The notes beneath the pieces are model-generated. The model was not told the origin of the DNA and did not search any database. It saw only the letters and a program-made list of their open reading frames with translations. Below, in pieces: positions 1 to 64,000 of a stretch of DNA of 64,000 bases. The DNA is from Bacteroidota bacterium. Its GTDB lineage: Bacteria > Bacteroidota > Bacteroidia > B-17B0 > Aurantibacillaceae. Position numbers and translations under genes: made by a program. The stretch covers positions 1 through 64,000 of the forward strand of contig JANYGK010000028.1 of NCBI GenBank assembly GCA_025362395.1, written 5' to 3'. Every line of letters starts with the position of its first letter. Position 1 is the stretch's first letter.

Positions 1-1918
1 CCACATAAAATAAACGACGCTCTTCCTCCAGTTCGCTACGGCTGTTCAAGGCCATTTGCGAAGGAAATAAATTTTCTTCTAAACCAACAATGTGAACATA
101 CGGAAACTCTAGTCCCTTAGACGCGTGAATGGTCATCATGGTTACTTTATCCGCGTTCTTTTCATCTTCACCTTCTTTATCTACGTCCGTCAGCAAAGTA
201 ATTTCCTGCATAAACTCATCCAAGGTTTTTAAAGCATTTGCCTGCTCAGGTACATTAACCAATTCTGTTAGGTTTACCTCTGTATTTTGAATAATTGCTT
301 CTTTCAACTCCTCTTCTTGCGGAGTCCTGTCTTGCTCCGTAAAATCTTTTATCCCGTTCAGTACTTCTTGAATATTCTCATAACGGCTTACGCCTTCAGG
401 CGTTTTATCATGATACAGGTCCTTTACAACACCGCTTGTTACCGCAATATAATTAGCGCTGTCAAAAGCTGTTTTATAAGGAATTATTAATGAAAATGAT
501 TTAATGCTGGTGGTAAATTCTTCAATTTTTGCAGCTGTACCACTATTAATTCCTGTATTAAAATCTTTCAAATTATTAATAACCTGCCACATACTGATAT
601 CATGTTCCATCGCGGCGATCATTATTTTATCTAACGTTGTTTGCCCTATACCGCGAGCCGGATAATTGATAATTCGTTTTAACGATTCATCGTCGTTATG
701 ATTAATGGATAAGCGAAAATAAGCCAACAGGTCTTTTATTTCTTTACGCTGATAAAAGGAAATACCACCATAAATCCTGTAAGGAATGTTTAGTTTACGC
801 AGTGCCTCTTCAAACGAACGCGACTGGGCATTAGTACGGTATAAGATGGCGAAATGTTTATAATAGGCCTGTTGCGTGTAATGTGTTTCGTAAATAGCGG
901 ATGCTACTTTTTGTCCTTCTTCGTTATCTGTGCTCGAACGAATAATTTTTATTTTCTCACCTTCTTCATTATCGGTAAAAATATTTTTCTTAAACTGATC
1001 TTTATTTATAGCAATAACAGCGCTTGCAGCCTTTACTATATTTTGTGTGCTGCGGTAATTTTGTTCAAGCTTAAATGTTTTAAGATCAGGATAGTCCTTC
1101 TCAAAATTTAAAATATTTTGAATGTTGGCTCCCCTGAAAGAATAAATACTTTGCGCGTCATCGCCTACCACGCAGATATTTTGAAATCTGGCTGCCAATT
1201 GTTTTACAATCACATACTGCGAAAAATTTGTATCCTGGTACTCATCTACTAATATGTATTTAAATTTGCTTTGGTATTTTAATAATACAGCAGGAAAATC
1301 ACGCAATAAAATATTGGTATTAAACAACAGGTCGTCAAAATCCATGGCGCCTGATTTGAAATTCTTTTTTTGATACGCTAAATATATTTGTCCGAGCAGA
1401 GGTTTATTAGAAGCCCTGTCTTCGGCCTGAGTAACAGGGTTGTTAGCATATTGTCCCGCAGAGATTAAGCTGTTTTTCGCGGATGAAATTCTATTTAAAA
1501 CTAAAGACGGCTTATAGATTTTATCGTCAACATTTAGTTGCTTCAAAATATCTTTAATCACACTTTTGCTGTCATCTGTATCGTAAATGGTAAAATTCCT
1601 CGGATACCCTAACTTTTCGGCTTCAAAACGCAGTATCTTGGCAAAAATGGAATGAAAGGTTCCCATCCAAATATTTTTAGATTCGCTTGTACCAACGATC
1701 TTAGCAATACGCGCTTTCATTTCTTTGGCCGCTTTATTGGTAAAGGTCAATGCCAAAATATTAAAGGCATCATTGCCTTTATGCATAATATGCGCAATAC
1801 GGTACGTTAAAACCCTTGTTTTACCTGAGCCTGCGCCTGCAATAATCATTACCGGTCCTTCGGTTGTTTCTGCCGCCAAACGCTGAACAGGATTTAATTC
1901 ATCTAAATAATTACTCAT
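1..1918 (-). CDS. pcrA: UvrD/PcrA-type ATP-dependent DNA helicase (partial)
   Basis: Superfamily 1A 3'-5' DNA helicase used in DNA repair and in removing blocks ahead of replication. Reading from the ATG at 1918, the protein begins MSNYLDELNPVQRLAAE. It then shows Walker A (AGAGSGKT), motif Ia (LTFTNKAAKEM), motif II/Walker B (ILVDEYQDTN), motif III (VVGDDAQSIYSFRGA), motif IV (LEQNYRST) and motif V (TIHASKGLEFPYVHIVGLEE). The reading frame is still open at base 1, so about 100-150 C-terminal residues lie outside the window. It is divergent from ssb, with a 200-bp shared upstream region. PcrA and UvrD cannot be told apart without the C-terminus. Confidence 0.95.
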   Translation of the reverse strand, partial: MSNYLDELNPVQRLAAETTEGPVMIIAGAGSGKTRVLTYRIAHIMHKGNDAFNILALTFTNKAAKEMKARIAKIVGTSESKNIWMGTFHSIFAKILRFEAEKLGYPRNFTIYDTDDSKSVIKDILKQLNVDDKIYKPSLVLNRISSAKNSLISAGQYANNPVTQAEDRASNKPLLGQIYLAYQKKNFKSGAMDFDDLLFNTNILLRDFPAVLLKYQSKFKYILVDEYQDTNFSQYVIVKQLAARFQNICVVGDDAQSIYSFRGANIQNILNFEKDYPDLKTFKLEQNYRSTQNIVKAASAVIAINKDQFKKNIFTDNEEGEKIKIIRSSTDNEEGQKVASAIYETHYTQQAYYKHFAILYRTNAQSRSFEEALRKLNIPYRIYGGISFYQRKEIKDLLAYFRLSINHNDDESLKRIINYPARGIGQTTLDKIMIAAMEHDISMWQVINNLKDFNTGINSGTAAKIEEFTTSIKSFSLIIPYKTAFDSANYIAVTSGVVKDLYHDKTPEGVSRYENIQEVLNGIKDFTEQDRTPQEEELKEAIIQNTEVNLTELVNVPEQANALKTLDEFMQEITLLTDVDKEGEDEKNADKVTMMTIHASKGLEFPYVHIVGLEENLFPSQMALNSRSELEEERRLFYV

Positions 1919-2119
1919 TGCTGCAAAATTAATCATAAACAACGTTTATAAGCTCTCATATTTAAAATTTTAAGAATTAATTTTTAACTTTTCAAATTCA
2001 CCTTCTTAAACTTTTTATTCCTTTAAGTGTTATGTAAAAATAGATGACAAATAGCGGTTATATTGCCATAAAAAAATATTATTTTGTTATCGTAAAGAAT
2101 CAATTAAAATAAAACCGTT

Positions 2120-2542
2120 ATGGGTGGGATCAATAAGGTTATATTAGTGGGAAACTTGGGTAAAGACCCTGAAATTAAGTATTTGGAAGGAAATATTGCA
2201 CGGGCCAATTTTACTATGGCTACCAGTGAATTTCATAAAGATAAAAGCGGAAACAAAGTAGAACAAACCGAATGGCATAATATTGTTGTTTGGAGAAGTA
2301 TGGCTGAAAGCGCTGAAAAACTATTAAAAAAAGGAACACAGATTTATTTGGAAGGCAAATTGCAAACACGCCAATGGGTAGATAAAGACGGACACAAGCG
2401 TAATATTACGGAAATTGTAGGTGAGTCTTTTTTAATATTACAACGTAAAGATACTACTCAAAGCCCTGCGCAAGGTTATTCAGAAGACACAACCGGCGGC
2501 GGCTTTAATGATATAGAGAAAAAGGATGGTTTGCCGTTTTAA
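2120..2542 (+). CDS. ssb: Single-stranded DNA-binding protein
   Basis: Host-type SSB of 140 residues. The N-terminal OB fold begins GGINKVILVGNLGKDPEIKY, contains the family signature TEWHNIVVWRSMAE and ends near GESFLILQRK at about residue 108. A short flexible linker leads to an acidic/hydrophobic tip, KKDGLPF, which stands in for the DDxPF protein-interaction tail. It binds single-stranded DNA in replication, recombination and repair. It is transcribed away from the pcrA-type helicase gene and is followed by a strong terminator, so it is probably monocistronic. Confidence 0.96.
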   Translation: MGGINKVILVGNLGKDPEIKYLEGNIARANFTMATSEFHKDKSGNKVEQTEWHNIVVWRSMAESAEKLLKKGTQIYLEGKLQTRQWVDKDGHKRNITEIVGESFLILQRKDTTQSPAQGYSEDTTGGGFNDIEKKDGLPF

Positions 2543-2564
2543 ACAACCTTTCGTTATTAATTTT

Positions 2565-2592
2565 AAGCCGGTTTTACTTACCGGCTTTTTTA
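2565..2592 (+). terminator. Rho-independent terminator after ssb
   Basis: AAGCCGG (2565-2571) pairs with CCGGCTT (2581-2587) across a 9-nt loop and is followed by a T tract. It sits 22 bp after the ssb stop codon. Confidence 0.85.
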
Positions 2593-2610
2593 TTCTTTAA
2601 CTTTACCCTT

Positions 2611-3246
2611 ATGCAAAAACTCACCGGGCTGATTTTATTAAAAGCCGTACTCCTTATAAGTTCTTTATTTTTATTACCATCCTGCAGTGATGATGACGAT
2701 GATGAAGTTTACATTCCAAAACCGAAAGGCTACCCGAGAATTCATTTTGAGAACAAAACATACAGGCTTTATGACAGCATTTGCCCGTACAGCTTCGAAA
2801 TACCGACCTATGCCTTTATAGATAACGATACCCATTTAGGCGCTGATCCTTGCTGGCTTAATGTTAATTTCCCAAGATACGGGGCCAAGATTCATTTGAG
2901 CTATAAGATAATCACTAATAACCTGGATACCATTTTAGATCAAAGCAGGGAGTTTGCTATTAAGCACCAAGTGAAATCAACAGGGATTGATGAAACAATT
3001 ATTATAAGAGACAGCGCAAAAGTATATGGTTTAGTGTATGACATCAGCGGTAACACGGCTTCTAATATTCAGTTCTATTTAACGGACAGTACTCATAATT
3101 TTATGCGCGGCGCCTTGTATTTTAACTCTGTACCAAATATTGATTCGCTAAAAGTGGTAGTCGATTTTTTAAGGAAAGATATTGTACACATGATACAGAC
3201 CTTTCAGTGGAAGGATTACGCGAATACTAGTAAAGTTAAAAAATAG
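2611..3246 (+). CDS. Putative lipoprotein, function unknown
   Basis: A 211-residue protein with a lipoprotein signal peptide: charged start MQK, a hydrophobic core at residues 5-23, and lipobox LPSC with Cys at about 25. An acidic run (SDDDDDE) follows the Cys, as is common in surface-exposed Bacteroidota lipoproteins. The remainder is predicted to be soluble and beta-rich; no family is recognised. It faces gpsA tail to tail, with an inverted repeat in between. Confidence 0.8.
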   Translation: MQKLTGLILLKAVLLISSLFLLPSCSDDDDDEVYIPKPKGYPRIHFENKTYRLYDSICPYSFEIPTYAFIDNDTHLGADPCWLNVNFPRYGAKIHLSYKIITNNLDTILDQSREFAIKHQVKSTGIDETIIIRDSAKVYGLVYDISGNTASNIQFYLTDSTHNFMRGALYFNSVPNIDSLKVVVDFLRKDIVHMIQTFQWKDYANTSKVKK

Positions 3247-3255
3247 CTTTTTTTG

Positions 3256-3328
3256 CCACATAGATACATAGAAAAAAAGGTTGGAGGTATAGTTTGCATA
3301 GTTTTCAAACAACTATGTAACTATGTGG
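3256..3328. repeat. Intergenic inverted repeat, CCACATAG type
   Basis: A 16-bp arm, CCACATAGATACATAG (3256-3271), is matched in inverted form at 3313-3328 with 14 of 16 positions identical. It lies between convergent genes. It could serve as a bidirectional terminator, or it could be a copy of a dispersed palindromic repeat. Confidence 0.7.
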
Positions 3329-3340
3329 TTAACTTTAATA

Positions 3341-4339
3341 TTAACTTAACTGATCTGCCAGCAATTCCATTTCGTGTTTTACATCCGTATGATTATAGAT
3401 GATATTGTTAACCGCGTTGGTAATAGGCATGTTCACCTTGTATTTTTTATTGATCTCGCAAACACATTTTACCGCGTAATATCCTTCGGCAATCATGTTC
3501 ATTTCTAATTGCGCTTGTTTTACACTATAGCCTTTACCAAGCATTGTACCGAACATACGGTTACGGCTAAATTGCGAATAGGCTGTTACCAACAAATCTC
3601 CTAAATACGCGGAAGCCTTAGTGTCCCTGTCAATGGGATGTACAGCGGCTACAAAGCGATCAATTTCCTGTATGGCATTACTTACCAAAACCGATAAAAA
3701 ATTATCGCCATACCCTAATCCATGGCAGATGCCGCCTGCAACTGCAATTACATTTTTTAAAACAGCCGATAATTCAGTCCCAAAAATATCATCGCTGCTT
3801 GAACATTTAATGTAACGACAAGCCATGTATTTACAAAGCTCGTCAGCATTAGCTATATTACTGCACGCTAAAGTAAGGTAAGATAATTTTTCAAGGGCAA
3901 CTTCTTCTGCATGGCAAGGCCCTGTAATAACACCAATATTTTCGAAGGGTACGTTAAATACTGTATTTAAATATTCACCTACTATTAAATTATATTCAGG
4001 CACAATTCCTTTAATGGCGGAAAACACAATTTTATTTTTAAATACCTCCGCGGGAATTGCCTTTAATGTGTTATTAATAAAAGCAGAGGGAACAGCCAGT
4101 ATAATAACATCCGCATTGGTCAATGTCTTCAATAAATCAGAAGACAGATCCAACTTATCTAAATTAAAGTTAACTGAACTGAGGTAGCGCGGATTATGTT
4201 GATACTGCTTCATATAATCAATATCAGACTCGTTCCTAAAAAACCAACTTACCTTACCGGCGTTATTGCAAAGTATTTTTACAATAGCAGTTGCCCAACT
4301 TCCGCTTCCTATAACTGCTATTCTTTTTCCGTTTGTCAT
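3341..4339 (-). CDS. gpsA: Glycerol-3-phosphate dehydrogenase [NAD(P)+]
   Basis: Reduces dihydroxyacetone phosphate to sn-glycerol-3-phosphate, the backbone precursor of membrane phospholipids; cytosolic. The 332-residue length is normal. The N-terminal Rossmann motif is IAVIGSGSWATAI, the substrate/cofactor region has ITGPCHAEEVALE, and the catalytic lysine lies in SAVLKNVIAVAGGICHGLGYGDN (about residues 190-212). It is the last gene of the minus-strand run from the exonuclease gene, separated from it by a 116-bp gap that contains an inverted repeat. Confidence 0.95.
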   Translation of the reverse strand: MTNGKRIAVIGSGSWATAIVKILCNNAGKVSWFFRNESDIDYMKQYQHNPRYLSSVNFNLDKLDLSSDLLKTLTNADVIILAVPSAFINNTLKAIPAEVFKNKIVFSAIKGIVPEYNLIVGEYLNTVFNVPFENIGVITGPCHAEEVALEKLSYLTLACSNIANADELCKYMACRYIKCSSSDDIFGTELSAVLKNVIAVAGGICHGLGYGDNFLSVLVSNAIQEIDRFVAAVHPIDRDTKASAYLGDLLVTAYSQFSRNRMFGTMLGKGYSVKQAQLEMNMIAEGYYAVKCVCEINKKYKVNMPITNAVNNIIYNHTDVKHEMELLADQLS

Positions 4340-4357
4340 TTATATTTCTTCTTTGTC

Positions 4358-4448
4358 CCGCAGATCTCACAGAGCCTTGCAGATCTTTTCACAATTATTT
4401 AATTTTTTTTAAGCCGTTTCAATCCGCGTCTATTTGCGATATCTGCGG
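4358..4448. repeat. Intergenic inverted repeat, CCGCAGAT type
   Basis: CCGCAGATCTCACAGA (4358-4373) and TTTGCGATATCTGCGG (4433-4448) form imperfect inverted arms (12 of 16 positions) between two minus-strand genes. The layout resembles that of the CCACATAG element 1.1 kb away, but the sequence differs. Confidence 0.55.
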
Positions 4449-4455
4449 CCAATTA

Positions 4456-5151
4456 TTATGTATAAACAATATCCTCATCTCCTAAGGGTTGCATACCGCT
4501 TAAACATTGGTAAATACGCACTAAGGTTACAACATCTTTTATACAGTACGTTTTAATACGTTCCATATTTTTTTCCTCATAATATACTTTTGCAATTTGA
4601 CTTCCGTCAATATCATCTTTAGGTGACGGCACATTAAAAATATGTGCCAATAAATTTAATGACGTAAAGTTTTTAATGTCACCAAAGCGCCACATTTCCA
4701 TCGTGTCCAAGTGTTTTACTTCCCAAGGTTTAAATCCTTGAATTTGCAAAAGCTTTGGCAAAGGAATTTGATTCACTAATAAACGACGGCATAAAAACGG
4801 ATAATCAAATTCCTTACCGTTATGCGCACATAAAAAATGTTCTTTTGTATTAAAAAACTGTCCAAGTAAATTAGAAAACTCCTGCAGAATTTCTTTTTCA
4901 TCATCTCCTGCAATAGCCTTGGTCCTGAATTTTCCTTCCGATATAAAGCCTAAGCCGATACATACTACCTTTGCAAACTCTGCATAGATACCTGCTTTGG
5001 CATATTGCTGTTCTGCGGTTACATCCTTCGAGTAAAGCCATTTTTTATCCCACAGTTCTTTTTCAGTTTCCGAAAGTTCTGTGTATTTATAATTTATAGG
5101 TGCCGTTTCTATATCAATAAATAAAATATTTTCTAATTTAATTGAGCTCAT
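4456..5151 (-). CDS. Predicted 3'-5' exonuclease, PolB-exonuclease-like (DnaQ fold)
   Basis: A 231-residue stand-alone exonuclease. The three DEDD motifs are visible: Exo I FIDIETAP (about residue 12), Exo II CAHNGKEFDYPFL (about 110), and Exo III YCIKDVVTLVRIY (about 205). This arrangement matches the predicted exonucleases related to the editing domain of B-family polymerases. The likely role is DNA or RNA end trimming in the cytosol. It starts 3 bp after the dihydrofolate reductase gene ends, so the two are probably co-transcribed. Confidence 0.85.
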   Translation of the reverse strand: MSSIKLENILFIDIETAPINYKYTELSETEKELWDKKWLYSKDVTAEQQYAKAGIYAEFAKVVCIGLGFISEGKFRTKAIAGDDEKEILQEFSNLLGQFFNTKEHFLCAHNGKEFDYPFLCRRLLVNQIPLPKLLQIQGFKPWEVKHLDTMEMWRFGDIKNFTSLNLLAHIFNVPSPKDDIDGSQIAKVYYEEKNMERIKTYCIKDVVTLVRIYQCLSGMQPLGDEDIVYT

Positions 5152-5154
5152 CGT

Positions 5155-5664
5155 TTATAGGTTATTTAAAGGTATAGTTACAAATTTTTGAAACGTATAA
5201 TCAAATTTATTTTTTTCATCTGCTTCGTGTTTTTCTTCCCACACTAATTCAAATTTAGTTAAATCTATTTCCGGGAAAAATACGTCTGCTTCAATGGTTG
5301 TATTAACCACGGTAAGGTAAATAGTATCTGCTATGGTCATGGCTTGTTTAAAGATTTCACCACCGCCTATAATAAAGATTTCCTTTTCGAAATGCAATTT
5401 TTTAACGGCATCTTCCAACCCTGATGCTAATTCAATATCAAATTGTTTATCGCTGTTAAATGCAGTATCTCTTGTAATGATCACATTTTTTCTACCCGGT
5501 AATGTTCTTCCTATTGACTGAAATGTTTTGCGTCCCATTACCACAGGGCAACCCATAGTAGTTGTTTTAAAAAATTTAAGATCGGCCGGTAAATGCCAAG
5601 GCAGCTGATTATCCTTGCCTATACCGTGATTTAAAGAGGCTGCTACAATAAGGGATACTGTCAT
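5155..5664 (-). CDS. folA: Dihydrofolate reductase
   Basis: Reduces dihydrofolate to tetrahydrofolate with NADPH. The start at 5664 gives MTVSLIVAASLNHGIGKDNQ and a normal length of 169 residues. Motifs are LPWHLPADLKFFK (with the catalytic Asp), VVMGRKTFQSIG, LPGRKNVIITR and FIIGGGEIFKQA. An in-frame extension to 5784 exists but would run into the neighbouring gene with unrelated sequence, so the later start is preferred. It is followed at once by the exonuclease gene. Confidence 0.95.
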   Translation of the reverse strand: MTVSLIVAASLNHGIGKDNQLPWHLPADLKFFKTTTMGCPVVMGRKTFQSIGRTLPGRKNVIITRDTAFNSDKQFDIELASGLEDAVKKLHFEKEIFIIGGGEIFKQAMTIADTIYLTVVNTTIEADVFFPEIDLTKFELVWEEKHEADEKNKFDYTFQKFVTIPLNNL

Positions 5665-5711
5665 AATTAAAATAAAGCTTTCGCTCAGATCGGAATAAAT
5701 AAATAGGTTAA

Positions 5712-6116
5712 TTAATAAGCCAAATCTTCTATAAAGAAAAAGAAAATAACTGCTGCTACCCAATCTCTTCTTACATTTCGGCATTCACCAATCTTAGAGC
5801 CGTTTTTGTAGATATCACCGTCAGACTCTATTTGACCGATTTTACTTCCACTTTTATAAACGTCGCCATCACTTTCTATCTGCCCTACTTTACTGCCATT
5901 TAAATAAATATCTCCGTCACTTTCAATCTGTCCTTTTTTTGAGCCGCTTACATATACATCACCATCACTTTCAATATTACCTTTTTTTGAGCCGCCAATG
6001 TAAACGTCTCCGTCAGACTCTATCTCCCCTTTTTTACTTCCGTTAATATAAAGGCTTTGCGCATTTATGGAGGTATACATAAATCCTGCGATGAGTATAA
6101 AGAATAGTTTTTTCAT
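5712..6116 (-). CDS. Secreted protein made of tandem 14-residue repeats
   Basis: A 134-residue protein with a Sec signal peptide (MKKLFFILIAGFMYTSINAQ, cleavage after AQ). It then carries about six tandem copies of a unit close to NGSKxGxIESDGDVYx. The Gly/Asp-rich units would suit a stack of short beta strands or a Ca-binding turn array. The C-terminus (RRDWVAAVIFFFFIEDLAY) is hydrophobic and could anchor it or be buried. No family name can be given. It is minus strand, between kdsA and folA. Confidence 0.75.
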   Translation of the reverse strand: MKKLFFILIAGFMYTSINAQSLYINGSKKGEIESDGDVYIGGSKKGNIESDGDVYVSGSKKGQIESDGDIYLNGSKVGQIESDGDVYKSGSKIGQIESDGDIYKNGSKIGECRNVRRDWVAAVIFFFFIEDLAY

Positions 6117-6135
6117 TCGGTTAGATAAATAATAA

Positions 6136-6972
6136 TTAGCGATTTCTGTATTTTACCTCAACATTATGTAATTCGATAATTGGTTTTAAAAACTCTTCCA
6201 GGTCATATACACATAATTGAGATGCCGCATCACATAAAGCAGTAGAAGGATCGGGATGTGTTTCAATGAACATACCGTCAATTCCGCTTGCAACACCTGC
6301 TCTTGCCAACACAGGTAAAAATTCACGGGCACCTCCCTTTTTATCAGAACTCGGAATACCGTATTTACGAACGCAGTGCGTTACATCAAACACAACCGGG
6401 TAACCGATATTATTCATGTGGTAAAACGCACGGGGGTCAACGATCAGGTCATTGTACCCAAATGAATACCCTCGTTCCGTTAAAATAATTTGATCGTTAC
6501 CACTGTCAACACACTTTTGTACCGGATGCTTCATATTATCCGGCGCTAAAAATTGTCCGTGTTTAATATTAATCACACGGCCTGTTTTAGCAGATGCCAC
6601 CAATAAAGAAGACTGCATACACAGGTAAGCAGGTATTTGTAACACGTCGCAAACCTCAGCTGCTGCCGCTGCCTGATCGTGCGAGTGAATATCCGTTAAA
6701 ACGGGGAAGCCGAATTGTTCTTTTATTTTCCCTAATAGTTTAACGCCTGCGGCTAAACCCGGGCCTTGGTAATAACTTAAGCTACTGCGGTTATCTTTTG
6801 TAAAAGATGATTTATAAATAATTTTAATTTTCATGCGTTCCGAAACTTCTTTCAGTTTCTCCGCTGTTTTCATCATAATCAATTCGTCTTCAATAACGCA
6901 TGGCCCTGAAATCAGGAATAATTCATCATTCCCGCAATTGATATCTCCTACTTTAACTATTTTTTTTGACAT
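6136..6972 (-). CDS. kdsA: 3-deoxy-8-phosphooctulonate (Kdo-8-P) synthase
   Basis: Condenses phosphoenolpyruvate with arabinose-5-phosphate to give Kdo-8-phosphate, the first committed step to the Kdo core sugar of LPS. The length of 278 residues is typical. Motifs are FLISGPCVIEDE, YKSSFTKDNRSS, GFPVLTDIHS, LQIPAYLCMQSSLL, NIKHGQFLAPDNM, VVFDVTHCVRK and DGMFIETHPDPS. The start overlaps the end of the broken hepT reading frame by 20 bp. kdnA and kdnB, which convert Kdo to its 8-amino form, lie 2.4-4.8 kb upstream. Confidence 0.95.
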   Translation of the reverse strand: MSKKIVKVGDINCGNDELFLISGPCVIEDELIMMKTAEKLKEVSERMKIKIIYKSSFTKDNRSSLSYYQGPGLAAGVKLLGKIKEQFGFPVLTDIHSHDQAAAAAEVCDVLQIPAYLCMQSSLLVASAKTGRVINIKHGQFLAPDNMKHPVQKCVDSGNDQIILTERGYSFGYNDLIVDPRAFYHMNNIGYPVVFDVTHCVRKYGIPSSDKKGGAREFLPVLARAGVASGIDGMFIETHPDPSTALCDAASQLCVYDLEEFLKPIIELHNVEVKYRNR

Positions 6973-7306
6973 GTTCTTTTATTATATTTTTTATTTGAAA
7001 CTCTAATTCAGGTATATCACTCTTTATAATTTCCCAAACGATTGAATAATCAACGCCCGTGTAATTATGTATAATTATATTCCGCATCGCTGCCATTTTC
7101 CGCCATTCTATTTCAGGATGATCTGATGTAAATTTTTGATCTAGTTTTTTGCAAGCCTCTCCTATTATTTCCAAACACCTTTCAATTGCTTTTAATAAAA
7201 CTTTATCAACCTAAAACCTTTCGTAATCTAGTCCTTTAGTATGCTCTAAAATAAATTCACACTCATCATTAACATGATGTAAAAGCTCTAAATTAGAATG
7301 TAACAT
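6953..7306 (-). pseudogene. hepT: HepT-like toxin gene broken by an amber codon
   Basis: A single frame from the ATG at 7306 (overlapping the mntA stop region by 14 bp) reads MLHSNLELLHHVNDECEFIL..., then a TAG at 7213-7211 (codon 32). After it the same frame resumes VDKVLLKAIERCLEIIGEACKKL. The C-terminal part carries the HEPN/HepT active-site pattern R-N-x3-H-N-Y (RNIIIHNYTGVDY). Total length, 117 codons, fits a full HepT. One substitution (for example TTG to TAG) would explain the break. The second half could in principle still be made from the TTG at 7174, giving 73 residues, but it would lack the first helices. Confidence 0.8.
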
Positions 7307-7595
7307 ACTCTAAATCTTTTAGTATGTGCGGTCCAATATACTTACTTAATCCTTGTCTCGTTAATACTTCTACTTTTCGACCTGTTTTATTTTCTAGAAA
7401 TTCGTATAAATAAAATAAATTATTGTACGTTTTTTTCTCCGGGTAAAAATCAACTAAAAAATCAACATCACTTTTTTCTGTAGCCTTATCGTGTCTAAAC
7501 GAACCGAACAATCCTAATTTTTCAACGCCAAAGCTTTTTATCGTTTCGGCATTCGATTTAATTAATTGTATCAATTCATTTTTAGTTTGTATCAT
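7293..7595 (-). CDS. mntA: MntA-type nucleotidyltransferase antitoxin
   Basis: A minimal nucleotidyltransferase of 100 residues. The active-site pattern GSF-x9-SDVDFLVDF (about residues 31-49) gives GSx(10)DxD. In the MntA/HepT systems the antitoxin AMPylates a tyrosine beside the HepT RNase site. Here the partner gene overlaps directly downstream but has a stop codon, so the antitoxin appears to have outlived an intact toxin. Confidence 0.85.
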   Translation of the reverse strand: MIQTKNELIQLIKSNAETIKSFGVEKLGLFGSFRHDKATEKSDVDFLVDFYPEKKTYNNLFYLYEFLENKTGRKVEVLTRQGLSKYIGPHILKDLEYVTF

Positions 7596-7653
7596 CTTTG
7601 TATTTCTCCAACCTATCTAAGGTAAGAATTTTTAACGTAAAAAACTGTTGAAA

Positions 7654-9285
7654 TCAGCTGAATTTTATCAGGAGCACTTTCGATTTTTTCTTTTTAGCAA
7701 ATACTCTGGTTAAAATTTTACCGGTGCTGATCGATTCAAAATTTGTAGGGATCACCCTTACTTTCAATTCCCGTGAATCAAATAATGATTGTTTTGTCAT
7801 TTTCCCTTTGTTATCAATTTTCACACAGGTTAAAAAACCCCCTGCTCCGTCTCTATGACCTACAGGAGCTTGTGTTAAAGGTATGTCAATATTCTTAACA
7901 TTATCTAAATAAAAGAAATAATCTTCACTTTTAAATTTATGATGGTAAAAAGACATTCCCCCTGTTCCCGCACCGCCGCTTTGGTTCTTAGGAATTTTAT
8001 TGGCCCATATAGTGTTTCCTTTACCGTCTACTTTCATCGCAATAATATCCTGGTAGTAATACGTTGTATGACAGGTTGTATACCCTTTTGAATTGGTTGT
8101 ACATACTGTTATCGAATAATATTCTTCGCCTATAATAGTAGTTGTCCCGTCTTTATCAAATTGCACTTCTCGCAATTCTAAATTAGTGGCTTCAATGTTA
8201 TCGTCTCCTGTTTTCTCTTTATTCTTCTGCTGCTTTTTCTCCATTTTTTTCTGGGTGCGCAGGCTTTCAAATTGTTTTAGTAAGGATACAGGAAACTCGT
8301 AAAAATATTTTTTAATGGCAGAAATATCATTGTCCTCAAACTCCAGCTTTAAAATAAATGCCCCGTCAGCCCCTGAAGAATAGCGGTTTTTAGAATAATA
8401 CCCGCTCAGGATCAGGTTACCGTTAGGATCTTCATTTAAAATAGAAGAGCTGATAAATTTACCGTCCAGATCAAGTTTTAATATTTCAGGTTTAACGGAA
8501 TTTTTCTTGATCAAAAACAATTCAAAATGGTAATCGGCTACTTTCTTTTTATCCTTGCCCTTTGTTTCCTCTTTAGGTTCATAAACTTTGGCAAGCATGT
8601 AAACATTACCGTTAGATGCTATTTCATAATCATCATTATCCATTTCCTTTTCGGTATAAGGCATGGTCATTTCATTGCTCCACAATTTTTTCATGTTATA
8701 ATCAAACACGTTAAAACCAATCTTATCTTTATTGAATTTATCTTTTTTCTCTAACGGTTTAATCCTGTAGGTTACCAACATCTTAGAACTATCGGCCGAT
8801 ACATTAAAGGCATATTTATTAGCCACTTCAAATCGGTAAAACCCTGTAGCAATAGTTGTTCCCGACAATTTATTGGCTTTTATAATGGTTTGGTCCTGGC
8901 TCGAAAATCGGTTATTTTTAAGATCGAACGGCCGGTAATGTAAATATTCTCTTTGCTCATCTCTGTTCCATGTGGAATAATACCAGAAATAATTATTTTT
9001 TAATCCTAAAAAATCATCGCTTACAAAGCCCTTTCCTATTTCAGAAATATCAACCGATTGTTCATTAGAGGGAAGATAATTTTTATCCATTGTTTGCACT
9101 ACAATGTCTTTTCCCATCCTGATACTTAATTGAGAAAAGCCCGTTTTTTCAGTTCCTATAAAACCAAGATCTCTGTGCTTTTTAGGAAGTTTATAAGGTT
9201 CGCCTAATTCATAGGATATATTTCCTTTTTGAGAAAAAAGTAGCGTTGAAAGAAAAAATAATACAATTGAGAAGGTGTATTTCAT
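7654..9285 (-). CDS. Large exported protein, function unknown
   Basis: A 543-residue protein with a clear signal peptide (MKYTFSIVLFFLSTLLFSQ, cleavage after SQ). The rest is rich in beta-strand-like stretches and has a lysine-rich segment (KKMEKKQQKNKEKTGDDN, about residues 350-367). The repeated pattern of 'value, then state' segments (for example GNVYMLAKVYEP, GNLILSGYYSKN) suggests propeller-like blades, but I do not recognise a family. There is no T9SS C-terminal signal that I can see. It is minus strand, followed after 58 bp by the mntA/hepT pair. Confidence 0.8.
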   Translation of the reverse strand: MKYTFSIVLFFLSTLLFSQKGNISYELGEPYKLPKKHRDLGFIGTEKTGFSQLSIRMGKDIVVQTMDKNYLPSNEQSVDISEIGKGFVSDDFLGLKNNYFWYYSTWNRDEQREYLHYRPFDLKNNRFSSQDQTIIKANKLSGTTIATGFYRFEVANKYAFNVSADSSKMLVTYRIKPLEKKDKFNKDKIGFNVFDYNMKKLWSNEMTMPYTEKEMDNDDYEIASNGNVYMLAKVYEPKEETKGKDKKKVADYHFELFLIKKNSVKPEILKLDLDGKFISSSILNEDPNGNLILSGYYSKNRYSSGADGAFILKLEFEDNDISAIKKYFYEFPVSLLKQFESLRTQKKMEKKQQKNKEKTGDDNIEATNLELREVQFDKDGTTTIIGEEYYSITVCTTNSKGYTTCHTTYYYQDIIAMKVDGKGNTIWANKIPKNQSGGAGTGGMSFYHHKFKSEDYFFYLDNVKNIDIPLTQAPVGHRDGAGGFLTCVKIDNKGKMTKQSLFDSRELKVRVIPTNFESISTGKILTRVFAKKKKSKVLLIKFS

Positions 9286-9318
9286 AAGAGGGATTTTTAC
9301 AGGAAATGTATTTTTATT

Positions 9319-10401
9319 TTATAATCTTCTAAATAAATTTTTAATATAATTCATTGTGGCAATTTCTTTATAGTTATCGCCGAACGCATGGTTCCACATA
9401 AAAGGCAGGTTATAAGATACGGTTGACATAGCGGTGATCGTTTCTTCGCTCCAGTCTTTACTTAAATTTTGAGGCAATACAATTTTATGTTTTTCCAACA
9501 TTTGCATAAACTCGCTGTGCCCGTTCAAATAAATATCTCCCAAGTGTTGAAAAATAATACAGTTAGCATAGCAGTGACGCGTTCCCAATATTTTTGACAG
9601 ACCGTAACTGATGGCGTGGCATACCCCTACTTCGCTATACGTTAGACTTAAACCTCCCATTAAAGAAGCTACCATCAGCTTATCATTATTTTCCGGGGTT
9701 TGCCCTGAGTGTTCGCCTAAATATACTTCCCTGCAAAGCTTTAACGATTGTTCGCCGTAAGCTAAGCTAAATGCATTGTTACGAATTCCCGATTCAGATT
9801 CGATGCAGTGAATGTATGTATCCATCCCCGTATAAAACCACCAATCAGTTGGTACGCTTGCAATTAATTCGGGATCTAATATTACCTGGTTAAAAACGGT
9901 CCAGTCGCATTTTAATCCCAACTTTTTTTCAGGCCCTGTTAATACAGCAGTCATGGAAACTTCTGCTCCTGTTCCTGAAATGGTTGGTACGCCTAAGTGA
10001 TAAATACTTGCGTTCTTAACTAAATTCAATCCCTGGTATAATGTTGAAGAACCTTCGTTGGTAAGCATCAGCGATAACGCTTTGGCAATATCCATAATGC
10101 TTCCTCCGCCAATACCAATAACGCCGCTCGGCAATCCTTTTTTAGCAAGGATCTCATCCCGCAATGTATCTATTTGTTGTGTAGTGGGTTCATGTGGGTC
10201 CACATCAATATAATAAACAAGATCTTCAGGCTTATTTTGTAATTTACCGGAAAGCGCTTTGCCTTTAAAGTAATTGTCGACCACGTATACAAAATAATTC
10301 TTATTCTCCTTCCGCACCGGTTCAACCGTTTCGGCCAATTGAGAAAAAGAACCGCGCCCGTAAGTTACTTTATCTATATTTTTAAAATTTTTATGTTGCA
10401 T
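9319..10401 (-). CDS. kdnB: Kdo 8-oxidase-type iron alcohol dehydrogenase
   Basis: An iron-dependent, group III alcohol dehydrogenase of 360 residues. The NAD-binding segment is GVIGIGGGSIMDIAKA (about residues 93-108). Metal-ligand regions are MDTYIHCIESESG, GVCHAISYGLSK and WNHAFGDNY. By itself this is only an Fe-ADH, but it sits directly downstream of a KdnA-type aminotransferase. In Shewanella the KdnB/KdnA pair oxidises Kdo at C8 and then transaminates it to 8-amino-3,8-dideoxy-Kdo. The specific assignment rests on that pairing and on the nearby kdsA. Confidence 0.85.
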   Translation of the reverse strand: MQHKNFKNIDKVTYGRGSFSQLAETVEPVRKENKNYFVYVVDNYFKGKALSGKLQNKPEDLVYYIDVDPHEPTTQQIDTLRDEILAKKGLPSGVIGIGGGSIMDIAKALSLMLTNEGSSTLYQGLNLVKNASIYHLGVPTISGTGAEVSMTAVLTGPEKKLGLKCDWTVFNQVILDPELIASVPTDWWFYTGMDTYIHCIESESGIRNNAFSLAYGEQSLKLCREVYLGEHSGQTPENNDKLMVASLMGGLSLTYSEVGVCHAISYGLSKILGTRHCYANCIIFQHLGDIYLNGHSEFMQMLEKHKIVLPQNLSKDWSEETITAMSTVSYNLPFMWNHAFGDNYKEIATMNYIKNLFRRL

Positions 10402-10466
10402 TAAAAAGATGATTATTTAATTTTAATTTTGAGAATAAGAAGTTTAAGTGTAAAACCGCCCCTTAA

Positions 10467-10481
10467 TTGTTATTATAACAA
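10467..10481. promoter_or_regulatory. Palindrome between kdnA and kdnB
   Basis: TTGTTAT-T-ATAACAA is a perfect palindrome with 7-bp arms, itself flanked by CCGC/GCGG. It lies in the 137-bp gap between two co-directional genes. It could be an operator or a weak processing hairpin; nothing else in the sequence decides this. Confidence 0.3.
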
Positions 10482-10538
10482 AAGCGGAAAAGTAAAATCA
10501 ACATTAAATACTTCATTTAAAAAATTGATCAAAAAACA

Positions 10539-11747
10539 TTAAGCGTTAACCGGCTTCATTGCTTTTTTTACACACTCCGAAATTTTATCTGCCATAGCGC
10601 TCATGTATTCTTCTGTCCATGCGCATTTAACACCAAAAGAAATTAATTTGCCTATTACTTCCTGTGTTTTAGGAAGATGTAAATTTTTATAATCCTGTGG
10701 GGCATCTAGTACATGAATCGCTAATTTTGAAGCCGTTTTTAAGTTTTTGATATGATCCCATTGATTAATAAAATGATACATGTTTTTAAACCAATAATCA
10801 AAGCCTGCAATGCCTGCTTTATTAAATTCGTCTACCACGCGCTGAGCAATTTCAGTGCTTGGCAGTAATATATTTAAAAAAGTAGCGGAGTCGCCGCTTT
10901 CATCTCCTAATTTGGCAAAGCTGATCCCTTCTGTTGCTGCTAATTTCTTTTGAATAAATTTCTTATGACTTCTGTTTGTATCCCTGATTTGAGCTACTTT
11001 ACGTGTTTGAGCAGCACCTACGGCAGCATGCAGTTCACTGATACGAAAATTAAAGCCGATGATCGGATGATTTTCCATACCGCGCTTATCGCCTACATGG
11101 TCGTGCCCGTGATCGCAAAAGCTATCTGCCAGCTTATAGGTTGTTTCATCGTTAGTTACAAAAATACCACCTTCACCGGCTGTTGCTATTTTAAAGAAAT
11201 CAAATGAGTAAGCGCCTGCTTTCCCAAATAAACCGGTGTAGGTTCCTTTGTATGATGACGCAAATGCCTGGCCGGCGTCTTCTACCAAAATAAGATTATG
11301 TTTTTTAATAACGTCCATAATGCTGTCCATATCAGCATTACCTCCACACATGTGTACTAAGCAAACTGCTTTTGTATTAGGCGTAATTGCTTTTTCTATT
11401 CCGGAAGCGCTTAAACAAAGGGTTTCATCAATTTCTGCAAATACAGGTAAACCACCTAAAAACAAAATAGCTTCAATAGTAGCAATGTAAGTAAACGGCG
11501 GACAAATAACTTCGTCGCCCGTACCTATTCCTGACGCGGTGAGTGCAGCCATAATAGCGGCCGAACCGTTAGATACTGCTAAGGCATATTTTGCACCGGT
11601 AATTTTTTTTGCTTCTTCTTCAAAATCTTTTGCTTTCCAGATGTTGTTTCGCTGTGCATCGTGGTTATAACGAAACAGAATCCCTGTAGATAATACATCT
11701 TCTATTTCTTTGCGCTCTTCGGCGCCGAATAATTCTGTTCCCGGCAT
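10539..11747 (-). CDS. kdnA: 8-amino-3,8-dideoxy-Kdo transaminase (DegT/DnrJ family)
   Basis: A PLP-dependent sugar aminotransferase of 402 residues. It begins MPGTELFGAEERKEIEDVL, which resembles KdnA rather than general DegT proteins, and has SNGSAAIMAAL, DEVICPPFTYIATIEA, LVEDAGQAFASSY (Asp that contacts PLP) and SFDFFKIATAGEGG (Schiff-base lysine). With kdnB it should convert Kdo to Kdo8N, replacing an acidic core sugar's hydroxyl with an amine on the outer membrane. This is the first gene of the kdnA-kdnB pair. Confidence 0.88.
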   Translation of the reverse strand: MPGTELFGAEERKEIEDVLSTGILFRYNHDAQRNNIWKAKDFEEEAKKITGAKYALAVSNGSAAIMAALTASGIGTGDEVICPPFTYIATIEAILFLGGLPVFAEIDETLCLSASGIEKAITPNTKAVCLVHMCGGNADMDSIMDVIKKHNLILVEDAGQAFASSYKGTYTGLFGKAGAYSFDFFKIATAGEGGIFVTNDETTYKLADSFCDHGHDHVGDKRGMENHPIIGFNFRISELHAAVGAAQTRKVAQIRDTNRSHKKFIQKKLAATEGISFAKLGDESGDSATFLNILLPSTEIAQRVVDEFNKAGIAGFDYWFKNMYHFINQWDHIKNLKTASKLAIHVLDAPQDYKNLHLPKTQEVIGKLISFGVKCAWTEEYMSAMADKISECVKKAMKPVNA

Positions 11748-11911
11748 GTTATTAAATTTTAGTTAGTTTAAAAGTTTTGAAAGTTGTAATGTTTTTGAAA
11801 GTTATTATCCTTAATAATGTTAATGTTAATCGCTAAAAACATATAAGATCATAAAAAGTTGTGTTCACTGATCTTAAGTCTTCAATCGTATTTCTTTTTT
11901 TAATGTATTTT

Positions 11912-12373
11912 TTAGTTCGGCAAAAAATCAAAAGTATCGCGGCCTTCAATAATACCGAAGTTAATGGAGGTTAACTTACCGTTCTCAAAATAACAATCAA
12001 GGCATGCTTCGTCAAAACTTAAGCGGCGTTCGCCCCATTCTTGCTGTTCCGAATCAGATAAGGCGTAACCATTTTCTTTCATCAGGCCTATCAGTTCTTT
12101 CTCTTTTAATTCAAATACCTTTGATGTAAATAATAGTGTTTCTTCGTTATCGACCTCAACGCTGCTGAATTTTTTAGAATGCTTATTATCAAAAAACAAA
12201 GAGAAGCCCGAATCCCAATAATGGAGCACTGTACAGGAGGTTTCTAAAATATCGTCATTTAACTCCTGTATTTCTTCGGCTTTACCAAAAACTTTTTCGG
12301 CTTCGGCCATTGATTGTCCAAAAATTAAATCAGAAAAGCCTTTTAGTAAATTTATTTGGTAATTAGAGTTCAT
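11912..12373 (-). CDS. Conserved-looking cytosolic protein, function unknown
   Basis: A 153-residue soluble, acidic protein without a signal peptide or membrane segment. It contains FGQSMAEAEKVFGKAEEIQEL near the N-terminus and VLHYWDSGFSLFFD in the middle. The pattern recalls small proteins with a predicted alpha-beta fold in which a 'FG-x-AxxxFGxP' segment recurs, but no family is assigned. It is the last host gene before tRNA-Lys, divergent from it. Confidence 0.65.
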   Translation of the reverse strand: MNSNYQINLLKGFSDLIFGQSMAEAEKVFGKAEEIQELNDDILETSCTVLHYWDSGFSLFFDNKHSKKFSSVEVDNEETLLFTSKVFELKEKELIGLMKENGYALSDSEQQEWGERRLSFDEACLDCYFENGKLTSINFGIIEGRDTFDFLPN

Positions 12374-12449
12374 AATCGTGTATAAAAATAAAGCTAAATG
12401 CCGCTATAAACAAGGAAACACAAACAAATTAAAAAAAACACAAAAAAAG

Positions 12450-12481
12450 TTTTGCTAGTTTAAAATTGGTTTATATATTTG
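12450..12481 (+). promoter_or_regulatory. Bacteroidota-type promoter of tRNA-Lys
   Basis: TTTTG at 12450-12454, a 19-bp spacer, then TATATTTG at 12474-12481, a full match to the Bacteroidota TTTG-N19-TAnnTTTG consensus. The tRNA begins 35 bp downstream. Confidence 0.8.
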
Positions 12482-12516
12482 CAGCCCGAAATACAAAGAA
12501 CGGTTCTTTATTTCAT

Positions 12517-12589
12517 GATTCTGTAGCTCAGCTGGTAGAGCAATACACTTTTAATGTATGGGCCCTGGGTTCGAGTCCCAGCAGGATCA
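12517..12589 (+). tRNA. tRNA-Lys (anticodon UUU)
   Basis: A 73-nt cloverleaf. The acceptor stem is GATTCTG/CAGGATC (one G.U pair), the D arm is GCTC-AGCTGGTAGA-GC, the anticodon arm is ATACA-CTTTTAA-TGTAT with TTT at 12550-12552, and the T arm is CTGGG-TTCGAGT-CCCAG. CCA is not encoded. The gene is intact because the prophage restores the 3' end at attL. Confidence 0.97.
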
Positions 12590-12590
12590 C
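12575..12590 (+). repeat. attL core repeat
   Basis: GTCCCAGCAGGATCAC, the T-arm/acceptor end of tRNA-Lys, is repeated exactly at 61522-61537. The flanking bases differ at both sides, which sets the core at 16 bp. Confidence 0.92.
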
Positions 12591-12625
12591 CCTTCTAATT
12601 TCGGAAAAACTACTCATAGCCTACG

Positions 12626-12650
12626 AACCCTGCCAACAGCGGGGTTTTTT
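12626..12650 (+). terminator. Terminator downstream of tRNA-Lys, supplied by the prophage
   Basis: AACCC (12626-12630) pairs with GGGTT (12642-12646) and a T6 run follows. It replaces the tRNA's own terminator, which integration moved to 61.56 kb. Confidence 0.6.
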
Positions 12651-12678
12651 GGTTAAATACGATTTGTAATAATCCGCA

Positions 12679-12722
12679 CTTTTACATACTTTTACATAAG
12701 AAACTATTAAAAAACTATTAAA
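12679..12722 (+). repeat. Tandem repeats inside attL, candidate integrase arm sites
   Basis: Two adjacent copies of CTTTTACATA (12679-12688, 12689-12698) are followed by a 22-bp segment (12701-12722) with two CTATTAAA units spaced 11 bp apart. The 22-bp segment recurs exactly at 61437-61458, just inside attR. Paired short direct repeats at both ends fit arm-type binding sites for the integrase. Confidence 0.65.
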
Positions 12723-12730
12723 GTTTTTAT

Positions 12731-13900
12731 ATGAAGGCGAAAATAATTCTTTGGAAAAATAACAAATTAAAAGATGGTACTCACCCAATTAAGGTTAGGA
12801 TTACTTCAACCGTAGACGGAAAAACTCATCAAAAATACATTCCAGTGAACGTAAGTTCCTCCCTAGCACAATGGGATAATAAAACAAGCCGTGTAAATTC
12901 CAAACATCCAAACGCGGCGGCAGTTAATCGTAAAATTTCCAAAATCCAATTTGATTACGAAAATCAATTAATTGAAAACAATAATATAGATTTGAGGGGC
13001 TATAAAAACATTTCTTTTTTAGATTATTACGAGGATATATTAATAAATATTAAGGAGAAGCGATCCGCGGGGTTTTATCTATCTCATCAATCTATTAAAA
13101 ACAAATTCAAGGCATTTAATCCAAACTTAAAGTTTGAAAATTTTACTGTGCGAACCATTCGCGATTACGAAACCCACTTACTAGGCATTGGCAACTCAAG
13201 CAATACTATACACAACAACCTTAAACGCATTAAATACATAGTACAACAAGCCGTTAAAGATGGGTTAATTGAATACACAAAGAACCCTTTTTTGCACCAC
13301 AAATCAGAAAAAAACGAAACAAAGAAGACGCGTCTAGCCTTCGAAAAAATAAAAGAAATTGAAAATCTTAAATTAGAAAAAAATTCATCATTATGGAACA
13401 CGCGCAATTATTGGATGTTTTCCTTTTATTGCGGAGGCATCAGATTTGCCGATTTATGCCGACTAAAGGCCTCCAATTGTGCCGATGGACGTTTGATTTA
13501 CACAATGAACAAGACAACCAAGCATCGGAATATTTTATTAACCAATCAGGCGCAAAGCATACTCAGATTTTATAAAAGTAAATCCGTAAAATTATTATTC
13601 CCAATTCTTACTGACATACCAACAGATAAGTTCGAAGAATTGGCCGCAATAAGCAGCCGTAATACCATAGCTAATAAGAATTTAAAAAAATTGGCTTTAA
13701 TGATTGAATCTCCAATTAAATTATCATTCCACAGCTCCAGGCACTCTTTTGCGGATTACGCAAAGGAATCAGGTTTAGATATACACACTATAAAGGAACT
13801 TTTAGGCCACGAAAAAATATCCACAACAGAAATTTACATGAAGTCGTTTTATAAAGAACAAACGGACGATGCTATGAAAGCAATGTTCAAAACGTCATAA
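12731..13900 (+). CDS. int: Tyrosine-family site-specific integrase
   Basis: A 389-residue phage integrase. The N-terminal arm-binding part is MKAKIILWKNNKLKDGTHPI, typical of Bacteroidota integrases. A SAM-like core-binding domain covers about residues 100-200 (FLDYYEDILINIKEKRSAG onward). The catalytic domain has Arg238 (CGGIRFADL), Lys near 262 (TTKHRNI), His334-x2-Arg337 (HSSRHSF), His360 (LLGHEKIS) and nucleophile Tyr369 (STTEIYM). It catalyses recombination at the tRNA-Lys 3' end, next to the tandem repeats of attL. Confidence 0.96.
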   Translation: MKAKIILWKNNKLKDGTHPIKVRITSTVDGKTHQKYIPVNVSSSLAQWDNKTSRVNSKHPNAAAVNRKISKIQFDYENQLIENNNIDLRGYKNISFLDYYEDILINIKEKRSAGFYLSHQSIKNKFKAFNPNLKFENFTVRTIRDYETHLLGIGNSSNTIHNNLKRIKYIVQQAVKDGLIEYTKNPFLHHKSEKNETKKTRLAFEKIKEIENLKLEKNSSLWNTRNYWMFSFYCGGIRFADLCRLKASNCADGRLIYTMNKTTKHRNILLTNQAQSILRFYKSKSVKLLFPILTDIPTDKFEELAAISSRNTIANKNLKKLALMIESPIKLSFHSSRHSFADYAKESGLDIHTIKELLGHEKISTTEIYMKSFYKEQTDDAMKAMFKTS

Positions 13901-13945
13901 TGTCAATTATATTGCATAGTGCAATACAAATTTATAATAATTATA

Positions 13946-14296
13946 ATGAAAAAAACACAAATTGAAAAGCTTAAAGAGTTCAGGGAACACTTAAACTTAA
14001 CACCTACTCAATTCGCTGCCACACTAGGAGTTTCTCAAAGCCTCATGTCCAAGATAGAAACAGGAGCTAAACCTCTATCTCCAAAGCTTATTACTGCCCT
14101 TAAAAGAGTGTACAACCTAACTCCTGACTTTCTGATCAATGATAAGAAAGACTATCAAGACTCTAATGCACCCATAAATACTGATCCTAATAAAGACTAC
14201 GTCATTAAAAGATTAGAGCAAGAAGTAATTACTTGGCAGAGCAAGTATGATAGCGTAATGGAGCTGCTCACAAAAATGATTGACAAACAAAAATAA
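13946..14296 (+). CDS. XRE-family HTH regulator with C-terminal coiled coil
   Basis: A 116-residue DNA-binding protein from the ATG at 13946. The HTH covers about residues 8-62 (FREHLNLTPTQFAATLGVSQSLMSKIETG...). A predicted coiled coil (RLEQEVITWQSKYDSVMELL) follows near the C-terminus, suited to dimer formation. There is no S24 peptidase domain, so it is not a classic self-cleaving CI. It stands 45 bp after the integrase gene and may control integration, or act at the palindromes before 14.56 kb. The region upstream contains TTGCATAGTGCAA (13912-13924), a palindrome that could be its own operator. Confidence 0.85.
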   Translation: MKKTQIEKLKEFREHLNLTPTQFAATLGVSQSLMSKIETGAKPLSPKLITALKRVYNLTPDFLINDKKDYQDSNAPINTDPNKDYVIKRLEQEVITWQSKYDSVMELLTKMIDKQK

Positions 14297-14339
14297 CACC
14301 AATCATTCGACGCGTACTAGAGTTGCACCTGCCTAATCA

Positions 14340-14438
14340 AGTCGCTAAACGACTAATGCACACATCATCCACGTAAGTATGCTTAAATAGGCTTATTTAA
14401 GCTCTGTAAAGGCTAAAAACCTAAGGTACTCCTAGCCT
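14340..14438. other. Cluster of three hairpins in a noncoding segment
   Basis: Three stems occur in 99 bp: AGTCG/CGACT (14340-14354), GCTTAAATA/TATTTAAGC with a 4-nt loop (14381-14402), and AGGCTA/TAGCCT enclosing ACCT-A-AGGT (14410-14438). None has a T tract. The segment could be a small RNA, or part of the packaging (cos/pac) site, since the terminase genes start about 460 bp downstream. The 262-bp gap 14297-14558 holds no credible gene. Confidence 0.45.
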
Positions 14439-14514
14439 AATTAAAGATTCCCGCAAAACATGCAATGTTGCATTTTAAAACATGAATCGACTTTTTTCGT
14501 TTTTTGTTGCGGCG

Positions 14515-14548
14515 TTGTTGCAACAAAATGCTATATTTGTTGCAACAA
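14515..14548 (+). promoter_or_regulatory. Twin palindromic operator over a promoter
   Basis: TTGTTGCAACAA occurs twice (14515-14526, 14537-14548), each a perfect palindrome, 22 bp apart (two helical turns). The second overlaps the -7 box TATATTTG (14532-14539), 19 bp before the ATG of the lipoprotein gene. A bound repressor would block this promoter. Confidence 0.65.
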
Positions 14549-14558
14549 AATCTTAATT

Positions 14559-14870
14559 ATGAAAAAAATATTATTTATTATGTTGGCAATTGCGGCTTTT
14601 AGCTGTAGCAAGAAATCATTGAGCCCAATTAAATTCGTCAACCTTAAGGTGACGGTTTCAGGTGATCAGATCACAAAAACCATAAAAGGAAATGTTTATT
14701 ACGGATCTATTGTCATTCCCATTGATGCGAGATTTACAAATTCATACGTTTTTGAAACTGTTGTTCAGGAACAAGCAGCAATTATCAGCAATGATTTATG
14801 GACTGCCTATGTTAATCGTAACGAAGTAGGAAAGGATCTTAATAGCCTAATTTCTATTACAACACAATAA
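14559..14870 (+). CDS. Small prophage lipoprotein, possible lysogenic-conversion gene
   Basis: A 103-residue protein. The start at 14559 is chosen because it gives a signal peptide (MKKILFIMLAIAAFSC, lipobox AFSC) and follows a -7 box at a suitable distance; an upstream in-frame ATG at 14460 would place the promoter inside the gene. The mature part (KKSLSPIKFVNLKVTVSGDQ...) looks beta-rich and is unrecognised. It lies between the regulator and terminase, with its own operator-promoter, so it may be expressed from the prophage. Confidence 0.7.
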   Translation: MKKILFIMLAIAAFSCSKKSLSPIKFVNLKVTVSGDQITKTIKGNVYYGSIVIPIDARFTNSYVFETVVQEQAAIISNDLWTAYVNRNEVGKDLNSLISITTQ

Positions 14871-14901
14871 GTAGAACGGCACTTTACTGATATTTATAAT
14901 A

Positions 14902-15525
14902 ATGTTTCACACAAAGAAAGAGTTTGCTTCCCTTGTCGGAAAGCCTACTAATGAATTATCTGTCCATATAAGTAGGGGTAAAGTAATCGTTCATACTGAC
15001 GGGCTGTTAATTGATGATGAAAATTTCAAGAACAGGGCGTATATTGAAAAGTGGCGCGGTAGAATGGTTGAGGAAAAATATTCTTCTGTAAAGTCAGACA
15101 CAAAAATTAAAGTGCCCGCTATTGAAAATAATGAACAGGAGGTTATCGGCGAAGGGCAGAGCTATACAGAGTCGGAAAGGCAGTTAAAATACTTAGATAC
15201 CCTTAAGCGGCAGAAAGAAATTGAAAAATTAGATATAGATATTGCAAAAAAAAGGGGGGAGGTGGTACCATCTGAGTTAATTAAACCGGTTTTTCTTCAA
15301 CATAATCAGTCGATACTAACCGAATTTAAGAACACGACCGATGAAATCATTAGAATTTTTAGTAAGAAAAAAGCTTTATCGGTTGAAGAAATGGCGGATG
15401 TTAAGGGTAAATGCGTTGAAAGCATTAATAGATCAATAGGAAAAGCCTTAGCCGCTACGGAAAAAGCAGTGGATTCTATTATCCAAAACCATTCAGAAAG
15501 TAAAGGAGTAGGACAGCATGGCTAA
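14902..15525 (+). CDS. Terminase small subunit, Nu1-like
   Basis: A 207-residue DNA-packaging protein. An N-terminal HTH-like part (MFHTKKEFASLVGKPTNELS) is followed by a basic linker, then the Nu1-type signature SERQLKYLDTLKRQKEIEKL and DIAKKRGEVVPSELI at about residues 90-130. That signature resembles the lambda Nu1 stretch ending 'rGelvpreev'. It should recognise the packaging site and recruit the large subunit, whose gene overlaps its end by 8 bp. Confidence 0.8.
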   Translation: MFHTKKEFASLVGKPTNELSVHISRGKVIVHTDGLLIDDENFKNRAYIEKWRGRMVEEKYSSVKSDTKIKVPAIENNEQEVIGEGQSYTESERQLKYLDTLKRQKEIEKLDIDIAKKRGEVVPSELIKPVFLQHNQSILTEFKNTTDEIIRIFSKKKALSVEEMADVKGKCVESINRSIGKALAATEKAVDSIIQNHSESKGVGQHG

Positions 15526-17521
15526 TGATTTTTCGGAACAATTAACCGAAATTATACGCTCGGGCCAAGTGACTATTTCAAATATAAAACCTGCGGACTG
15601 GACGGAGCGAAGTGTAATAATGCCAAAGCCTTTCCCTGGGCCTTATCGTTATTCATTTACTCCTTATTGGAGAGAGGTAATAAATCGTTTCGCTCAAGAC
15701 GATCCTATGAAATGGATGGCAATAAAGAAGGGCGCTCAAATTGGTTTTTCTGCCGGCGTCTTAATTCCTATCATTTTATGGATGATAAAAAATGACCCTT
15801 CAAACACATATTTTTTAGTAGGATCACCCGACTTAATAGAAAAGGCTACTGAAAAACTTGACATTGGAATTGATAACGCATCGCTTAGGCCTTATATAAA
15901 GCCACAAGTTCAAAGAAAAAGAAACAATAAAACCGGTGACACAAACAGCAAAAAAGAGTTTGTGGGCGGGTACGTCCATATTGGATCTGCAAATAACCAT
16001 AAAGACATTCGTGATGTATCTTTGAAGTATGGTTTATTTGACGATTGGGAATCAGTTAAGGGGAAATCTAAAGAATCAGGTAACACGCGTAAATTATTAG
16101 AACAACGTTTTGCGGCCTATGAAGATTCACACAAAATATGTTACGGCTCAACCCCTGAACTCGCAGAAAGCTCAAATATTGAAGCGGCTTATTTATTGGG
16201 TGATCAAAGAAAGTACATGATACCGTGTCCGTGCTGCGGTTCATTCATTGAATTAAAGTGGACGGTTACAAATGGGGATATAGTTGGTGGCATAACCTGG
16301 AAACTGAATGATCAAGGAAAAGTTATTTCCGAATCAGTTGGATATATTTGTCAGGAATGCGGTGATTTTTTTGACGATAAAAATAAATCTGAATGGCTTC
16401 TTGAAAAATATCATGGCGGACATGCATATTGGCAACCAACTGCAGAGCCAAGTAAGCCAGGATATTTTAGTTATCATATAAGCTCGCTCTACGCGCCTAT
16501 TGGTATGTTTGGCTGGGAACATTATGTAAATGATTATATAGAGGCAAACCCGGAAGGTCAACCGCGAGACGAGAGTTTATGGAAGACCTTTGTTAACGTG
16601 GTATTAGGAGAAACATACGAGGATCCGGGCGAGGAATTAAAAGCAAACCAATTGCAACAAAACATTCGTACTTATGAAATTGGAATGCTTCCGGAAAATA
16701 TCTCAATGCAGGACGGCAACGGTAAGATAGTTTTATTAACGGCAGCATGCGACTTAAACGGAAAGCTTGATGATGCGCGATTAGATTACGAGGTTGTGGC
16801 ATGGACTGAAACGGGAGCCTCTTATAGTATATCACATGGGAGTATAGGCACTTTTATCCCAAACGAATCAGCTAAAAAAAATAAAGTAGATAGAGCGCAT
16901 TGGAGTTATACGCATCACGTAAGTAATAGTGTGTGGCCCGAATATGATAAAATACTAAAAGCAGATTACGTCACTGATACGAATCGTAAAATGAAAATAT
17001 TAATAAGTGGTGTTGATACCGGGTTTTGTGAATCTGAAGCTTTTTCTTTCATAGACAATAATAATTCGTTTGTTTTTGGATTAAAGGGCGACAAAGAAGA
17101 TAAATACGTTAACCGATATATTGATCAGTCTATCTTTAAATTAGGGCTATCTCGCGCTAAGCTGTACATGCTTCGCGTGGGCAGAATAAAAGATATGCTT
17201 GCAGCCAGGGTTAGATTAAAATGGAATGCCCAAAACGACAATGAACAACCTGACGGTTTTATGAATTTTCCTTTGCCATCAAATGGTAAATACTTGTTTT
17301 CAAATTATTTTAGTCACTTTGAGGCAGAGGTTCGAAAACTGGACAAAGAAGGTAATTTTATTTGGGAGAAAAAGAATAGTTCGGTTCAGAATCACATGTT
17401 CGATTGTCACCTTTACAACATGGCACTGAAGGAAATATTTACACAAATGGTTTTAAAGCAATACAAAATAGTGAATGGAGGATGGTCTGAGTTTTGTAAA
17501 ATAATTATGGGTAAGAAATAG
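15518..17521 (+). CDS. Terminase large subunit, GpA family
   Basis: The packaging motor and nuclease, 667 residues, the usual size for lambda gpA relatives. The N-terminal ATPase has a deviant Walker A (KKGAQIGFSAG, about residue 70) and a Walker B region (YGLFDDWESV, about 175). A zinc-finger-like pair, PCPCCG and CQECG (about residues 235 and 275), follows. The C-terminal nuclease part includes VDTGFCESEAFSFI and the end segment around HMFDCHLYNMALKE. Its stop codon directly abuts the stop of the convergent minus-strand cassette, with no spacer at all. Confidence 0.93.
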   Translation: MANDFSEQLTEIIRSGQVTISNIKPADWTERSVIMPKPFPGPYRYSFTPYWREVINRFAQDDPMKWMAIKKGAQIGFSAGVLIPIILWMIKNDPSNTYFLVGSPDLIEKATEKLDIGIDNASLRPYIKPQVQRKRNNKTGDTNSKKEFVGGYVHIGSANNHKDIRDVSLKYGLFDDWESVKGKSKESGNTRKLLEQRFAAYEDSHKICYGSTPELAESSNIEAAYLLGDQRKYMIPCPCCGSFIELKWTVTNGDIVGGITWKLNDQGKVISESVGYICQECGDFFDDKNKSEWLLEKYHGGHAYWQPTAEPSKPGYFSYHISSLYAPIGMFGWEHYVNDYIEANPEGQPRDESLWKTFVNVVLGETYEDPGEELKANQLQQNIRTYEIGMLPENISMQDGNGKIVLLTAACDLNGKLDDARLDYEVVAWTETGASYSISHGSIGTFIPNESAKKNKVDRAHWSYTHHVSNSVWPEYDKILKADYVTDTNRKMKILISGVDTGFCESEAFSFIDNNNSFVFGLKGDKEDKYVNRYIDQSIFKLGLSRAKLYMLRVGRIKDMLAARVRLKWNAQNDNEQPDGFMNFPLPSNGKYLFSNYFSHFEAEVRKLDKEGNFIWEKKNSSVQNHMFDCHLYNMALKEIFTQMVLKQYKIVNGGWSEFCKIIMGKK

Positions 17522-18265
17522 CTAAACCTCAATATTAAAAAAATTATCCACTTCAATTAAAGTCTTGTCGTAATCTTTCACGTAAAACCCCAAAGCAACG
17601 CTTGAATTATAATAATCTGTTAACATTGTACCTCTTTCAATATTGATTTTTGCTGAAGAATTACGGCATTTCCTTTCAATATCTTTTCGCACCCAGCTGA
17701 AATGATGCATGTGAGACTCAATTAAGACAACATTTTCACAATTAATTCGACGCGTAGGATCAACATAAAATGGATATGTGACGTTCCCTGCTACTGTATT
17801 TAGGTTTAATTTATGAATAAATGGCACAAAATATCCGTCTTCTGTATCAAAACGAAGCGTAGGCTTTTTGAAATAGGTGTATAATTTACAAACAGATCCT
17901 TCTTTTCCTGAATCTATGTATTGCTGCTTTGCCTCTCCAAAATCTTTATAGCATTCATCAGTATCCATGTTAAGAAAATGAGTTGCTTCGCATTCGCAAG
18001 CAATGCTAATACCTAAATTTCTTTTTGCTGTTTCATTTAATGCGCCATGACCAATAATCGGATTGTAATTTTTAACAATAATTTCTTTATCAGGAAAATT
18101 GTTTGTTGCCAGCATTATTTCAAGCAATGGATCAAATAACTCTCCGTAATTACTAACGGATTGGTAAATAATTATTACAATATCAATATTACTTATTATT
18201 GAATTTAATGAAGCCTCAAAAATTTCAATGCCATCCCAGACATTGTATATAGCGGCCAATTTCAT
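17522..18265 (-). CDS. GT2-like glycosyltransferase of the phage cassette
   Basis: A 247-residue protein with a GT-A-like start (MKLAAIYNVWDGIEIFEASL) and a DxD-type metal site in FLNMDTDEC (about residues 95-103). It ends with histidine-rich IESHMHHFSWVRKDIE (about 185-200). It is the last gene of the minus-strand run that starts at 22.63 kb. The start codon overlaps the stop of the small gene before it by 1 bp (TAATG). The donor and acceptor are unknown; modification of a surface glycan or of the virion are both possible. Confidence 0.65.
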   Translation of the reverse strand: MKLAAIYNVWDGIEIFEASLNSIISNIDIVIIIYQSVSNYGELFDPLLEIMLATNNFPDKEIIVKNYNPIIGHGALNETAKRNLGISIACECEATHFLNMDTDECYKDFGEAKQQYIDSGKEGSVCKLYTYFKKPTLRFDTEDGYFVPFIHKLNLNTVAGNVTYPFYVDPTRRINCENVVLIESHMHHFSWVRKDIERKCRNSSAKINIERGTMLTDYYNSSVALGFYVKDYDKTLIEVDNFFNIEV

Positions 18266-18438
18266 TAAATTTCAAATATATCAGATATGTCTCTTTCCGC
18301 GGATTGGATAAGACTCTTTGTGTTTTCTGGATTTTCCCCAACAGAAACATCCATTACATCTTTAACAACTGCCACGGGAGTTATTTCAGCCTTAACCGCA
18401 GCGCTTAATAAATTAGGTATTATATCAAAAAATCCCAT
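18265..18438 (-). CDS. Small 57-residue phage protein
   Basis: It begins MGFFDIIPNLLSAAVKAEIT and ends ERDISDIFEI. It joins its neighbours tightly: stop/start TAATG with the next gene, and 1 bp between its ATG and the end of the methyltransferase gene. The predicted amphipathic helices contain no cysteine or catalytic motif. The function is unknown. Confidence 0.55.
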   Translation of the reverse strand: MGFFDIIPNLLSAAVKAEITPVAVVKDVMDVSVGENPENTKSLIQSAERDISDIFEI

Positions 18439-18439
18439 A

Positions 18440-19030
18440 TTAACTTGTTCTAAAATCTAATTTTTTAAATTTTTCAATACCAATAAATTCAGCAACATCA
18501 TTTTTTTTGAACACACAAAAAACATTCCATCCATCAGTGGTGTTTCCCATCGCAGGGTGCTCTCCAAGTTCTAAAACTTCGTAATTCATAGCGTTACATA
18601 ATTCACCATAAAATTCTTTTGTATAATAGTTACATCCATGACCCGGCCAATTACCAGTCTTTGGATTTTCATTAATCATGGTTCCTCCCGGAATAAGAAG
18701 ATCGTGTTTTGTTTTCCAACAATTATAAAAAGCCTCAATCCCATGTTTTCCATTATCAGAAACATGTTCAGATGTACCAAAATCAGTTACTAAATCAAAA
18801 TAACCTAGTTTATTTTCGTACGGTTTACTGAGATCAATAGGTATAGCTCCGTTTTCCTCACATAAATCAATACATTTATAGGCAACACCATGGCTATCAT
18901 ACAATTCGTGTGCGTATGGCGCCGGTAAATTTGGTTGATTGTAAAGGTTTTGAGCGCCAAGTTCTATAACGTTTTTTGCTCCGTTTTTGTATTTTGCTAT
19001 CAGCTCTGCTGAAAATGATGTTATTCCCAT
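18440..19030 (-). CDS. Class I SAM-dependent methyltransferase
   Basis: A 196-residue methyltransferase. SAM-binding motif I is KNVIELGAQN (about residues 19-28), the acidic end of strand 2 is YKCIDLCEENGA, and motif IV is DLVTDFGTSEHV (about residues 78-89). A late GGTMINENPKTGNWPGHG loop is well placed to contact substrate. It is in the minus-strand glyco cassette, so the likely target is a sugar or glycan, but this is inferred only from its neighbours. Confidence 0.75.
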   Translation of the reverse strand: MGITSFSAELIAKYKNGAKNVIELGAQNLYNQPNLPAPYAHELYDSHGVAYKCIDLCEENGAIPIDLSKPYENKLGYFDLVTDFGTSEHVSDNGKHGIEAFYNCWKTKHDLLIPGGTMINENPKTGNWPGHGCNYYTKEFYGELCNAMNYEVLELGEHPAMGNTTDGWNVFCVFKKNDVAEFIGIEKFKKLDFRTS

Positions 19031-19043
19031 GTTTATTTTTTAT

Positions 19044-19757
19044 TTATATACCCTCGCTCCACAAGCATACATTGTCACCAATAGGAACTAATCCTTTATG
19101 TGAAGCATAAGCAAAGTAAGTGCTTTGAGCGTTAGTTATTTTTAAATTCATTTTTTTAATTAAAATCGAAGCAACGGATTGATCATGCCGGTGGCCTTTT
19201 ACTCGCATATCATTTGATGTCTGTAGATTTTCATTTGACCATGAGCCCTGATACGAAACGCCATCGCTTGCGGCGCTTATGTATGCTTCTAAAAATTCTC
19301 TAATAACAGGGTTTTCTAAATCAAAACCCATAACGCAAGCCATTATCATTTTACTTCCGAAAGCTTCTTCGCGCGACATGCCGAACTTATCTAAACACGC
19401 ATCACTCGTGTAATCGCCAATAGAAAACCCCAGGTTATCAAAAAATAAATAGCCTTGCTCTATAATGTGGTCGAATAAAGGTTGAATATCTTTTGTCGCA
19501 TATACAACAGAGTCACACCATAACAATAAACCTTTCCAGTCCTGCTCTTCTGCCGCTTTTTTTATTGATAAGGCCTTAAATGCGTATGGAACAGCACCTA
19601 CCGATCCTTTATGGAGAGGTGAATTTATATGCCCGTAATCATTTATGCCTTTAAATTTACCTTCAAATCCGACTTGTTTTAAAGATAATTCCAAGCGCAT
19701 TAGAGCTTTTGCGTAATGCCCTACTCCATCCGCGAATGATACTATTGTTTTATTCAT
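19044..19757 (-). CDS. Glycosyltransferase-like protein
   Basis: A 237-residue protein. The pattern LLLWCDSVVYATKDIQPL (about residues 76-93) looks like the metal-binding DxD segment of GT-A enzymes with the second Asp lost, and GHRHDQSVASIL (about 188-199) is typical of GT8/GT77-like folds. Between them is a long FGSKMIMACVMGFD segment. It overlaps the next upstream gene by 8 bp. The assignment is by motif only. Confidence 0.55.
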   Translation of the reverse strand: MNKTIVSFADGVGHYAKALMRLELSLKQVGFEGKFKGINDYGHINSPLHKGSVGAVPYAFKALSIKKAAEEQDWKGLLLWCDSVVYATKDIQPLFDHIIEQGYLFFDNLGFSIGDYTSDACLDKFGMSREEAFGSKMIMACVMGFDLENPVIREFLEAYISAASDGVSYQGSWSNENLQTSNDMRVKGHRHDQSVASILIKKMNLKITNAQSTYFAYASHKGLVPIGDNVCLWSEGI

Positions 19758-20154
19758 AAGAAAACTCCTCCCCGGTTAATGCAAAGTATAAGTTTTGGAC
19801 TTGGTGGACATGCTCTATCTTTACCGGAAACAATCTGTGCCCATCGCGTGAGTTATATTGAACTTCAAACTTTTGATTCTTTTTGCTATATGAAAAGAAA
19901 AAATTATCAGTTTCTAAAACTAAAGATATAATGTTTTCTTTAAACCCAAACTTCAACAGCCATTCTTCCGTGAGGGGGATTGGCTCGATGTATCTATTTT
20001 GTAAATCATTACTAAACCAAGCCTCGTAATTCATTGATCCATATTGACCAAAATCCACATCTTGGTTTATCCCATCTTCTGTTATAAATTCAATTTTTGT
20101 AATTAAATTGTTACTTAAAACAAAATTCCCTATCCTTAATTCACTTGCTTGCAT
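19750..20154 (-). CDS. Phage protein of the 'ELRIGN' type, function unknown
   Basis: A 134-residue protein. It begins MQASELRIGNFVLSNN and ends with a hallmark HVHQVQNLYFALTGEE. The middle, PIPLTEEWLLKFGF, is also a recurring feature of small proteins seen in Bacteroidota phages. No catalytic residues are evident. It overlaps both neighbours (8 and 19 bp), so it belongs to the same transcript as the sugar-modifying genes. Confidence 0.65.
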   Translation of the reverse strand: MQASELRIGNFVLSNNLITKIEFITEDGINQDVDFGQYGSMNYEAWFSNDLQNRYIEPIPLTEEWLLKFGFKENIISLVLETDNFFFSYSKKNQKFEVQYNSRDGHRLFPVKIEHVHQVQNLYFALTGEEFSYE

Positions 20155-20762
20155 AACAATAGATTTTCGCCTGATTCATAAATAATTTTTGTCATGCCGA
20201 AATTAGCGCAATATTCTAGAATTTCTAACTTGTTAATTGGGTTAGAATTCCACTCAATGCATAGAAGTTTTGTTTCAGTAAGGTCTATTTGTTTTAAGAT
20301 TATAATATCAAAGCCTTCAGCGTCAATCGTTATAAAATCAAAATTAGATTCACCTGTATATTTAAGAAAATCCAGATAACTTAAGCCGTTAATTGTTTCC
20401 TCATGAAACTTAATTCCTGCCTCTCTCCACCTTATTGTTTCTTCCTCTTTTATCGAAGACAGCAAAGCAACATCTGACTTATCCAATAGATGATCGGCGC
20501 TAACTTTTAGTGTAAATTTTCCTGAATCTTCAGTTATTGCTCCTTTGAAACAATAAACATTATCGTTATCAACGTGAGTTCCATGTAGCCGTTCAAATGC
20601 TTGCGCGGAAGGCTCTACTAAAACCGCCCACCAGCCCCTTTCGATAAGGGCCAATGAATTACTAAAAGTCCTTCCGTCATTAGCGCCTATATCCAATAAG
20701 TTTCCTTTAAAATCTTTAAAATAATCTAAGATATATTTTTCTTCTTCGTTTTGAGAGTACAT
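20136..20762 (-). CDS. FkbM-family methyltransferase
   Basis: A 208-residue SAM methyltransferase. Motif I is GNLLDIGANDGRTFSNS (about residues 19-35), post-I is AVLVEPSAQAFERL, and FDFITIDAEGFDIIIL (about 139-154) is the FkbM signature. FkbM proteins usually O-methylate sugar hydroxyls of polysaccharides or glycans. It sits between glycosyltransferase-like genes, which supports a glycan target. Confidence 0.85.
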   Translation of the reverse strand: MYSQNEEEKYILDYFKDFKGNLLDIGANDGRTFSNSLALIERGWWAVLVEPSAQAFERLHGTHVDNDNVYCFKGAITEDSGKFTLKVSADHLLDKSDVALLSSIKEEETIRWREAGIKFHEETINGLSYLDFLKYTGESNFDFITIDAEGFDIIILKQIDLTETKLLCIEWNSNPINKLEILEYCANFGMTKIIYESGENLLLCKQVN

Positions 20763-20764
20763 AT

Positions 20765-21337
20765 TTATTTGTTAGTTAAGTATTTATAATGATAGATTTT
20801 ATCGTTTATTACACTTTCAGTTTTTAAATGGCCTGAGTCATGTAATTCCTTTGCCCATGCATAATCTTCGCCGAGCCAAATATTAGGAAACCTCACCTTC
20901 ACTGCATGTGCCCGCTTCATTGGAGTTATGTGGTTAGGATGCCTTAAATAATACGGACTTCCATCTGCTTTGGGTTTATTAATATATGGATGTCCTAAAC
21001 GAATTTCCCAATCCGCTTCATGTATTCCGTCTGTTGACATTGTGCCATTTATTCCAATAACATCGTTACCCTGCAAGCATGCATCAAAAATTTTTTTAAT
21101 TGAGTGGTCGAAAATATCATCATCATCATCAATAAACCAAGTATAAACTCCTTTTGATTTTTCGAGTAACGAATTTCTTTTCTCTCCGGTTGAAACTTCC
21201 CTGCCGCGAACGTCTGAGATAATTTCTATCATTTCTAAATATTCATCAGGACATGTAGAAATAATTCTATTCCTAATGTGCTTAAAATGCTCTACTCTTT
21301 CCGGGAGGGTTGGTATTAATATGGATAGTAAAATCAT
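20765..21337 (-). CDS. Glycosyltransferase family 2 protein
   Basis: 190 residues from the ATG at 21337 (MILLSILIPTLPERVEHF). This start gives a 4-bp overlap with the previous gene's stop, as is usual in this cassette; an earlier in-frame start would bury 54 bp in that gene. GT-A features: IPTLPER at the start of strand 1, YTWFIDDDDDIFDHSI (about residues 80-95, five consecutive Asp at the metal site), and WLGEDYAWAKELHDSG near the catalytic-base position. Confidence 0.85.
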   Translation of the reverse strand: MILLSILIPTLPERVEHFKHIRNRIISTCPDEYLEMIEIISDVRGREVSTGEKRNSLLEKSKGVYTWFIDDDDDIFDHSIKKIFDACLQGNDVIGINGTMSTDGIHEADWEIRLGHPYINKPKADGSPYYLRHPNHITPMKRAHAVKVRFPNIWLGEDYAWAKELHDSGHLKTESVINDKIYHYKYLTNK

Positions 21338-21984
21338 AACGGAAAACCCTCCGCCATGTGCTTTGCAAATAAAGATTTCCCTTGATCCCAATTAGCCTCC
21401 GAACGAATATATGTTTCATCTCTTTCCGCTAAACCTAAAGAGCAGTGTTCGTGTGGAAATTTTAATTGAGGAGCCTCTTTTAACCAGCAATTATTAGTAA
21501 CAGTCCAAAACAGGTGTTCATCAACAAACATTGATTTATATTCGGGATGCCAAAAGTAACCTAGTTTTTCGTACAGTTTTCGGTTCATTATTGGAATAGT
21601 CAAAACGGGAACGTTGAATTTTTGCAAACAATCATCAACCTTTAAAAGCATCGGAGTGCTATTATTCATCTGTTCATTAATTAACACATCCCATTCATCA
21701 GGGCATTTAAAATCATCTGATAAATAAATCAATATATCGCCCGTCGCTACTTTTGCCGCATGATTAGTAGCTTCAACAACGCAAGTATTATTATTTACAA
21801 TACCGCAGGAACCTACGACATCACCAAATAACCTAGCGTATTCATTAATCGAATTATCAGATTCGTCAAGCGATAAAACATGTTCTATGTTTTCAGGAAA
21901 CCAGGCTTTGCTAATCCAATAGTCATAAGCAGCTTTTGCTTTTTCGGGTCTTTGGCGGGATGGATGTATTAGGCTAATTTTCAT
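21334..21984 (-). CDS. Glycosyltransferase-like protein (GT-A fold)
   Basis: 216 residues from the ATG at 21984 (MKISLIHPSRQRPEKAKAA). Likely metal-binding residues are in GDILIYLSDDFKCPDEWD (about residues 90-107), with a conserved-looking MFVDEHLFWTV (about 157-167) for the acceptor site. It overlaps the upstream gene by 11 bp and the downstream gene by 4 bp. Donor and acceptor are not predictable. Confidence 0.75.
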   Translation of the reverse strand: MKISLIHPSRQRPEKAKAAYDYWISKAWFPENIEHVLSLDESDNSINEYARLFGDVVGSCGIVNNNTCVVEATNHAAKVATGDILIYLSDDFKCPDEWDVLINEQMNNSTPMLLKVDDCLQKFNVPVLTIPIMNRKLYEKLGYFWHPEYKSMFVDEHLFWTVTNNCWLKEAPQLKFPHEHCSLGLAERDETYIRSEANWDQGKSLFAKHMAEGFPL

Positions 21985-22633
21985 TTTTAAAATAGTTACT
22001 ATAAAATTCAAAGCTTTCTATATCCATTAAATCACTCAATATTTTTTTATCAGCATCCGACTCATTAAACCTATGCAATTTATTAGTATGTCCTGTGCCC
22101 CCACACTTCCCTACACCATGTTTAATGCCCATGCAAATATTTTTTTCGGGATGGAAAGTACATCCTTTTAATGTTTCCCATAAATGCATATCTGTATATG
22201 GTTCATTATCGGCGCACCACTCAAAATTAAGATCAGGTTTAATTAAAGTACTCATTGCGCTCGATCTCGACATGTGCCACATGGTGAAGTGGGCAAATAA
22301 TTTAATGTGATAATATATTGTGTAGTCTGTTCCAAAAATATCTGGACGCCCACTTGAGAACCATGCCTTTGTAATGATTTCTAAATAGTCGGGCGAATAC
22401 CATTCATCATTTTCAATCAAAGCTATTACGTCAAGATCCTTTCCTCTTAATAAATCATAACCTATTCGGTATCGCTGGGTAATATCAACATCATCTGAAA
22501 TCGCTTGATAATTTACAACCTCAATGCATGCGGGCTGAATTGTTTGTTGCTTAATTAACCGTAAACAGTTTTCTAAAAACAACGGCCTGTCATTTCTGTC
22601 CGGGATTATTACTCCAATTTTGAGATTTTGCAT
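21974..22633 (-). CDS. Glycosyltransferase family 2-like protein, first gene of the cassette
   Basis: 219 residues from the ATG at 22633 (MQNLKIGVIIPDRNDRPLF). A GT2 core is seen: VIIPDRN, then VIALIENDEWYSPDYL (about residues 72-87) as the nucleotide-binding/DxD region. Its first four codons lie inside the 70-bp repeat that also supplies a TATATTTG promoter box on this strand, so the cassette appears to be driven from that repeat. A start at 22657 is possible but would place the start nearly on the -7 box. Confidence 0.8.
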   Translation of the reverse strand: MQNLKIGVIIPDRNDRPLFLENCLRLIKQQTIQPACIEVVNYQAISDDVDITQRYRIGYDLLRGKDLDVIALIENDEWYSPDYLEIITKAWFSSGRPDIFGTDYTIYYHIKLFAHFTMWHMSRSSAMSTLIKPDLNFEWCADNEPYTDMHLWETLKGCTFHPEKNICMGIKHGVGKCGGTGHTNKLHRFNESDADKKILSDLMDIESFEFYSNYFKNEN

Positions 22634-22692
22634 GTTTTGGTCATACAAATATAACATTTTATTTCATTGTGTAATATTTTTACAATCAAAAT
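22623..22692. repeat. 70-bp repeat, copy A (divergent promoter region)
   Basis: Identical over 70 bp to 36751-36820. It lies between the minus-strand cassette and the sheath gene. On the minus strand it carries TATATTTG (22652-22645) about 12 bp before the cassette's ATG, and the codons for MQNL. On the plus strand it carries an AT-rich leader with the imperfect palindrome GTAATATTTTTAC ahead of the sheath ATG. Confidence 0.9.
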
Positions 22693-22700
22693 ATTTTAAA

Positions 22701-24224
22701 ATGGGTTCAATTTCAAATGCGGTTTTAGATACTTATATTTCAAGGGTAGTCGGATATCAACTTACAACCGGGAATTTTCAAACAGTAACCCCTAATTTAC
22801 CTCAAAGAATTGCAGTGTTAGCGGAAGCTAACGAGTCCAATCAAGCAACGTTAGATCTTACTCCTTTTCAAATTACTTCAGCACAACAAGCAGGCAGTCG
22901 TTATGGTTACGGTTCCCCTATTTATAACATTTCTAGAATCCTAATCCCTTTAAATGGCGGCGGCGTTAGCGGTATTCCTGTATGGATTTATCCGCAAGCT
23001 AAAGCATCAGGCGCAACTTTTAAATCTATTGGTATAACACCTACAGGTGTGGCAATAGATAATGGAACACATTCTGTAATTATTGCAGGTCGTGGAGGCT
23101 TAGACGGACAGGCTTATGATATAAACATTAAAGCCGGCGACACGAGAATTGAAATTACGGCAAAAATATCAGATACAATTAACGCAGTTTTAGGATGCCC
23201 TGTAACAGCTACAGACGATGATTACACTAACAATATAAAAAGCAAATGGGCAGGATTAACTGCCAATGACCTTAGCGTTAGCGTTAATACTAACGGAAAT
23301 TCTTTAGGGATTACTTACACTATCTCAAATATTACTTCGGGATCAGGAACGCCTAGCGTTCAACCCGCATTAAATTTATTTGGTAACGATTGGAATACAA
23401 TTGTTGTAAACGGATACGGAACCGTTTCAAGCGTAATGACTGCTTTAGAGCAGTTTAACGGTAGGCCCGATGCAACTAATCCAACAGGTAGATATGTTGG
23501 AATTATTATGAAACCATTCATCGCAATTACAGGAACGACTATTGACGATCCAAGCTCAATTTCGGACGCAAGATTAAACGACTTAACCGTCGCATTAGCG
23601 CCCGCACCACTTTCGGCAGGACTTCCAATGGAAGCAGCCGCAAACATGACCGTATTAGCCGCCTTAGTTTCTCAAAACACGCCGAACTTAGACGTTGCAG
23701 GAAATAATTATCCGGATATGCCAACCCCTGCATTAATCGGATCTATGGCATCTTATACTAACAGAAATCTTTTTGTAAATAAAGGTTGCTCAACTGTTGA
23801 TTTAGTTGGCGGGCAATATGTAGTCCAGGATTTTATTACAACCTATCATAAGGTAGGCGAAAATCCTCCTCAATTTAGGTATTTCAGAAACATTATGCTG
23901 GATTTAAATATTCGATTCAGTTATTATTTACTTGAGCAGATAAATGTAGTAGATCATCAAATTGCGGCAGATACAGATACTGTAACTGCTCCAAAAATAA
24001 TTAAACCAAAACAATGGTTGCAGATATTAAACGCATTTGCTGACCAATTAGGATCAAGGGGGCTTATTGTTGATGTTGCGTTTATGCAGGCGTCAATTAA
24101 GGTTGGCTTAAGTATCAATAATCCTGACAGATTAGAAACGTATTTTAAATATAAACGTTCAGGGTTCACTAGGGTATCAAGCACTACTGCGGAAGCAGGT
24201 TTTAATTTCGGAACACTAAACTAA
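22701..24224 (+). CDS. Tail sheath protein (Mu gpL-like)
   Basis: 507 residues from the ATG at 22701, 8 bp after the 70-bp repeat. It forms the contractile outer tube. The start MGSISNAVLDTYISRVVGYQ and the segment RIAVLAEANESNQATLDLTP (about residues 34-53) fit Mu-type sheath proteins. The C-terminal polymerisation domain contains FRYFRNIMLDLNIRFSYYLLEQ and RLETYFKYKRSGFTRV. A tube gene follows 14 bp downstream, the usual order. The longer in-frame start at 22620 would need translation through the repeat and is rejected. Confidence 0.92.
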   Translation: MGSISNAVLDTYISRVVGYQLTTGNFQTVTPNLPQRIAVLAEANESNQATLDLTPFQITSAQQAGSRYGYGSPIYNISRILIPLNGGGVSGIPVWIYPQAKASGATFKSIGITPTGVAIDNGTHSVIIAGRGGLDGQAYDINIKAGDTRIEITAKISDTINAVLGCPVTATDDDYTNNIKSKWAGLTANDLSVSVNTNGNSLGITYTISNITSGSGTPSVQPALNLFGNDWNTIVVNGYGTVSSVMTALEQFNGRPDATNPTGRYVGIIMKPFIAITGTTIDDPSSISDARLNDLTVALAPAPLSAGLPMEAAANMTVLAALVSQNTPNLDVAGNNYPDMPTPALIGSMASYTNRNLFVNKGCSTVDLVGGQYVVQDFITTYHKVGENPPQFRYFRNIMLDLNIRFSYYLLEQINVVDHQIAADTDTVTAPKIIKPKQWLQILNAFADQLGSRGLIVDVAFMQASIKVGLSINNPDRLETYFKYKRSGFTRVSSTTAEAGFNFGTLN

Positions 24225-24238
24225 AAAAATAAAATAAG

Positions 24239-24646
24239 ATGCCGGTAGGTGGAGACATAACAGAAATTTCATACAACCATCCAACAATTGGAAGCGGTGT
24301 ATTATATCCAAAAGCAGCCGAAGATTCTACTTTTGACTTAGGTGGTTTCCGAGGAAACGATGATGCCAACATGGTTGACGGCGGCGGTAGAAATATACGC
24401 CAGCTAAATCAGGTAAGGTGGTCATTTGAAGGCACTGTATCTTGGGACATGAATATTGATAACGAACTTCAAAAAGTTACTGATATGTCTAAAGACCCAC
24501 AGGAAGCTGATTGGACTTTTACGCATATAAATGGTACCGTTTGGGGTGGCAAAGGTGCGCCTGTTGGCGATGTTCAAGGTAATGGAAACGGTTCAACATT
24601 TACATTAAAGGCGTCCGGTGGAAAAGCACTTAAAAAAATAATTTAA
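24239..24646 (+). CDS. Tail tube protein (Mu gpM-like)
   Basis: 135 residues, the correct size for a myovirus inner tube subunit. Features include an N-terminal GGDITEISYNHPTIGSGVLY, a glycine-rich loop (FRGNDDANMVDGGGRNI) and a C-terminal beta segment (NGNGSTFTLKASGG). It lies between sheath and chaperone genes as in Mu. It polymerises inside the sheath to form the DNA conduit. Confidence 0.88.
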   Translation: MPVGGDITEISYNHPTIGSGVLYPKAAEDSTFDLGGFRGNDDANMVDGGGRNIRQLNQVRWSFEGTVSWDMNIDNELQKVTDMSKDPQEADWTFTHINGTVWGGKGAPVGDVQGNGNGSTFTLKASGGKALKKII

Positions 24647-24647
24647 T

Positions 24648-25040
24648 ATGGAAGCTATCAGTAAAGAGGTTGCAATTATAGAAGTTGAAAAGTGGCTAGA
24701 CTTTAAAAAAGTGAAACCTAAAAAAAGAGAGGCATATAAAGACGCCATCGAAAGCATAGCTGATGCAATGTGTGAGGGGTCTCTAGTGCTGAATGAAGAT
24801 TTTAGCCTAACACAAACTTTAGATTTTCCGATCGGAGCAGAAAAGCAATTTAAGTCCTTAGACTTTAAGCCTCGCGTTGATGTATCAACTATACAAACTC
24901 AAATGAATGGAGTGACGGGCGCAGATGCTAGAATTTTAGGGACTATTGCGGCCTTAACCGATAAGGCAAAGGGTATAATTTCAAAAATGGATACAGAAGA
25001 TTATTCGGTAGCAAGTTCAGTAGCGATTTTTTTTCTATAA
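24648..25040 (+). CDS. Tail assembly chaperone, short (zero-frame) form
   Basis: 130 residues, starting 1 bp after the tube gene. It is a small acidic helical protein (EKWLDFKKVKPKKREAYKDAI; LGTIAALTDKAKGIISKMD). The position between tube and tape measure identifies it as the chaperone that coats the tape measure during tail assembly. The last sense codons are ATT TTT TTT CTA, and the frame closes at TAA 25038-25040. A -1 slip there produces the longer form. Confidence 0.8.
   Translation: MEAISKEVAIIEVEKWLDFKKVKPKKREAYKDAIESIADAMCEGSLVLNEDFSLTQTLDFPIGAEKQFKSLDFKPRVDVSTIQTQMNGVTGADARILGTIAALTDKAKGIISKMDTEDYSVASSVAIFFL
25028..25034 (+). promoter_or_regulatory. Programmed -1 frameshift slippery site
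   Basis: T TTT TTT (25028-25034) in the zero frame ATT TTT TTT CTA TAA is a perfect X-XXY-YYZ heptamer, one codon before the stop. No strong downstream stem is obvious. Confidence 0.8.
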
Positions 25041-25207
25041 ATGAAGACGGGTTAGATGTAATGATTAAGCAAATCGTTCTTGAATTGAAATGGCTACCTA
25101 AAGATATTGGTAGCCTTTTTGTTGATGAGATAGACTATTTGGGCATCGAATACTGGTACAATGAAGTTTACAAAATGCTAAAAAAAGTAATGCCTAAGGA
25201 TAAATAA
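25034..25207 (+). CDS. Tail assembly chaperone, -1 frame extension (GT-type)
   Basis: A 57-residue extension reached from the zero frame by slipping at 25028-25034: SINEDGLDVMIKQIVLELKW continues to MLKKVMPKDK. The fusion would have 186 residues (129 zero-frame plus 57). There is no ATG at the beginning of this frame; the only candidate start, ATG 25061, would make a shorter fragment. The tryptophan- and tyrosine-rich pattern (WLPKDIGSLF, IEYWYNEVYKM) fits the T domain that binds the tape measure. The tape-measure gene starts 3 bp later. Confidence 0.75.
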   Translation, partial: SINEDGLDVMIKQIVLELKWLPKDIGSLFVDEIDYLGIEYWYNEVYKMLKKVMPKDK

Positions 25208-25209
25208 CA

Positions 25210-27237
25210 ATGGCTTCGTTTACAATACCATCCATATACACTGCAGTCGATAGAACATCTTCTGTACTGTCTACTATAGGTAGAGCAAATGCATCATTAG
25301 CAAACAGGATAGATACTGTTACGTCCCGTAGTGAACGATTATTTAGACGGGTTACTCCTGGGTTAAGTGATATAAGCAAACAGTTTTTAAATGTAGCAAG
25401 CACTGCCGCTATTGCCGGTGCGGCCATATCATTAGGTAAATTCTCTATAGGATCGATTATTGAAAACGAAAAAGCAGTGGCTTCTTTCAGGACTATTGTT
25501 TCTGATTTAAATGATACAGATTTTTCAAAGTATGAAACCGCTATTAATCAAGTGGCTCGAAAATCAAAAGTCAGCTCCATTGATGTTGCTCAATCATTTG
25601 AAAAAATTGCCGGGCTTAATGCAAAATTTGCTGAAACAGCACAAGGTATATCCGCCGTTACTAATGCAACCATTACATTAAGCAGGGCTAGCAGGGACGA
25701 CTTAGGTAAAAGCGCAGAAAATTTAGTGGGCATTATGAACCAGTTTTCATTAGGCGCAACACAGGCAAATAGAGTCATTAATGTATTGGCCGCAGGACAG
25801 GCTGTTGGCGCTTCAAGCATTACACAAACAGCCGAATCATTTACAATGTTTGGTTCTGTTGCGTCAGGTGCAAACGTAACGCTAGAGCAATCAGTTGCAT
25901 TAATTGAAACACTTGGCAAATACTCTTTATTCGGAAGCGAAGCTGGTACGCAATTAAAAGGTACGCTGACCCATTTACAAAAAGCGGGTTTAGGTTATGC
26001 TTCTGGGCAATTCAAAATAAATGACGCATTAGAACAGGCAAAAAAGAAGTTGGATACTTTAAAAACTGCAAAAGAAAAAGATGCCTACATAACAAAAACA
26101 TTTGGCTTAATTAACCTTGGTGCAGGGCGCATTTTATTAAACAACATTGATACATTTAAAGATTTCACAAAAGGCGTTACGGGTACATCTGAAGCGCAAA
26201 AAGCAGCGGCAATAAACTCAGCTACGCTTGGGGCTAAAATCGACAAATTGAAGGCCTCGTGGATTAATATGCTAACAGGTAGCGATAAAGCATCTGCGGG
26301 CTTAAAAAAAGCTAAAAGTATTATTGACTATTTAATCAATAATATGGATGAAATAGTTTCTGTTGGCATTTCTGTTATTAAGTTTTTCGCAATATGGAAA
26401 GCAACAATTTTAGTAGGAAGGGTTGCGCTGGGAGCATATAATATTGTGTTAGGAATTAGTTCCGCGTTGCAGGCAACAGCTTCGGTAGCGGTAGGAGGAA
26501 GTACAATAGCAATGGCGGCTTACGAATCAACATTGTGGTTAGCTGAAGCAGCGCAGTTGGCATTTAATGTAGCCGCATCGGCAAATCCTTTAGGTTTATT
26601 AATTATAGGGATTGCCGGAGTTTCAAAATTTTTATATGATTTATACAATAATTGGAATACGGTAACTACTCTATTTACGACTGGTATGGCCGGAATTAAA
26701 AGAAGTTTTGTTGGCACTTGGTTGACAATTGAGGATTCTTTTATGGGAATGGCTGATAGGATTACTTTAAGCTGGAAGGCATTGCAGATGTCTTTAGGAA
26801 TTATTTCAGCCAAAGAATTTAAGACTTCATCAGATAAAATTGAAATAGAGCAAGCAAAGAGAGATAAAGCAATTAAAAATAACACATTATATAACGCAGC
26901 TTCAGATAAAAAAGAGGGTAGGCAAATAATGGGGGCTTTTATTGGTGATGCTAAAAAAAATGAAAGGCAGAATTTCAAGAATACCAATTTCGCTATTGCT
27001 GAGAAGTTCATAAACCAAACCGAATCAACAACTCCAACAAGTGATGCTCCAACCTCGGCAAAACAATTGATAAATCCAAAAGAGGCCCAGGCGAATGCTA
27101 CAGCTAATCAGTTAGCAAATAACCAACCTGCTATTAACCTAATAGTTAATAATGCGTTACCGGGAACTACGGTAACGGGAGGAAGTAAAGGCGTCAAATC
27201 AAGCATTGTCCCATCCACAACTTCAACTCAACAATAA
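25210..27237 (+). CDS. Tail tape-measure protein (TP901 type)
   Basis: 675 residues; its length sets tail length. The TP901 core covers about residues 85-300 (VSSIDVAQSFEKIAGLNAKF, SAENLVGIMNQFSLGATQAN, TQTAESFTMFGSVASGANVT, GKYSLFGSEAGTQLKGTLTH). Hydrophobic segments that could cross a membrane on DNA injection lie at about 380-480 (VGISVIKFFAIWKATILVGR, SANPLGLLIIGIAGVSKFLY). A Thr/Ala/Gln-rich tail ends the protein. The stop overlaps the next ATG (TAATG). Confidence 0.93.
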   Translation: MASFTIPSIYTAVDRTSSVLSTIGRANASLANRIDTVTSRSERLFRRVTPGLSDISKQFLNVASTAAIAGAAISLGKFSIGSIIENEKAVASFRTIVSDLNDTDFSKYETAINQVARKSKVSSIDVAQSFEKIAGLNAKFAETAQGISAVTNATITLSRASRDDLGKSAENLVGIMNQFSLGATQANRVINVLAAGQAVGASSITQTAESFTMFGSVASGANVTLEQSVALIETLGKYSLFGSEAGTQLKGTLTHLQKAGLGYASGQFKINDALEQAKKKLDTLKTAKEKDAYITKTFGLINLGAGRILLNNIDTFKDFTKGVTGTSEAQKAAAINSATLGAKIDKLKASWINMLTGSDKASAGLKKAKSIIDYLINNMDEIVSVGISVIKFFAIWKATILVGRVALGAYNIVLGISSALQATASVAVGGSTIAMAAYESTLWLAEAAQLAFNVAASANPLGLLIIGIAGVSKFLYDLYNNWNTVTTLFTTGMAGIKRSFVGTWLTIEDSFMGMADRITLSWKALQMSLGIISAKEFKTSSDKIEIEQAKRDKAIKNNTLYNAASDKKEGRQIMGAFIGDAKKNERQNFKNTNFAIAEKFINQTESTTPTSDAPTSAKQLINPKEAQANATANQLANNQPAINLIVNNALPGTTVTGGSKGVKSSIVPSTTSTQQ

Positions 27238-27728
27238 TGCAAACATTTGATTTAGCAATTATAGAAACATTGAATGGAGGCGACTTTCAATTACAAGGAA
27301 ACGACTTGGCGGTTGTGAATAGTATTGAAAACATGATTTACTTAGCGCTGTTTGGAGGCAACATTGAAGAATCCACACAACAATCATTCATTCAAGCTCA
27401 ATCTTTTGATTACTGGGGAAATTCATTTTTAACGCCTGATCAACAATTTAATTCTGATACAGAGAGAACATTAAATTCTACGCCTCTAACTACATCAGGA
27501 AGAGTGATTATCGAAAACGCCATTAAAAAAGATCTTGATTTTTTTAAAGTTTTTGGAGCGACTGTAACGGTTTCGGTTTCAATTATTGCCACTGATAAAT
27601 TAAGTGTAAATATAAAAGTAATGTTTCCGAATCAACAAGCTAGTATGACTATTATCAATTTCAGAAAAGCGGCATCTGCAGATGGCGATTTCTTTATATT
27701 GGATTTTAACGACGATTTTTTCTTATGA
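27237..27728 (+). CDS. Baseplate wedge protein, Mu gp46/gp25-like
   Basis: 163 residues. The start QTFDLAIIETLNGGDFQLQG and NDLAVVNSIENMIYLALFGG resembles the gp25/gp46 family, which seeds sheath assembly on the baseplate. It precedes the baseplate J gene with a 4-bp ATGA overlap, the standard gene pair. Confidence 0.8.
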   Translation: MQTFDLAIIETLNGGDFQLQGNDLAVVNSIENMIYLALFGGNIEESTQQSFIQAQSFDYWGNSFLTPDQQFNSDTERTLNSTPLTTSGRVIIENAIKKDLDFFKVFGATVTVSVSIIATDKLSVNIKVMFPNQQASMTIINFRKAASADGDFFILDFNDDFFL

Positions 27729-28900
27729 TAAATATACCTACAATTAATCAATTATATACCTCTATAGTTTCTGATCTAGAGGCGCAGTACGGCGTTACAA
27801 TTTCATTGGTTGGAAAAGTAGCGTTAAGGGCGGAAGCGCTGGTTCAGGCCGGTAAATTAAAACTTTATTATTTGGCTATTGGCTTACTTCAAAAAAATAT
27901 TTTTGTTGATACGGCAGATAGCGAAAGCATTGGGGGTACATTGGAAAGATTTGGCCGCGTTAAGTTGGGAAGAAATCCTTACCCCGCTGTTTCCGGAAAA
28001 TATACGATACAAGTTACAGGCACAGTTGGCGGAATAATCAAAGCAAGTACAACTTTTAAAAGTGATGATACGTCTTTAAGCCCCGGATTTCTATTTGTTT
28101 TAGATAACGATTATACATTAGTTTCAGCTATTGACAGCATAACGCTTAGAGCACTAACCGCCGGAGAAGAAAGTAAAATAAATATTAACAATACTTTAAC
28201 GGCGACCGCACCAATTGCATTAGTAAATAGTTCTGTTTTAGTTACAGCTATATCCGTTTCGCCTCTGGCGGCAGAAGATTTAGAAGCTTACAGGCTTGCC
28301 ATCATAAACTCTTATAGGTTAGAGCCTAAAGGAGGCGCGGCAACAGACTATAGATTGTGGTCTCAGGATGTGCAAGGGGTAAGATATGTGTATCCGTATG
28401 CTAAGAGTAATGCGCCATGCGAGATAAATTTATTTGTAGAGGCGACTGTATTAGATTCAATAGACGGAAAGGGTACACCAACCGCTCAGTTATTATTAGA
28501 TGTTGAACACGCCGTAGAGTTCGATCCAAATTTAAATTTACCCACTTTGGAAAGAGGCAGAAGGCCATTGCAGGTTGTTGTCAATTATTTACCCGTTACC
28601 ATTTTAAACGTAGATATAAATATAACTTCCTTCACTGGTATTACTGTTGCTCAAAAAGCATTACTATTAACGGCGATAACCAATACCGTTAATGCTATCA
28701 GGCCTTTTGTAGATGCCGCAGATGTATTAGTTAACAAGAATGATATTATTGATAGCAATAAAATAGTAGCAACAATTATATCTCAAATTCCAGGCTCTGT
28801 ATTTGGCGCAGTTACAATTAAAATTAACTCAGTTACAACTCCAAATTATCAATTTGCTTTAGGAAATATTGCTTACTTAAATTCCGTCACATATATTTAA
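27725..28900 (+). CDS. Baseplate J-like protein (Mu gp47-like)
   Basis: 391 residues, a normal length. The conserved centre is AEDLEAYRLAIINSYRLEPKGG, then DYRLWSQDVQGVRYVYPYAK (about residues 182-222). The C-terminal region has RRPLQVVVNYLPVTILNVDINIT and QIPGSVFGAVTIKIN. It joins the wedge of the contractile baseplate. It overlaps the next gene by 1 bp (TAATG). Confidence 0.92.
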   Translation: MINIPTINQLYTSIVSDLEAQYGVTISLVGKVALRAEALVQAGKLKLYYLAIGLLQKNIFVDTADSESIGGTLERFGRVKLGRNPYPAVSGKYTIQVTGTVGGIIKASTTFKSDDTSLSPGFLFVLDNDYTLVSAIDSITLRALTAGEESKININNTLTATAPIALVNSSVLVTAISVSPLAAEDLEAYRLAIINSYRLEPKGGAATDYRLWSQDVQGVRYVYPYAKSNAPCEINLFVEATVLDSIDGKGTPTAQLLLDVEHAVEFDPNLNLPTLERGRRPLQVVVNYLPVTILNVDINITSFTGITVAQKALLLTAITNTVNAIRPFVDAADVLVNKNDIIDSNKIVATIISQIPGSVFGAVTIKINSVTTPNYQFALGNIAYLNSVTYI

Positions 28901-29607
28901 TGAGTTTTTACGACAAAATAGTTAGTTTATCAAAGCAGTTCTACCCTAGCGGAAGGGCTTTTAAAATGCCAAGTCAAGGAACTTTAGAAAACCTTCATCT
29001 TGCATTAGCTGAAAGCGAAAACCAAGCATATTCAGATGCAGTTTCTATTTTAGATAGTATACTTCCCGATAATGCAAATTTCACAACGGATGATTGTACG
29101 GATTGGGAAAGACGACTAGGTTTAATAACAAACCCCTTAACCACAACATCAGCAAGGAAAGCGGCGATAATTCAAAAACTGAATCAACCCGGATTAAACC
29201 CTGCGAAAGGACATTATTTGTATCTGCAAGAGCAATTGCAATTAGCGGGGTTTAATGTTTATGTATACGAAAATAAGTTTCCTGTTTACGGTGGCGGATA
29301 CACTACCAGAACACCCTTTGCTGTGAGTGGAGTTAACCAAACCACAACGCTCCAACATGGCAATTTTAATCACGGGTTATTTTCTCACGGATTAGCCTTT
29401 ACAAATAAAATAGCAAATTACATCAATGATTCAAAAGATTTGTATTTTGGATTAGGAGGAACGTATAAATGCACTTTTTTTATAGGCGGCTCCCCTTTGG
29501 GGTCATTTGCGAATATACCGACCTCAAGGCATGATGAATTTAGGCAACTCGTTTTAAAAACAAAACAAATACAAGACATAGCTTTAACTTTTATAAATTA
29601 TATATAA
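28900..29607 (+). CDS. Baseplate protein, Mu gp48 (DUF2313)-like
   Basis: 235 residues. LSKQFYPSGRAFKMPSQGTL near the start and FTTDDCTDWERRLGLITNPL (about residues 65-84) match the gp48/DUF2313 family, which connects wedge and fibre. The C-terminal half carries a glycine-rich beta part and FYDKIV start. It overlaps the fibre gene by 1 bp. Confidence 0.85.
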   Translation: MSFYDKIVSLSKQFYPSGRAFKMPSQGTLENLHLALAESENQAYSDAVSILDSILPDNANFTTDDCTDWERRLGLITNPLTTTSARKAAIIQKLNQPGLNPAKGHYLYLQEQLQLAGFNVYVYENKFPVYGGGYTTRTPFAVSGVNQTTTLQHGNFNHGLFSHGLAFTNKIANYINDSKDLYFGLGGTYKCTFFIGGSPLGSFANIPTSRHDEFRQLVLKTKQIQDIALTFINYI

Positions 29608-30524
29608 TGTCAATAGGATCAGATAATTACCCTAACGGGGCCGCAATCACAACAGATTACCCGCACGGCGGCATTAAAGATGATACAGGAGTAGGTGATG
29701 GAACTCCGGTTAACAAATTAGTATACGATGATATACATCAGACATTTAGAAAAATTCTTTTACTTTCAGCAATTACCCCCAATGGATTACCGGATAACGT
29801 CACAAATGGTTATCAATATAATAATGCAATGGACGCGTTGTATAAAAAATTCACCGGCGTTAAATACGTAACCGGGGTTGCTTCAGTTACATTAACATCC
29901 GCGGATTACGGAAAGCTAGTTGTAGTAGATTCAAGTGCCGGGCAGGTAGATGTTATATTGCCGGCCTCTGTTAATTTAAGGGATGGAGATGCATTTACTG
30001 TATTTAATAATGACATTAATTTAGTTTTGGTTAGGCGCACAGTCCCAAATGGTTTTGGAATAAATCAAAATTATTCAACCGGAATATCACCGTTAATTAT
30101 TCAACTTCCTTCTGTTTATGATTTTGGGGAATTTGTTTTAAGTAAAGGATCTGGAACAGCGGGTACTTGGTACGCGGCAAATTTAAGAGCATCAACCGCT
30201 CCATTATGGGTTTCGCCTCCTACACTTCTTAACTCATGGACTAACTCAGCATCTCCCTTTAAGTATTATGTTTCACCTAATGGACATGTAAGTTTTGAAG
30301 GCCTTGTAGTAAATTCGTCAAGCGGTTCAACTGTTTTTTTTACATTGCCCTTTGCGCCGAGTTATCAAAGAAATATACCGGTGCTTGTGAATGACGGAAC
30401 TATAACACTGAAAATGGCGCAACTAACAATAGACACATCAGGAAATTGCTCTATAACAAAAGGCGCAACCGCTACGGCAAACAATGGGATAGTTTTAGAC
30501 GGAGTAAGTTTTTGGTTATCATAA
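29607..30524 (+). CDS. Tail fibre or collar-type protein
   Basis: 305 residues. The N-terminal part (NYPNGAAITTDYPHGGIKDD, TFRKILLLSAITPNGLPDNV) should attach to the baseplate. The middle has a jelly-roll-like repeat, and the C-terminus (SPNGHVSFEGLVVNSSSGST, FAPSYQRNIPVLVNDG) is like receptor-binding fibre tips. It directly follows the gp48-like gene, as fibre genes do in Mu and P2. The receptor is unknown. Confidence 0.75.
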   Translation: MSIGSDNYPNGAAITTDYPHGGIKDDTGVGDGTPVNKLVYDDIHQTFRKILLLSAITPNGLPDNVTNGYQYNNAMDALYKKFTGVKYVTGVASVTLTSADYGKLVVVDSSAGQVDVILPASVNLRDGDAFTVFNNDINLVLVRRTVPNGFGINQNYSTGISPLIIQLPSVYDFGEFVLSKGSGTAGTWYAANLRASTAPLWVSPPTLLNSWTNSASPFKYYVSPNGHVSFEGLVVNSSSGSTVFFTLPFAPSYQRNIPVLVNDGTITLKMAQLTIDTSGNCSITKGATATANNGIVLDGVSFWLS

Positions 30525-30525
30525 C

Positions 30526-31263
30526 ATGCAGCTTAATATAAATAGTAGTGCTGTAGTGGCACACACAAACAGATTAGAACGACTGAGAATATCAGTCCTG
30601 CCGAACGCTATTCGCAACACTTTGAATAATGCCGCCTATGATGTAAAAACAAATACGATGCCTGAAAGCGCAAAAAATAATTTTGTAAACAGGTCGCCTA
30701 ACTTTTTTAAAGTAACAAGTAAGTTTGATAAAGCAACAGGAAATAATATAAATTCAATGAGATCTACCGTTGGGTTTATTACAGGAAAAGTAAAAAATGA
30801 TTTTTCTGTTAAGGATTTGGAGCAACAAGAAAATAGCGGCACTATAAAAAAACGCTCTTTTATCCCTTTAAAATCTGCCCGTACGGGAAATAGCAATAAT
30901 AGACTTATACGGTCAAACGCAAGGCTTTCAGGTATAGACAATATTGTTAATGCGAGAAATCAAAAGGGTAACACTAAAGCTGCCCGCTTTGTTAATGCTA
31001 TCTTAAAGGCAGGAGATGGTGGTTTTGTTTTGGGAAGCAACAATAATGGTGAAAATATTTTATGGAAGGTTAACTCTATAAAATCGAATTTAAAAAGTAA
31101 AAGATTTAAGCCTAGGTTAACGCCGTTATATGATTATTCACCAAAAAGATCCGTACATGTAAAGGCTACAAATTTTATGAAAGATGCATCATTAAAAACG
31201 GGCGAAAAATTGGAGCAAATGTTTAATAAAGAAGTTGAACGACAAATAGCAAAATTAAAATGA
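30526..31263 (+). CDS. Phage structural protein, possibly tail-completion or baseplate
   Basis: 245 residues, very basic. The N-terminal part (AIRNTLNNAAYDVKTNTMPE) and NFFKVTSKFDKATGNNINSM resemble HK97-gp10/virion-morphogenesis proteins but without a decisive motif. It overlaps the circularisation-like gene by 4 bp, so it is part of the tail operon. In Mu no gene of this type is found here. Confidence 0.5.
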   Translation: MQLNINSSAVVAHTNRLERLRISVLPNAIRNTLNNAAYDVKTNTMPESAKNNFVNRSPNFFKVTSKFDKATGNNINSMRSTVGFITGKVKNDFSVKDLEQQENSGTIKKRSFIPLKSARTGNSNNRLIRSNARLSGIDNIVNARNQKGNTKAARFVNAILKAGDGGFVLGSNNNGENILWKVNSIKSNLKSKRFKPRLTPLYDYSPKRSVHVKATNFMKDASLKTGEKLEQMFNKEVERQIAKLK

Positions 31264-32480
31264 GTTGGTTAGATAAATTATCAAATGATTTAATTATTAC
31301 TACCGGGGATTCAAAGCAATATAAACCCTTATGGAAAAATCCTTCAAAATCAACAGGCTATAACCATGCTGAATTTACATTTCCTAATTTGACAGGTTCT
31401 TTAGTTAAAAGAGGAACGCCAATTGGAAGAAGATTTCCTCTTGAATTGTATTTTGATGGCACTGATCATTTAGATAAATCTTCTGAGTTTGAAAAATCCG
31501 CTAGTGATAAACGCGCCTGGAGAATAGAACACCCATATTATGGATTGTTATTTGTTCAGCCTACTGAAATTAATTTTGATAATATAGGTGATAATGTCAC
31601 AAAAATAACCACTGTAGTAATTGAAACAATAACAGAAGATAAGCCTTCCGTAAAAACTGACCCAATAGATTCAATTAAATTAACCAAAGTTCAATTAGAT
31701 GGAGTAGCTGAGCAAAATATAACTGCCACCATTCAACCTACAAACATTAATACATTAACGGATGTAAATAAAAAAGCCTTTAACCTGTCAGTCCCTATTA
31801 TTAAACTACCTACGGAAGCAGAAGGTTTTTATAACACATTTAATCAAGCTCAATCTGCTATAAATACAGCTACAGCAACACCAATATTGGCTATGCGAGC
31901 CGTTATAGCCGCACTATCATATCCTGCAAATTTTCAAGTTAGTGTTCAAACAAGGATCAATACTTTAAAGAGCACATTTGATAATTTACGAGCGACGGTA
32001 GCCGGCATACCAAATGTGGCGGGTAAGCAAATTTATCAAGTCCAAGGCGCAGCGATTCTAAGCGCTATGTGTATAGGGGCCTCTACTCCTGTAGATAAAG
32101 ATTACACAAACAGTAAAAGTGTTTTAGGTATTACAAGTATTCTTTCCAGTAGTTACAATCAGTACTTAACAGACCTAGATTCAATTCAATCGCTAAATGG
32201 CGGAAATATAACAAGTTTTATTCCTTCGCCCGATACAATCAACTTATTAGACGGCTTATTGAATTTTACAATAGCAAATCTTTATAATATTGCTTTAAGT
32301 TCACGAACAGAACGCTCAATAATTACTGAAAAAGACACCAATATAATTTTATTAACACAGCGTTTTTATGGATTAGATCCAAATGATGATAATATAAATG
32401 AATTAATCTCGAATAACAATTGGAGTTTAAGCCAAGTGTTGCAAATTAAAAAAAATACAAAAGTTGTTTATTATATATAA
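31260..32480 (+). CDS. DNA circularisation protein N-like (Mu gp43) baseplate component
   Basis: 406 residues. The N-terminal domain (YKPLWKNPSKSTGYNHAEFT, KRGTPIGRRFPLELYFDG, DHLDKSSEFEKSASDKRAW) resembles the Mu N / 'DNA circulation' N-terminal domain, a LysM-bearing baseplate hub-joining protein. The remainder is helical. The next gene is the gpP-like hub, which is the Mu order (43-44-45). Confidence 0.75.
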   Translation: MSWLDKLSNDLIITTGDSKQYKPLWKNPSKSTGYNHAEFTFPNLTGSLVKRGTPIGRRFPLELYFDGTDHLDKSSEFEKSASDKRAWRIEHPYYGLLFVQPTEINFDNIGDNVTKITTVVIETITEDKPSVKTDPIDSIKLTKVQLDGVAEQNITATIQPTNINTLTDVNKKAFNLSVPIIKLPTEAEGFYNTFNQAQSAINTATATPILAMRAVIAALSYPANFQVSVQTRINTLKSTFDNLRATVAGIPNVAGKQIYQVQGAAILSAMCIGASTPVDKDYTNSKSVLGITSILSSSYNQYLTDLDSIQSLNGGNITSFIPSPDTINLLDGLLNFTIANLYNIALSSRTERSIITEKDTNIILLTQRFYGLDPNDDNINELISNNNWSLSQVLQIKKNTKVVYYI

Positions 32481-33577
32481 TGAATTTAAAAATTAATCAT
32501 AGGATTGGCGACGGCATTGTTGATGTAACTTACTTCAATGATTTTGAAATTGACTTAAAATTTGATTCAGTGGCCTCTACGTTCTCATTCCAAGCATTGT
32601 TTGATCCGTATAACCGTTCTCATGCTGAATTATTTTGTGTAAGTCATTTTCACGAGGCCACGCTTGAGCATGAAGGGGAAACGCTTATTAGCGGTTTTTT
32701 ATTAGGAGAAGAATTTAAGTCAAGTGCAGTAGAAGAATTAACACACTTTGCGGGATATTCAAAGCCTGGCGTTTTTGAAGATTGTGAAATTCCTCCGACA
32801 TTATATCCGCTTCAAAGTGACGGATTGTCTTTAGCTGAAATTGCAAGGAAAATAGCAGCGCCTTTTCATTTAAATGTCATTATTGATCCGTTAGTTTCTA
32901 ATGCAATGAATAAACCTATTGATAAAAGTACAGCATCGGAATCTCAAAACATAAAATCTTATTTAACTGAAATCGCTACACAGCGTAATATTATCATGAC
33001 GCACGATGAATTAGGAAATTTGGTTTTTACGAAAGCAAAAACCAACTTAAAGCCTATTTGCCATTTTGAGGATGGACTTACCGGAACGTCATTTAGGATG
33101 TCTTTTTCAGGACAAGGAATACATAGCCATATAACGGTTATGAAGCAAGCAAGTGAAGATGGAGGTAACGCGGGGGAGTACACTATTCAAAACCCCTATT
33201 GTCCGGTAAGATATGTTTACAGGCCAAAAGTTGTTACGCAGAGCAGTGGGACAGATATTACAACGGAAGAGTTTGCAAAACAACAACTAGCTGCTGAGTT
33301 GAAAAATATAAAATTTATTATTAATACTGATCGTTGGAAGATTGATGGTAAAATAATAAGGCCAAACAACATTATAACTATCTTTGCCCCTAAGATTTAT
33401 GTATATAAAAAAATTGAATTATTTATAGAGAGTGTTAAACTAAAAGGAAATTCAACAGAAACAACCGCTGAATTAACGTGTGTTTTGCCGTGCGTGTATG
33501 ATGGGTCAGCCGTTAAAAATGTTTTTGTCGATGCTCATGATAATTTCCCGCGCTTTAAATATCCAAAACAAAACTGA
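32480..33577 (+). CDS. Baseplate hub protein (Mu gpP/gp44-like)
   Basis: 365 residues, forming the central hub ring beneath the tube. The first domain (DFEIDLKFDSVASTFSFQAL, FHEATLEHEGETLISGFLLG) has the hub beta-barrel pattern, and GYSKPGVFEDCEIPPTLYPL followed by IARKIAAPFHLNVII (about residues 96-138) is the gpD/gp44 signature. It overlaps its neighbours by 1 bp on each side. Confidence 0.85.
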   Translation: MNLKINHRIGDGIVDVTYFNDFEIDLKFDSVASTFSFQALFDPYNRSHAELFCVSHFHEATLEHEGETLISGFLLGEEFKSSAVEELTHFAGYSKPGVFEDCEIPPTLYPLQSDGLSLAEIARKIAAPFHLNVIIDPLVSNAMNKPIDKSTASESQNIKSYLTEIATQRNIIMTHDELGNLVFTKAKTNLKPICHFEDGLTGTSFRMSFSGQGIHSHITVMKQASEDGGNAGEYTIQNPYCPVRYVYRPKVVTQSSGTDITTEEFAKQQLAAELKNIKFIINTDRWKIDGKIIRPNNIITIFAPKIYVYKKIELFIESVKLKGNSTETTAELTCVLPCVYDGSAVKNVFVDAHDNFPRFKYPKQN

Positions 33578-34107
33578 TGAATTATTTCGTTAAAACTATA
33601 TCCGCATCCGTTGACAGCATGAGCAGGCGTGTCATTAAGTTTTTACGCTTTGGAAAGTCGGATGTTCAAACCGGAATTGAAGCATTAGCGTATGGACTTG
33701 ATAGCAATCCTATAAAAGATATGGTTGCCGTTTATGCTGAAACTTCCGAGAAAGGAAAAGTGGCAATTGTTGGCTACCTTAATAAAAATCAAAAAGCACA
33801 ACCCGGAGAATTTAGGACGTTTTGCACAGATAGCCAAGGAGTAGAAAAGTTTTATACTTGGATGAAATCAGACGGTACAATAGAAATAGGGGGTAATGTT
33901 AATTTTGCTGTGAAATATAACGAATTAGTAATTGAGTTTAATAAAATTAAAACAGATTTCAATAGCTTAGTGAGTATATTTAACGCGCATACACATATAC
34001 TTGCTTTATCATCAGGCACTGGCACGGCAGCGCCTTCAATAACTCAGGGCACTGTAAATACAAGTGATATTACACAAACAAAAAATTCTAAAATAAAAAC
34101 AATATGA
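33577..34107 (+). CDS. Baseplate spike (Mu gp45/gpV-like)
   Basis: 176 residues. The OB-like N-terminal part (FGKSDVQTGIEALAYGLDSN, PGEFRTFCTDSQGVEKFYTW) is followed by a coiled or triple-beta segment (EFNKIKTDFNSLVSIF). A terminal HxH motif, NAHTHILALSSGTG (about residues 137-150), matches the apical iron-binding HxH of membrane-piercing spikes such as P2 gpV. It is followed by the W-like gene in a 4-bp overlap. Confidence 0.85.
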   Translation: MNYFVKTISASVDSMSRRVIKFLRFGKSDVQTGIEALAYGLDSNPIKDMVAVYAETSEKGKVAIVGYLNKNQKAQPGEFRTFCTDSQGVEKFYTWMKSDGTIEIGGNVNFAVKYNELVIEFNKIKTDFNSLVSIFNAHTHILALSSGTGTAAPSITQGTVNTSDITQTKNSKIKTI

Positions 34108-34418
34108 TTCGATATTTAAGTATAGATGCAAATCTTCAAAGTTGCGAAGACATAAAGTCCAAAATTGTTAAGATAGACGCAATTATATCTGCGCTAATGG
34201 ATACTGCTTTAAAGGTTGTACTAGCCGGAGATACCGTAGAATATACTTTAGATACAGGGCAAACAAAGATTTCAAAAGTACTTTCAACGCCTGATAGTGT
34301 AATGAAAGCCATTAAGGATTTTGAAACATTGCGTGTTATGTATTTAAATAAAATTTCATCAAGAGTTGTAAGAATAGTTGACAGTAAAAATATTTTAAAT
34401 GGATTTTATGGCAGATAA
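34104..34418 (+). CDS. gpW-like head-tail joining protein (tentative)
   Basis: 104 residues. A short beta pair (DTVEYTLDTGQTKISKVL) and helices on either side (VMKAIKDFETLRVMYLNKIS) fit the gpW fold. It sits directly upstream of the portal gene, where W lies in lambda. The overlap with the portal frame is 20 bp if the first ATG is used, or 11 bp from the ATG at 34408. Confidence 0.55.
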   Translation: MIRYLSIDANLQSCEDIKSKIVKIDAIISALMDTALKVVLAGDTVEYTLDTGQTKISKVLSTPDSVMKAIKDFETLRVMYLNKISSRVVRIVDSKNILNGFYGR

Positions 34419-36033
34419 AAAAATAAAATTAATCGATAGAGTAAAAGCTTTTATTAAGCCTGAGACATTAAAACAACCCGTGGCTGATTTTTCTACCAGT
34501 GGAGAATCTCGCCCTTTAATGGTGCTGTCATTTACGGGAGAAAAGAATCTTGGCGAAATGGGGCCGGCTATTGATTACCGTTTAGATTATAGTACTTTAA
34601 GGATACGTTCGTGGCAATCACAATTGGAAAGTGATATTTGCAAAACTGTCATAAAAAGATTTGTGACATGGGTAGTTGGAGATGGTTTAAAGCTTCAATC
34701 TGAGCCATCTGATGTAGTTTTAAAAAGTGAAGGTGTAACGATAAACAAGCAAGCTTTTTCAGATGCTGTAGAGGCTCGTTTTGGAATATTTAAGAAATCA
34801 AAAACGAGCGACTATTCAGAAATGAATAACATTGATTTAATTGCTGCGGCAGCTTTTAAAAACGCCATTGTTGGCGGAGACGTTTTAGTAATACAAAGGT
34901 TTGATGGAGAAAATGTAAATATTCAACTTGTTGACGGATGCCATGTGCAATCCCCTACACTTGGTTCTGAATGGTTTCCTACTGCGCTGGCTAATGGCTC
35001 ATCTATTATTAACGGTATTGAGATTTCAGAAAAAGGAAAGCATATTGCTTTTTACGTAAGAATTTATTCCGCGAACAGAACTTTTTTACGATACGACAGA
35101 ATACCCGCACGAAGCAACGAAAGCGGTTTGCAAACAGCCTTTATGGTTTATGGATCCAAACACCGGCTTGATAACATTAGGGGCCTTCCTTTATTAGCTG
35201 CTTGCTTAGAAACTGCTAAGAAAATGGAGCGCTATAAAGAGGCTGTTTTAGGAAGCGCAGAGGAAATATCAAAATTCATTTACCAAGTAGTGCATGAAGC
35301 ATACTCCGATGGATCAAATCCGTTAGGAGATAGATTGATGGAAGCCAGCGGTTTTGAAACTGATAAACTGGAAATTCCTAGAGATGTTGCTGGAAAAGAA
35401 ATTGCTAAAAGCGTGGCGGCATCTACAAATAAACAAGCTATAAATATGCCTGTAGGATCTAAATTAGAACCCGTCACAAATAATAACCCCATGATGTTTA
35501 GGGATTTCTATGCTGTTAATACAGACTTGCTTTGCGCTACCGTGGGCATTCCGCCAAATGTAGCAATGAGTAAGTATGATGATAGCTTTAGTGCATCCCG
35601 TGCAGCTATTAAAGATTGGGAACACACATTAATAATAGAACGCAATAATTTCGCTTTTGAATTTTACGAGCCCGTTTATGCTTTTTGGTTAGATATTGAG
35701 ATTTTAAAAAATAAAATACAGGCCCCTGGTTATGTTTTGGCTCGCAGACAAAATAACACAATGGCTTTAGATGCTTTTAGAAGAACGCGCTGGATAGGTT
35801 CACAGGTTCCTCATATAGATCCTGAAAAAGAAGTGATTGCAGAGCGTTTAAAATTGGGATCAAGTGCTGAAGCTATTCCGTTAACAACAGTGGAGGCTTC
35901 CACAGAGGCATTAAACGGTGGTGAATACAGTTCTAATGTTGTTCAGTTTGGGAAAGAATTATCTGTTTCAAAAAATAATGGAATTGAGATACCAATTAAG
36001 ACAACGGAGACAATAAGAAAAGGAGAGAAGTAA
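34399..36033 (+). CDS. Portal protein, lambda (gpB) family
   Basis: 544 residues (541 if started at the second ATG, 34408). It forms the dodecameric DNA gate of the head. Family features: RSWQSQLESDICKTVIKRFV (about residues 70-90), AAFKNAIVGGDVLVIQRFDG, LDNIRGLPLLAACLETAKKM (about 255-275) and VGIPPNVAMSKYDDSFSASR (about 385-405). It is followed by a hairpin over its stop codon, then by convergent minus-strand genes that separate it from the protease gene. Confidence 0.92.
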   Translation: MDFMADKKIKLIDRVKAFIKPETLKQPVADFSTSGESRPLMVLSFTGEKNLGEMGPAIDYRLDYSTLRIRSWQSQLESDICKTVIKRFVTWVVGDGLKLQSEPSDVVLKSEGVTINKQAFSDAVEARFGIFKKSKTSDYSEMNNIDLIAAAAFKNAIVGGDVLVIQRFDGENVNIQLVDGCHVQSPTLGSEWFPTALANGSSIINGIEISEKGKHIAFYVRIYSANRTFLRYDRIPARSNESGLQTAFMVYGSKHRLDNIRGLPLLAACLETAKKMERYKEAVLGSAEEISKFIYQVVHEAYSDGSNPLGDRLMEASGFETDKLEIPRDVAGKEIAKSVAASTNKQAINMPVGSKLEPVTNNNPMMFRDFYAVNTDLLCATVGIPPNVAMSKYDDSFSASRAAIKDWEHTLIIERNNFAFEFYEPVYAFWLDIEILKNKIQAPGYVLARRQNNTMALDAFRRTRWIGSQVPHIDPEKEVIAERLKLGSSAEAIPLTTVEASTEALNGGEYSSNVVQFGKELSVSKNNGIEIPIKTTETIRKGEK

Positions 36034-36044
36034 ATTCTCTCCTT
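36020..36044 (+). terminator. 10-bp perfect hairpin spanning the portal stop codon
   Basis: AAGGAGAGAA (36020-36029) pairs perfectly with TTCTCTCCTT (36035-36044); the 5-nt loop holds the TAA. There is no T tract, so it may act on mRNA decay or as a weak terminator. The 124-bp rest of the gap before 36169 contains a 5-bp hairpin but no gene. Confidence 0.55.
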
Positions 36045-36168
36045 ACGCCAACCCTTGACGCGTCGAACGTCCCCTCCTGTTTGATTCAAGTTTACAATAC
36101 TTAGCCTTAAAGCGGCCAACAACAGGTAGTAACCTACCCCTTACATATCAGGTTGATTAATATTTATT

Positions 36169-36381
36169 TTACAATAAATTAATTTCTTTTTTTGTTTCTG
36201 TTATCACTTCTTCAAAAGCATCCAATGTTTCTTTTGCGTTTAAGAAACAGGATTTTAAATGAGATAATTCAACTTCTTTAAAAGAAATTTCAGCCTCATA
36301 ATGTTTAACCGATTTTTGCGAAAAATCCAGCAGTCTTTCATTTGATTTCACATACATTTCAAGTTGCTCTTTATATTCCAT
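36169..36381 (-). CDS. Small coiled-coil protein
   Basis: 70 residues, almost entirely predicted coiled coil (ERLLDFSQKSVKHYEAEISF, HLKSCFLNAKETLDAFEEVI). It is the second gene of the short minus-strand insert between portal and protease genes; the first gene ends 72 bp upstream. The function is unknown. Confidence 0.55.
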   Translation of the reverse strand: MEYKEQLEMYVKSNERLLDFSQKSVKHYEAEISFKEVELSHLKSCFLNAKETLDAFEEVITETKKEINLL

Positions 36382-36453
36382 GTTATTTTATCGGATTTTA
36401 CGAAGCCCTTCCAGGGCTATTTTTTGTAATTTAAATTCATTATCCCAGAAAAG

Positions 36454-36750
36454 TTATTTACCTAATACTTCTATCGCGTTTCTGAAAATTTTCCCATAGA
36501 CGTCCTTTGAGCAGGGCATGCACATTTCAGCAATGGCAATAGCTTTTTCTCTTACGCTCGCATCTTCATTAACTAATATTTTTTTGAATGGAATCTTCAT
36601 GTGTTCTGGGTAAGAGTCACAAATCTTCCTTAGCTCAGGCTTCATAAAGTCGCAGACTTTCATACCTAGATTGTCAGCGATGTTGCTTATTTCTAAGTGT
36701 GTTTTATGGGAGATCCCATAAATTACTAAGTAGGGATTTCTTTTACTCAC
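36454..36750 (-). CDS. Small phage protein driven from the second 70-bp repeat
   Basis: 98 residues from GTG at 36750 (reads MSKRNPYLVIYGISHKTHLE). It contains CMPCS near the C-terminus (AIAEMCMPCSKDVYGKIF). The helical pattern NIADNLGMKVCDFMKPELRK could be a DNA-binding helix pair, but no family is recognised. The GTG overlaps the TGA of a 4-codon peptide (MQNL-stop) starting inside the repeat, which suggests coupled translation. Confidence 0.55.
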   Translation of the reverse strand: MSKRNPYLVIYGISHKTHLEISNIADNLGMKVCDFMKPELRKICDSYPEHMKIPFKKILVNEDASVREKAIAIAEMCMPCSKDVYGKIFRNAIEVLGK

Positions 36751-36820
36751 AGATTTTGCATGTTTTGGTCATACAAATATAACATTTTATTTCATTGTGT
36801 AATATTTTTACAATCAAAAT
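36751..36820. repeat. 70-bp repeat, copy B (divergent promoter region)
   Basis: An exact copy of 22623-22692. It again separates a minus-strand gene from a plus-strand structural gene. Here the plus-strand ATG (36819) begins in the last two bases of the repeat, and the minus-strand ATG inside the repeat opens only a 4-codon frame. Confidence 0.9.
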
Positions 36821-37751
36821 GGCAAAAGAGCTTTATTTATATTCTCCTATTTATGATTTTGTAGCACAGGATTTAATCCAAGCTATGGACGATAACATGA
36901 GTGAGGATATTACTTTAAGGCTTAATACTCCTGGCGGATCGGTATTTTCTAATTATGGCATTTGTGCTAAAATGACTGAGCATGGCTCCGTTAATGTTAA
37001 AGTAGATGGGGCGGCAATGTCAAGCGGTGCTTATTTATTGCTTTTCGCAAAAAATGTGGAATGTTTAGATGTATCAACTATTGTATTTCATAGAGCTGAC
37101 ATGCCGATTGAAAACCAAACTGACCAAGATTTTTTAGATAAAATAAATAAAGATTTAAAAGCTAAGATGCTTTTAAAAATCAACGCAGATAAATTCAAGG
37201 AAGTTACAGGATATTCTATAAATGAAATGTTTAATCCAGAAACAAGATTAGACATTACTCTATCTGGAAAAGATGCAAAAAAAATAGGCTTAGTAAGTAA
37301 AGTTACTACCCTTTCCCCAGCCGAAGTTACTGCTTTTAATAATAAAATGTTTGCGGTCTCGGCCACCTCAAATCCAATCGAAACATCAAAAAACAAAAAT
37401 ATGACAATTGATAAATTAAAAGCAGAACACCCTGCTGTTTATGCTGAGATTTTAGCATTAGGTGTGGCGCAGGAAAAAGACAGAGTTGAAGCATGCGTTG
37501 CTTTTATAGACATCGATCCTGCGGGCGTAAAAGCAGCTATAGAAAGCGGCAAAAACTTAAGCCAAAAACAAATGGCTGATTTCACGGTAAAAGCTTTAAG
37601 TAAAGAATCTTTAGCCGCAATTGCTAAGGAAGCCCCTGGCGCTGTTACAACTACAGAGGTGACAGATAAAGAAAAAACTGACAAGCAAAAATCTATTGAG
37701 GCTTTCGAGAATTCAGTTAACGCAAACTTAAAAATTAAAACACCCGCATAA
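36819..37751 (+). CDS. Head maturation protease, ClpP/S14 type, with scaffold-like tail
   Basis: 310 residues from the ATG at 36819. The ClpP-like domain covers residues 1-160: LRLNTPGGSVFSNYG, catalytic Ser in GAAMSSGAYLL (about 65-75) and His in TIVFHRADM (about 87-95). The C-terminal 116 residues (from MTIDKLKAEHPAVYAEILAL, Met195 at 37401) are helical and charged, like a scaffold. An internal start at 37401 could give a free scaffold as in lambda C/Nu3. It overlaps the decoration gene start (TAATG). Confidence 0.88.
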   Translation: MAKELYLYSPIYDFVAQDLIQAMDDNMSEDITLRLNTPGGSVFSNYGICAKMTEHGSVNVKVDGAAMSSGAYLLLFAKNVECLDVSTIVFHRADMPIENQTDQDFLDKINKDLKAKMLLKINADKFKEVTGYSINEMFNPETRLDITLSGKDAKKIGLVSKVTTLSPAEVTAFNNKMFAVSATSNPIETSKNKNMTIDKLKAEHPAVYAEILALGVAQEKDRVEACVAFIDIDPAGVKAAIESGKNLSQKQMADFTVKALSKESLAAIAKEAPGAVTTTEVTDKEKTDKQKSIEAFENSVNANLKIKTPA

Positions 37752-38194
37752 TGAGCAATCAAATTATAACAGTTCAAACAGGCGATCAGTTAACGGTCAA
37801 TACTGATCTTTCCAGAATTTTTCTTTGGGAAAACCGATACTCTACAGCAAGCTACAATAATTCAACCTATGCAACTCAGGTAATTAAAGCCGGGACTCTA
37901 TTAGGTAGAATTGCAGCTAATCAATTTGTTGCACCGTGCATATCCACCGCAGTTGATGGTAGCCAAATACCGAGAGGCATTTTAGCTGATGATATGACCA
38001 TTTTAGCAGGCGCTATTGTCAATATGCCTTTTTGCACAGATGGCGATGTAGCTGCCGACAAAGTAATATTCCTTGGGGCAGGGGACGGGTTTAATACACT
38101 TGTGAATAACGTTTCGTTAAGGGACAGAATTGCGGCCGACACTGTCGGTATCCGCTTAATCAATTCAGACGAACAAACAAATTACGATAACTAA
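37751..38194 (+). CDS. Head decoration protein (lambda gpD-like)
   Basis: 147 residues. The pattern IKAGTLLGRIAANQFVAPCI, PRGILADDMTILAGAIVNMP and CTDGDVAADKV is typical of gpD relatives, which trim the capsid threefold axes after expansion. It sits between protease and major capsid genes, as in lambda (C-D-E). Confidence 0.88.
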   Translation: MSNQIITVQTGDQLTVNTDLSRIFLWENRYSTASYNNSTYATQVIKAGTLLGRIAANQFVAPCISTAVDGSQIPRGILADDMTILAGAIVNMPFCTDGDVAADKVIFLGAGDGFNTLVNNVSLRDRIAADTVGIRLINSDEQTNYDN

Positions 38195-38211
38195 AATTAA
38201 AAAAGCATAAT

Positions 38212-39258
38212 ATGCCAACTATATCAACGACAGACGCGCAAGGCCTTTTTACAAAAAAATTGATTGCGGTTTATAAAGAAAAAAACACTCCAACGAACTT
38301 TTTAAGGACGTTTTTCCCAACAGTAGAATCACCTACTTTAGAAGTATCAATCGAAGTGCAACGTGGATTTGAAAAAGTCGCAGTTGACGTTGTTCGCGGA
38401 ACCGATGGTAACCGTAATAGTTTTTCAAAATCAACTGAAAAAATATTCATTCCGCCATACTACCGTGAATGGATGGACGCAACGCAATTACAGCTGTATG
38501 ATCGTTTGTACGGCGCTACAGAAATTGGCGATGCAATTTTCTCTGCATATATTAACTCGGTAGCCGATGCGTTGTTAACGCTTCAGCAGAAAATCGAACG
38601 CTCTTATGAGCTTCAGTGTGCTCAGGTTCTTGAAACTGGCGTAGTTACTTTACTTGCAGAACAATCTATTGATTATAAACGAAAGCCTGCATCAATGGTT
38701 GACCCAGGAACAGGTAATTATTTTGCAAATGCGGCAACGGATCCTTTTGCGCAATTAGAAGCTGGATGTAAATTTTTACGCCAAGTTGGTAAAGCTGGTG
38801 GAAATATGTTTCAAGCATTAGTGGGAGCACAAGCATTAAGTGATTTATTGACGAATGCAAATTTTTTAAAGCGTCAGAACCTATTTAGTATGGCGCTGGA
38901 TGCAGTGCAGTCCCCTCAAATGGGAGCTACTGGAGCAACATATCACGGCACATTAACTTGTGGCGCATATAAAGTCCAGCTTTGGGCGTATCCACAGTAT
39001 TATGATTTGTCAGGAACATCTACTCCGTATTTGAATGATAAAAAAGTAACTATCATTCCTATGAATCCAAATTTCAAAATGGCATTTGGTGCAGTTCCTC
39101 AATTACTTCAACCGAATACTGTACCTGTTATGGGTGCGTTTGTATTCAATGAGTATCCGGACAAATGGAACGCTGCACACAAGATGGATATTAAATCTGC
39201 AGGGTTAGCAGTTCCTATAGCAGTCGATCAAATTTTCACATTGAAAGCAGTGGCATAA
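38212..39258 (+). CDS. Major capsid protein, lambda gpE family
   Basis: 348 residues, near lambda gpE's 341. The features NFLRTFFPTVESPTLEVSIE and FEKVAVDVVRGTDGNRNSFS at the N-terminus, IPPYYREWMDATQLQLYDRL (about residues 80-100), and the end VFNEYPDKWNAAHKMDIKSA then GLAVPIAVDQIFTLK are characteristic. It forms the icosahedral shell. A hairpin with a T tract follows 21 bp after the stop. Confidence 0.93.
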   Translation: MPTISTTDAQGLFTKKLIAVYKEKNTPTNFLRTFFPTVESPTLEVSIEVQRGFEKVAVDVVRGTDGNRNSFSKSTEKIFIPPYYREWMDATQLQLYDRLYGATEIGDAIFSAYINSVADALLTLQQKIERSYELQCAQVLETGVVTLLAEQSIDYKRKPASMVDPGTGNYFANAATDPFAQLEAGCKFLRQVGKAGGNMFQALVGAQALSDLLTNANFLKRQNLFSMALDAVQSPQMGATGATYHGTLTCGAYKVQLWAYPQYYDLSGTSTPYLNDKKVTIIPMNPNFKMAFGAVPQLLQPNTVPVMGAFVFNEYPDKWNAAHKMDIKSAGLAVPIAVDQIFTLKAVA

Positions 39259-39279
39259 ATATTTTTTTCATGTAGGGGG

Positions 39280-39316
39280 AAAAGGGTTGGTAGCGAAAAA
39301 TATATCAACCCTTTTT
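39280..39316 (+). terminator. Terminator/attenuator after the capsid gene
   Basis: AAAAGGGTTG (39280-39289) pairs with CAACCCTTTT (39306-39315), with one further T. It stands between the capsid gene and more late genes on the same strand, so it would reduce rather than stop downstream transcription. Confidence 0.7.
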
Positions 39317-39326
39317 AAATATAAAA

Positions 39327-39704
39327 ATGGGACTAACAGATCAGGCAATACGGGACGCAAAAACAATAACTTCAAACTTAAACGATTTTGGGGTTATGAT
39401 TACATTAACCTCGCCTAGCGGGCCTAGTCTGGTTATTAATGGGCTTCACACAAAACATCATTTAGCGGTTGATACTGAAGGAAACATCGTAAATTCAAAA
39501 AAGGCCTCTTTATCATTTAGCGAAAGTTTATTGATTTCACCTTACCCGTGCAGGAATAATTTTCAGGAAGTTGATTTAAAAAATCATTTAGCGTCCGTGA
39601 AAGACTCAACCGGTATAATTAAAAATTATTTGATTCAACAATGGTTTCCTGATGAGGCAATTGGTTTAATTGTTTGCGTTTTAGAAGATATAGATAATGC
39701 CTAA
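39327..39704 (+). CDS. Head-tail connector protein (tentative)
   Basis: 125 residues. Its position after the capsid gene and before the tail-terminator-like gene is that of lambda FII or P2 neck proteins. The sequence is beta-rich (VMITLTSPSGPSLVINGLHT, KKASLSFSESLLISPYPC) without a decisive motif. It overlaps the next gene by 8 bp. Confidence 0.6.
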   Translation: MGLTDQAIRDAKTITSNLNDFGVMITLTSPSGPSLVINGLHTKHHLAVDTEGNIVNSKKASLSFSESLLISPYPCRNNFQEVDLKNHLASVKDSTGIIKNYLIQQWFPDEAIGLIVCVLEDIDNA

Positions 39705-40302
39705 TATAACACACGTAATACTATCACAAGGCTATGAGATTGTAAGAGATAGGGTAGCTATTATTTTAACTGATGAAATAGAAAGGCAAGCAATCTTATC
39801 TTATGATGCATATTTGGATCTCGTGGAAGTTAAAGTTGAGCAATCGAACCCCGTAGATAAAATTGAAATTCCTACGATAAATGTTTCATTTGCAAGTAAT
39901 AGCTTTAGTAACAAAAATGCAGGAGGCAGTGAAGATGGTTTAATAACCATTTACGTTGATGTTTACACGAGCGCCAAAACATCTTTATCTTTAGTTCCAG
40001 GTGATAAAATTGCATCAATACGGTGTCAAAAACTATTAGGCCTTTGTAGATATATATTATCAGATCCAATCTATAAAACTTTAGGCTTGCTAGCACCTTC
40101 AATTTCTCGTGTTTATTCAGGAGAAATAAATATCAAACAAGTAGCTCCAGACGATGCAATTAATCAAACAATGGGGAGATATACGTTCTACGTTTTGTGT
40201 AATGAGTCTAATAAATTAATAGTTCCAAACTTAATAGCCGGGTATCAAACTACTGTTAATTTGGATAATACAACATTAGGTTATTTTTATGAAGGAAGTT
40301 AA
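39697..40302 (+). CDS. Tail terminator-like protein (tentative)
   Basis: 201 residues. An initial helix-strand pair (ILSQGYEIVRDRVAIILTDE) and an 'INVSFASNSFSNKNAGG' loop followed by ITIYVDVYTSAKTSLSLVPG resemble gpU/minor tail terminator proteins, which cap the tail tube and join it to the head. The stop overlaps the next gene's ATG (TAATG). Confidence 0.55.
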   Translation: MPNITHVILSQGYEIVRDRVAIILTDEIERQAILSYDAYLDLVEVKVEQSNPVDKIEIPTINVSFASNSFSNKNAGGSEDGLITIYVDVYTSAKTSLSLVPGDKIASIRCQKLLGLCRYILSDPIYKTLGLLAPSISRVYSGEINIKQVAPDDAINQTMGRYTFYVLCNESNKLIVPNLIAGYQTTVNLDNTTLGYFYEGS

Positions 40303-41921
40303 TGAGTAGTACTAGGGCGCAATTAAGATCATTATTGGCAACGACAGTTCTTTCCGGAGGGAGAAGAACTACTGCTCAATTTGTGCGTGATTTTGAAAAT
40401 GAAATAATCGCTTCATTAATAAATAAAATTGATGATGCAAATGTGGTTAATGGATATTTAGGTATTGATAGTTCAGGAAAAGTAAACTCCTCTTTTATAA
40501 AATCAGGAAATAATTTAGGTTACTATTTACGCGATGATGGTACCTGGCAATCTGTCAGCGCAAACAAAAAACAAACTGAAAAATTCACAATAACTGGAAC
40601 AACTTTATCATTAACATATAGTCCCACTTTTGTTTATGGTTTTTACGCAAACGGTTTTAGATTAACAGATGGAGACGGGTATACATTATCAGGAAATATA
40701 ATTACTTTTTTAAATAGTTATGTCGGGCAATCACTTGTGGCTATTTACGATTATATTTCTTCTCCGATACCTGTTCCCCATAGTATAGGGACGTTGGCAT
40801 TAAATCAATTTAATGCAGGTGATTATTCCATTGTAGGAGCCGCAAATCCTACATTTAACTCAGGATCATCAATAACATTAAGCGGAGGAACTGCGGGAGT
40901 AGGCGATTACATAACGTATAATGGTTTTATTTCTTCAAGAAATAGCTTAAAAAGAACTTTGAGATTTACTGTTGATACATTTGATGCTTCATCTTACGGC
41001 ATTGGGCCAAAAATGGTTAGCATAAATTCTTCTGCGGGAAGCCAATTTAATAATACTGTTTTTGGGGTTACTTCGAACAATTCTGAAAAAGGTAAAATAT
41101 ATTGGTCCGGCACGGCTGTTAATAATACTGACGGTTCACCAAACGGAAATAGTGGCGCATCTGTTGTTTTGGTTAATTTAAATAACACAATGGAATTAAT
41201 TGTAGAACAAAAGGATCTTTTATTTACTATGAAATTTTATAATTTGACCTTGGATCCGAGTCGGACTTCCCCAGCAACTTATTCATACCAAATGCCTACT
41301 TCATACCCGTTTAATAATGGCGTATACCACAATACAGCAAAAAATGCAATTGCATGTTTCGGGGGAACTCAAACAATTATATATGATAATACAGAAACGG
41401 ATGAGTATGAATATTGTGATTTAGCAATTATAGGTGATAGCAAAACAACAGGATTGGGTTGCAACACAGTAGTCGATAGGTTTGGCTACTTATGGTCATC
41501 AAATAATCCAACAAAAAAGGTATCTATATTTTCAGGATCATCCGATAAAACAAATGAAGTTATTTTAGCATTACCCGACATTATAAAATCAAAACCAAAA
41601 AAAACTATTGTATTTATAGGTAGGAATGATATTTCAAATGCCATAGCACCAAGTGTTTGGCAGGTGAATTTACAAACTATAGATGCTGCCTTATCTGCTT
41701 TTGGCACGGTTTATTATCAACTACCAACTCCAGAGGTAGTTCTAAACCAAACATCATTAACTAATTATCTTAATGCTTCATTCCCTGGCAGAGTGATTCC
41801 TGTACCTTCTAGTTTTGTTGCAAATACTGACAATGTAAACGATTCGGGAAACTACATACATCCAAACACGGGCGGTCATTTAAAAATATACAACACTCAA
41901 GCCTCAATTATAACCTTATAA
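40302..41921 (+). CDS. Tail fibre with C-terminal SGNH/GDSL hydrolase domain
   Basis: 539 residues. The N-terminal 150 residues look like a fibre shaft/attachment part (INKIDDANVVNGYLGIDSSG, YYLRDDGTWQSVSANKKQTE). The C-terminal domain (about 370-539) shows SGNH blocks: LAIIGDSKTTGLG (Ser), TIVFIGRNDISNA (Gly-Asn-Asp), and NVNDSGNYIHPNTGGH (Asp and His). It is probably a receptor-processing esterase or deacetylase acting on a host surface polysaccharide. The oligosaccharide target is unknown. Confidence 0.8.
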   Translation: MSSTRAQLRSLLATTVLSGGRRTTAQFVRDFENEIIASLINKIDDANVVNGYLGIDSSGKVNSSFIKSGNNLGYYLRDDGTWQSVSANKKQTEKFTITGTTLSLTYSPTFVYGFYANGFRLTDGDGYTLSGNIITFLNSYVGQSLVAIYDYISSPIPVPHSIGTLALNQFNAGDYSIVGAANPTFNSGSSITLSGGTAGVGDYITYNGFISSRNSLKRTLRFTVDTFDASSYGIGPKMVSINSSAGSQFNNTVFGVTSNNSEKGKIYWSGTAVNNTDGSPNGNSGASVVLVNLNNTMELIVEQKDLLFTMKFYNLTLDPSRTSPATYSYQMPTSYPFNNGVYHNTAKNAIACFGGTQTIIYDNTETDEYEYCDLAIIGDSKTTGLGCNTVVDRFGYLWSSNNPTKKVSIFSGSSDKTNEVILALPDIIKSKPKKTIVFIGRNDISNAIAPSVWQVNLQTIDAALSAFGTVYYQLPTPEVVLNQTSLTNYLNASFPGRVIPVPSSFVANTDNVNDSGNYIHPNTGGHLKIYNTQASIITL

Positions 41922-41922
41922 A

Positions 41923-44085
41923 ATGAAAAAAATAATTTTAATACTATTAATAATTTCAGCTAATAATTTATTGGCTCAGCTATTGCCATTTACATCTATT
42001 CAAAGGACTACTCCCGGTAGTTTATTTATGTCTGTAGGCACTGGAACAAATGGCATTATAACCGCTACAGCTTCTATTCCTTTGTCAAATATAACAGGTA
42101 CAGCATCGCTTTTGCAAACACTTTCGATCAATACCAATTCACTTTCAATCAGTTCAGGAAACACAATTGTATTACCAACAAGTACATTAACCTCTGGATT
42201 TTTCTCCGCAACATCCCCACTATCTTACAACAGCACAACAGGCGTGTTTACGATTACACCCTTAACTATTACCAATACAGGTTCAGGTAATGCTGCCATA
42301 ACAGGAAACACTTTAAACATTCCTAACACTACCTATAGTTATACTCCTGAAAACGTTTCTAATAAAGCTACATCATTCGGAACGCTTAATAACACATTAT
42401 ATCCAAGTACACAGGCTGTTAGTAATTATATTACAGGATTTAATTATTTAACGGCAAATCAAACAATCACATTTACGGCAAGCGGAGATGTTACAGGTAC
42501 CGCCAATGGCAACACTTCAATATCACCGACATTTAGTTTGGCAACCGTAAATTCTAACACGGGAACTACAGGGAGCGCAACTACAACAAACAGCATTACG
42601 GTTAACGGAAAGGGGCTTGTTACGGGTGTTGGTACTATTCCTATTCAAATAGCTGAGTCGCAAGTAACGAATTTAATTACTGATTTATCAAATAAGGTTC
42701 CGTTTACAGGGGCCTCGTCAACCGTTAATATAAACACACAACCATTAGTAGCGGGTCGTTTATCGTTGGGCACTGCAAATCCTATAACAAGTTCAAACAT
42801 ATACATAGGATCAAATATTACCGGCGCAACTAATTTTCAAAGTGTATTTACTGAAAATACTGTCCAATCAGACGTTACCGGTTCTGCTTACGGATTTATC
42901 AGTTCAATAGGGACGCAGGCTACAACTTTTACTTTGCCTGTACTTTATCACTATGTTGCCCAAAAGGCAGCATTTGGAGCGGGTTCAACTGTTACGGCCC
43001 AGTATGGATTTTTAGCATCAAATCTAACAGGTGCTACTTCTAATTATGGGTTTTACGGAGGCATGGCTGCTAATACTGGTGTTTGGAATATATACATGGC
43101 AGGAAATGCAAATAATTATTTAGCGGGTAATTTAGGGATAGGGGTTGCTTTACCAACCGTAAAATTGCAGGCATTATCTACTGCCGAACAACTAAGGTTA
43201 GGGTATGACGGTAGTAATTATGCATCATTCATAGTAGGTTCAAACGGGTTAACAACAATAAGTGCCACGGGAACAGCTCCCGCTTTTGCTATGTCAAACA
43301 GATTAGCTGTTACTACTAATTCAGGTGTAATTTCCCTTCGTGATTTTGTTGGAGCGGGTGCGGGTACTTCCGCTATATACATGGGAACTGTCACTCCTAA
43401 TACAGTTAATCAAACATTAGCCTTTGACGGATCATCTACTTATTTAAATGGTCAGGCAAGTAACTCACTTTATCTTGCTATTGGGTCTACAAATGTAGTA
43501 AGACTAGCTCAAAACTTTCAAATATATACACCTTTTGCAGCAAGTTTTGGGGCAGTTACTCCATTCAATTTTACTCAACCTAATAATAGCGGGCAAACTG
43601 CATCTACAGTAATACCAGGTTTTAAACATACAGGAAATATTCGCGGATGGAATGGCGGAAACATTACATCTATGCAACCGGAAGTTTATTTTAGCGCACC
43701 GACTTATAGCGCAACAGCGGCTAGTACACTTAGTATTGTGACAGGATTACTTGTCGACGCTCCTATAGCAGGAACTAATGTAACATTTACAAATGCTTAT
43801 GGGATTGTTACTAATGGAAGTATTGGTTTAACTACAACAGGAACCGGTATCACAATTAAAGAAGGAGCTAATTCGACAAGCGGAACAGCAACGTTAGTGG
43901 CGGGTGCGGTAACAGTATCAAATACAAACATCACGGCAACAAGTCGAATATTCTTAACGGGCAATACAATAACTAACGCGGGAATCTTAACCAAGGTTAA
44001 TAATGTTGGTACCGGATTCACCATAACCAGTACTAATGGTGCAGACGTTAGGGCAGTAGATTATTTTATTATACAAGGAAATTAA
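41923..44085 (+). CDS. Large fibre-like protein with signal peptide
   Basis: 720 residues. It has a clean Sec signal peptide (MKKIILILLIISANNLLAQ, cleavage after AQ) followed by Thr/Ser/Gly/Asn-rich beta repeats. The fibre-type unit YTPENVSNKATSFGTLNNTL and LYPSTQAVSNYITGF (about residues 140-170) recurs in Bacteroidota tail fibres. A signal peptide is unusual for a virion part; the protein may be exported to the lysogen or cell surface, or act as an adhesin, instead of assembling in the cytoplasm. No chaperone domain is seen at the C-terminus. Confidence 0.7.
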   Translation: MKKIILILLIISANNLLAQLLPFTSIQRTTPGSLFMSVGTGTNGIITATASIPLSNITGTASLLQTLSINTNSLSISSGNTIVLPTSTLTSGFFSATSPLSYNSTTGVFTITPLTITNTGSGNAAITGNTLNIPNTTYSYTPENVSNKATSFGTLNNTLYPSTQAVSNYITGFNYLTANQTITFTASGDVTGTANGNTSISPTFSLATVNSNTGTTGSATTTNSITVNGKGLVTGVGTIPIQIAESQVTNLITDLSNKVPFTGASSTVNINTQPLVAGRLSLGTANPITSSNIYIGSNITGATNFQSVFTENTVQSDVTGSAYGFISSIGTQATTFTLPVLYHYVAQKAAFGAGSTVTAQYGFLASNLTGATSNYGFYGGMAANTGVWNIYMAGNANNYLAGNLGIGVALPTVKLQALSTAEQLRLGYDGSNYASFIVGSNGLTTISATGTAPAFAMSNRLAVTTNSGVISLRDFVGAGAGTSAIYMGTVTPNTVNQTLAFDGSSTYLNGQASNSLYLAIGSTNVVRLAQNFQIYTPFAASFGAVTPFNFTQPNNSGQTASTVIPGFKHTGNIRGWNGGNITSMQPEVYFSAPTYSATAASTLSIVTGLLVDAPIAGTNVTFTNAYGIVTNGSIGLTTTGTGITIKEGANSTSGTATLVAGAVTVSNTNITATSRIFLTGNTITNAGILTKVNNVGTGFTITSTNGADVRAVDYFIIQGN

Positions 44086-44292
44086 ATGGAAAAAACAATT
44101 GAATTAGGCTACGTCCTAAGCGTTTTATTATCAGTACTTGGAGGGGTTTTAGGATTTTGCGCGGTACTTGCGGTGAACTCATTAATTAGCATTGCCAAAT
44201 CTGTTGGAGAAATTAAAACACAAATACGGGAAGTGGTAGTGAGATATGAGGCGTTAGAAAAAAGAGTTGAAGATTTAGAAGACGAAAATTAA
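44086..44292 (+). CDS. Small membrane protein with coiled-coil tail (lysis cassette)
   Basis: 68 residues. One membrane segment (YVLSVLLSVLGGVLGFCAVL, about 8-28) is followed by a coiled coil (IKTQIREVVVRYEALEKRVE). It stands between the fibre gene and the lysozyme gene. It is suited to a role as an inner-membrane spanin, pinholin or fibre anchor; the sequence does not decide. Confidence 0.6.
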   Translation: MEKTIELGYVLSVLLSVLGGVLGFCAVLAVNSLISIAKSVGEIKTQIREVVVRYEALEKRVEDLEDEN

Positions 44293-44297
44293 ATATC

Positions 44298-44852
44298 ATG
44301 GCATCATTTGAAAAAGCAATACAAAATACGTTTAAAGCTGAAGGAGGGTTTCAAAACGATCCACATGACAACGCCAACTACGTTAACGGAATACTTATCG
44401 GTACCAATAGAGGTATTTCTGCTTCTGGCTATTATGGTTATTTTAAGCAAATACCGACAGTTGAGCAAATGAAAAATTTATCTGTTGAAGACGCAACGAG
44501 AATTTTCAAAGGCAATTACTGGGATAAACTCGCATGTGATAATATCGTTAACCAATCGGTTGCAGAATTAATGTTCCAATTTATAATAGGATCCGGGGCA
44601 AGCCAAATAAGCGATATTAAAGATATCGCAAATGGTATTGATGATAAAGATTTAGTTATAATGGTGAATGATAATCCTATACATCCGAGAGAAGTATTAA
44701 TTATTAATTCACTTGACCAGAAAAAATTCCATAACGCCTTATGGAAATGGCGTTTAGCATTTTACGACCTTGTAGTTTTGAAAAACCCAAAGAAGGCCAA
44801 GTTTTTAAAAGGCTGGCAGAATCGTTTAAACACTCATAAATTTATAGCTTAA
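44298..44852 (+). CDS. Endolysin, glycoside hydrolase 108 type
   Basis: 184 residues. The catalytic signature is KAEGGFQNDPHDNANYVNGI (about residues 14-33), in which Glu16 is the expected acid. The GH108 companion region LSVEDATRIFKGNYWDKLAC follows, and the end RLAFYDLVVLKNPKKAKFLK GWQNR matches the peptidoglycan-binding domain of this family. It cleaves peptidoglycan at lysis. It is next to the holin gene (overlap 1 bp). Confidence 0.9.
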   Translation: MASFEKAIQNTFKAEGGFQNDPHDNANYVNGILIGTNRGISASGYYGYFKQIPTVEQMKNLSVEDATRIFKGNYWDKLACDNIVNQSVAELMFQFIIGSGASQISDIKDIANGIDDKDLVIMVNDNPIHPREVLIINSLDQKKFHNALWKWRLAFYDLVVLKNPKKAKFLKGWQNRLNTHKFIA

Positions 44853-45145
44853 TGAACACAAACTTTACATCCCTCGTAAAATGGATAGGCGTTGCTTTTG
44901 AGGACGGCAACGGACAAACCTCTATGAAGCGTGTAATTGCTTTTTTGCTAACATTAGCCGCTATTTTTGTGATTATTTACACTGCCATTAAATCCGCATG
45001 CGCTGAAAAAATAGAATGGAGTAGCACCGTTGGACTATTAACGGCTTTATTTGCCATGATCTCTGTTTTAATTGGCGCTTCAGTAATTGAAAAGAAACAC
45101 ATTTTAGATAGTGATCAGCCTAAGGTTGACGAGAAAGTGAGTTAA
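44852..45145 (+). CDS. Putative holin
   Basis: 97 residues with two membrane segments (VIAFLLTLAAIFVIIYTAI, about 28-46, and TVGLLTALFAMISVLIGASV, about 59-78), a charged N-terminus and a polar charged C-terminus. The size and the location after the endolysin gene support a holin role. It is the last late gene before the 45.2-kb terminator. Confidence 0.75.
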   Translation: MNTNFTSLVKWIGVAFEDGNGQTSMKRVIAFLLTLAAIFVIIYTAIKSACAEKIEWSSTVGLLTALFAMISVLIGASVIEKKHILDSDQPKVDEKVS

Positions 45146-45199
45146 AAATACACCAGCCATGTCTGGCAAATAGGAGCCTGGGCCTAACTAACAGGTATA

Positions 45200-45227
45200 A
45201 ACCGCCCCATAAAACGGGCGGTTTTTT
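45200..45227. terminator. Terminator between late and early operons
   Basis: AACCGCCC (45200-45207) pairs with GGGCGGTT (45216-45223), with T5 on the plus strand. It ends the plus-strand late operon and may also serve the minus-strand early operon, which ends at the same point. Confidence 0.9.
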
Positions 45228-45478
45228 CATAATAATTTTGTTTGAATTGGATGTTGCCTTTGATATTCTTTAGTATACCAAGAATTATTATTGTCAACTA
45301 TCGAATTCCATTCGTTTACAGCATCTTCTTTAAGCCTCCATTGAAATGTTTGTTCACAAACTCCATTATCTATATTTTTAAAATCTAACTCACATTTTTT
45401 ACACACAAGCATGAATTGATTATCATCTTTATCTAAAAATGGTTGACTATCACATATTGAGCAATTTTTAATATTCAT
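45227..45478 (-). CDS. Lar-like zinc-ribbon protein (restriction alleviation family, tentative)
   Basis: 83 residues. Two Cys pairs (CSIC at about 6-9, CKKC at about 26-29) frame a beta hairpin, and DAVNEWNSIVDN near residue 52 matches the 'A-x2-WN' end of Lar/alleviation proteins. Lar of Rac protects phage DNA from type I restriction. It is the distal gene of the early operon. Confidence 0.5.
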   Translation of the reverse strand: MNIKNCSICDSQPFLDKDDNQFMLVCKKCELDFKNIDNGVCEQTFQWRLKEDAVNEWNSIVDNNNSWYTKEYQRQHPIQTKLL

Positions 45479-45659
45479 CTTTAATTCTTATTTCGTAATT
45501 AAATTTTCGCATTTTTATAAGCTCACCTTCTCCGGTTGGATGGCTTTTAAAATCTATCCACTCGTTTCGCCATTTACTAAAGTATTGATATTTCATTCTC
45601 AACCAGGTTCTATAAGCCGCCTGAAGGCTGTTTGCTTTGAGGAATGTTTCTTCTTTCAC
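45468..45659 (-). CDS. Small phage protein, function unknown
   Basis: 63 residues (MKEETFLKANSLQAAYRTWL...), basic with many aromatics (WLRMKYQYFSKWRNEWIDF). It overlaps the oxygenase-like gene by 50 bp and the Lar-like gene by 11 bp. The large overlap lowers confidence, and a later start would be needed if translation is coupled. Confidence 0.45.
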   Translation of the reverse strand: MKEETFLKANSLQAAYRTWLRMKYQYFSKWRNEWIDFKSHPTGEGELIKMRKFNYEIRIKDEY

Positions 45660-46260
45660 TTCTATCTTTCATGTTCCAGTTGTAAGTTAAAATATAGTTG
45701 TGCGAATTACCTTTTAAATCATACTTGTCTTTACTAAAAGAAACCTTTATAAAAGTTCGCATACCTGGCCTTTTTATTTCAGCGCACTTATGTATATTGA
45801 ATTGATTTAAACGCAACAGCGAACCATCTTTGTAAGTTTTTTCGCATCTTGAATCGGCTTGTTGTTCCATTTCAAACAACGAAATTGAATCGTTTTGAGA
45901 TAAGTCAAAATAACCATGGTTAAATATTGTTCCGTTATTGTCGCTCCAAATATAATTTATGTCTTCAGTCATAAATCCATCAGAGTGCCAACCCGGTCGA
46001 TTGAAATTAGTTCCCGGAATTTGAAACATTTTCTTCACAGTTAAATAAATATAGCTGTCTTTAAATTTATTCATTCCAAACTCTTCAACAAAGTCTTTTT
46101 TAATTTGAGTTAAAATTGGACGTAAAGAATATAATCTAGGTTCTAAAACCATTATAAACATAGAACTTAGCTTTATTGGCAAGTATTGATAAAAGCACAT
46201 TTCATCGATTTTTACTTTTTTAACTCCTAAGTTTTTTGGTAAATCTCCGTATCTCATCAC
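45610..46260 (-). CDS. 2OG-Fe(II) oxygenase-like protein
   Basis: 216 residues. A candidate metal triad is His92-x-Asp94 (RPGWHSDGF) and His157 (FNIHKCAEI), with an Arg about 7-11 residues on (KRPGMRTFIKV) for the 2-oxoglutarate carboxylate. HxD...H...R is the signature of the double-stranded beta-helix oxygenases. The substrate is unknown; phage members of this fold modify proteins or nucleic acids. It overlaps the preceding gene by 4 bp (ATGA). Confidence 0.6.
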   Translation of the reverse strand: MMRYGDLPKNLGVKKVKIDEMCFYQYLPIKLSSMFIMVLEPRLYSLRPILTQIKKDFVEEFGMNKFKDSYIYLTVKKMFQIPGTNFNRPGWHSDGFMTEDINYIWSDNNGTIFNHGYFDLSQNDSISLFEMEQQADSRCEKTYKDGSLLRLNQFNIHKCAEIKRPGMRTFIKVSFSKDKYDLKGNSHNYILTYNWNMKDRSERRNIPQSKQPSGGL

Positions 46261-46838
46261 TTCTTCAATTGATTAATAACATTACCAGTTTCAACAGCGG
46301 CGGCACCTTCTAAAAACCCGTGCAACTGCCCTTTCCAATAATTCTTTTTTGCTTTTTTATTAGCCTCTTTCAACTGCTGTTGATCGAATAAATGCGTTAG
46401 ACTGTCAATGCTTATAACATCTATTAGCGAACTTTTTATAAATTCAGCATCCTTTAATTCTAAGGCTCGTTTGGCTAGCTCTGCATTATATAAACTATCA
46501 TTGTAAACAGATGCTTTGTTAAGCTTAAATAAAGCTATCTTACAGATGCTATCGGCTTCTTTATACAATGTGTCGTAAAGCGTATGGTAATGGTGTACGT
46601 GAACAACTATGCTATCATGAATGATATTAGCTTCTTTACCGTGCTGCCGTTGCTGCCGTTCTTTTTCCCTAATTGAATCCTTTACGATAGTTTTTCGTAT
46701 CTGCAAGATTGATGCGGGTGTTATGGGTTGGTCTTTATTGCCGTGGCAGTTTGATAAATACAAACAACTTAGTATAGTTGTAATTATTAAAAAAACTGCC
46801 ATGATTTTTTCTACTATTGACGCTTTATTAGTTTCCAT
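46257..46838 (-). CDS. Membrane-anchored coiled-coil protein, spanin-like
   Basis: 193 residues from the ATG at 46838 (METNKASIVEKIMAVFLIIT). One N-terminal membrane segment (IMAVFLIITTILSCLYLSNC) is followed by a long charged helical region (SIREKERQQRQHGKEANIIH, AELAKRALELKDAEFIKSSL, QQQLKEANKKAKKNYWKGQL). The shape fits an inner-membrane spanin subunit, but it sits in the early operon, which is atypical. The cysteine at the end of the membrane helix could also be lipidated (LSNC). Confidence 0.55.
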   Translation of the reverse strand: METNKASIVEKIMAVFLIITTILSCLYLSNCHGNKDQPITPASILQIRKTIVKDSIREKERQQRQHGKEANIIHDSIVVHVHHYHTLYDTLYKEADSICKIALFKLNKASVYNDSLYNAELAKRALELKDAEFIKSSLIDVISIDSLTHLFDQQQLKEANKKAKKNYWKGQLHGFLEGAAAVETGNVINQLKK

Positions 46839-47070
46839 GTTCTGATAATTCAAATTTATTTTTATTAAATGCTACTGTTTTAATTATTATGCCGTTCATT
46901 TCTTTTGTTATGCACCATGATAAATCAATCATGCAACAGCCTGCTTTAATGCTTCTTTCGTAGTTTAAAGTAGCCCAAAATATTTCTCCTTTATATTTAA
47001 CCCATTTCCAAAGAAATTGATTGTTAAAAATATAATTGGGAACATCTTTGCTTAGTTCTTCTTCGCTCAT
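46828..47070 (-). CDS. Small phage protein, function unknown
   Basis: 80 residues (MSEEELSKDVPNYIFNNQFL...). It includes GCCMIDLSWCITKEMNG with three Cys but no clear zinc spacing. It ends 11 bp inside the following gene. No family is recognised. Confidence 0.55.
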   Translation of the reverse strand: MSEEELSKDVPNYIFNNQFLWKWVKYKGEIFWATLNYERSIKAGCCMIDLSWCITKEMNGIIIKTVAFNKNKFELSEHGN

Positions 47071-47071
47071 T

Positions 47072-47287
47072 TTATTTGGGGTTGGTGGTTAGGTAATTAA
47101 TTGGATTAACTTCAAGCCATTTGCAACATTTTAAAAAACTTAAAGTGTCTGGCATTTTACTGTTTAATATTCTTGACATAGTAGCTGGCGATATACCTAT
47201 TCTTAAAGCCATTTCCCTAACACTAAAATCGCATTCGTGTTTATACATGTTTAAGTGTTGAGACAATAATCCTAAATCTACTCTCAC
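47072..47287 (-). CDS. XRE-type HTH protein
   Basis: 71 residues from GTG at 47287. That start is preferred because GTGA overlaps the previous gene's stop by 4 bp; the longer reading from the ATG at 47347 would overlap it by 64 bp. HTH: DFSVREMALRIGISPATMSR (about residues 21-40), then ILNSKMPDTLSFLKCCKWLE. It has no partner domain. It may adjust transcription of the early operon. Confidence 0.7.
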   Translation of the reverse strand: MRVDLGLLSQHLNMYKHECDFSVREMALRIGISPATMSRILNSKMPDTLSFLKCCKWLEVNPINYLTTNPK

Positions 47288-47793
47288 TTTTTTATTTTTT
47301 CGATTATTAAATATTTTTCGCTTACTCGCTCTTGGGCTTGTTGCCATTGATCATGCAGGTCTTTATATGATTTTTCCCACTCTTCAAAAGTTGGCATCCC
47401 TGCTGATCTATTGTGCATAGAGTAAGGATATGGTTCATATTTATATTCGCCATACGGATTAACCGTATAAATCCCCTCCGCTTCAAACTTGGAGGCAAGG
47501 GATTCTTTGGCTGTTTTTAACCACAAATCACTATAATCAGTTTCTTTTGGATTATAATTTTTATAATGACCCATAGGAGACTCAACAACACTCTCCGCTT
47601 CTTCTTCGGCGCACGGGTATTCGAAAAGGATTTGGTATTTGCTATTCAGAGGTAAATCCAAAGTGTAGCCAATTAATTTTGAATCCCTAAACTCAAGCCA
47701 TGGAATATTTGGATCAATACTGTAATTGCAAGCATCCCCAAGCACTCCCACCGCAATGAAATCTCGTTCGTCTATTTTAAAGTTGTGTTGCAT
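47284..47793 (-). CDS. Phage protein, function unknown
   Basis: 169 residues (MQHNFKIDERDFIAVGVLGD...). It has an acidic middle (PCAEEEAESVVESPMGHYKN) and a helical, aromatic C-terminus (TFEEWEKSYKDLHDQWQQAQ). It gives the impression of a soluble two-domain protein. No family is recognised. Confidence 0.6.
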   Translation of the reverse strand: MQHNFKIDERDFIAVGVLGDACNYSIDPNIPWLEFRDSKLIGYTLDLPLNSKYQILFEYPCAEEEAESVVESPMGHYKNYNPKETDYSDLWLKTAKESLASKFEAEGIYTVNPYGEYKYEPYPYSMHNRSAGMPTFEEWEKSYKDLHDQWQQAQERVSEKYLIIEKIKK

Positions 47794-47796
47794 GGT

Positions 47797-48027
47797 TTAA
47801 CTAATTTGTTTTGAATAAATAAATTCATCAATAATTTTCAACGCCTCTTTTGTGGTATAGCCTGTTGAAATTTTAGATATATATATCCTAACATCCATTA
47901 GTTGATTATCTAAATCTTTAAGGTGTTTTGAATGGATTTTATCAATTACTTTCATTTGACCACGTATAACTCCTTTTGAGTTAACTTTTAGTTCATTTAA
48001 AGTATTTTGTATGTCTTGGCAATTCAT
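47797..48027 (-). CDS. Small helical phage protein, function unknown
   Basis: 76 residues (MNCQDIQNTLNELKVNSKGV...), predicted helical throughout, without a catalytic motif. It starts 8 bp after the neighbouring 54-residue membrane protein gene ends. Confidence 0.55.
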   Translation of the reverse strand: MNCQDIQNTLNELKVNSKGVIRGQMKVIDKIHSKHLKDLDNQLMDVRIYISKISTGYTTKEALKIIDEFIYSKQIS

Positions 48028-48035
48028 GTGTTATT

Positions 48036-48200
48036 TTATTTTATCATTGTTATTCCCAAAGCCACTATTGCTAAGGCGATTATTAGTGTGCCGAGAAAGC
48101 AGCCCCTGCCTTCTTGTAGTTGGTTGTGAAGTTTTAAATGAGCGCAAAAAGCACATTCTTTTTTCAATATATGACAAACGTCACATTTTAGATTACTCAT
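48036..48200 (-). CDS. 54-residue zinc-binding membrane protein
   Basis: It begins MSNLKCDVCHILKKECAFCA. The spacing CxxC-x6-CxxC fits a zinc ribbon, with His10, His21 and His25 nearby. A membrane helix (LGTLIIALAIVALGITMIK) forms the C-terminus. It fills the otherwise empty gap between 48027 and 48244 on the coding strand of the operon. Confidence 0.55.
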   Translation of the reverse strand: MSNLKCDVCHILKKECAFCAHLKLHNQLQEGRGCFLGTLIIALAIVALGITMIK

Positions 48201-48243
48201 CTCTCTCTTTATTTAAAGCCACTTTTAGCGGGCTTGGTTGCTG

Positions 48244-48519
48244 TTAGAAATTATAATTACCTTGTTTGAATTGAAAAAATCTCCAGCCTGATCGTGAGTA
48301 ATGTGTTATTAAATCCTCAATTGAAGACCTGTTATCAAACTGAAACTTACCCTCTGAATTAATTACATTATATCCCGCTTCAGTTTTTACGATAATACCA
48401 TGCGGATGGTAGTAATTAGATTCTGCGCTTTGAGAAGAAGCTATTATAATGCCATCTTGTAATTTTGCTTTTGAAACGTGTATTGTTTCTTTTGGTTTTG
48501 TTGTTACTATTTCAGTCAT
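48244..48519 (-). CDS. Phage protein, function unknown
   Basis: 91 residues (MTEIVTTKPKETIHVSKAKL...), with a mid segment YHPHGIIVKTEAGYNVINSE that looks like a small beta sheet and an aromatic end (SGWRFFQFKQGNYNF). It starts 3 bp after the next upstream gene ends. No family is recognised. Confidence 0.55.
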   Translation of the reverse strand: MTEIVTTKPKETIHVSKAKLQDGIIIASSQSAESNYYHPHGIIVKTEAGYNVINSEGKFQFDNRSSIEDLITHYSRSGWRFFQFKQGNYNF

Positions 48520-48522
48520 CTC

Positions 48523-48933
48523 TTACCCCCTTTTTTTGTTGGTGTTTTTAAATTCGGTAAACTTTTCGTAAACTTCTTTACCTGTGTATCTGTAATCACT
48601 AAATGGTAATCTCCATCTTACGCCGTTATAGGTGTAGCCTGATTGTCTTGCCCATTCAGCAAATTCAACCGCATCCGAAAGCTCTTCTTTGGCGATTTGG
48701 AGGTAGGGAATAAACCATTCGAAAATTTCACCTTTAGTTAAATTCGAATCTGTATCATAATATCTATTTCTTAATTTGAATAAATCAATATCCGCCTTTT
48801 TAGATTGTTGAGACTGCCAGTATTCTCTGGCGGCTTCTGATTTAGCTCCGTCAAAAAATCCTTGTTTACTCATTGCGTATGTTGAGTATTCATCTGCCTC
48901 TTCTCTCAGCTTGTCTTCTGCTTCTTTTGTCAT
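48523..48933 (-). CDS. Phage protein with EFAEW...YTGKE-type C-terminus
   Basis: 136 residues. The C-terminal half, DAVEFAEWARQSGYTYNGV then RYTGKEVYEKFTEFKN, is of a type I recognise from small proteins of Bacteroidota phages. The N-terminal part is helical. No catalytic motif is seen; the function is unknown. Confidence 0.6.
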   Translation of the reverse strand: MTKEAEDKLREEADEYSTYAMSKQGFFDGAKSEAAREYWQSQQSKKADIDLFKLRNRYYDTDSNLTKGEIFEWFIPYLQIAKEELSDAVEFAEWARQSGYTYNGVRWRLPFSDYRYTGKEVYEKFTEFKNTNKKRG

Positions 48934-48935
48934 AA

Positions 48936-49310
48936 TTATTTTTCTGTTATAGGGTTATAAAATTGATAAGTTCTCTCTGCCGCTCTTTTATCCTGAATAT
49001 GCTGCTGTATGCCATTAACCGCCAGTGTAATAAAAGCACCGGTTATTAAGCCTCTCATGTCTGCATCAATGTCTTTCCAACTAAAAATGCCACCAGATTG
49101 CTTGTCACGTACTTCCTTTCCAAAACTCACGGCCGCCATAATAGCAGAGGGAATTATAATACATTGTGCCTGACTGTAACCGAATTGATGCATCGTTATA
49201 CCTATTGCGGGTACTCCATGAGAATTGATTAAAAAGTGTAGGTACTTGTCTGATTGAGCGCTTACGGATAATGAAAACAACACAGCTAAAATTATTATTT
49301 TATTTTTCAT
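48936..49310 (-). CDS. Exported or membrane protein, YfiM-like (tentative)
   Basis: 124 residues from the ATG at 49310 (MKNKIIILAVLFSLSVSAQ, a signal peptide). The pattern SDKYLHFLINSHG and SFGKEVRDKQSGG recalls the YfiM/DUF2279 group, which are small exported proteins with a His-x2-Asn and Gly-Lys-Glu motif. A hydrophobic helix (LITGAFITLAVNGI) lies near residue 95. Start chosen for the signal peptide and the 11-bp overlap. Confidence 0.6.
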   Translation of the reverse strand: MKNKIIILAVLFSLSVSAQSDKYLHFLINSHGVPAIGITMHQFGYSQAQCIIIPSAIMAAVSFGKEVRDKQSGGIFSWKDIDADMRGLITGAFITLAVNGIQQHIQDKRAAERTYQFYNPITEK

Positions 49311-49776
49311 CACCGCCTCCTTCCGCATCGTATTGTTTGAGGGCTTCTTCAAATGATTTTCTCTGATATTTATATATCATGTCTACAGTTCTCTCTGTTT
49401 CTTTCCAAAGATTGTCTGTAACTCGGTTTGATAAAACGCCAGAATTTTCTTTATACCAATTCTCTTTAAACTCATTAATCCATTCCGATTTGTTTGGAAA
49501 TCTCAAAGCCTTCCGCATCTTTTCGGAATTGGATTTTTCAAATTCCAAATCCTTTCTTAGATCGGCTGTTTGCTGCTTTAAAAACTTTTCAAAACACCAA
49601 AGTATATTTAACACTGCTTTATTTGTTGATAATCCTGAATACTCAACGAAATAAAATTGCATGCCTACTTTATTTACTAGAGGGTACAAGTAATCAGGTA
49701 TTTGAAAGTTTCCATCTTTATCTGGTTGTGTCCAATCTGTTTGAGCACTCATAGGCTCTTTGTTTTCGTTTGACAT
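49300..49776 (-). CDS. Phage protein, function unknown
   Basis: 158 residues (MSNENKEPMSAQTDWTQPDK...). A helical body (KFLKQQTADLRKDLEFEKSN) and a C-terminal helix (TVDMIYKYQRKSFEEALKQY) are visible; there is no motif with a known role. Confidence 0.55.
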   Translation of the reverse strand: MSNENKEPMSAQTDWTQPDKDGNFQIPDYLYPLVNKVGMQFYFVEYSGLSTNKAVLNILWCFEKFLKQQTADLRKDLEFEKSNSEKMRKALRFPNKSEWINEFKENWYKENSGVLSNRVTDNLWKETERTVDMIYKYQRKSFEEALKQYDAEGGGDEK

Positions 49777-49778
49777 GG

Positions 49779-49973
49779 TTATAGGGTTTTAATTAGTTTA
49801 CGTTTTCTACCTCCATTAAATGGATAAACTATACCTTCGTTTTCAAGAATATCCATAAGCTGACCAGCTTTATTATATCCCAAAGAAAATTCGATTTGTA
49901 AATCAGCACCTGAGCATCCATTATTTTTTTTAGCAAATTCAATTGCTTGGTTTAGTAACTCGTTCGTTATCAT
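49779..49973 (-). CDS. Stand-alone FtsK-gamma-like winged helix
   Basis: 64 residues. CSGADLQIEFSLGYNKAGQL and MDILENEGIVYPFNGGRKRK match the FtsK/SpoIIIE gamma domain, which in full-length FtsK reads the KOPS motif and steers the motor to dif. Here the domain is alone, with no ATPase. It may act as a small DNA-binding regulator, or interfere with host FtsK. It lies between two unknown genes of the early operon. Confidence 0.75.
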   Translation of the reverse strand: MITNELLNQAIEFAKKNNGCSGADLQIEFSLGYNKAGQLMDILENEGIVYPFNGGRKRKLIKTL

Positions 49974-49978
49974 AAATT

Positions 49979-50242
49979 TTATTTTAGTTCGGTTAAATCT
50001 TTTCTTAATTGGGTCATTCCGTCATTAAGCGACTCGGTTAATATTTCCAAAGTGCTCAGTGCATCGGGGCTTAACTTAGCTTCAATTTCCTTTATGAAAC
50101 TATCCACAGCGGATACAGCCACCTTGAAATTGAACTTTTCCTGCTGTTTCAGTTCACCAATTACGTACGCGCTTTGATCTGAAAATAATTTAGCGGTCGC
50201 GATCAGGATTACTTTTTCGTGTTGTAGGTTAAGCTTTCCCAT
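49979..50242 (-). CDS. Small helical phage protein, function unknown
   Basis: 87 residues (MGKLNLQHEKVILIATAKLF...). The second half is a predicted coiled coil (STLEILTESLNDGMTQLRKD). It overlaps the upstream gene by 14 bp. Confidence 0.55.
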   Translation of the reverse strand: MGKLNLQHEKVILIATAKLFSDQSAYVIGELKQQEKFNFKVAVSAVDSFIKEIEAKLSPDALSTLEILTESLNDGMTQLRKDLTELK

Positions 50243-51095
50243 TTTTCAAGAGTGTTTGAATATTTTCGTCTAGCTCTAAAAGATCATCGAAGTACTCGAT
50301 CAGAGCCATTCTCTTACATAAGTTTGAAAATGTTTTATTTGAATTATCCGGAATAGTTTTTAAAATTGCTTCCATGTCGGACATTTTAAATTTTACATGA
50401 GGGTTTCTTACCGCCTTGCTTAATTGATCTTTGTATTCCGCATCGGCTCGATCGTAAATTTTTATACGTCTTTCTTTTGTAAAATCAATCAATTTCAATT
50501 CTTTAAGCTTATCGTAAAAAATCGCACAAAGCCTGTCAACCGGTCTTATAATTTCATTTAACAACCCCGCTTCTTTGTATTCATTAAAAAAATGAATGCA
50601 TCCGTCAAGTACAATTAGCTCTTTTTGCTCTTCCGAATACTTATTAATTTGAACACAGTCAATTAATTTATTCCATTCGCTCATAGCTTTCTTTTTTAAT
50701 TCATCGCTGTAGTAGCTTTTTATGGCTCCTGCGATTGTTTTAAGGTTAACGCCTTGCTGTTCTACTTGATTCTCAATAAAGTGGCTTAAACAAGCTAATT
50801 TCAATTCTTCCTTTGTAAGGGTTTTATGTCTTTCAAAAATGAAATTTGAAATTGCTATCGTAGTTTGTTCGTTAGTTATGCCGTCGGAAGCTTTTACCGT
50901 ATGTCCGATGTTTAGCTGAAGCTCGGTTATAAAATCTAAAATGAAGCATTCGCGGTCAAAGGCGCTGAGCATAGCAATGATGTCACTTTCTTTCGCTAAA
51001 ACATATTTCTGCAAGCCTCCAGGCAATAACTGAATGGCTTTCTTTTCGATTGTAGTGAGCTGATATCCTCTGATTACTTGTAAACTATTGCTCAT
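50229..51095 (-). CDS. Phage protein, possibly replication accessory
   Basis: 288 residues from the ATG at 51095 (MSNSLQVIRGYQLTTIEKKA), which gives an 11-bp overlap with the initiator-like gene. It is mostly helical, with FILDFITELQLNIGHTVKA, ISNFIFERHKTLTKEELKLA and FKMSDMEAILKTIPDN. There is no Walker motif, so it is not a helicase. Its place after the initiator-like gene is the usual place for a loader, which is the only hint of a role. Confidence 0.55.
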   Translation of the reverse strand: MSNSLQVIRGYQLTTIEKKAIQLLPGGLQKYVLAKESDIIAMLSAFDRECFILDFITELQLNIGHTVKASDGITNEQTTIAISNFIFERHKTLTKEELKLACLSHFIENQVEQQGVNLKTIAGAIKSYYSDELKKKAMSEWNKLIDCVQINKYSEEQKELIVLDGCIHFFNEYKEAGLLNEIIRPVDRLCAIFYDKLKELKLIDFTKERRIKIYDRADAEYKDQLSKAVRNPHVKFKMSDMEAILKTIPDNSNKTFSNLCKRMALIEYFDDLLELDENIQTLLKNGKA

Positions 51096-51864
51096 TTGCG
51101 TGTCTTGCTTTGATGCGTTCATGTGCTTCGTTGCGGGATTCAATTATGGGTTTAAGAATACTTTCTTTTTTGCCGGAACTTTTTTCTTTTTTTAAATAAG
51201 GGATTGTATTTAAAATTTTTGTTTTCCAATTGTTAATTTTATTATCGTTACCATCGTTCCAATCATTTTCAAACCAAGCCTGGTATTTTGCTTTCAAAGA
51301 AAAAAGCAATGCTTCGTAATCTTCCGGAATTTGTTTTTTGCAATATTCCAAAAAATCAGAAAGTGCGGGTACTTCTATTTTCTTTTCTTTTATTTGTTTT
51401 ACTTTTCTTTTCTTTTCTTTTCTTTGTGGGTAATCTTCCGAGTTAATGGGTATTTCTTCCGTATCAATTGGCATTTCTTCCGAGTTAATTATTAAAAACT
51501 CCGAGATATTGACGCTTCTTTTTGTCTGCTTGCAAATTAAAGTGTAACGTTCTTGTATACCTTTTGATGTTAAAACCTGTTTTTCGGAGAACATTTTTTC
51601 CGAAAATAGCCCAATTGTTAAGCAACATTTTATAACCTCATTTATGAATGCCTCATCCAGACCGGTAGATTCCGATAACACAAATGGCAGTTCTTTATCC
51701 CACTTTAAATGATACCCATTTTTGTAGATATCACATAGCAGGTTGATGTATACTGTTATGGCTTTACCTGATTGATACTTTATTAATTTCCGTACTCTGA
51801 TATCCGCAAAAAACGAAGTATCAAAAGGAAAATATGTAAGTCCTATTTTTGGTTTATTTGCCAT
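51085..51864 (-). CDS. Replication initiator-like protein (DUF4373/Lin1244-like N-terminus)
   Basis: 259 residues. The N-terminal part, IGLTYFPFDTSFFADIRVRK then KAITVYINLLCDIYKNGYHL, is like the N-terminal domain of phage replication proteins often linked to DnaD-type initiators. A flexible linker contains an 8-residue near-repeat (INSEEMP, IDTEEIP, INSEDYP; about 51431-51496) and a Lys/Glu-rich stretch. The C-terminal domain (WFENDWNDGNDNKINNWKTK) is DnaD-like in position. It probably directs replication initiation at a phage origin. Confidence 0.75.
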   Translation of the reverse strand: MANKPKIGLTYFPFDTSFFADIRVRKLIKYQSGKAITVYINLLCDIYKNGYHLKWDKELPFVLSESTGLDEAFINEVIKCCLTIGLFSEKMFSEKQVLTSKGIQERYTLICKQTKRSVNISEFLIINSEEMPIDTEEIPINSEDYPQRKEKKRKVKQIKEKKIEVPALSDFLEYCKKQIPEDYEALLFSLKAKYQAWFENDWNDGNDNKINNWKTKILNTIPYLKKEKSSGKKESILKPIIESRNEAHERIKARHANEQ

Positions 51865-51867
51865 TGC

Positions 51868-52440
51868 TTAATTTTTTAGATAAAATTTTATTCTCTCTTT
51901 GTACTTTAATTTGATTTTCACTAACTCTTCTTTTGTGAACTTGTACTGCCTGGAAATCGGCTTTAAAACCTCTATCTCCTGCACATACGTTAGTCCGTAA
52001 CGCTTAATTAAACCGTCCCTATATTCAAGTTCATTTCCCGAAAAAAAGTCATTGCAACGGCTACATTGCTTATGACAGTTCCGTTCATTAAAAATTAACC
52101 CGGTAAATAATTCAGCTTTTAAAAAGTGTCCGCCATCCCATTGTTTGGCTGTTAAGCATCCGCAACTTATGCAGGGAAGATCTTTATCCCTTAACCTGAT
52201 AAATGATTGAAACTCTTTTCTTGCCTCTGCTTCGTATTGGCTGAGCTTTTTTAGACTGATTTTTATTTCATTAATTTTATCATCAAACTCCTTTTCAGCT
52301 TTTAATTTATTTTGCTCACCAACATATCCGTAAGCGCACATACTATTAAAGCATGTTTTTTGTAAAAAACGCTCCGGAGTAAATTCTTTTCCGCACTTAC
52401 TCCAGGCGCATTTTTTAGGCTTTATTTTCTTTTGTAGCAT
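51868..52440 (-). CDS. ninG: NinG/Rap-like recombination endonuclease
   Basis: 190 residues. N-terminal zinc-binding Cys pattern (KKCAWSKCGKEF, TCFNSMCAYGY), a coiled middle, and an HNH-like core with CISCGCLTAKQWDGGHFLKA (about 98-117) and ERNCHKQCSRCNDF (about 126-139), as in lambda NinG (Rap), which cuts recombination junctions. It lies in the recombination/replication block. Confidence 0.88.
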   Translation of the reverse strand: MLQKKIKPKKCAWSKCGKEFTPERFLQKTCFNSMCAYGYVGEQNKLKAEKEFDDKINEIKISLKKLSQYEAEARKEFQSFIRLRDKDLPCISCGCLTAKQWDGGHFLKAELFTGLIFNERNCHKQCSRCNDFFSGNELEYRDGLIKRYGLTYVQEIEVLKPISRQYKFTKEELVKIKLKYKERIKFYLKN

Positions 52441-53151
52441 TTATTGTTCGATAACTACAAATTCACTTTTGAAAGGCTCAACGAATTTGTCAATCAATTC
52501 AACCGTTTGTTTTAAAATAGATTCCTGTAACTCCGGGCTTTCCAACCAAATGGTAATAGCGTTATCTCTAACATCAAAACAAATTTCAACCTGAAAAGTA
52601 CTATTAGGCTGACCTAAGAAAATAGGCATTTGTAATACAAAACTTAAATCAAGGTTTGAATCAACTTTAATTTCCGTATTATTTTTTTTGTTTCCACGGT
52701 CATCTTTGTGATCATCAATTTGAGTTTGCACAGATGCAGAGAACTTTTCAAGGTTTGTTACAATTTTAAGGTTTGAATCAATGTCCTTAAAAAATGCCCG
52801 GTTCATTTTTAAAAATTGTTTGAGCTCGTTTTTAGTGAATGTTTTTTTGTCGTTGTTAATTCCAAATTTCAATAAATCCGGGTTAACTGCCGTATTACCT
52901 CTTATTATAGTTTGATAATAGCTATCCTCATTAACGTTAAATACAATGTACATTTTGTTGTATGAGAACAATACGTGTGATTTTTTAGCGTCAATTCCTT
53001 CTCTTCGCTTGGCTAAAAACTCGGCAGGCGCAGCAATCGTTCCAGTGATTTCGACAATTCTTTGTTCTTGTAATTCTAAGGCGTCACCGTGGCGAATTAC
53101 TAATTCTTTCTGACCTTCATTAAGGTGTACTTCGATTTTTTGTTGTTCCAT
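52441..53151 (-). CDS. Phage protein, possible DUF2303-like (early recombination block)
   Basis: 236 residues. The segment AAPAEFLAKRREGIDAKKSH and VLFSYNKMYIVFNVNEDSYY resembles the DUF2303 pattern of phage early proteins. The C-terminal part is beta-rich (FQVEICFDVRDNAITIWLES). It sits between NinG-like and lambda-exonuclease genes. The molecular role is unknown, so the family link is tentative. Confidence 0.6.
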   Translation of the reverse strand: MEQQKIEVHLNEGQKELVIRHGDALELQEQRIVEITGTIAAPAEFLAKRREGIDAKKSHVLFSYNKMYIVFNVNEDSYYQTIIRGNTAVNPDLLKFGINNDKKTFTKNELKQFLKMNRAFFKDIDSNLKIVTNLEKFSASVQTQIDDHKDDRGNKKNNTEIKVDSNLDLSFVLQMPIFLGQPNSTFQVEICFDVRDNAITIWLESPELQESILKQTVELIDKFVEPFKSEFVVIEQ

Positions 53152-53154
53152 TTT

Positions 53155-53583
53155 TTAGGATGCTTTTGCGTTTAAGTTTCTAATATCTAATTGTTTTTCC
53201 TTTGGCGTTAAACGCCTTTCACCTATAAGATTGCCTTGGCCATCATAAGTGTACATTTTGCTTTCTTCTTGATCTTTAATATCAAAAACAGTTTCTTCAC
53301 TTTCGTAATACTTGTTTTTAAGGTCTCGAAGCGTAGTTTTAATGTTGGCTTCTTCAGTCTTAATTTTAGTACTTATTACGGCCGTGATTTCTTTCTTTTC
53401 GATTTTAAGATCATTTAAAAGAATGGCTTGCTCGGATAGAGTAGTTTTAATATCGGCCAGTTCTTCTTCGCTGAAGTCCCGGATAATATTCTTTGTGTAA
53501 CTCGTATCCGCATTTTCCCTTAACGCGGTGATCCTTTCGGGGTGTGGCAACTTCTTGAAGTATGCCTCTTTTTCATTAATCAT
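53155..53583 (-). CDS. Phage protein, function unknown
   Basis: 142 residues. It starts MINEKEAYFKKLPHPERITA, is followed by a predicted coiled coil (EEANIKTTLRDLKNKYYESE) and ends with YTYDGQGNLIGERRLTPKEK. No catalytic motif. It is between an exonuclease gene and a possible DUF2303 gene, so a helper in recombination is a fair guess. Confidence 0.55.
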   Translation of the reverse strand: MINEKEAYFKKLPHPERITALRENADTSYTKNIIRDFSEEELADIKTTLSEQAILLNDLKIEKKEITAVISTKIKTEEANIKTTLRDLKNKYYESEETVFDIKDQEESKMYTYDGQGNLIGERRLTPKEKQLDIRNLNAKAS

Positions 53584-53610
53584 GGTTTTGTTTTTTTAGG
53601 TTTATATATT

Positions 53611-54279
53611 TTAGGAAGCAAAATCTAGGGGTGTTTTAAAAATGGTTACAAGTAAGTCTCTTTCCTTTGCAGCTTCATCTACTAATTGTATTATTTGATC
53701 CTGCACGTCTTTATCTGCAATAACTTTTTTGTAAAACATTCTCACCTCTAATGGTAGATCGTATTCAATTTTATTTCCATCAAAATCGATGTCGGTTCCG
53801 GTTAAATATCTTACCAAATAATGTTCATTAACATTTAAGGCCAGCATCTGCATTTGAGCCTGATAGAAGTATTCCTTTGGAACATTCTGATATCTCGGTT
53901 TTGATTCATTTATTTGAAGCATTTTCTGAACAAAGAATGTAGCCGTAGGACACTTTACGTCAACACTTGCAATTGTTTCATCTGAAAAGTTACTCACCTT
54001 TGCATCAGGTGTAGCTCCGCAATTAGCATTAATTGGAAAGTAAACCTGATCTAAAAAATCGACCATTAAATCAGTAACGGAAGCAAAGTTTTGTATTGCT
54101 TCAAACTCATTCATGTGACCGTGGTCGGTATGCTTGTTGCTAAATGCTTTAGCGTGCCCTTTTACAATTTCCTCTGCCTTTTCAAATATGTAAGTGTCAC
54201 GTGTTTTACCGCCGGTAAATAATTTATGAATCTCGGAAGCTGTGAATTTTCCTAATCTTTCCTTAGATAATGTTTGCAT
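53611..54279 (-). CDS. YqaJ/lambda exonuclease-type nuclease
   Basis: 222 residues. Active-site features are FTASEIHKLFTGG near the start, GHMNEFEAIQNF (acidic residue, about 54-65), GATPDAKV followed by SVDVKCP (Asp ... Asp-x-Lys, about 89-115) and EYFYQAQMQMLALN (Gln, about 137-150). It degrades the 5' strand of double-stranded DNA for recombination. It overlaps the next upstream gene by 17 bp, as a paired functional unit. Confidence 0.88.
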   Translation of the reverse strand: MQTLSKERLGKFTASEIHKLFTGGKTRDTYIFEKAEEIVKGHAKAFSNKHTDHGHMNEFEAIQNFASVTDLMVDFLDQVYFPINANCGATPDAKVSNFSDETIASVDVKCPTATFFVQKMLQINESKPRYQNVPKEYFYQAQMQMLALNVNEHYLVRYLTGTDIDFDGNKIEYDLPLEVRMFYKKVIADKDVQDQIIQLVDEAAKERDLLVTIFKTPLDFAS

Positions 54280-54769
54280 CCGTTTTTAGTTTTAAAATTA
54301 TTTCTTCTGTTAATTGAAATCGTTTTTGAATGTCATCTAAGGTGCCACTGTTTGATAAGTGCGAAACCGCATTAACATAAGCCTTTGTGTTTTCAGATAA
54401 GAAAGGCAATGAAGGCTTTGTTAATCTAATTCTAACACCGCCAACAACTTCGCCCTTCATCTTAACCGTGTCATCTATGTATAATTCAACAGGTATGTTT
54501 TTCCAATCTTCAACAAATGGACTATTGTTAGCAAACATTTTAACAGCCTTTGAATTTGTTGAATTAAGAACGAGTGGTTTAATTTTCTCATGGAAATAAG
54601 CAATATTGAAATTTCCTTTTTTCCCTGCTACCGTTACTCCAATTTCTTGCTTAACCTCTTTTATATTAAAGACCAACGTATGCTTTTCTTCAATTAAATC
54701 TTCAAGATCCGCTATACCTAAATGATCAGATTTGAACACTTTACGATAATGAGTTTTTGGTTTTTCCAT
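54263..54769 (-). CDS. Exonuclease partner, possibly ssDNA-binding
   Basis: 168 residues. KMFANNSPFVEDWKNIPVEL, YIDDTVKMKGEVVGGVRIRL (about 78-117) resembles a beta-barrel ssDNA-binding pattern found next to phage exonucleases. The C-terminal part (YVNAVSHLSNSGTLDDIQKR) is helical. A role in ssDNA binding or strand annealing is suggested by the neighbouring nuclease gene, but no motif proves it. Confidence 0.6.
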   Translation of the reverse strand: MEKPKTHYRKVFKSDHLGIADLEDLIEEKHTLVFNIKEVKQEIGVTVAGKKGNFNIAYFHEKIKPLVLNSTNSKAVKMFANNSPFVEDWKNIPVELYIDDTVKMKGEVVGGVRIRLTKPSLPFLSENTKAYVNAVSHLSNSGTLDDIQKRFQLTEEIILKLKTDANII

Positions 54770-54771
54770 TT

Positions 54772-55821
54772 TTAAATTGTTTCTATTTGATTTTTAGCCC
54801 ATTTTTTAAATGCATCGAATTTTACCTTTATGTCGCTTGCCATGATATTACTTTCGTTTTGTTTTAGTTCTACAAAAGGCAAGGACATGTCGTCTATCCA
54901 TAGATTCATCTTTTCTTTATCCGGCGCCTTTGCAGCTTTTTTTTCAGCCGCTACTCTTTCCTTTTCAGCTTTTTCTTGCTCTGCTTTAATTTTTGCTTCC
55001 GCATCCGCCTTAGCTTTCAACTCTGCTGTAAGCCTTTCAGCTTCGGCTTTTTGTTCTGCAATAATTTTATCTTGTTTTTCTTTCTCAATCTTAGCTAACC
55101 GATTTGCTTCTGCTAATTCCGCATCTGCCTTAGCTTTAGCTTCGGCAGCTAACTTGGCAGCCTCTGCTCTTTCGGCAGCCATTGCTTTTTCTTTTTCTTC
55201 GTTTTCTTTTTTTAGCCTTTCAAATTCAATCCTTTGTTGTTCAGCTTTTTCATCAGCAATTTTTTTAGCCTCGATGCGCTCGGCTTCTGCTTTCGCTTCT
55301 GCATCTGCTTCCATTTGCGCCGCCTTCTCTTCAAGGTGTTTAACGTAGAACTCATTAAAAAGAATATCAAATTTTACATCGTCAATTTTCAAAAGCTCAG
55401 AATCTTCAACCGATACGCCAAGCGTCATTAATTTTTCTTTACGTGCTGGTAATTTTACAAGCTGAACATATTCGAATAATATTCGTTCTTTCTCTGCTTT
55501 TATTCTATTCGATTCGCTTTCTAAATGATCTTCCACTTCTGAAATTTGCGCAACCAGTTCTTTTTCTTTGGCTATCCAATCCTTTTGTTCTTTAATAGCT
55601 TTCTCCCGTCCTGCAACACATATCTTTGAGGCAAGTACTCTTACGGCTTTACACTCTTTACGCGCAACTTCTACACGATTAAAGCCATCTTTGTCTTCTA
55701 TTCCGTTAATTACTAATTCTGAATAATCAGACTTTAATTTTGCGATTACTTGCGCTGTAACGTTTTCTTTCGCCAATGCTGTTTCAATAGGGCTTGTTTC
55801 TGTTAATTGATTTGTTTCCAT
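54772..55821 (-). CDS. Long coiled-coil protein, DUF1351-like (recombination block)
   Basis: 349 residues. N-terminal helical domain (NRVEVARKECKAVRVLASKI, about 45-65), then a long Ala/Glu/Lys coiled coil (about residues 160-300), then a short C-terminal domain (DKEKMNLWIDDMSLPFVELK). Proteins with this layout (DUF1351-type) are common next to YqaJ/RecT-type recombination genes. It probably helps organise DNA substrate. Confidence 0.7.
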   Translation of the reverse strand: METNQLTETSPIETALAKENVTAQVIAKLKSDYSELVINGIEDKDGFNRVEVARKECKAVRVLASKICVAGREKAIKEQKDWIAKEKELVAQISEVEDHLESESNRIKAEKERILFEYVQLVKLPARKEKLMTLGVSVEDSELLKIDDVKFDILFNEFYVKHLEEKAAQMEADAEAKAEAERIEAKKIADEKAEQQRIEFERLKKENEEKEKAMAAERAEAAKLAAEAKAKADAELAEANRLAKIEKEKQDKIIAEQKAEAERLTAELKAKADAEAKIKAEQEKAEKERVAAEKKAAKAPDKEKMNLWIDDMSLPFVELKQNESNIMASDIKVKFDAFKKWAKNQIETI

Positions 55822-55838
55822 TTTATAGTTTTAGTTGT

Positions 55839-56075
55839 TTATCTTAATTTATTAAGAGGCTCTAAATAAAAGCCTATTAGTTCTCCCTTACTGCTATAGC
55901 TGCACCTACCTATGTGTGTAGCTTTTGCTTCGACACCTCTCGGCTCACCAAGTATAACTTCTGTGTATCGGTGCATTTCATCTACGAGTTTTCTCCTTGC
56001 ATCATTACTGACTGTTAGAGTAGCTTCTGTTTCCATGAATGCTATCGACTTGAAAGGATCTGTTGTTGCCGGCAT
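55839..56075 (-). CDS. Small phage protein, function unknown
   Basis: 78 residues from the ATG at 56075 (MPATTDPFKSIAFMETEATL); a second possible start is 56036 (METEATLTVSNDARRK), giving 65 residues. The central segment VEAKATHIGRCSYSSKGELI is beta-rich. No known function. Confidence 0.5.
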   Translation of the reverse strand: MPATTDPFKSIAFMETEATLTVSNDARRKLVDEMHRYTEVILGEPRGVEAKATHIGRCSYSSKGELIGFYLEPLNKLR

Positions 56076-56077
56076 AA

Positions 56078-56173
56078 TTAAAAGTTTAGCATTAGTATCA
56101 ATCCCAATACAAAGCCTGTAGCAAAAGATAACAGCTTGTATATTAAAGGGAGTTCAGAGTTGTATGTTTTCAT
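56078..56173 (-). CDS. 31-residue membrane peptide
   Basis: MKTYNSELPLIYKLLSFATG followed by FVLGLILMLNF: one predicted membrane helix, no other motif. It fills the 100-bp gap between two genes (ATG 1 bp after one, stop 2 bp before the next) in the continuous minus-strand operon, which is the main support. Confidence 0.4.
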   Translation of the reverse strand: MKTYNSELPLIYKLLSFATGFVLGLILMLNF

Positions 56174-56174
56174 T

Positions 56175-56453
56175 TTAAACTAATTGAGATTTCAAAACAG
56201 GCTTTATACAATAAATGGCAACAGCATCTAATTGGTTAGAAATCACTCTTGACTTAAAGTGTCCTTTAAGTTTTCTAAATCTTAAAAAATTAAATATTCG
56301 CGCTCGTTGTTCTTCGCTTACATGTATAGAATCTCCTTTGTTCATTTTAGGGGCAGCTACTCTAAATGCTTTTGTCGACGGGCTCAATACGTGTTCTTGT
56401 GAAGACGTTGGTAAACTGTTTGCGCGCTTTATTCTAAATGTTATTTTTTCCAT
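56175..56453 (-). CDS. Phage protein, function unknown
   Basis: 92 residues, basic (MEKITFRIKRANSLPTSSQE...), ending RVISNQLDAVAIYCIKPVLK. The basic, possibly beta-rich body could bind nucleic acid, but no motif is recognised. Confidence 0.55.
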   Translation of the reverse strand: MEKITFRIKRANSLPTSSQEHVLSPSTKAFRVAAPKMNKGDSIHVSEEQRARIFNFLRFRKLKGHFKSRVISNQLDAVAIYCIKPVLKSQLV

Positions 56454-56455
56454 AA

Positions 56456-56614
56456 TTATTTATTTTTACGTTTAGTGTTGTGCCCTTTATAGGCGGCTAT
56501 TATTCTCCTTTGCTTTTCAATAATGTTTTCTTTAACCGTTAATTGCGCTTGCAACTGGTTTAGTATAACGTTCTGCATCATACCATCTGGAAACATTGCT
56601 AACTGCTTACTCAT
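56456..56614 (-). CDS. Small coiled-coil protein
   Basis: 52 residues from the ATG at 56614 (MSKQLAMFPDGMMQNVILNQ), with a basic tail (KEKIQ-type: KENIIEKQRRIIAAYKGHNT). Start chosen because it gives the 8-bp overlap with the 42-residue membrane protein gene before it; the earlier start at 56638 would overlap more. Confidence 0.5.
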   Translation of the reverse strand: MSKQLAMFPDGMMQNVILNQLQAQLTVKENIIEKQRRIIAAYKGHNTKRKNK

Positions 56615-56735
56615 GATAAGTGGCCAGATATAAGGCATAAGCAGCAGCGATAAAGAATGTGGAGATAAGCGAGATCATGAATATCATAAAGCGCCTGTGA
56701 CTTCTTTTTTGTTGTTCAGGTGTTGGTAGGTTCAT
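56607..56735 (-). CDS. 42-residue membrane protein
   Basis: MNLPTPEQQKRSHRRFMIFM then ISLISTFFIAAAYALYLATY: a basic start and one strong membrane helix. It overlaps the preceding gene by 4 bp (ATGA) and the following one by 8 bp, typical of this operon. The function is unknown. Confidence 0.5.
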   Translation of the reverse strand: MNLPTPEQQKRSHRRFMIFMISLISTFFIAAAYALYLATYHE

Positions 56736-57544
56736 TGCTTATTAATTTCACTCATGACCTGCTCTTTCACGCAAGCAAGGATAGCGTCTAATTGGTCTTC
56801 GGTTATGGTTGCTTGTTTGAGCTGTGGTATTATTTCGGCCCATTGACCGTCTTTAAATACATAATCATAAGTGGTTATTTCAATTAAATAACCATGTCTA
56901 AATTCAAAATTCAAACCTTTAAGTTTAATTTTAATATACTTTTTATCACTTGTTATATCCATGTAATTAAAAGATGATTTATCTATTGTATCACCTAATT
57001 TATAACGCCTTTCCGCCTCTTTTATCAGAGCCTCTTCCCAATCGGATTTGGTGGCTTCTTGCCAATCACTATCTTTACCTGCACCTTTTTTACCAACAAG
57101 TAAATTAATAGATAAGTCAAACCATTCGTTTAACCAAAAGCCATAACTACCTTTGTCAGTAACCATTAACATGTGACCTGTTTTGCCATCATACTTATAA
57201 ACCTTCCCTACTTCAAAATTCGGCTTCTTCTGCTCTTCCAAATATGCTTGGGCGGCTTCACGGGTTGAGAAGGCTAAACGATCAGCAATACCAGAATCCT
57301 CATGTTTAAGAAGCGCAATATTTAAATCTATTTCTTGAATAAAAGAATCTAATAAAGTTTTATTTTTTACTGTAAAATAATTTTCTTCTGAATAAATATC
57401 TACCACATCACGTGTAGTAAACATGTATTCGGCAAAATATTTATCTCCTAATAATTCCGTAAGGCGTTCCTTAAGATAAACCTCTCCTGATTTATATGTT
57501 GTGTTTGGCGGCGTGCTGATGCACTTTACTGTGGTTTCTTTCAT
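56732..57544 (-). CDS. Phage protein, function unknown
   Basis: 270 residues. The mid part (KVYKYDGKTGHMLMVTDKGS, YGFWLNEWFDLSINLLVGKK) and EEALIKEAERRYKLGDTIDK look like two short repeats of a beta-rich domain, with a basic C-terminus (LDAILACVKEQVMSEINKQ). No catalytic motif. It ends 4 bp inside the small membrane-protein gene. Confidence 0.55.
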   Translation of the reverse strand: MKETTVKCISTPPNTTYKSGEVYLKERLTELLGDKYFAEYMFTTRDVVDIYSEENYFTVKNKTLLDSFIQEIDLNIALLKHEDSGIADRLAFSTREAAQAYLEEQKKPNFEVGKVYKYDGKTGHMLMVTDKGSYGFWLNEWFDLSINLLVGKKGAGKDSDWQEATKSDWEEALIKEAERRYKLGDTIDKSSFNYMDITSDKKYIKIKLKGLNFEFRHGYLIEITTYDYVFKDGQWAEIIPQLKQATITEDQLDAILACVKEQVMSEINKQ

Positions 57545-57546
57545 GG

Positions 57547-57894
57547 TTAACTTATTTGTTCGTGTAAAAGGGGTTCAAATTTATTTGCAGTAACCTGTTC
57601 AATAGCGTCGTAAACTTTATCGACAAGCTCGCTTATATCAGCGTCTGAGTTTACATTAAATGAATCACCGTCTCTCTGAACCTTCTCCCAAGGATCACTT
57701 TCAATAATTGGTTTCTTCATCCCGGTAAACCATGAGTAGCTTACTACAAACTCCGTTAAGGTTGAGTTACTTTTAACGGTTGTAGCGAAGTGCAGTTCAT
57801 ATTCGGGATCAATTGTATCATGCCTGTTATAGGCTGCAACGATTCCTTTTACAATTAGCGTTACGTCTCTGGTGTATAGGTTTAGTAGGTTCAT
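57547..57894 (-). CDS. Phage protein, function unknown
   Basis: 115 residues (MNLLNLYTRDVTLIVKGIVA...). The centre, EYELHFATTVKSNSTLTEFV and VSYSWFTGMKKPIIESDPW, is beta-rich. It begins 9 bp after the small signal-peptide gene. No known function. Confidence 0.5.
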   Translation of the reverse strand: MNLLNLYTRDVTLIVKGIVAAYNRHDTIDPEYELHFATTVKSNSTLTEFVVSYSWFTGMKKPIIESDPWEKVQRDGDSFNVNSDADISELVDKVYDAIEQVTANKFEPLLHEQIS

Positions 57895-57903
57895 GTTAAT
57901 TTT

Positions 57904-57993
57904 TTAAAAGGTTAGGAACATTAAGCGCTTTGCCTTGTCGTCTATTTGAGCCGATAGGGATGCTGTTATGAATAGGAGTATAAGTGTTTTCAT
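57904..57993 (-). CDS. 29-residue peptide with signal-peptide-like N-terminus
   Basis: MKTLILLFITASLSAQIDDK then AKRLMFLTF. The first 16 residues look like a Bacteroidota signal peptide ending SAQ. It overlaps the preceding gene by 4 bp (ATGA). It may be real, but its shortness keeps confidence low. Confidence 0.35.
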   Translation of the reverse strand: MKTLILLFITASLSAQIDDKAKRLMFLTF

Positions 57994-58664
57994 TTTAATC
58001 TATTAATAATTTGCCCGTTGTATTCAGTTGCCGTCAATTTAATAAAGTCGTTAACTGACATACTACCCGTTAATGAAATAGATTTGTTTTTAATAAACAT
58101 TTCTTTACCACCTGAACAAGATCCGGTTAAAATAGTATGCCATTTATAAAATGATTCATTAGAATATTGCTTGTTGTAATCTGGAAATTCTTTTTTGAAT
58201 TGTAGAATTTTGGAATCAATGTCTAACAATGAAAAATGCTTATTTGCCGCCTCTTGCATAGCATTTTTAGCACTATCTGCGTGAGCAAAACAATTTTCAA
58301 ACTTTCCAATAAAACATTCTTTTGAAGTTAAATTATCAACATCAATTAAATGAACCTTAGCTAGATTATTTTTAACTGAAATAAAAGTACAAGGCAAGTC
58401 GTCTATATAATAAACATCAACTCTTTGCCAAGTCTTTAGATTTATTTTGTAATTATCTAATTTTCCGTTTATTTTATACTCAATTTTTTTTAAGTATTTT
58501 TGCTTAGAGCCATCGCCAGAGCCATAGCCAGAGCCATCGCCAGAGCCAGAGCCATCGCCATCGCCAGAGCCATCGCCAGAGCCATAGCCATCGCCATAGC
58601 CATCGCCAGAGCCAGAGCCAGTAGTACTAATAAACTTCAAAATATCTTTTTTTACAGCTTCCAT
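57990..58664 (-). CDS. Protein with Gly-X hexanucleotide repeat domain
   Basis: 224 residues. After a 15-residue start (MEAVKKDILKFISTT), residues 16-53 are 19 consecutive Gly-X pairs in which X is only Ser (9), Asp (7) or Tyr (3). The C-terminal 170 residues form a globular domain with 3 Cys (CTFIS, KECFIG, NCFAHADS) and an aspartate-rich loop (VDNLTSKECF). It overlaps the upstream gene by 13 bp. Function unknown. Repeats in 6-bp units would change length without loss of frame. Confidence 0.7.
   Translation of the reverse strand: MEAVKKDILKFISTTGSGSGDGYGDGYGSGDGSGDGDGSGSGDGSGYGSGDGSKQKYLKKIEYKINGKLDNYKINLKTWQRVDVYYIDDLPCTFISVKNNLAKVHLIDVDNLTSKECFIGKFENCFAHADSAKNAMQEAANKHFSLLDIDSKILQFKKEFPDYNKQYSNESFYKWHTILTGSCSGGKEMFIKNKSISLTGSMSVNDFIKLTATEYNGQIINRLK
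58506..58619 (-). repeat. Hexanucleotide repeat tract, 19 units of GGC-NNN
   Basis: On the coding strand every unit is GGC followed by TCT, GAT or TAT. Those three codons differ at positions 1-2 only. The tract covers 114 bp. It is coding, in frame, and confined to this gene. Confidence 0.92.
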
Positions 58665-58960
58665 TCTTTTACGTTTTCAACGTTTATGATTGATTTTTCT
58701 GAACACGGTAACACTTCAATGACCTGTGGCAAATAAATCCCGCATTCTTCATTGATAGCCATGCTAAACTTGCACTTGTCCGGTTTAGATGATCCTTCAA
58801 CGGCCAGTTGAGATAAAGAATTGGCGCCATCCCAATACCATAACCGGCGAGCGTTTAATAAAACGCATTCTGAGTTTTCAAGTTCTTTAATCGTTCCGAA
58901 CCACACGCCTGCGGAATAGGTTCTGATGATGCACTTTTTGTTTAAAAATTGTTTTGTCAT
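58652..58960 (-). CDS. Phage protein next to the Gly-X gene, first gene of this run
   Basis: 102 residues. The central RTYSAGVWFGTIKELENS and VLLNARRLWYWDGANSLSQL (about 13-50) is a distinctive, probably conserved, motif seen in small phage proteins; a CKFS motif follows. The function is unknown. It overlaps the Gly-X repeat gene by 13 bp and follows the 586-bp noncoding region. Confidence 0.65.
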   Translation of the reverse strand: MTKQFLNKKCIIRTYSAGVWFGTIKELENSECVLLNARRLWYWDGANSLSQLAVEGSSKPDKCKFSMAINEECGIYLPQVIEVLPCSEKSIINVENVKEWKL

Positions 58961-59097
58961 GATTATTTTGTTTTTAATTGTTTATTTTATTAGTTGATTA
59001 ATTGTTACTAAACCCAGCCTGGTATGAAAAAATAATCGATCCAGTCCAGCGGTTTTTGATTTCTATTTTTATTATGGTATTTAATTTAATTTATTTG

Positions 59098-59142
59098 CTC
59101 CCTGTAATCCATCAAAGCATAGGTCTAAAGCCATGCAGGGAG
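59098..59142 (-). other. Two-tier hairpin in the noncoding leader
   Basis: CTCCCTG (59098-59104) pairs with CAGGGAG (59136-59142). Inside, GCAT-(A)-GG (from about 59117) pairs with CC-ATGC, with one bulged base. It could form on either strand; the minus strand is shown because the operon runs that way. Confidence 0.5.
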
Positions 59143-59162
59143 TATATTGTATTGTAATTAAA

Positions 59163-59242
59163 GGCTAACAGGTTCGACACTTGAGTTCCAACGAGCTATT
59201 ATCACAGCCGAGCGTCTTTCTTGCGCCACGAACCCATTAGCC
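59163..59242 (-). ncRNA. Candidate structured RNA with 14-bp closing stem
   Basis: GGCTAACAGGTTCG (59163-59176) and CGAACCCATTAGCC (59229-59242) form a continuous 14-bp stem (12 Watson-Crick pairs, two central G.U pairs when read on the minus strand; two mismatches on the plus strand), closing an 80-nt element. The G.U pairing favours the minus strand. The 52-nt loop can form a small inner stem (GCG...CGC). It does not fold as a tRNA or tmRNA. Confidence 0.55.
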
Positions 59243-59487
59243 AATATTTATAAAATGTCTTTATTCATTTAAAATCTTCCACTAACAGTTAAATGATAAG
59301 CTTGTAGTTGTATTGATTGCCTAGCCGTACAACCCGCCTCTCGTTTACAGTTCACATCCTGTTTCTGAGGTTATCAAAACACTTCCAAAATCCCGGCTCT
59401 TTTCAAATGCTCTTCACTAATTCAACGGCATAACCTTTTTTCGTAATCATGTTCTTGTGCTATTCCAGTAAGTCAAAGAGCGTAGTG

Positions 59488-59528
59488 TTCCACCCCCGGA
59501 ATTGAACCAAGGAAAAACCATTGTGGAA
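59488..59528 (-). other. T-arm-like minihelix
   Basis: On the minus strand TTCCAC (59528-59523) pairs with GTGGAA (59493-59488), enclosing CTTGG-TTCAATT-CCGGG, which has the shape of a tRNA T arm. There is no anticodon or D arm in the expected places. It could be a tRNA remnant or a tRNA-like RNA element. Confidence 0.4.
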
Positions 59529-59546
59529 AAGTGTTTGTGTTAGTAC

Positions 59547-59756
59547 TTAGGTAACCGGTAATTCACCGTTATCAATGTCATTTGCTAGTTCAATCAGTTC
59601 TTTAATTTTATAAACGAAGCCCGCACCTTTACGCTTGCACCGAATTATTAAACCATCATCTGCCGCTTTCTTTAAAAACGTTTCATGTACCCGAAGATAT
59701 TGAGCGGCTTCCTTTTGATTTAGGTAAATTGGCTGTAGAGGGAGTTGATTTGCCAT
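59547..59756 (-). CDS. Excisionase-like HTH protein
   Basis: 69 residues. YLNQKEAAQYLRVHETFLKK (about 11-30) followed by IRCKRKGAGFVYKIKELIEL is a winged-helix MerR/Xis-like pattern. It is the size and placement of a phage excisionase or a directionality/Cox-type regulator: second gene after the divergent switch. It starts 1 bp after the Cro-like gene ends. Confidence 0.75.
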   Translation of the reverse strand: MANQLPLQPIYLNQKEAAQYLRVHETFLKKAADDGLIIRCKRKGAGFVYKIKELIELANDIDNGELPVT

Positions 59757-59757
59757 A

Positions 59758-59964
59758 TTATTTTTCTGTAAGTAATTCTGATTTCTTATATCCTAATTCA
59801 GTCGCTATAGCAGCCAAACATGTAGGCGTTGTAAGCCTAATATCTTCATTTTCTAACATCCTACTGATGTTGTTTGGATGTATATCAAACAAATAAGCTA
59901 ATAAGTACCTAGCCTTACTGCTCTTTTTAAGTTGTTTTACTATTTCTGGTCTTATGGTTTGCAT
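59758..59964 (-). CDS. Cro-like HTH regulator
   Basis: 68 residues. The HTH is at about 18-60: ARYLLAYLFDIHPNNISRML and LTTPTCLAAIATELGYKKSE. It is the first gene of the long minus-strand early operon, divergent from the HTH/coiled-coil gene, with tandem operator-like repeats between. It is the obvious candidate for the early (lytic) regulator. Confidence 0.75.
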   Translation of the reverse strand: MQTIRPEIVKQLKKSSKARYLLAYLFDIHPNNISRMLENEDIRLTTPTCLAAIATELGYKKSELLTEK

Positions 59965-59979
59965 TTGTTAAAAAGTTTA

Positions 59980-60057
59980 TATATTTGTATTAATCTTATC
60001 GTTGACAAATATACATTGCTTTCTGAAACTTTCTGAAAGTATTTTATGTTAGTTTTG
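59980..60057. promoter_or_regulatory. Divergent switch region with tandem operator sites
   Basis: Two adjacent copies of CTTTCTGAAA (60019-60028, 60029-60038) lie between a minus-strand TATATTTG box (60013-60006) and a plus-strand TAGTTTTG box (60050-60057), each full TAnnTTTG matches. A third TATATTTG (59980-59987, plus strand) lies farther upstream. Repressor binding at the pair would cover the -33 region of both promoters. Confidence 0.7.
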
Positions 60058-60080
60058 AACACGATATTAACAATATCATT

Positions 60081-60434
60081 ATGGTATTTTCACTTATTAT
60101 AGAGGTCGAGAGAAAAAAAAGAGGCTTAAATAAGGCTGAAATGGCTATATTATTGGGCATGTCAGAGAGAATGTATGATTATTATATCTCAGGTAAATAT
60201 GATGGATCTTCTGCAAGAACAGAAAAATACATTAATAAACTTTCAGAAAGTAAATTTAAAAATAAGTCTAACACCGAACTCGACATCGCTAATGGAACAA
60301 TCCTCTTAATGAAACAAAATGAATCTGATTTAAGAATGATCATTGAATATCTAAAGCAAGATATTGAAGATCTACGGGTTAATAATAAGACATTAAATAG
60401 ACTGGTAAACAGTAAGTTGGATGAATTGGGGTAG
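60081..60434 (+). CDS. HTH regulator with coiled-coil tail
   Basis: 117 residues. N-terminal HTH: KKRGLNKAEMAILLGMSERM and YDYYISGKYDGSSARTEKYI (about 10-50), then a predicted coiled coil (NESDLRMIIEYLKQDIEDLR). It is divergently opposed to the Cro-like gene and is the best candidate for the prophage repressor; it has no peptidase domain. The gene contains an operator-like CTTTCAGAAAG at 60240-60250. Confidence 0.75.
   Translation: MVFSLIIEVERKKRGLNKAEMAILLGMSERMYDYYISGKYDGSSARTEKYINKLSESKFKNKSNTELDIANGTILLMKQNESDLRMIIEYLKQDIEDLRVNNKTLNRLVNSKLDELG
60240..60250. promoter_or_regulatory. Third operator-like site inside the repressor-type gene
   Basis: CTTTCAGAAAG is the near-palindromic complement of the CTTTCTGAAAG pattern at 60029-60039 (flanked in both cases by AAA and TA). 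It lies about 160 bp into the gene. Confidence 0.5.
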
Positions 60435-60486
60435 GCACTGTCAAAAAACTAAAATAAAGGATTGAGTATTGCGTTATTGCAATCCT

Positions 60487-60624
60487 ATGAAAAAAACCAA
60501 GAAATGTATTGAATGCCCTGTAATTATTGCTATTAATAAGTCAATTAAGTTACGGGATGAAATGATAAGAATAGGATTAAGCAAGATAAAGCTACTTGCA
60601 TATATAGCTTTAAATTTAAATTAA
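60487..60624 (+). CDS. Possible 45-residue protein
   Basis: [20 protein letters not shown] then [20 protein letters not shown]. It includes a single CxxC and no further clues. It fills the gap after the repressor-type gene and ends 4 bp before the next ATG. It may be chance. Confidence 0.35.
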
Positions 60625-60628
60625 TATC

Positions 60629-60901
60629 ATGAATAACGAAGCAATGTGTCCCAAATGCAAATCAACATCATTAAGCTCTACTAATAAGGGCTATAGCCTT
60701 TTAACGGGCTTTATCGGGAGCGGCAAAGTAATGGTGACATGCATGAACTGCGGATTAAAATTTGATCCCAAAGAACGAAGGCAGTTAGAGCAGAATTATG
60801 ATTTAAATAAAAAAGGTGAATTAAGCCAAGACCAGAAAATTAAGACCATCAGCTTCATTGTAGTAGTCATCATTGCTGTAATATGGTACTTAACTAAGTA
60901 G
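60629..60901 (+). CDS. Zinc-ribbon membrane protein
   Basis: 90 residues. CPKC (about 7-10) and CMNC (about 38-41) form a zinc-ribbon, with a glycine-rich [20 protein letters not shown] between. A C-terminal membrane helix is [16 protein letters not shown]. Probably a small membrane-anchored sensor or interaction protein. It could be expressed from the prophage together with the lipoprotein downstream. Confidence 0.65.
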
Positions 60902-60981
60902 CATCTACAATCAAACGAATCTTGCGCGCGAGGTTTCCGAAAATCGCTTTATAGAGTAGGAAAAATAAAAAATCACATATC

Positions 60982-61446
60982 GTGAAAAAACAATTTTTTT
61001 TAATGTGTGCAATGTTAACCATCACATTAGCTTTCTGTTCGTGCGAGGATCCCATTAAGCAAAACGAATATCACATTAAGGAGCTAAAGGTCTACACCGA
61101 AACTATAAGCCCACTAGATGTAAGTGATAGCTCTTATTTAACTATATTTGACTTGCAACTCAATAAACGGGTAAGGCCAGGGATTAAACTAGACTGCTAT
61201 TTTACCATATTGACCAAGAATGGCCTTAAATTTAAAGGAAGCGTCCCTTTATATACAGACGATAAAGGGAATCCGTTAAAAATAAGCGCTAGAGAACTTT
61301 TTCTAAAAAGATGGTCCAGTGCATCTGAATACCAAAAAATACAACAGGTTACAAAAGTAAACTTAAAGTCAATAAAAATATTTTTAACAAATTATACAGA
61401 TAAAAAAGAAACTATCATTGATCAATACTTTAACGAAAACTATTAA
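60982..61446 (+). CDS. Prophage lipoprotein next to attR
   Basis: 154 residues with a lipoprotein signal (MKKQFFLMCAMLTITLAFCSC, lipobox AFCSC). The mature part looks beta-rich (IKLDCYFTILTKNGLKFKGS). The last codons overlap the 22-bp candidate arm site. Cargo at the end of a prophage, on the lysogenic side of the switch, is typical of conversion or superinfection-exclusion genes, but no function can be proved. Confidence 0.65.
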   Translation: MKKQFFLMCAMLTITLAFCSCEDPIKQNEYHIKELKVYTETISPLDVSDSSYLTIFDLQLNKRVRPGIKLDCYFTILTKNGLKFKGSVPLYTDDKGNPLKISARELFLKRWSSASEYQKIQQVTKVNLKSIKIFLTNYTDKKETIIDQYFNENY

Positions 61447-61458
61447 AAAACTATTAAA
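61437..61458 (+). repeat. Arm-type repeat inside attR
   Basis: An exact 22-bp match to 12701-12722 with two CTATTAAA units, 64 bp left of attR. Confidence 0.7.
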
Positions 61459-61521
61459 ATCAACAAACTCAAAATACACAGACTACCAATAAATACTAAT
61501 AACAAACAATAAAAAGTTGTG

Positions 61522-61537
61522 GTCCCAGCAGGATCAC
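61522..61537 (+). repeat. attR core repeat
   Basis: GTCCCAGCAGGATCAC, identical to the tRNA-Lys 3' end at 12575-12590; it marks the right end of the prophage. Confidence 0.92.
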
Positions 61538-61561
61538 ACGTTGCCGACGCAACAACACTTA

Positions 61562-61587
61562 AAGCCTTGTAAGAAATTACAAGGCTT
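61562..61587 (+). terminator. Original tRNA-Lys terminator, displaced by the prophage
   Basis: AAGCCTTGTAA (61562-61572) pairs with TTACAAGGCTT (61577-61587) over a 4-nt loop, followed by T5-G-T8. It lies 25 bp after attR, so it was just downstream of the tRNA before integration. Confidence 0.9.
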
Positions 61588-61870
61588 TTTTTGTTTTTTT
61601 TTAAAAAAAATTATCAGAAATATCAGGTTTCCTAAGTTTACTTTTCCTACTTACATCCTGTTTTCAATACAAATTTAAATGGATACTATGAAGTATAGTA
61701 TTAAAGAATTTAATTTTCGCAGGCAGGAATTTAGTCATAATAAATAGTATGAATTTATAAGATAATTGAAATGTATATGCAAAGATTTATTGAAAGTTTT
61801 CCGTTACAATATTGCTCTTTATAAAAAACAGATTACATATTTATTGTATTAGCAAACAAAACCACATAAA
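61588..61870. other. Host noncoding stretch
   Basis: 283 bp, AT-rich, no gene on either strand. The longest open frames are under 25 codons with no neighbours or start context. I see no repeat or strong stem other than the terminator at each edge. Confidence 0.6.
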
Positions 61871-61904
61871 AAAACCTCTTCCTTAATTAATAAGAAGAGG
61901 TTTT
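61871..61904 (-). terminator. Terminator of maeB
   Basis: AAAACCTCTTC (61871-61881) pairs with GAAGAGGTTTT (61894-61904). On the minus strand a T7 run follows the stem. It is 20 bp past the maeB stop. Confidence 0.85.
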
Positions 61905-61923
61905 AATTTATATAAAATTCACT

Positions 61924-64000
61924 CTATTTTTTCTCCTGTGCATCAACTACTGCAATGGTAATCATATTAACGATTTCTCTTACAGAGCTTCCAAGTTGTA
62001 ATACATGCACGGGTTTTTTTAAGCCCATTAATACAGGGCCTATGGCTTCCGCGCCTCCAAGCTCCTGTAGTAATTTATAGGCAATATTACCGGAAGCAAG
62101 GTTTGGGAAAATAAATGTATTAACGTCTTTATCCACTAAAGAACTAAATGGAAATTGTTCTTTTAACAGGTCATTATTTACGGCAAAATTTGCCTGGATA
62201 TCACCGTCAACAATTAACCCCGGGAAATTTTTATGAAGAATTTTAACGGCTTCCTGAACTTTAGATGGAACAGTGCCTTCCGCAGAACCAAAATTAGAAT
62301 AAGACAGCATGGCAATTTTTGGAGTGATATTGAATTGCTTAACAGTGTTAGCGGTTAACGCTGCAATATCTGCAAGCTGTTGAGCCGTAGGATCCGCATT
62401 CATGGTTGTATCCGCAAAAAAATAAGGGCCGCGCTTAGTAACCATAATATATAAACCTGCTACACGGCTTACACCATCCTGCACACCAATTACGTCTAAT
62501 GCCGGTTTTATAGGTGCTGCATATTTACGTGTTAAGCCCGATATCATAGCATCCGCTAATCCTAACTCAACCATGGTTGCTCCAAAATAATTACGGTCAC
62601 GCATTAACTTACGGGCATCATATTGTGTTAAGCCTCGGCGTTGACGCTTCTTCCAAAGTAAATCACCAAATGCATTACGTCTTTCTTCTTCCTCAGGCAG
62701 CCAGGTATCAATAATCGGCATATCACCCATATCAAGGCCATGCTCTTCAATCAGAGAAAGAATTTTTTCTTTATTACCCAGTAAAATAGGTTTTGCAATG
62801 CCTTCGTCTTTCGCTACCTGCGCGGCTTTTAATATTTTATAGGTATCCGCTTCCGTAAATACAACACGCTTAGGGTTTGACTTGGCTTTATTGGCAACAC
62901 TGCGCATCAGCTTATTGTTTTTGCCTAATCGGTTATCTAACTCCGTACGGTAGGCATCCCAATCGGTAATGATATGCTTAGCAACACCACTGTCGATAGC
63001 TGCTTTTGCTACCGCGGAACTTACAATAGAAATTAAACGGTTATCGATCGGTTTAGGAATAATATATTCTGTACCAAAGCTTAAGTTTTTAGAACCGTAG
63101 GCTAAATTCACGTAATCAGGAACATTTTCTTTAGCTAAAGAAGCAATAGCTAAAGCCGCTGCTAACTTCATTTCTTCATTAATAGTAGTGGCCCTTACAT
63201 CGAGCGCGCCTCTAAATATAAACGGGAAACCCAATACGTTGTTAACCTGGTTAGGATGGTCGCTGCGGCCTGTTGCAATAATAATATCTTCCCGGGCAGC
63301 TACTGCTTCTTCATACGAAATTTCGGGGGTAGGATTAGCCAACGCAAACACAATGCAATTAGGAGCCATAGAACGTACCATATCCTGCGATAAAATATTA
63401 CCTTTTGATAACCCTACAAATACATCCGCGCCTTTAATGGCTTCTTCCAATGTATTTTTACTTGTATCGTCCGCTGCGAAAAAAGATTTATATTGATCAA
63501 GGTCTGTTCTCTTTTTATGGATCACCCCTTTACTGTCGAGCATTAAAATATGCTCTTTTTTAACGCCCACAGCAATGTACATTTTTGCGCAAGAGTTGGC
63601 AGAAGCACCTGCACCATTGATTACCAACCTTATCTCGCTCATTTTTTTGCCTGAAATCTCTACCGCATTTAATAACCCGGCCGATGAAATGATGGCCGTA
63701 CCGTGCTGATCATCATGCATTAAAGGGATATTTAATTCTTCCTTTAAGCGGCGTTCAATTTCAAAACACTCAGGCGCTTTAATGTCTTCTAAGTTTATTC
63801 CTCCGAATGTAGACGCAATATTTTTTACGGTATTTACAAATTCATCAATATTTTTTGTGTCTACTTCAATATCAAACACATCAATATCTGCAAAAATTTT
63901 AAAGAGCAACCCTTTACCTTCCATAACAGGTTTCGATGCCAAGGCACCTATATCCCCTAAACCTAATACCGCGGTTCCGTTTGATATAACGGCTACCAGG
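61924..64000 (-). CDS. maeB: NADP-dependent malic enzyme with C-terminal phosphotransacetylase-like domain (partial)
   Basis: Oxidatively decarboxylates malate to pyruvate, making NADPH. The visible 691 residues run to the window edge, so about 70 N-terminal residues are missing. Malic domain features: SNGTAVLGLGDIGALASKPV, MHDDQHGTAIISSAGLLNAV and the Rossmann fold IRLVINGAGASANSCAKMYI. The PTA-like C-terminal half has RVVFTEADTYKILKAAQVAK and QLGSSVREIVNMITIAVVDA. The PTA-like domain of MaeB is regulatory in other bacteria (acetyl-CoA). This is the host flank, with its terminator between it and the prophage. Confidence 0.95.
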   Translation of the reverse strand, partial: LVAVISNGTAVLGLGDIGALASKPVMEGKGLLFKIFADIDVFDIEVDTKNIDEFVNTVKNIASTFGGINLEDIKAPECFEIERRLKEELNIPLMHDDQHGTAIISSAGLLNAVEISGKKMSEIRLVINGAGASANSCAKMYIAVGVKKEHILMLDSKGVIHKKRTDLDQYKSFFAADDTSKNTLEEAIKGADVFVGLSKGNILSQDMVRSMAPNCIVFALANPTPEISYEEAVAAREDIIIATGRSDHPNQVNNVLGFPFIFRGALDVRATTINEEMKLAAALAIASLAKENVPDYVNLAYGSKNLSFGTEYIIPKPIDNRLISIVSSAVAKAAIDSGVAKHIITDWDAYRTELDNRLGKNNKLMRSVANKAKSNPKRVVFTEADTYKILKAAQVAKDEGIAKPILLGNKEKILSLIEEHGLDMGDMPIIDTWLPEEEERRNAFGDLLWKKRQRRGLTQYDARKLMRDRNYFGATMVELGLADAMISGLTRKYAAPIKPALDVIGVQDGVSRVAGLYIMVTKRGPYFFADTTMNADPTAQQLADIAALTANTVKQFNITPKIAMLSYSNFGSAEGTVPSKVQEAVKILHKNFPGLIVDGDIQANFAVNNDLLKEQFPFSSLVDKDVNTFIFPNLASGNIAYKLLQELGGAEAIGPVLMGLKKPVHVLQLGSSVREIVNMITIAVVDAQEKK

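Follow-up and report, generated by a model that had tools for sequence, protein, structure and literature searches.

A variable glycosyltransferase and methyltransferase cassette between the terminase and tail sheath genes of a contractile-tailed prophage, with a possible role in virion glycosylation

Based on the gene content of a minus-strand cassette in a temperate contractile-tailed prophage and on comparisons to related viral loci, we propose, with a probability of about 0.55, that the cassette is one form of a glycan locus that varies among contractile-tailed phages of Bacteroidota and their relatives, and that its enzymes glycosylate and O-methylate a virion protein in the host cytoplasm. 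It lies between the large terminase and tail sheath genes in a window of 64,000 nucleotides (the whole stretch of DNA analysed, from contig JANYGK010000028.1 of a Bacteroidota bacterium). The original prediction had left both the host surface and the virion open as targets; the evidence now favours the virion, with the host surface less likely. Phage glycan cassettes as such are known; what is new is a glycan locus that varies, is either occupied or empty, and has exchangeable methyltransferases, and no description of a terminase-sheath cassette was found in the titles and opening abstract text of the literature searched.

Analysis of the open reading frames (ORFs) of the window reveals nine intact, nearly gapless genes running from 22633 to 17522 (A to I, Table 1), in line with the eight to nine tightly packed genes against the late operon that had been predicted. 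The nine minus-strand ORFs cover 99.7% of 17522-22633, all start with ATG, and neighbours either overlap by 1-19 bases or are separated by 1-13 bases. The terminase stop (17519-17521) touches the stop of gene I tail to tail, i.e. with zero spacer, as also foreseen. Five genes (A, B, C, F and I; four or five had been expected) encode GT-A-type glycosyltransferases, accompanied by an FkbM methyltransferase (D), a probable methyltransferase (G), a putative passenger (E) and an orphan (H). Other viral contigs contain homologues of A, B, C, D, F, G and I, arranged alike. Chance ORFs were ruled out by this synteny together with the selection described below, and a decayed remnant was ruled out for the window, as all nine genes are open.

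Table 1. Features of the cassette and its flanks in the window.
Feature	Coordinates	Strand	Evidence
Terminase large subunit (one flank)	15518..17521	+	tblastn, 37% to annotated terminase of Flavobacterium phage FCL-2
Gene I, GT-A glycosyltransferase, 247 aa, last cassette gene	17522..18265	-	AlphaFold2 pLDDT 96.3
Gene H, orphan ORF, 57 residues	18265..18438	-	ORF only
Gene G, probable class I methyltransferase, 196 aa	18440..19030	-	VIELGAQN-like motif by eye; slot exchange
Gene F, GT-A glycosyltransferase, 237 aa, nearest to retaining enzymes	19044..19757	-	AlphaFold2 pLDDT 96.3
Gene E, 'ELRIGN' protein, 134 aa	19750..20154	-	phrog_10066 2.4e-25, family without assigned function
Gene D, FkbM-family methyltransferase, 208 aa	20136..20762	-	PF05050 38.3 bits (cut-off 22.7); TIGR01444 43.9 (cut-off 37.7)
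Gene C, glycosyltransferase, 190 aa	20765..21337	-	phrog_14775 7.5e-26, phrog_8858 1.9e-23
Gene B, glycosyltransferase, 216 aa	21334..21984	-	phrog_14945 glycosyltransferase 2.5e-16
Gene A, GT-A-type glycosyltransferase, 219 aa, first cassette gene	21974..22633	-	PDB profile match, putative glycosyltransferase 3bcv, E 2e-4
TAnnTTTG (-7 type) box, Bacteroidota-type, ahead of gene A	22646..22653	-	motif; starts 20 bases before gene A
Tail sheath (other flank)	22695..24224 (ATG at 22701)	+	phrog_165 tail sheath 7.5e-79

Gene A aligns with gene C (hhalign E 2.8e-5) and retains the E-x-D motif, with E74 and D76 invariant in 23 rows, window copy included. Genes B and C fall below the gathering cut-off of Pfam Glycos_transf_2 (18.6 and 17.5 bits against 23.3), whereas PHROG glycosyltransferase families do match, and C is about 32-36% identical to Mycobacterium and Gordonia phage glycosyltransferases among the matches listed. 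For F and I, a PDB sequence search gave nothing useful, profile searches (Pfam, PHROG, TIGR) assigned no family to F, and hhalign found no match of I to C; the predicted folds of both match solved GT-A enzymes across most of the chain. Among VIA matches of F, the PBCV-1 capsid glycosyltransferase 2p72 ranks best (Z 15.9), in a tie with BoGT6a and other GT6-type enzymes; we take 2p72 to be the A064R domain. The best fold matches of I are peptide S-glycosyltransferases, i.e. ThuS (VIA Z 14.8) and SunS (Foldseek). Fold matches of F and I are silent on the acceptor; many non-protein glycosyltransferases score close behind.

The predicted pair of an FkbM and a class I methyltransferase holds firmly for D, which exceeds curated cut-offs, and with less certainty for G, for which profile searches and a PDB profile search gave no family or fold match over threshold and hhalign no match to D. 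Gene G is nevertheless probably a second methyltransferase, judged from its motif and its slot. In a related module of another phage group, arranged B-D-(methyltransferase slot)-C-F beside the terminase (e.g. in L003 and L010), the slot of G is elsewhere taken by a TylF-type or second FkbM methyltransferase, in a comparison in which 14 of 68 loci had no B, D, C or F in view. The ELRIGN and 57-residue proteins are present as anticipated (E and H). Gene E is a probable passenger, because its phrog_10066 relatives elsewhere lie on the late strand beside the terminase (directly after it in L101 and L103), and H has no relative among the viral loci compared or in 50,697 phage records.

The terminase-sheath site is either occupied or empty across relatives. 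Terminase and sheath are both visible in 30 of 54 viral loci found via the sheath; the junction is empty in 16 of these, holds a glycosyltransferase/methyltransferase cassette in 11 (9 distinct), a single cassette gene in one and other, unrelated genes in two (L103 and L120). Cassettes vary in content with conserved end genes and usually run opposite to the late genes, and inversion of the whole block occurs. Among sheath-sampled loci (with L152, L103, L120, L108 and the near-duplicates L102 and L115 left out), cassette presence takes 5 changes on the sheath tree where shuffling gives 8.1, which is clustering, and 8 on the terminase tree, which is no better than random (8.1); this pattern speaks for a virion role. 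Within the 15 loci with all five genes, clustering on the sheath is weaker (3 changes against 4.9, with 40-41 of 500 shuffles as low) and is not seen on the tube tree. A first test of cassette against tail genes included loci found via gene I, and the link is weaker with sheath-sampled loci only.

The many empty sites, the unrelated genes at two junctions and a gene G shortened to 95 codons in L002 would suit a tolerant insertion site, where the cassette is a neutral or mobile passenger without present function for the phage. We regard this as improbable, since the junction content is repeatedly glycan enzymes, B, C, D, F and G are under purifying selection in related loci (median dN/dS 0.07-0.16 over overlapping pairs, suitable pairs being absent for A and I), and the window copies of A, F, G and I preserve the columns that are invariant across their relatives. 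Decayed remnants in related phages, which the original prediction had named as contrary evidence, are mostly absent, relatives having intact cassettes or none, with L002 as the exception. It is possible, if tentative, that the junction serves phages as a virion 'serotype' locus, much as the O-antigen locus serves bacteria. The site would be fixed and its end genes conserved (A or X at one end, I at the other), while the genes between them could be exchanged; in the related module, the methyltransferase slot is empty or holds one of three unrelated enzymes. Phages sharing one body would then carry different methylated glycan coats.

Membrane partners are lacking. In 16 cassettes (15 were examined in another cassette survey), 140 ORFs of 110 codons or more lie on the cassette strand, and 4 of them exceed a hydropathy of 1.6, namely through one clear C-terminal membrane segment, two signal-peptide-like segments and one core strand of gene I, to which the value of 1.69 for the window copy also belongs. 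No flippase, polymerase or lipid-linked starter transferase was found in the cassettes by profile search and hydropathy, and GtrA homologues gave 0 matches in the whole genome; as far as sequence can tell, the cassette enzymes are soluble. Nor was any nucleotide-sugar synthesis gene recognised among the window cassette genes, so that activated sugars must come from the host. The predicted complete pathway for building and methylating a glycan is therefore borne out as a gene set, through families, predicted folds and synteny, and falls short of completeness.

Of 16 loci, 9 have a TAnnTTTG box like that of gene A in front of their opening cassette gene, where 0.8 are expected and 500 shuffles give a maximum of 4 (L105 was dropped from the count, as no first-gene start was found there). 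This supports the predicted promoter of the cassette's own, whereas the repeat said to contain it is weak, AT-rich and imperfect. Sites in a sigma-70 consensus scan are no more numerous than in shuffles, and no terminator of its own is seen at the cassette 3' end, which folds no better than shuffles.

Such a housekeeping-type box on a usually opposite-strand cassette would also agree with lysogenic conversion, where enzymes made in the lysogen alter O-glycoproteins or surface polysaccharide of the host and thereby deny other phages their receptor. We consider this unlikely, because flippase, polymerase, lipid-linked starter transferase and GtrA are missing, the position among virion genes is preserved across lineages, and the shared module is present in records with no tyrosine or serine integrase detected (0 of 10 records of 32-38 kb, which may be fragments); these same observations favour the virion as target. 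The receptor is probably a glycan, given a C-terminal domain of K1-lyase type and a weak GDSL match in the products of the fibre genes, as lysogenic conversion would have it. The window phage is itself a prophage, its tyrosine integrase gene lying next to tRNA-Lys, and its temperate nature fits conversion too, with a promoter type that would allow expression in a lysogen.

For glycosylation of the virion, we envisage that the soluble glycosyltransferases act in the host cytoplasm using host nucleotide sugars, and that a short glycan chain is assembled directly on a phage structural protein. Gene I, with its fold nearest to peptide glycosyltransferases, may attach the first sugar, the products of A, B, C and F would then lengthen the chain, and the FkbM and second methyltransferases would cap the sugars with O-methyl groups. 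Through the housekeeping-type promoter the enzymes would be made apart from the late operon and hence be ready once virion proteins appear. A search for Ser/Thr-rich acceptors among the phage proteins singles out no one candidate; a 720-residue fibre has 27% Ser+Thr, and the C-terminal end of the tape measure is also Ser/Thr-rich. If correct, a further large phage group would commonly bear glycan coats that can be swapped and are methyl-capped, and occupied-or-empty pairs would provide natural controls for the purpose of the coat, be it hiding from binding proteins, tuning of adsorption or stability.

Phage glycosyltransferases can also glycosylate DNA, according to one report (PMC12619734). 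Decoration of modified bases of the phage genome by the cassette enzymes is, however, very improbable, as the only thymidylate-synthase-family match in the genome is on contig C25, outside the prophage contig C55, and empty-site relatives package with related terminases.

An origin in the host chromosome was considered and rejected, as the window itself is the sole hit for gene I, both among 87 genomes of the order (a number identical to that for the family) and among 395 of the phylum. The tail sheath is likewise found in 1 of 395 genomes of the phylum. Gene F occurs in 3 of the 87 genomes; of the two others, one match is weak (E 2e-5) and one lies beside relatives of C, D and F (L154).

To our knowledge, tailed-phage virion glycosylation is experimentally known for few phages, mostly mycobacteriophages, for which it was reportedly described by Freeman in 2023. 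Gtr-type seroconversion cassettes of temperate phages comprise prophage-borne glycosyltransferases with a GtrA-type membrane flippase; the window phage shares the prophage-borne glycosyltransferases but has neither such a flippase nor another membrane partner. In the chlorovirus PBCV-1, the capsid is glycosylated by glycosyltransferases that the virus itself encodes and that are soluble and cytoplasmic, with a domain predicted to be a methyltransferase (PMC5408694). Unlike the window phage, PBCV-1 is an algal virus with multi-domain proteins, and the likeness of gene F to 2p72 is one of fold at 16% identity, shared with GT6-type enzymes.

Mycobacteriophages of Clusters J and O (LittleE, Omega, Corndog) carry several glycosyltransferases and a methyltransferase among virion genes, with content varying between relatives. 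In Cluster J, such genes are inserted between capsid and connector genes with variable content (PMC3706429), and Corndog has an O-methyltransferase and three glycosyltransferases within structural genes, found in infected cells and proposed as capsid modifiers (PMC4351075). The window cassette likewise sits inside the virion structural block without membrane partners, and gene C is homologous to LittleE gp15 (31.7%). It differs in lying between terminase and sheath rather than between portal, capsid and connector genes, and in combining FkbM with exchangeable methyltransferases. The named precedents contain relatives of gene C only; in the phage collection A, F and G have no match, and B has weak matches in Streptomyces and Arthrobacter phages. 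In LittleE and Phendrix, the two of 51 actinophage records with a gene C relative that were examined for layout, this relative lies between capsid and tail genes on the late strand, whereas the cassettes described here mostly run against the late genes and have their own promoter box.

The window carries a temperate contractile-tailed prophage (12.7-61.4 kb), which has a terminase, sheath, baseplate, portal, Clp-type protease and major head protein in addition to its integrase. A 22-base AT-rich direct repeat (12701-12722 and 61437-61458) is located near tRNA-Lys and the integrase, and its copies are likely att sites, giving a prophage of ~48.7 kb. Nine genes, A-I, occupy the terminase-sheath interval on the strand opposite to both, covering 99.7% of 17522-22633; neighbours overlap by 1-19 bases or sit 1-13 bases apart, and the stop of gene I touches that of the terminase.

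Integrase and cassette genes in the window
Feature	Position	Strand	Remark
Tyrosine integrase	12731-13900		adjoins tRNA-Lys gene
Gene A	22633-21974	minus	
Gene B	21984-21334	minus	
Gene C	21337-20765	minus	
Gene D	20762-20136	minus	
Gene E	20154-19750	minus	
Gene F	19757-19044	minus	
Gene G	19030-18440	minus	
Gene H	18438-18265	minus	57-residue orphan ORF
Gene I	18265-17522	minus	

Glycosyltransferases of GT-A type are encoded by A, B, C, F and I. B and C match PHROG glycosyltransferases, scoring slightly under the Pfam GT2 cut-off, while A has a profile match to a solved putative glycosyltransferase and is alignable with C (hhalign, E 2.8e-5). F and I gave no family match, and their predicted models are GT-A folds (pLDDT 96.3 each). 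The best fold match of F is 2p72, a PBCV-1 capsid-glycosylation glycosyltransferase (Z 15.9, 178 residues, 3.1 Å, 16% identity), level with BoGT6a (Z 15.7) and other GT6-type enzymes; that of I is the peptide S-glycosyltransferase ThuS (Z 14.8, 164 residues, 2.7 Å; next row 13.2), with SunS topping the Foldseek list. D is an FkbM methyltransferase according to two curated models. G is a putative methyltransferase, so called from a VIELGAQN-like motif noted by eye and slot exchange in a related module, and confirmed as such by none of the tools applied. In the related viral locus L002 (9898-10185), G is shortened to 95 codons and has lost its middle, with the neighbouring genes intact. A search for relatives of H found none; this ORF may have been inserted late or may not be a real gene.

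The site was surveyed in viral contigs using the sheath as query, independently of the cassette. Terminase and sheath are both in view in 30 of the 54 loci obtained. They are direct neighbours in 16 of these 30, near-identical loci such as L119 and L141 included, with gaps of 9-199 bases or, in L108, overlapping open frames. In another 11, glycosyltransferase and methyltransferase genes form a cassette of 3.8-7.9 kb between the two, nine of these loci being distinct (L102 is 99.99% identical to L101, L115 100% to L113). A lone A gene occupies the site in L152, and genes of other kinds lie there in L103 and L120. With gene I as a second query, 24 loci were returned, of which seven add distinct full junctions (L076, L079, L080, L084, L085, L086, L088). 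The Flavobacterium phage FCL-2, whose terminase is related, differs in gene order and carries no annotated cassette.

Among 23 distinct loci with a cassette set adjoining the sheath (window included, L152 excluded, read from gene orders), the cassette opposes the late genes in 17 and shares their strand in six: L086, L106 (gene I alone recognised in view), L107, L123, L128 and L138. The whole block is inverted with A...I order kept in L086, L107 and L138. The ends are conserved, with A or an alternative gene, X, first and I, or I and A, last, apart from exceptions such as L109. The middle is variable: a B-C-D-F-G set is common to the window, L101, L117, L130, L076 and L084, a second set of other glycosyltransferases and methyltransferases occurs in L085, L086, L088, L105 and L107, and L109/L110 and L113 have still other genes. 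Unlabelled ORFs in variant cassettes were assigned functions by eye, among them RtcB-type, asparagine-synthetase-like and hexapeptide-repeat transferase look-alikes (L109:4750-6195, L113:3971-5822).

Gene F of the window is 77-82% identical to that of L117, L130, L076 and L084, whereas identities to the same loci are 46-61% for the terminase and 55-60% for the sheath. Identity to F of L079, L088 and L100 is only 24-28%. Exchange of gene sets would give such a pattern; alternatively, F is under unusually strong constraint. Median dN/dS over related, overlapping pairs is 0.073 for B (66 pairs), 0.114 for C (402), 0.099 for D (123), 0.084 for F (193) and 0.158 for G (62); A and I had no suitable pairs.

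A related module, B-D-slot-C-F, is found beside the terminase of another phage group. With gene C as query, 68 loci were recovered, and B, D, C and F are all visible in 54 of them. In these 54, the slot between D and C is occupied by G (16 loci), another FkbM (13) or a TylF-type methyltransferase (10) and is absent in 12, with other orders in three; clustering all the C proteins recovered at 95% identity gives 26 clusters, and the loci are thus partly redundant. Terminase genes follow the module in L003 and L010, and two further glycosyltransferases precede it in L010 and L031. Tyrosine and serine integrases were found in none of 10 records from the gene C search (32-38 kb, possibly incomplete); among 25 sheath-phage records, a tyrosine integrase occurs in 3/15 with a cassette and 1/10 without.

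A TAnnTTTG box, the -7 motif for the primary sigma factor of Bacteroidota, is found no more than 40 bases from the ATG of the first cassette gene in 9 of 16 loci (shuffles 0.79, maximum 4/16 in 500). In seven of these nine, only 4-12 bases separate the end of the box from the ATG, which would leave the cassette transcript with almost no leader. On the late strand, a TATTTTTACA-like string, noted by eye a few tens of bases ahead of the sheath ATG in the window, L101, L117, L076 and L143, is a possible late promoter or operator.

We infer that the cassette targets the virion. Prophage changes to surface polysaccharide normally require membrane steps. Four of 140 cassette-strand ORFs (16 cassettes) exceed a simple hydropathy limit, one with a clear membrane segment, and GtrA is absent from the whole genome; soluble enzymes in a genome without GtrA therefore argue for the virion. 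Lysogenic conversion, which the temperate lifestyle and the promoter box would fit, appears less likely as the role of the cassette. A virion target is further suggested by the site lying among virion genes, with the related module beside a different terminase, and by the relatives of gene C among phage records of Mycobacterium (34) and Gordonia (17), located between capsid and tail genes in the two records examined. Finally, loci with a cassette group together on the sheath tree (5 changes versus 8.1 expected, 25 rows; 7-10 of 500 shuffles equally low) and the tape measure (4 versus 6.6, 19 rows), not the terminase tree (8 versus 8.1), all in sheath-sampled loci, which also favours the virion; cassette-tail clustering is weak among the 15 loci having all genes, and physical linkage to the sheath explains the sheath-tree clustering as well as function does.

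A virion target also agrees with precedents in earlier reports: an 8-10-gene insertion including glycosyltransferases and a methyltransferase in Cluster J (PMC3706429), an O-methyltransferase and three glycosyltransferases in Corndog-infected cells, with capsid modification suggested (PMC4351075), glycans on the C-termini of capsid and tail-tube proteins of Mycobacterium phages (as cited in PMC12619734), and cytoplasmic decoration of the chlorovirus PBCV-1 capsid by soluble virus-coded glycosyltransferases and a predicted methyltransferase domain (PMC5408694).

The prophage also encodes a Ser/Thr-rich fibre of 720 residues (41923-44085) whose C-terminal domain is of the K1-lyase type. The protein ahead of it (40302-41921) weakly matches a GDSL hydrolase, and together these features make a polysaccharide the probable receptor.

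Follow-up and report, generated by a model that had tools for sequence, protein, structure and literature searches.

Twin putative late promoters and a candidate ribbon-helix-helix regulator in a temperate contractile-tailed phage of Bacteroidota

The Mor and C proteins of phage Mu are helix-turn-helix proteins. A Mor dimer recognizes two 5-bp inverted repeats within a 16-bp element that is centred at -43.5 and replaces the -35 box (PMC4390567), and C serves four late promoters (PMC4461284). In P2 and P4, several late promoters with a common upstream dyad, TGT-N12-ACA, are the targets of a small phage protein, Ogr or delta (PMC3931495). For the temperate myophages of Bacteroidota, the literature that was searched contained no described late-gene regulator. 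Most characterized ribbon-helix-helix (RHH) proteins are repressors, including Arc, which represses in the early/ant control of P22. The CI protein of phage lambda, bound at OR2, illustrates how a single bound protein can serve as the activator of one promoter and block a divergent one. Combining the inspection of a single prophage with a comparison of its relatives, this report describes a pair of matched sites before two virion operons, together with hypotheses on the protein that acts there.

The 70-bp repeat and its surroundings

The window, i.e. the whole stretch of 64,000 nucleotides that was analysed, contains an integrated prophage, with an integrase and a CI-like regulator (12731-14296) adjoining a tRNA-Lys gene, and with host metabolic genes on either side. 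A sequence-only reading of this DNA had reported a perfect 70-bp duplication about 14.1 kb apart, and a repeat comparison within the window bore this out: 22623-22692 and 36751-36820 are identical at 70 of 70 bp (start-to-start distance, 14,128 bp), and the window contains no other long non-tandem repeat. The entire host genome (118 contigs, 4.08 Mb) has just these two copies. The flanks of the two copies are unrelated from the first base beyond the repeat. The same reading had suggested a search for the 70-bp sequence in other Bacteroidota phages; looked for by exact match, it was absent from IMG/VR. No relative of the prophage was found within the same genus and the same family, and the window's protease, used alone as an IMG/VR query, returned no match. 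The repeat copies and the genes around them are as follows.

22623-22692, plus strand: repeat copy 1, sheath site of the putative twin late-promoter element (exact repeat, unique pair in its own genome)
36751-36820, plus strand: repeat copy 2, protease site (exact repeat, unique pair in its own genome)
17522-22633, minus strand: glycosyltransferase/methyltransferase cassette, variable cargo adjoining copy 1 (gene annotation and comparison with relatives)
22701-24224, plus strand: tail sheath gene, opening the tail-baseplate-portal operon of 22701-36033 (phrog_165, E=6e-79)
36454-36750, minus strand: gene for a 98-aa RHH regulator with a GTG start, predicted binder of both dyads (AlphaFold2 model and profile match)
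36819-37751, plus strand: head maturation protease gene, opening the head operon of 36819 to about 45145 (phrog_53 and others)

Copy 1 has a minus-strand glycosyltransferase gene (21974-22633) on its left and the plus-strand tail sheath on its right; copy 2 is flanked in the same manner by the minus-strand 98-aa ORF (36454-36750) and the plus-strand head maturation protease. The description of each copy as standing between a minus-strand insert and a plus-strand structural gene was, then, right about the divergent arrangement and wrong about copy 2, whose gene is apparently a resident regulator and not cargo. The minus-strand TATATTTG that had been pointed out occurs in both copies. In contrast, the proposed MQNL start serves at copy 1 only; at copy 2 a stop follows the first four codons (ATG CAA AAT CTG TGA), and the ORF downstream begins with a GTG just beyond the repeat, in a different frame.

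Approximately 100 related loci were obtained by sheath searches of IMG/VR and species genomes. Their order runs from terL through an optional cassette, sheath, tube, tape measure, baseplate, portal and a small minus-strand ORF to protease, decoration and capsid. Judged by this common order, the 14-kb tail-portal block stands in its ancestral place, and the ORF on the minus strand at copy 2 belongs to the resident gene set. In the cultured Flavobacterium phages V156 and FL-1, the sheath and the genes upstream of it form a single plus-strand run in which only a few bases separate one gene from the next, and so split promoters seem to be absent there.

Paired sites in related phages and their architecture

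The protease sites of 41 relatives were taken from their records, and the 300 bp before each sheath start and each protease start were compared; 37 distinct genomes, the window included, had both sites readable and made up the pairing test set. In these 37 genomes, the DNA upstream of the sheath resembles that upstream of the protease in the same genome and not that of other genomes. The summed match of true pairs was 1131, against a maximum of 590 in 20,000 random re-pairings, the off-diagonal median of the pairing matrix was 9, and in 28 genomes the own partner was the unique best match. The block common to both sites of one genome usually spans 18-95 bp, e.g. GATTATAGTCCCAAAGTTTGGGACTCTTTTTTT in G092 and TTCCGTTATCAACGGAACTTTTTTTA in G087, and reaches 95 identical bp in G093. 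Some pairs are built differently: the sites of G116 consist of a short repeat in five tandem copies, and those of G113 are reverse complements of each other. In all, about 28 other lineages have paired sites of unrelated sequence. The earlier proposal that promoter-like DNA is common to the two late-operon sites thus holds for related phages as well. Its condition for refutation, free divergence of the copies among such phages, applies to the sequence between phages and fails within each phage, where both sites change together. A shift in the specificity of a two-site regulator would hence be visible here, in that the sites are wholly different between relatives and still matched within each genome.

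The pairing is not uniform. Seven of the genomes that carry the RHH gene described below gave weak scores by ungapped match (10-15), which in G120 and G129 is due in part to only the outer half-sites having been kept, and pairs were weak or differently built in a few RHH genomes (G105, G106, G116, G124, G126 and G127). Five genomes with another gene order (G094, G098, G099, G100 and G118) have neither an RHH gene nor paired sites. G108 keeps both sites although its portal and protease genes are adjacent, with no gene between them; its sites are perfect, and no RHH gene was detectable in the 39.5 kb seen.

When pairs were aligned, a common layout emerged, comprising a genome-specific dyad of about 17 bp, exactly 28 bp of usually diverged sequence, a Bacteroidota -7 box and the start codon. 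Across 58 sites from RHH-bearing genomes, palindromy at the 28-bp spacing was 3.91 of 8, compared with 2.31 at other spacings (sd 0.27, maximum 3.02). With dyads picked blind to the box, a box with at least 5/6 matches lay at 28 in 18 of 29 sites (16 genomes) and at any other offset in at most four. Among 42 held-out sheath sites, i.e. sites not used in finding the 28-bp rule, 13 fit at 28 and at most four at any other spacing. The dyads of the window, G089, G096, G108, G112 and G123 were placed by the 28-bp rule and are no test of it. Over 20 curated genomes with a diverged spacer, identity between the two sites was 90% in the dyad, 76% in the box, 46% in the spacer and 41% in the left flank; the retention of dyad and box against a diverged spacer points to selection on a promoter and not to a leftover of duplication. 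The spacer is also identical between sites in the window, G093, G104 and G119. In the window and six long phage contigs, the exact dyad occurs at these two sites only, except in G120, where the loose pattern TTCC-N9-GGAA has one extra match.

The -7 box consensus of Bacteroidota, TAnnTTTG, lies at -12 to -5 (PMC9723704), and this feature of sigma-A promoters is present at the sites. Their box logo, 28 bp from the dyad, is TAnTTTTG-like, with two T positions invariant over 48 sites, and the protease ATG follows the first base of the box by 12-17 bases in 23 of 24 genomes. Many late -7 boxes deviate from consensus, and the aligned sites showed no conserved -33 element in the spacer. The plus-strand box stands at a constant distance from the dyad, whereas minus-strand boxes lie at varied distances, to the left or right of it. 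The corresponding elements of the window are listed here.

22630-22646, no strand assigned: predicted regulator dyad copy 1, GCATGTTTTGGTCATAC (GCATG-N7-CATAC), with the -7 box exactly 28 bp further on, the spacing seen in relatives
36758-36774, no strand assigned: predicted regulator dyad copy 2, GCATGTTTTGGTCATAC, the same 17-mer as copy 1
22675-22682, plus strand: -7 box TATTTTTA of the putative sheath promoter, predicted start about 22687 (TAnnTTTG consensus, +28 from the dyad)
36803-36810, plus strand: -7 box TATTTTTA of the putative protease promoter, predicted start about 36815 (consensus, +28 from the dyad)
22646-22653, minus strand: -7 box TATATTTG assigned to the glycosyltransferase cassette, transcription predicted from about 22641, within the dyad (box match)
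36774-36781, minus strand: -7 box TATATTTG assigned to the RHH gene, transcription predicted from about 36769, within the dyad (box match)

The window's dyad is imperfect, with 4 of 8 pairs, and the 17-mer does not recur elsewhere in the window when up to four mismatches are allowed. The closest relative, L004, has a perfect dyad, GTACG-N7-CGTAC (GTACGTTTATACCGTAC), at the same place. Because the -7 box lies at -12 to -5 (PMC9723704), late transcription is predicted to start near 22687 and 36815; the protease transcript would then carry about four leader bases ahead of its ATG at 36819.

The divergent ribbon-helix-helix protein

An RHH gene stands divergent at the protease site in 29 of the 37 distinct genomes, and these counterparts constitute one family of 53-129 aa. 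The window's 98-aa protein matches a single-domain RHH family profile (E=4.5e-20), and its AlphaFold2 model, as a monomer, has a pLDDT of 84 and consists of an extended strand followed by helices at residues 15-28 and 32-46. In a fold search with this model, the top structural matches, over residues 3-58, were all RHH proteins (VapB12, PutA, Arc, CopG and AmrZ); the best Z was 6.1, to VapB12, and although a Z of about 6 alone can reflect a common arrangement, the list is consistently RHH. Foldseek E-values all exceeded 0.2. Pfam matches (RHH_5 and FitA RHH) were weak per protein, the PHROG 'Arc-like repressor' was matched by 8 of 29 family members, and a PDB profile search recovered the RHH chains 7e4j and 2k9i (E 0.003-0.004) as well as a non-RHH ribosomal S17e chain (E 0.0018). 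As modelled and matched in this way, the window's protein tests positive for the RHH fold.

Five relatives encode proteins with two RHH copies. In the window's protein, the profile gave no match to the second half, and a separate model of that half was poor. The idea that fused double-RHH proteins go with asymmetric sites was rejected, for the proteins of G122 and G129 are double and their sites palindromic.

The predicted DNA-contacting strand varies with the dyad. Over 22 genomes, the identity of the six-residue strand tracks that of the dyad half-sites (r = 0.55, p = 1e-4, by a Mantel test among related phages, so that shared ancestry partly remains in r), whereas the helices alone give r = 0.23 and the partial correlation of strand and dyad given the helices is r = 0.54. 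Such covariation agrees with an RHH dimer whose two strands would read the DNA groove. As one example, the strands of the window (YLVIYG) and G096 (YLAVYG) are nearly the same and the half-sites are related, the G096 dyad being ATATGTTATTACCATAC.

Proposed mechanism, rival explanations and comparison with known systems

The pairing of the sites, their exact spacing, the RHH fold, the covariation and the independence from cassettes are all features read from sequence, and they are probably best explained by twin late promoters of a temperate contractile-tailed Bacteroidota phage that are controlled by the divergent RHH protein as a late activator and self-repressor. In each copy, the dyad of about 17 bp would be followed by the 28-bp spacer and then by a sigma-A -7 box immediately ahead of the leading gene of a virion operon, with copy 1 driving the tail-baseplate-portal operon and copy 2 the protease-capsid-lysis operon. 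The RHH protein would bind both dyads via its beta-ribbon, as a dimer or a pair of dimers. Situated at about -57 to -41, with no conserved -33 box there, it would most likely recruit RNA polymerase, and would do so at both late promoters at once. Since the predicted minus-strand starts at 22641 and 36769 lie within the dyad, binding should at the same time silence the RHH gene and the glycosyltransferase cassette; more generally, the bound protein would block the promoter of its own gene and, in genomes that have one, that of the cassette. A change in the regulator's strand would require a matching change at both sites. A block of 57-95 bp seems to have been copied from one site to the other in the window and some relatives, giving the 70-bp repeat; the identical spacers of the window, G093, G104 and G119 suggest that such copying was recent. 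The earlier expectation of a recent event or active homogenization is thereby upheld to the extent that some process keeps the copies alike, with the identical spacer pointing to recent copying. For the fuller proposition, in which RHH-activated late genes at two paired promoters follow a phage-specific code across about 30 RHH-operator pairs and block copying keeps the sites in step, the case appears evenly balanced.

The main rival, which is unlikely and yet deserves serious weight, is that the same twin operators and RHH protein repress both late operons and the regulator itself, as an Arc-like second repressor that silences them in lysogeny. Known phage RHH proteins such as Arc do repress, the matches to the PHROG 'Arc-like repressor' fit this reading, and a divergent gene beside its own operator is the classic layout of a repressor. 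However, an activator that touches polymerase would more typically show this combination of a constant 28 bp to the late -7 box and a varied distance to the box of the regulator gene, and the spacer without a conserved -33 box and the many off-consensus late boxes also speak against repression. Activation of the late operons is favoured because the dyad keeps a fixed phase with the late box and not with the regulator's, there is no conserved -33 element, and Mor and Ogr offer precedents.

The other explanations are far less probable. The proposal of the sequence-only reading, a portable bidirectional promoter with which insert cassettes are brought in or served, would suit the position of copy 1 between the cassette and the sheath and the minus-strand TATATTTG in both copies, and the notion of promoter DNA between divergent genes stands. 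Its role as a cassette device is very improbable, given that at least eight genomes (G093, G110, G115, G120, G123, G126, G129 and G131) have no cassette, their terL ending 76-262 bp before the sheath, and that paired sites are clear in most of these, with G110 and G123 scoring weakly on match length alone; that cassette genes lie on the plus strand in some relatives; that only the spacing to the plus-strand box is conserved; and that the gene at copy 2 is seemingly a resident regulator and not cargo. The element does not occur only with cassettes, nor travel with them. Because cassette-free genomes keep the sites and plus-strand cassettes occur, the site looks to be a landmark beside which cargo comes and goes, not a vehicle. 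A recent chance duplication, or the scar of moving the 14-kb tail block that had also been envisaged, would account for perfect identity that extends into non-conserved spacer positions and implies a recent copying event; it is contradicted as a full explanation by the roughly 28 lineages with unrelated paired sequences and by the terL-sheath-tail-portal-protease-capsid order, ancestral in the group and the same in many relatives, and barely merits credence, with copying surviving as the route to the window's identical copies. Equally doubtful is a role as intrinsic terminators or RNA elements, whose hairpins and T runs would shield the late operons. T runs do follow several GC-rich dyads (G087, G092 and G093), but many sites lack a GC hairpin (the window, G089, G111 and G117), terminators would not require the same sequence at both places, and the dyad's covariation with the RHH strand and its phasing to the -7 box led us to reject termination as the main function.

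If the activator reading is true, it would provide a late-gene regulator for temperate Bacteroidota myophages, with predicted starts and a named protein, and the strand-site pairs EIRIR/GTCCC, EIRIT/TT(A/C)CAT and YLVIYG/GYATG would make an RHH recognition code directly testable. Among known systems, the likeness to lambda CI is an analogy only, as CI is a helix-turn-helix protein that controls lysogeny genes. The predicted regulator has the ribbon-helix-helix fold of Arc, CopG, MetJ and AmrZ (Arc, CopG and AmrZ having been matched in the fold search); unlike those of P22 Arc, its sites are directed at virion operons and form a pair whose members change in concert. It differs from Mu Mor and C in being an RHH protein, in the predicted dyad centre near -49 and in the phylum to which its host belongs. 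As in the Ogr/C class of late-regulon activators, the same dyad lies at a fixed distance before at least two late promoters. The C-X2-C-X22-C-X4-C zinc finger of the Ogr family is absent from the RHH family alignment, and the present system departs from Ogr, a zinc-finger protein, in its RHH fold, its two sites, a dyad that is phage-specific and the 28-bp distance from this dyad to a Bacteroidota -7 box. It resembles P2 Ogr and P4 delta in combining one small protein, a dyad upstream of late promoters and a temperate contractile-tailed phage.

Starts of the protease and regulator genes

Within the predicted late promoter at copy 2 (the second of two identical 70-bp repeats, preceding the head maturation protease gene), the distance from the -7 box to the protease start codon is very short (36803-36821), and because of this proximity, which recurs in 23 of the 24 relatives examined, the protease transcript should, as judged from sequence, be leaderless or almost so. 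On the divergent side, the ATG of the repeat encodes MQNL followed by TGA (36750-36761), and since that stop codon overlaps the GTG start codon of the ribbon-helix-helix (RHH) regulator gene (CTGTGAG), translation of the regulator may be coupled to this predicted four-codon leader.

Early region, likely tail spike and host side

5787-6052: five diverged 48-bp repeats, within a gene outside the prophage, on its host side
12516-12592: tRNA-Lys, directly preceding the integrase
41923-44085: 720-aa protein with a K1-lyase C-terminal domain at its end
58494-58632: 12-bp tandem repeat AGAGCCATCGCC, within the early-region gene 57990-58664

The 720-aa protein is probably a tail spike whose end is a self-cleaving chaperone. 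The tRNA-Lys gene probably serves as the prophage attachment site. The 48-bp repeats encode a 16-residue repeat.

Variation across the phage group

17522-22633, minus strand: glycosyltransferase and methyltransferase cassette, between terL and the sheath gene

Across the whole phage group, the terL-sheath interval is a gain-and-loss hotspot for sugar-modifying genes, the cassette genes being on the plus strand in some members and missing in others. In the related genome G116, five tandem GAGTACCTAAC-like repeats replace the dyad upstream of sheath (locus L092); such repeats are common to both of its sites, and its protease gene neighbours one for an RHH protein with two RHH copies.
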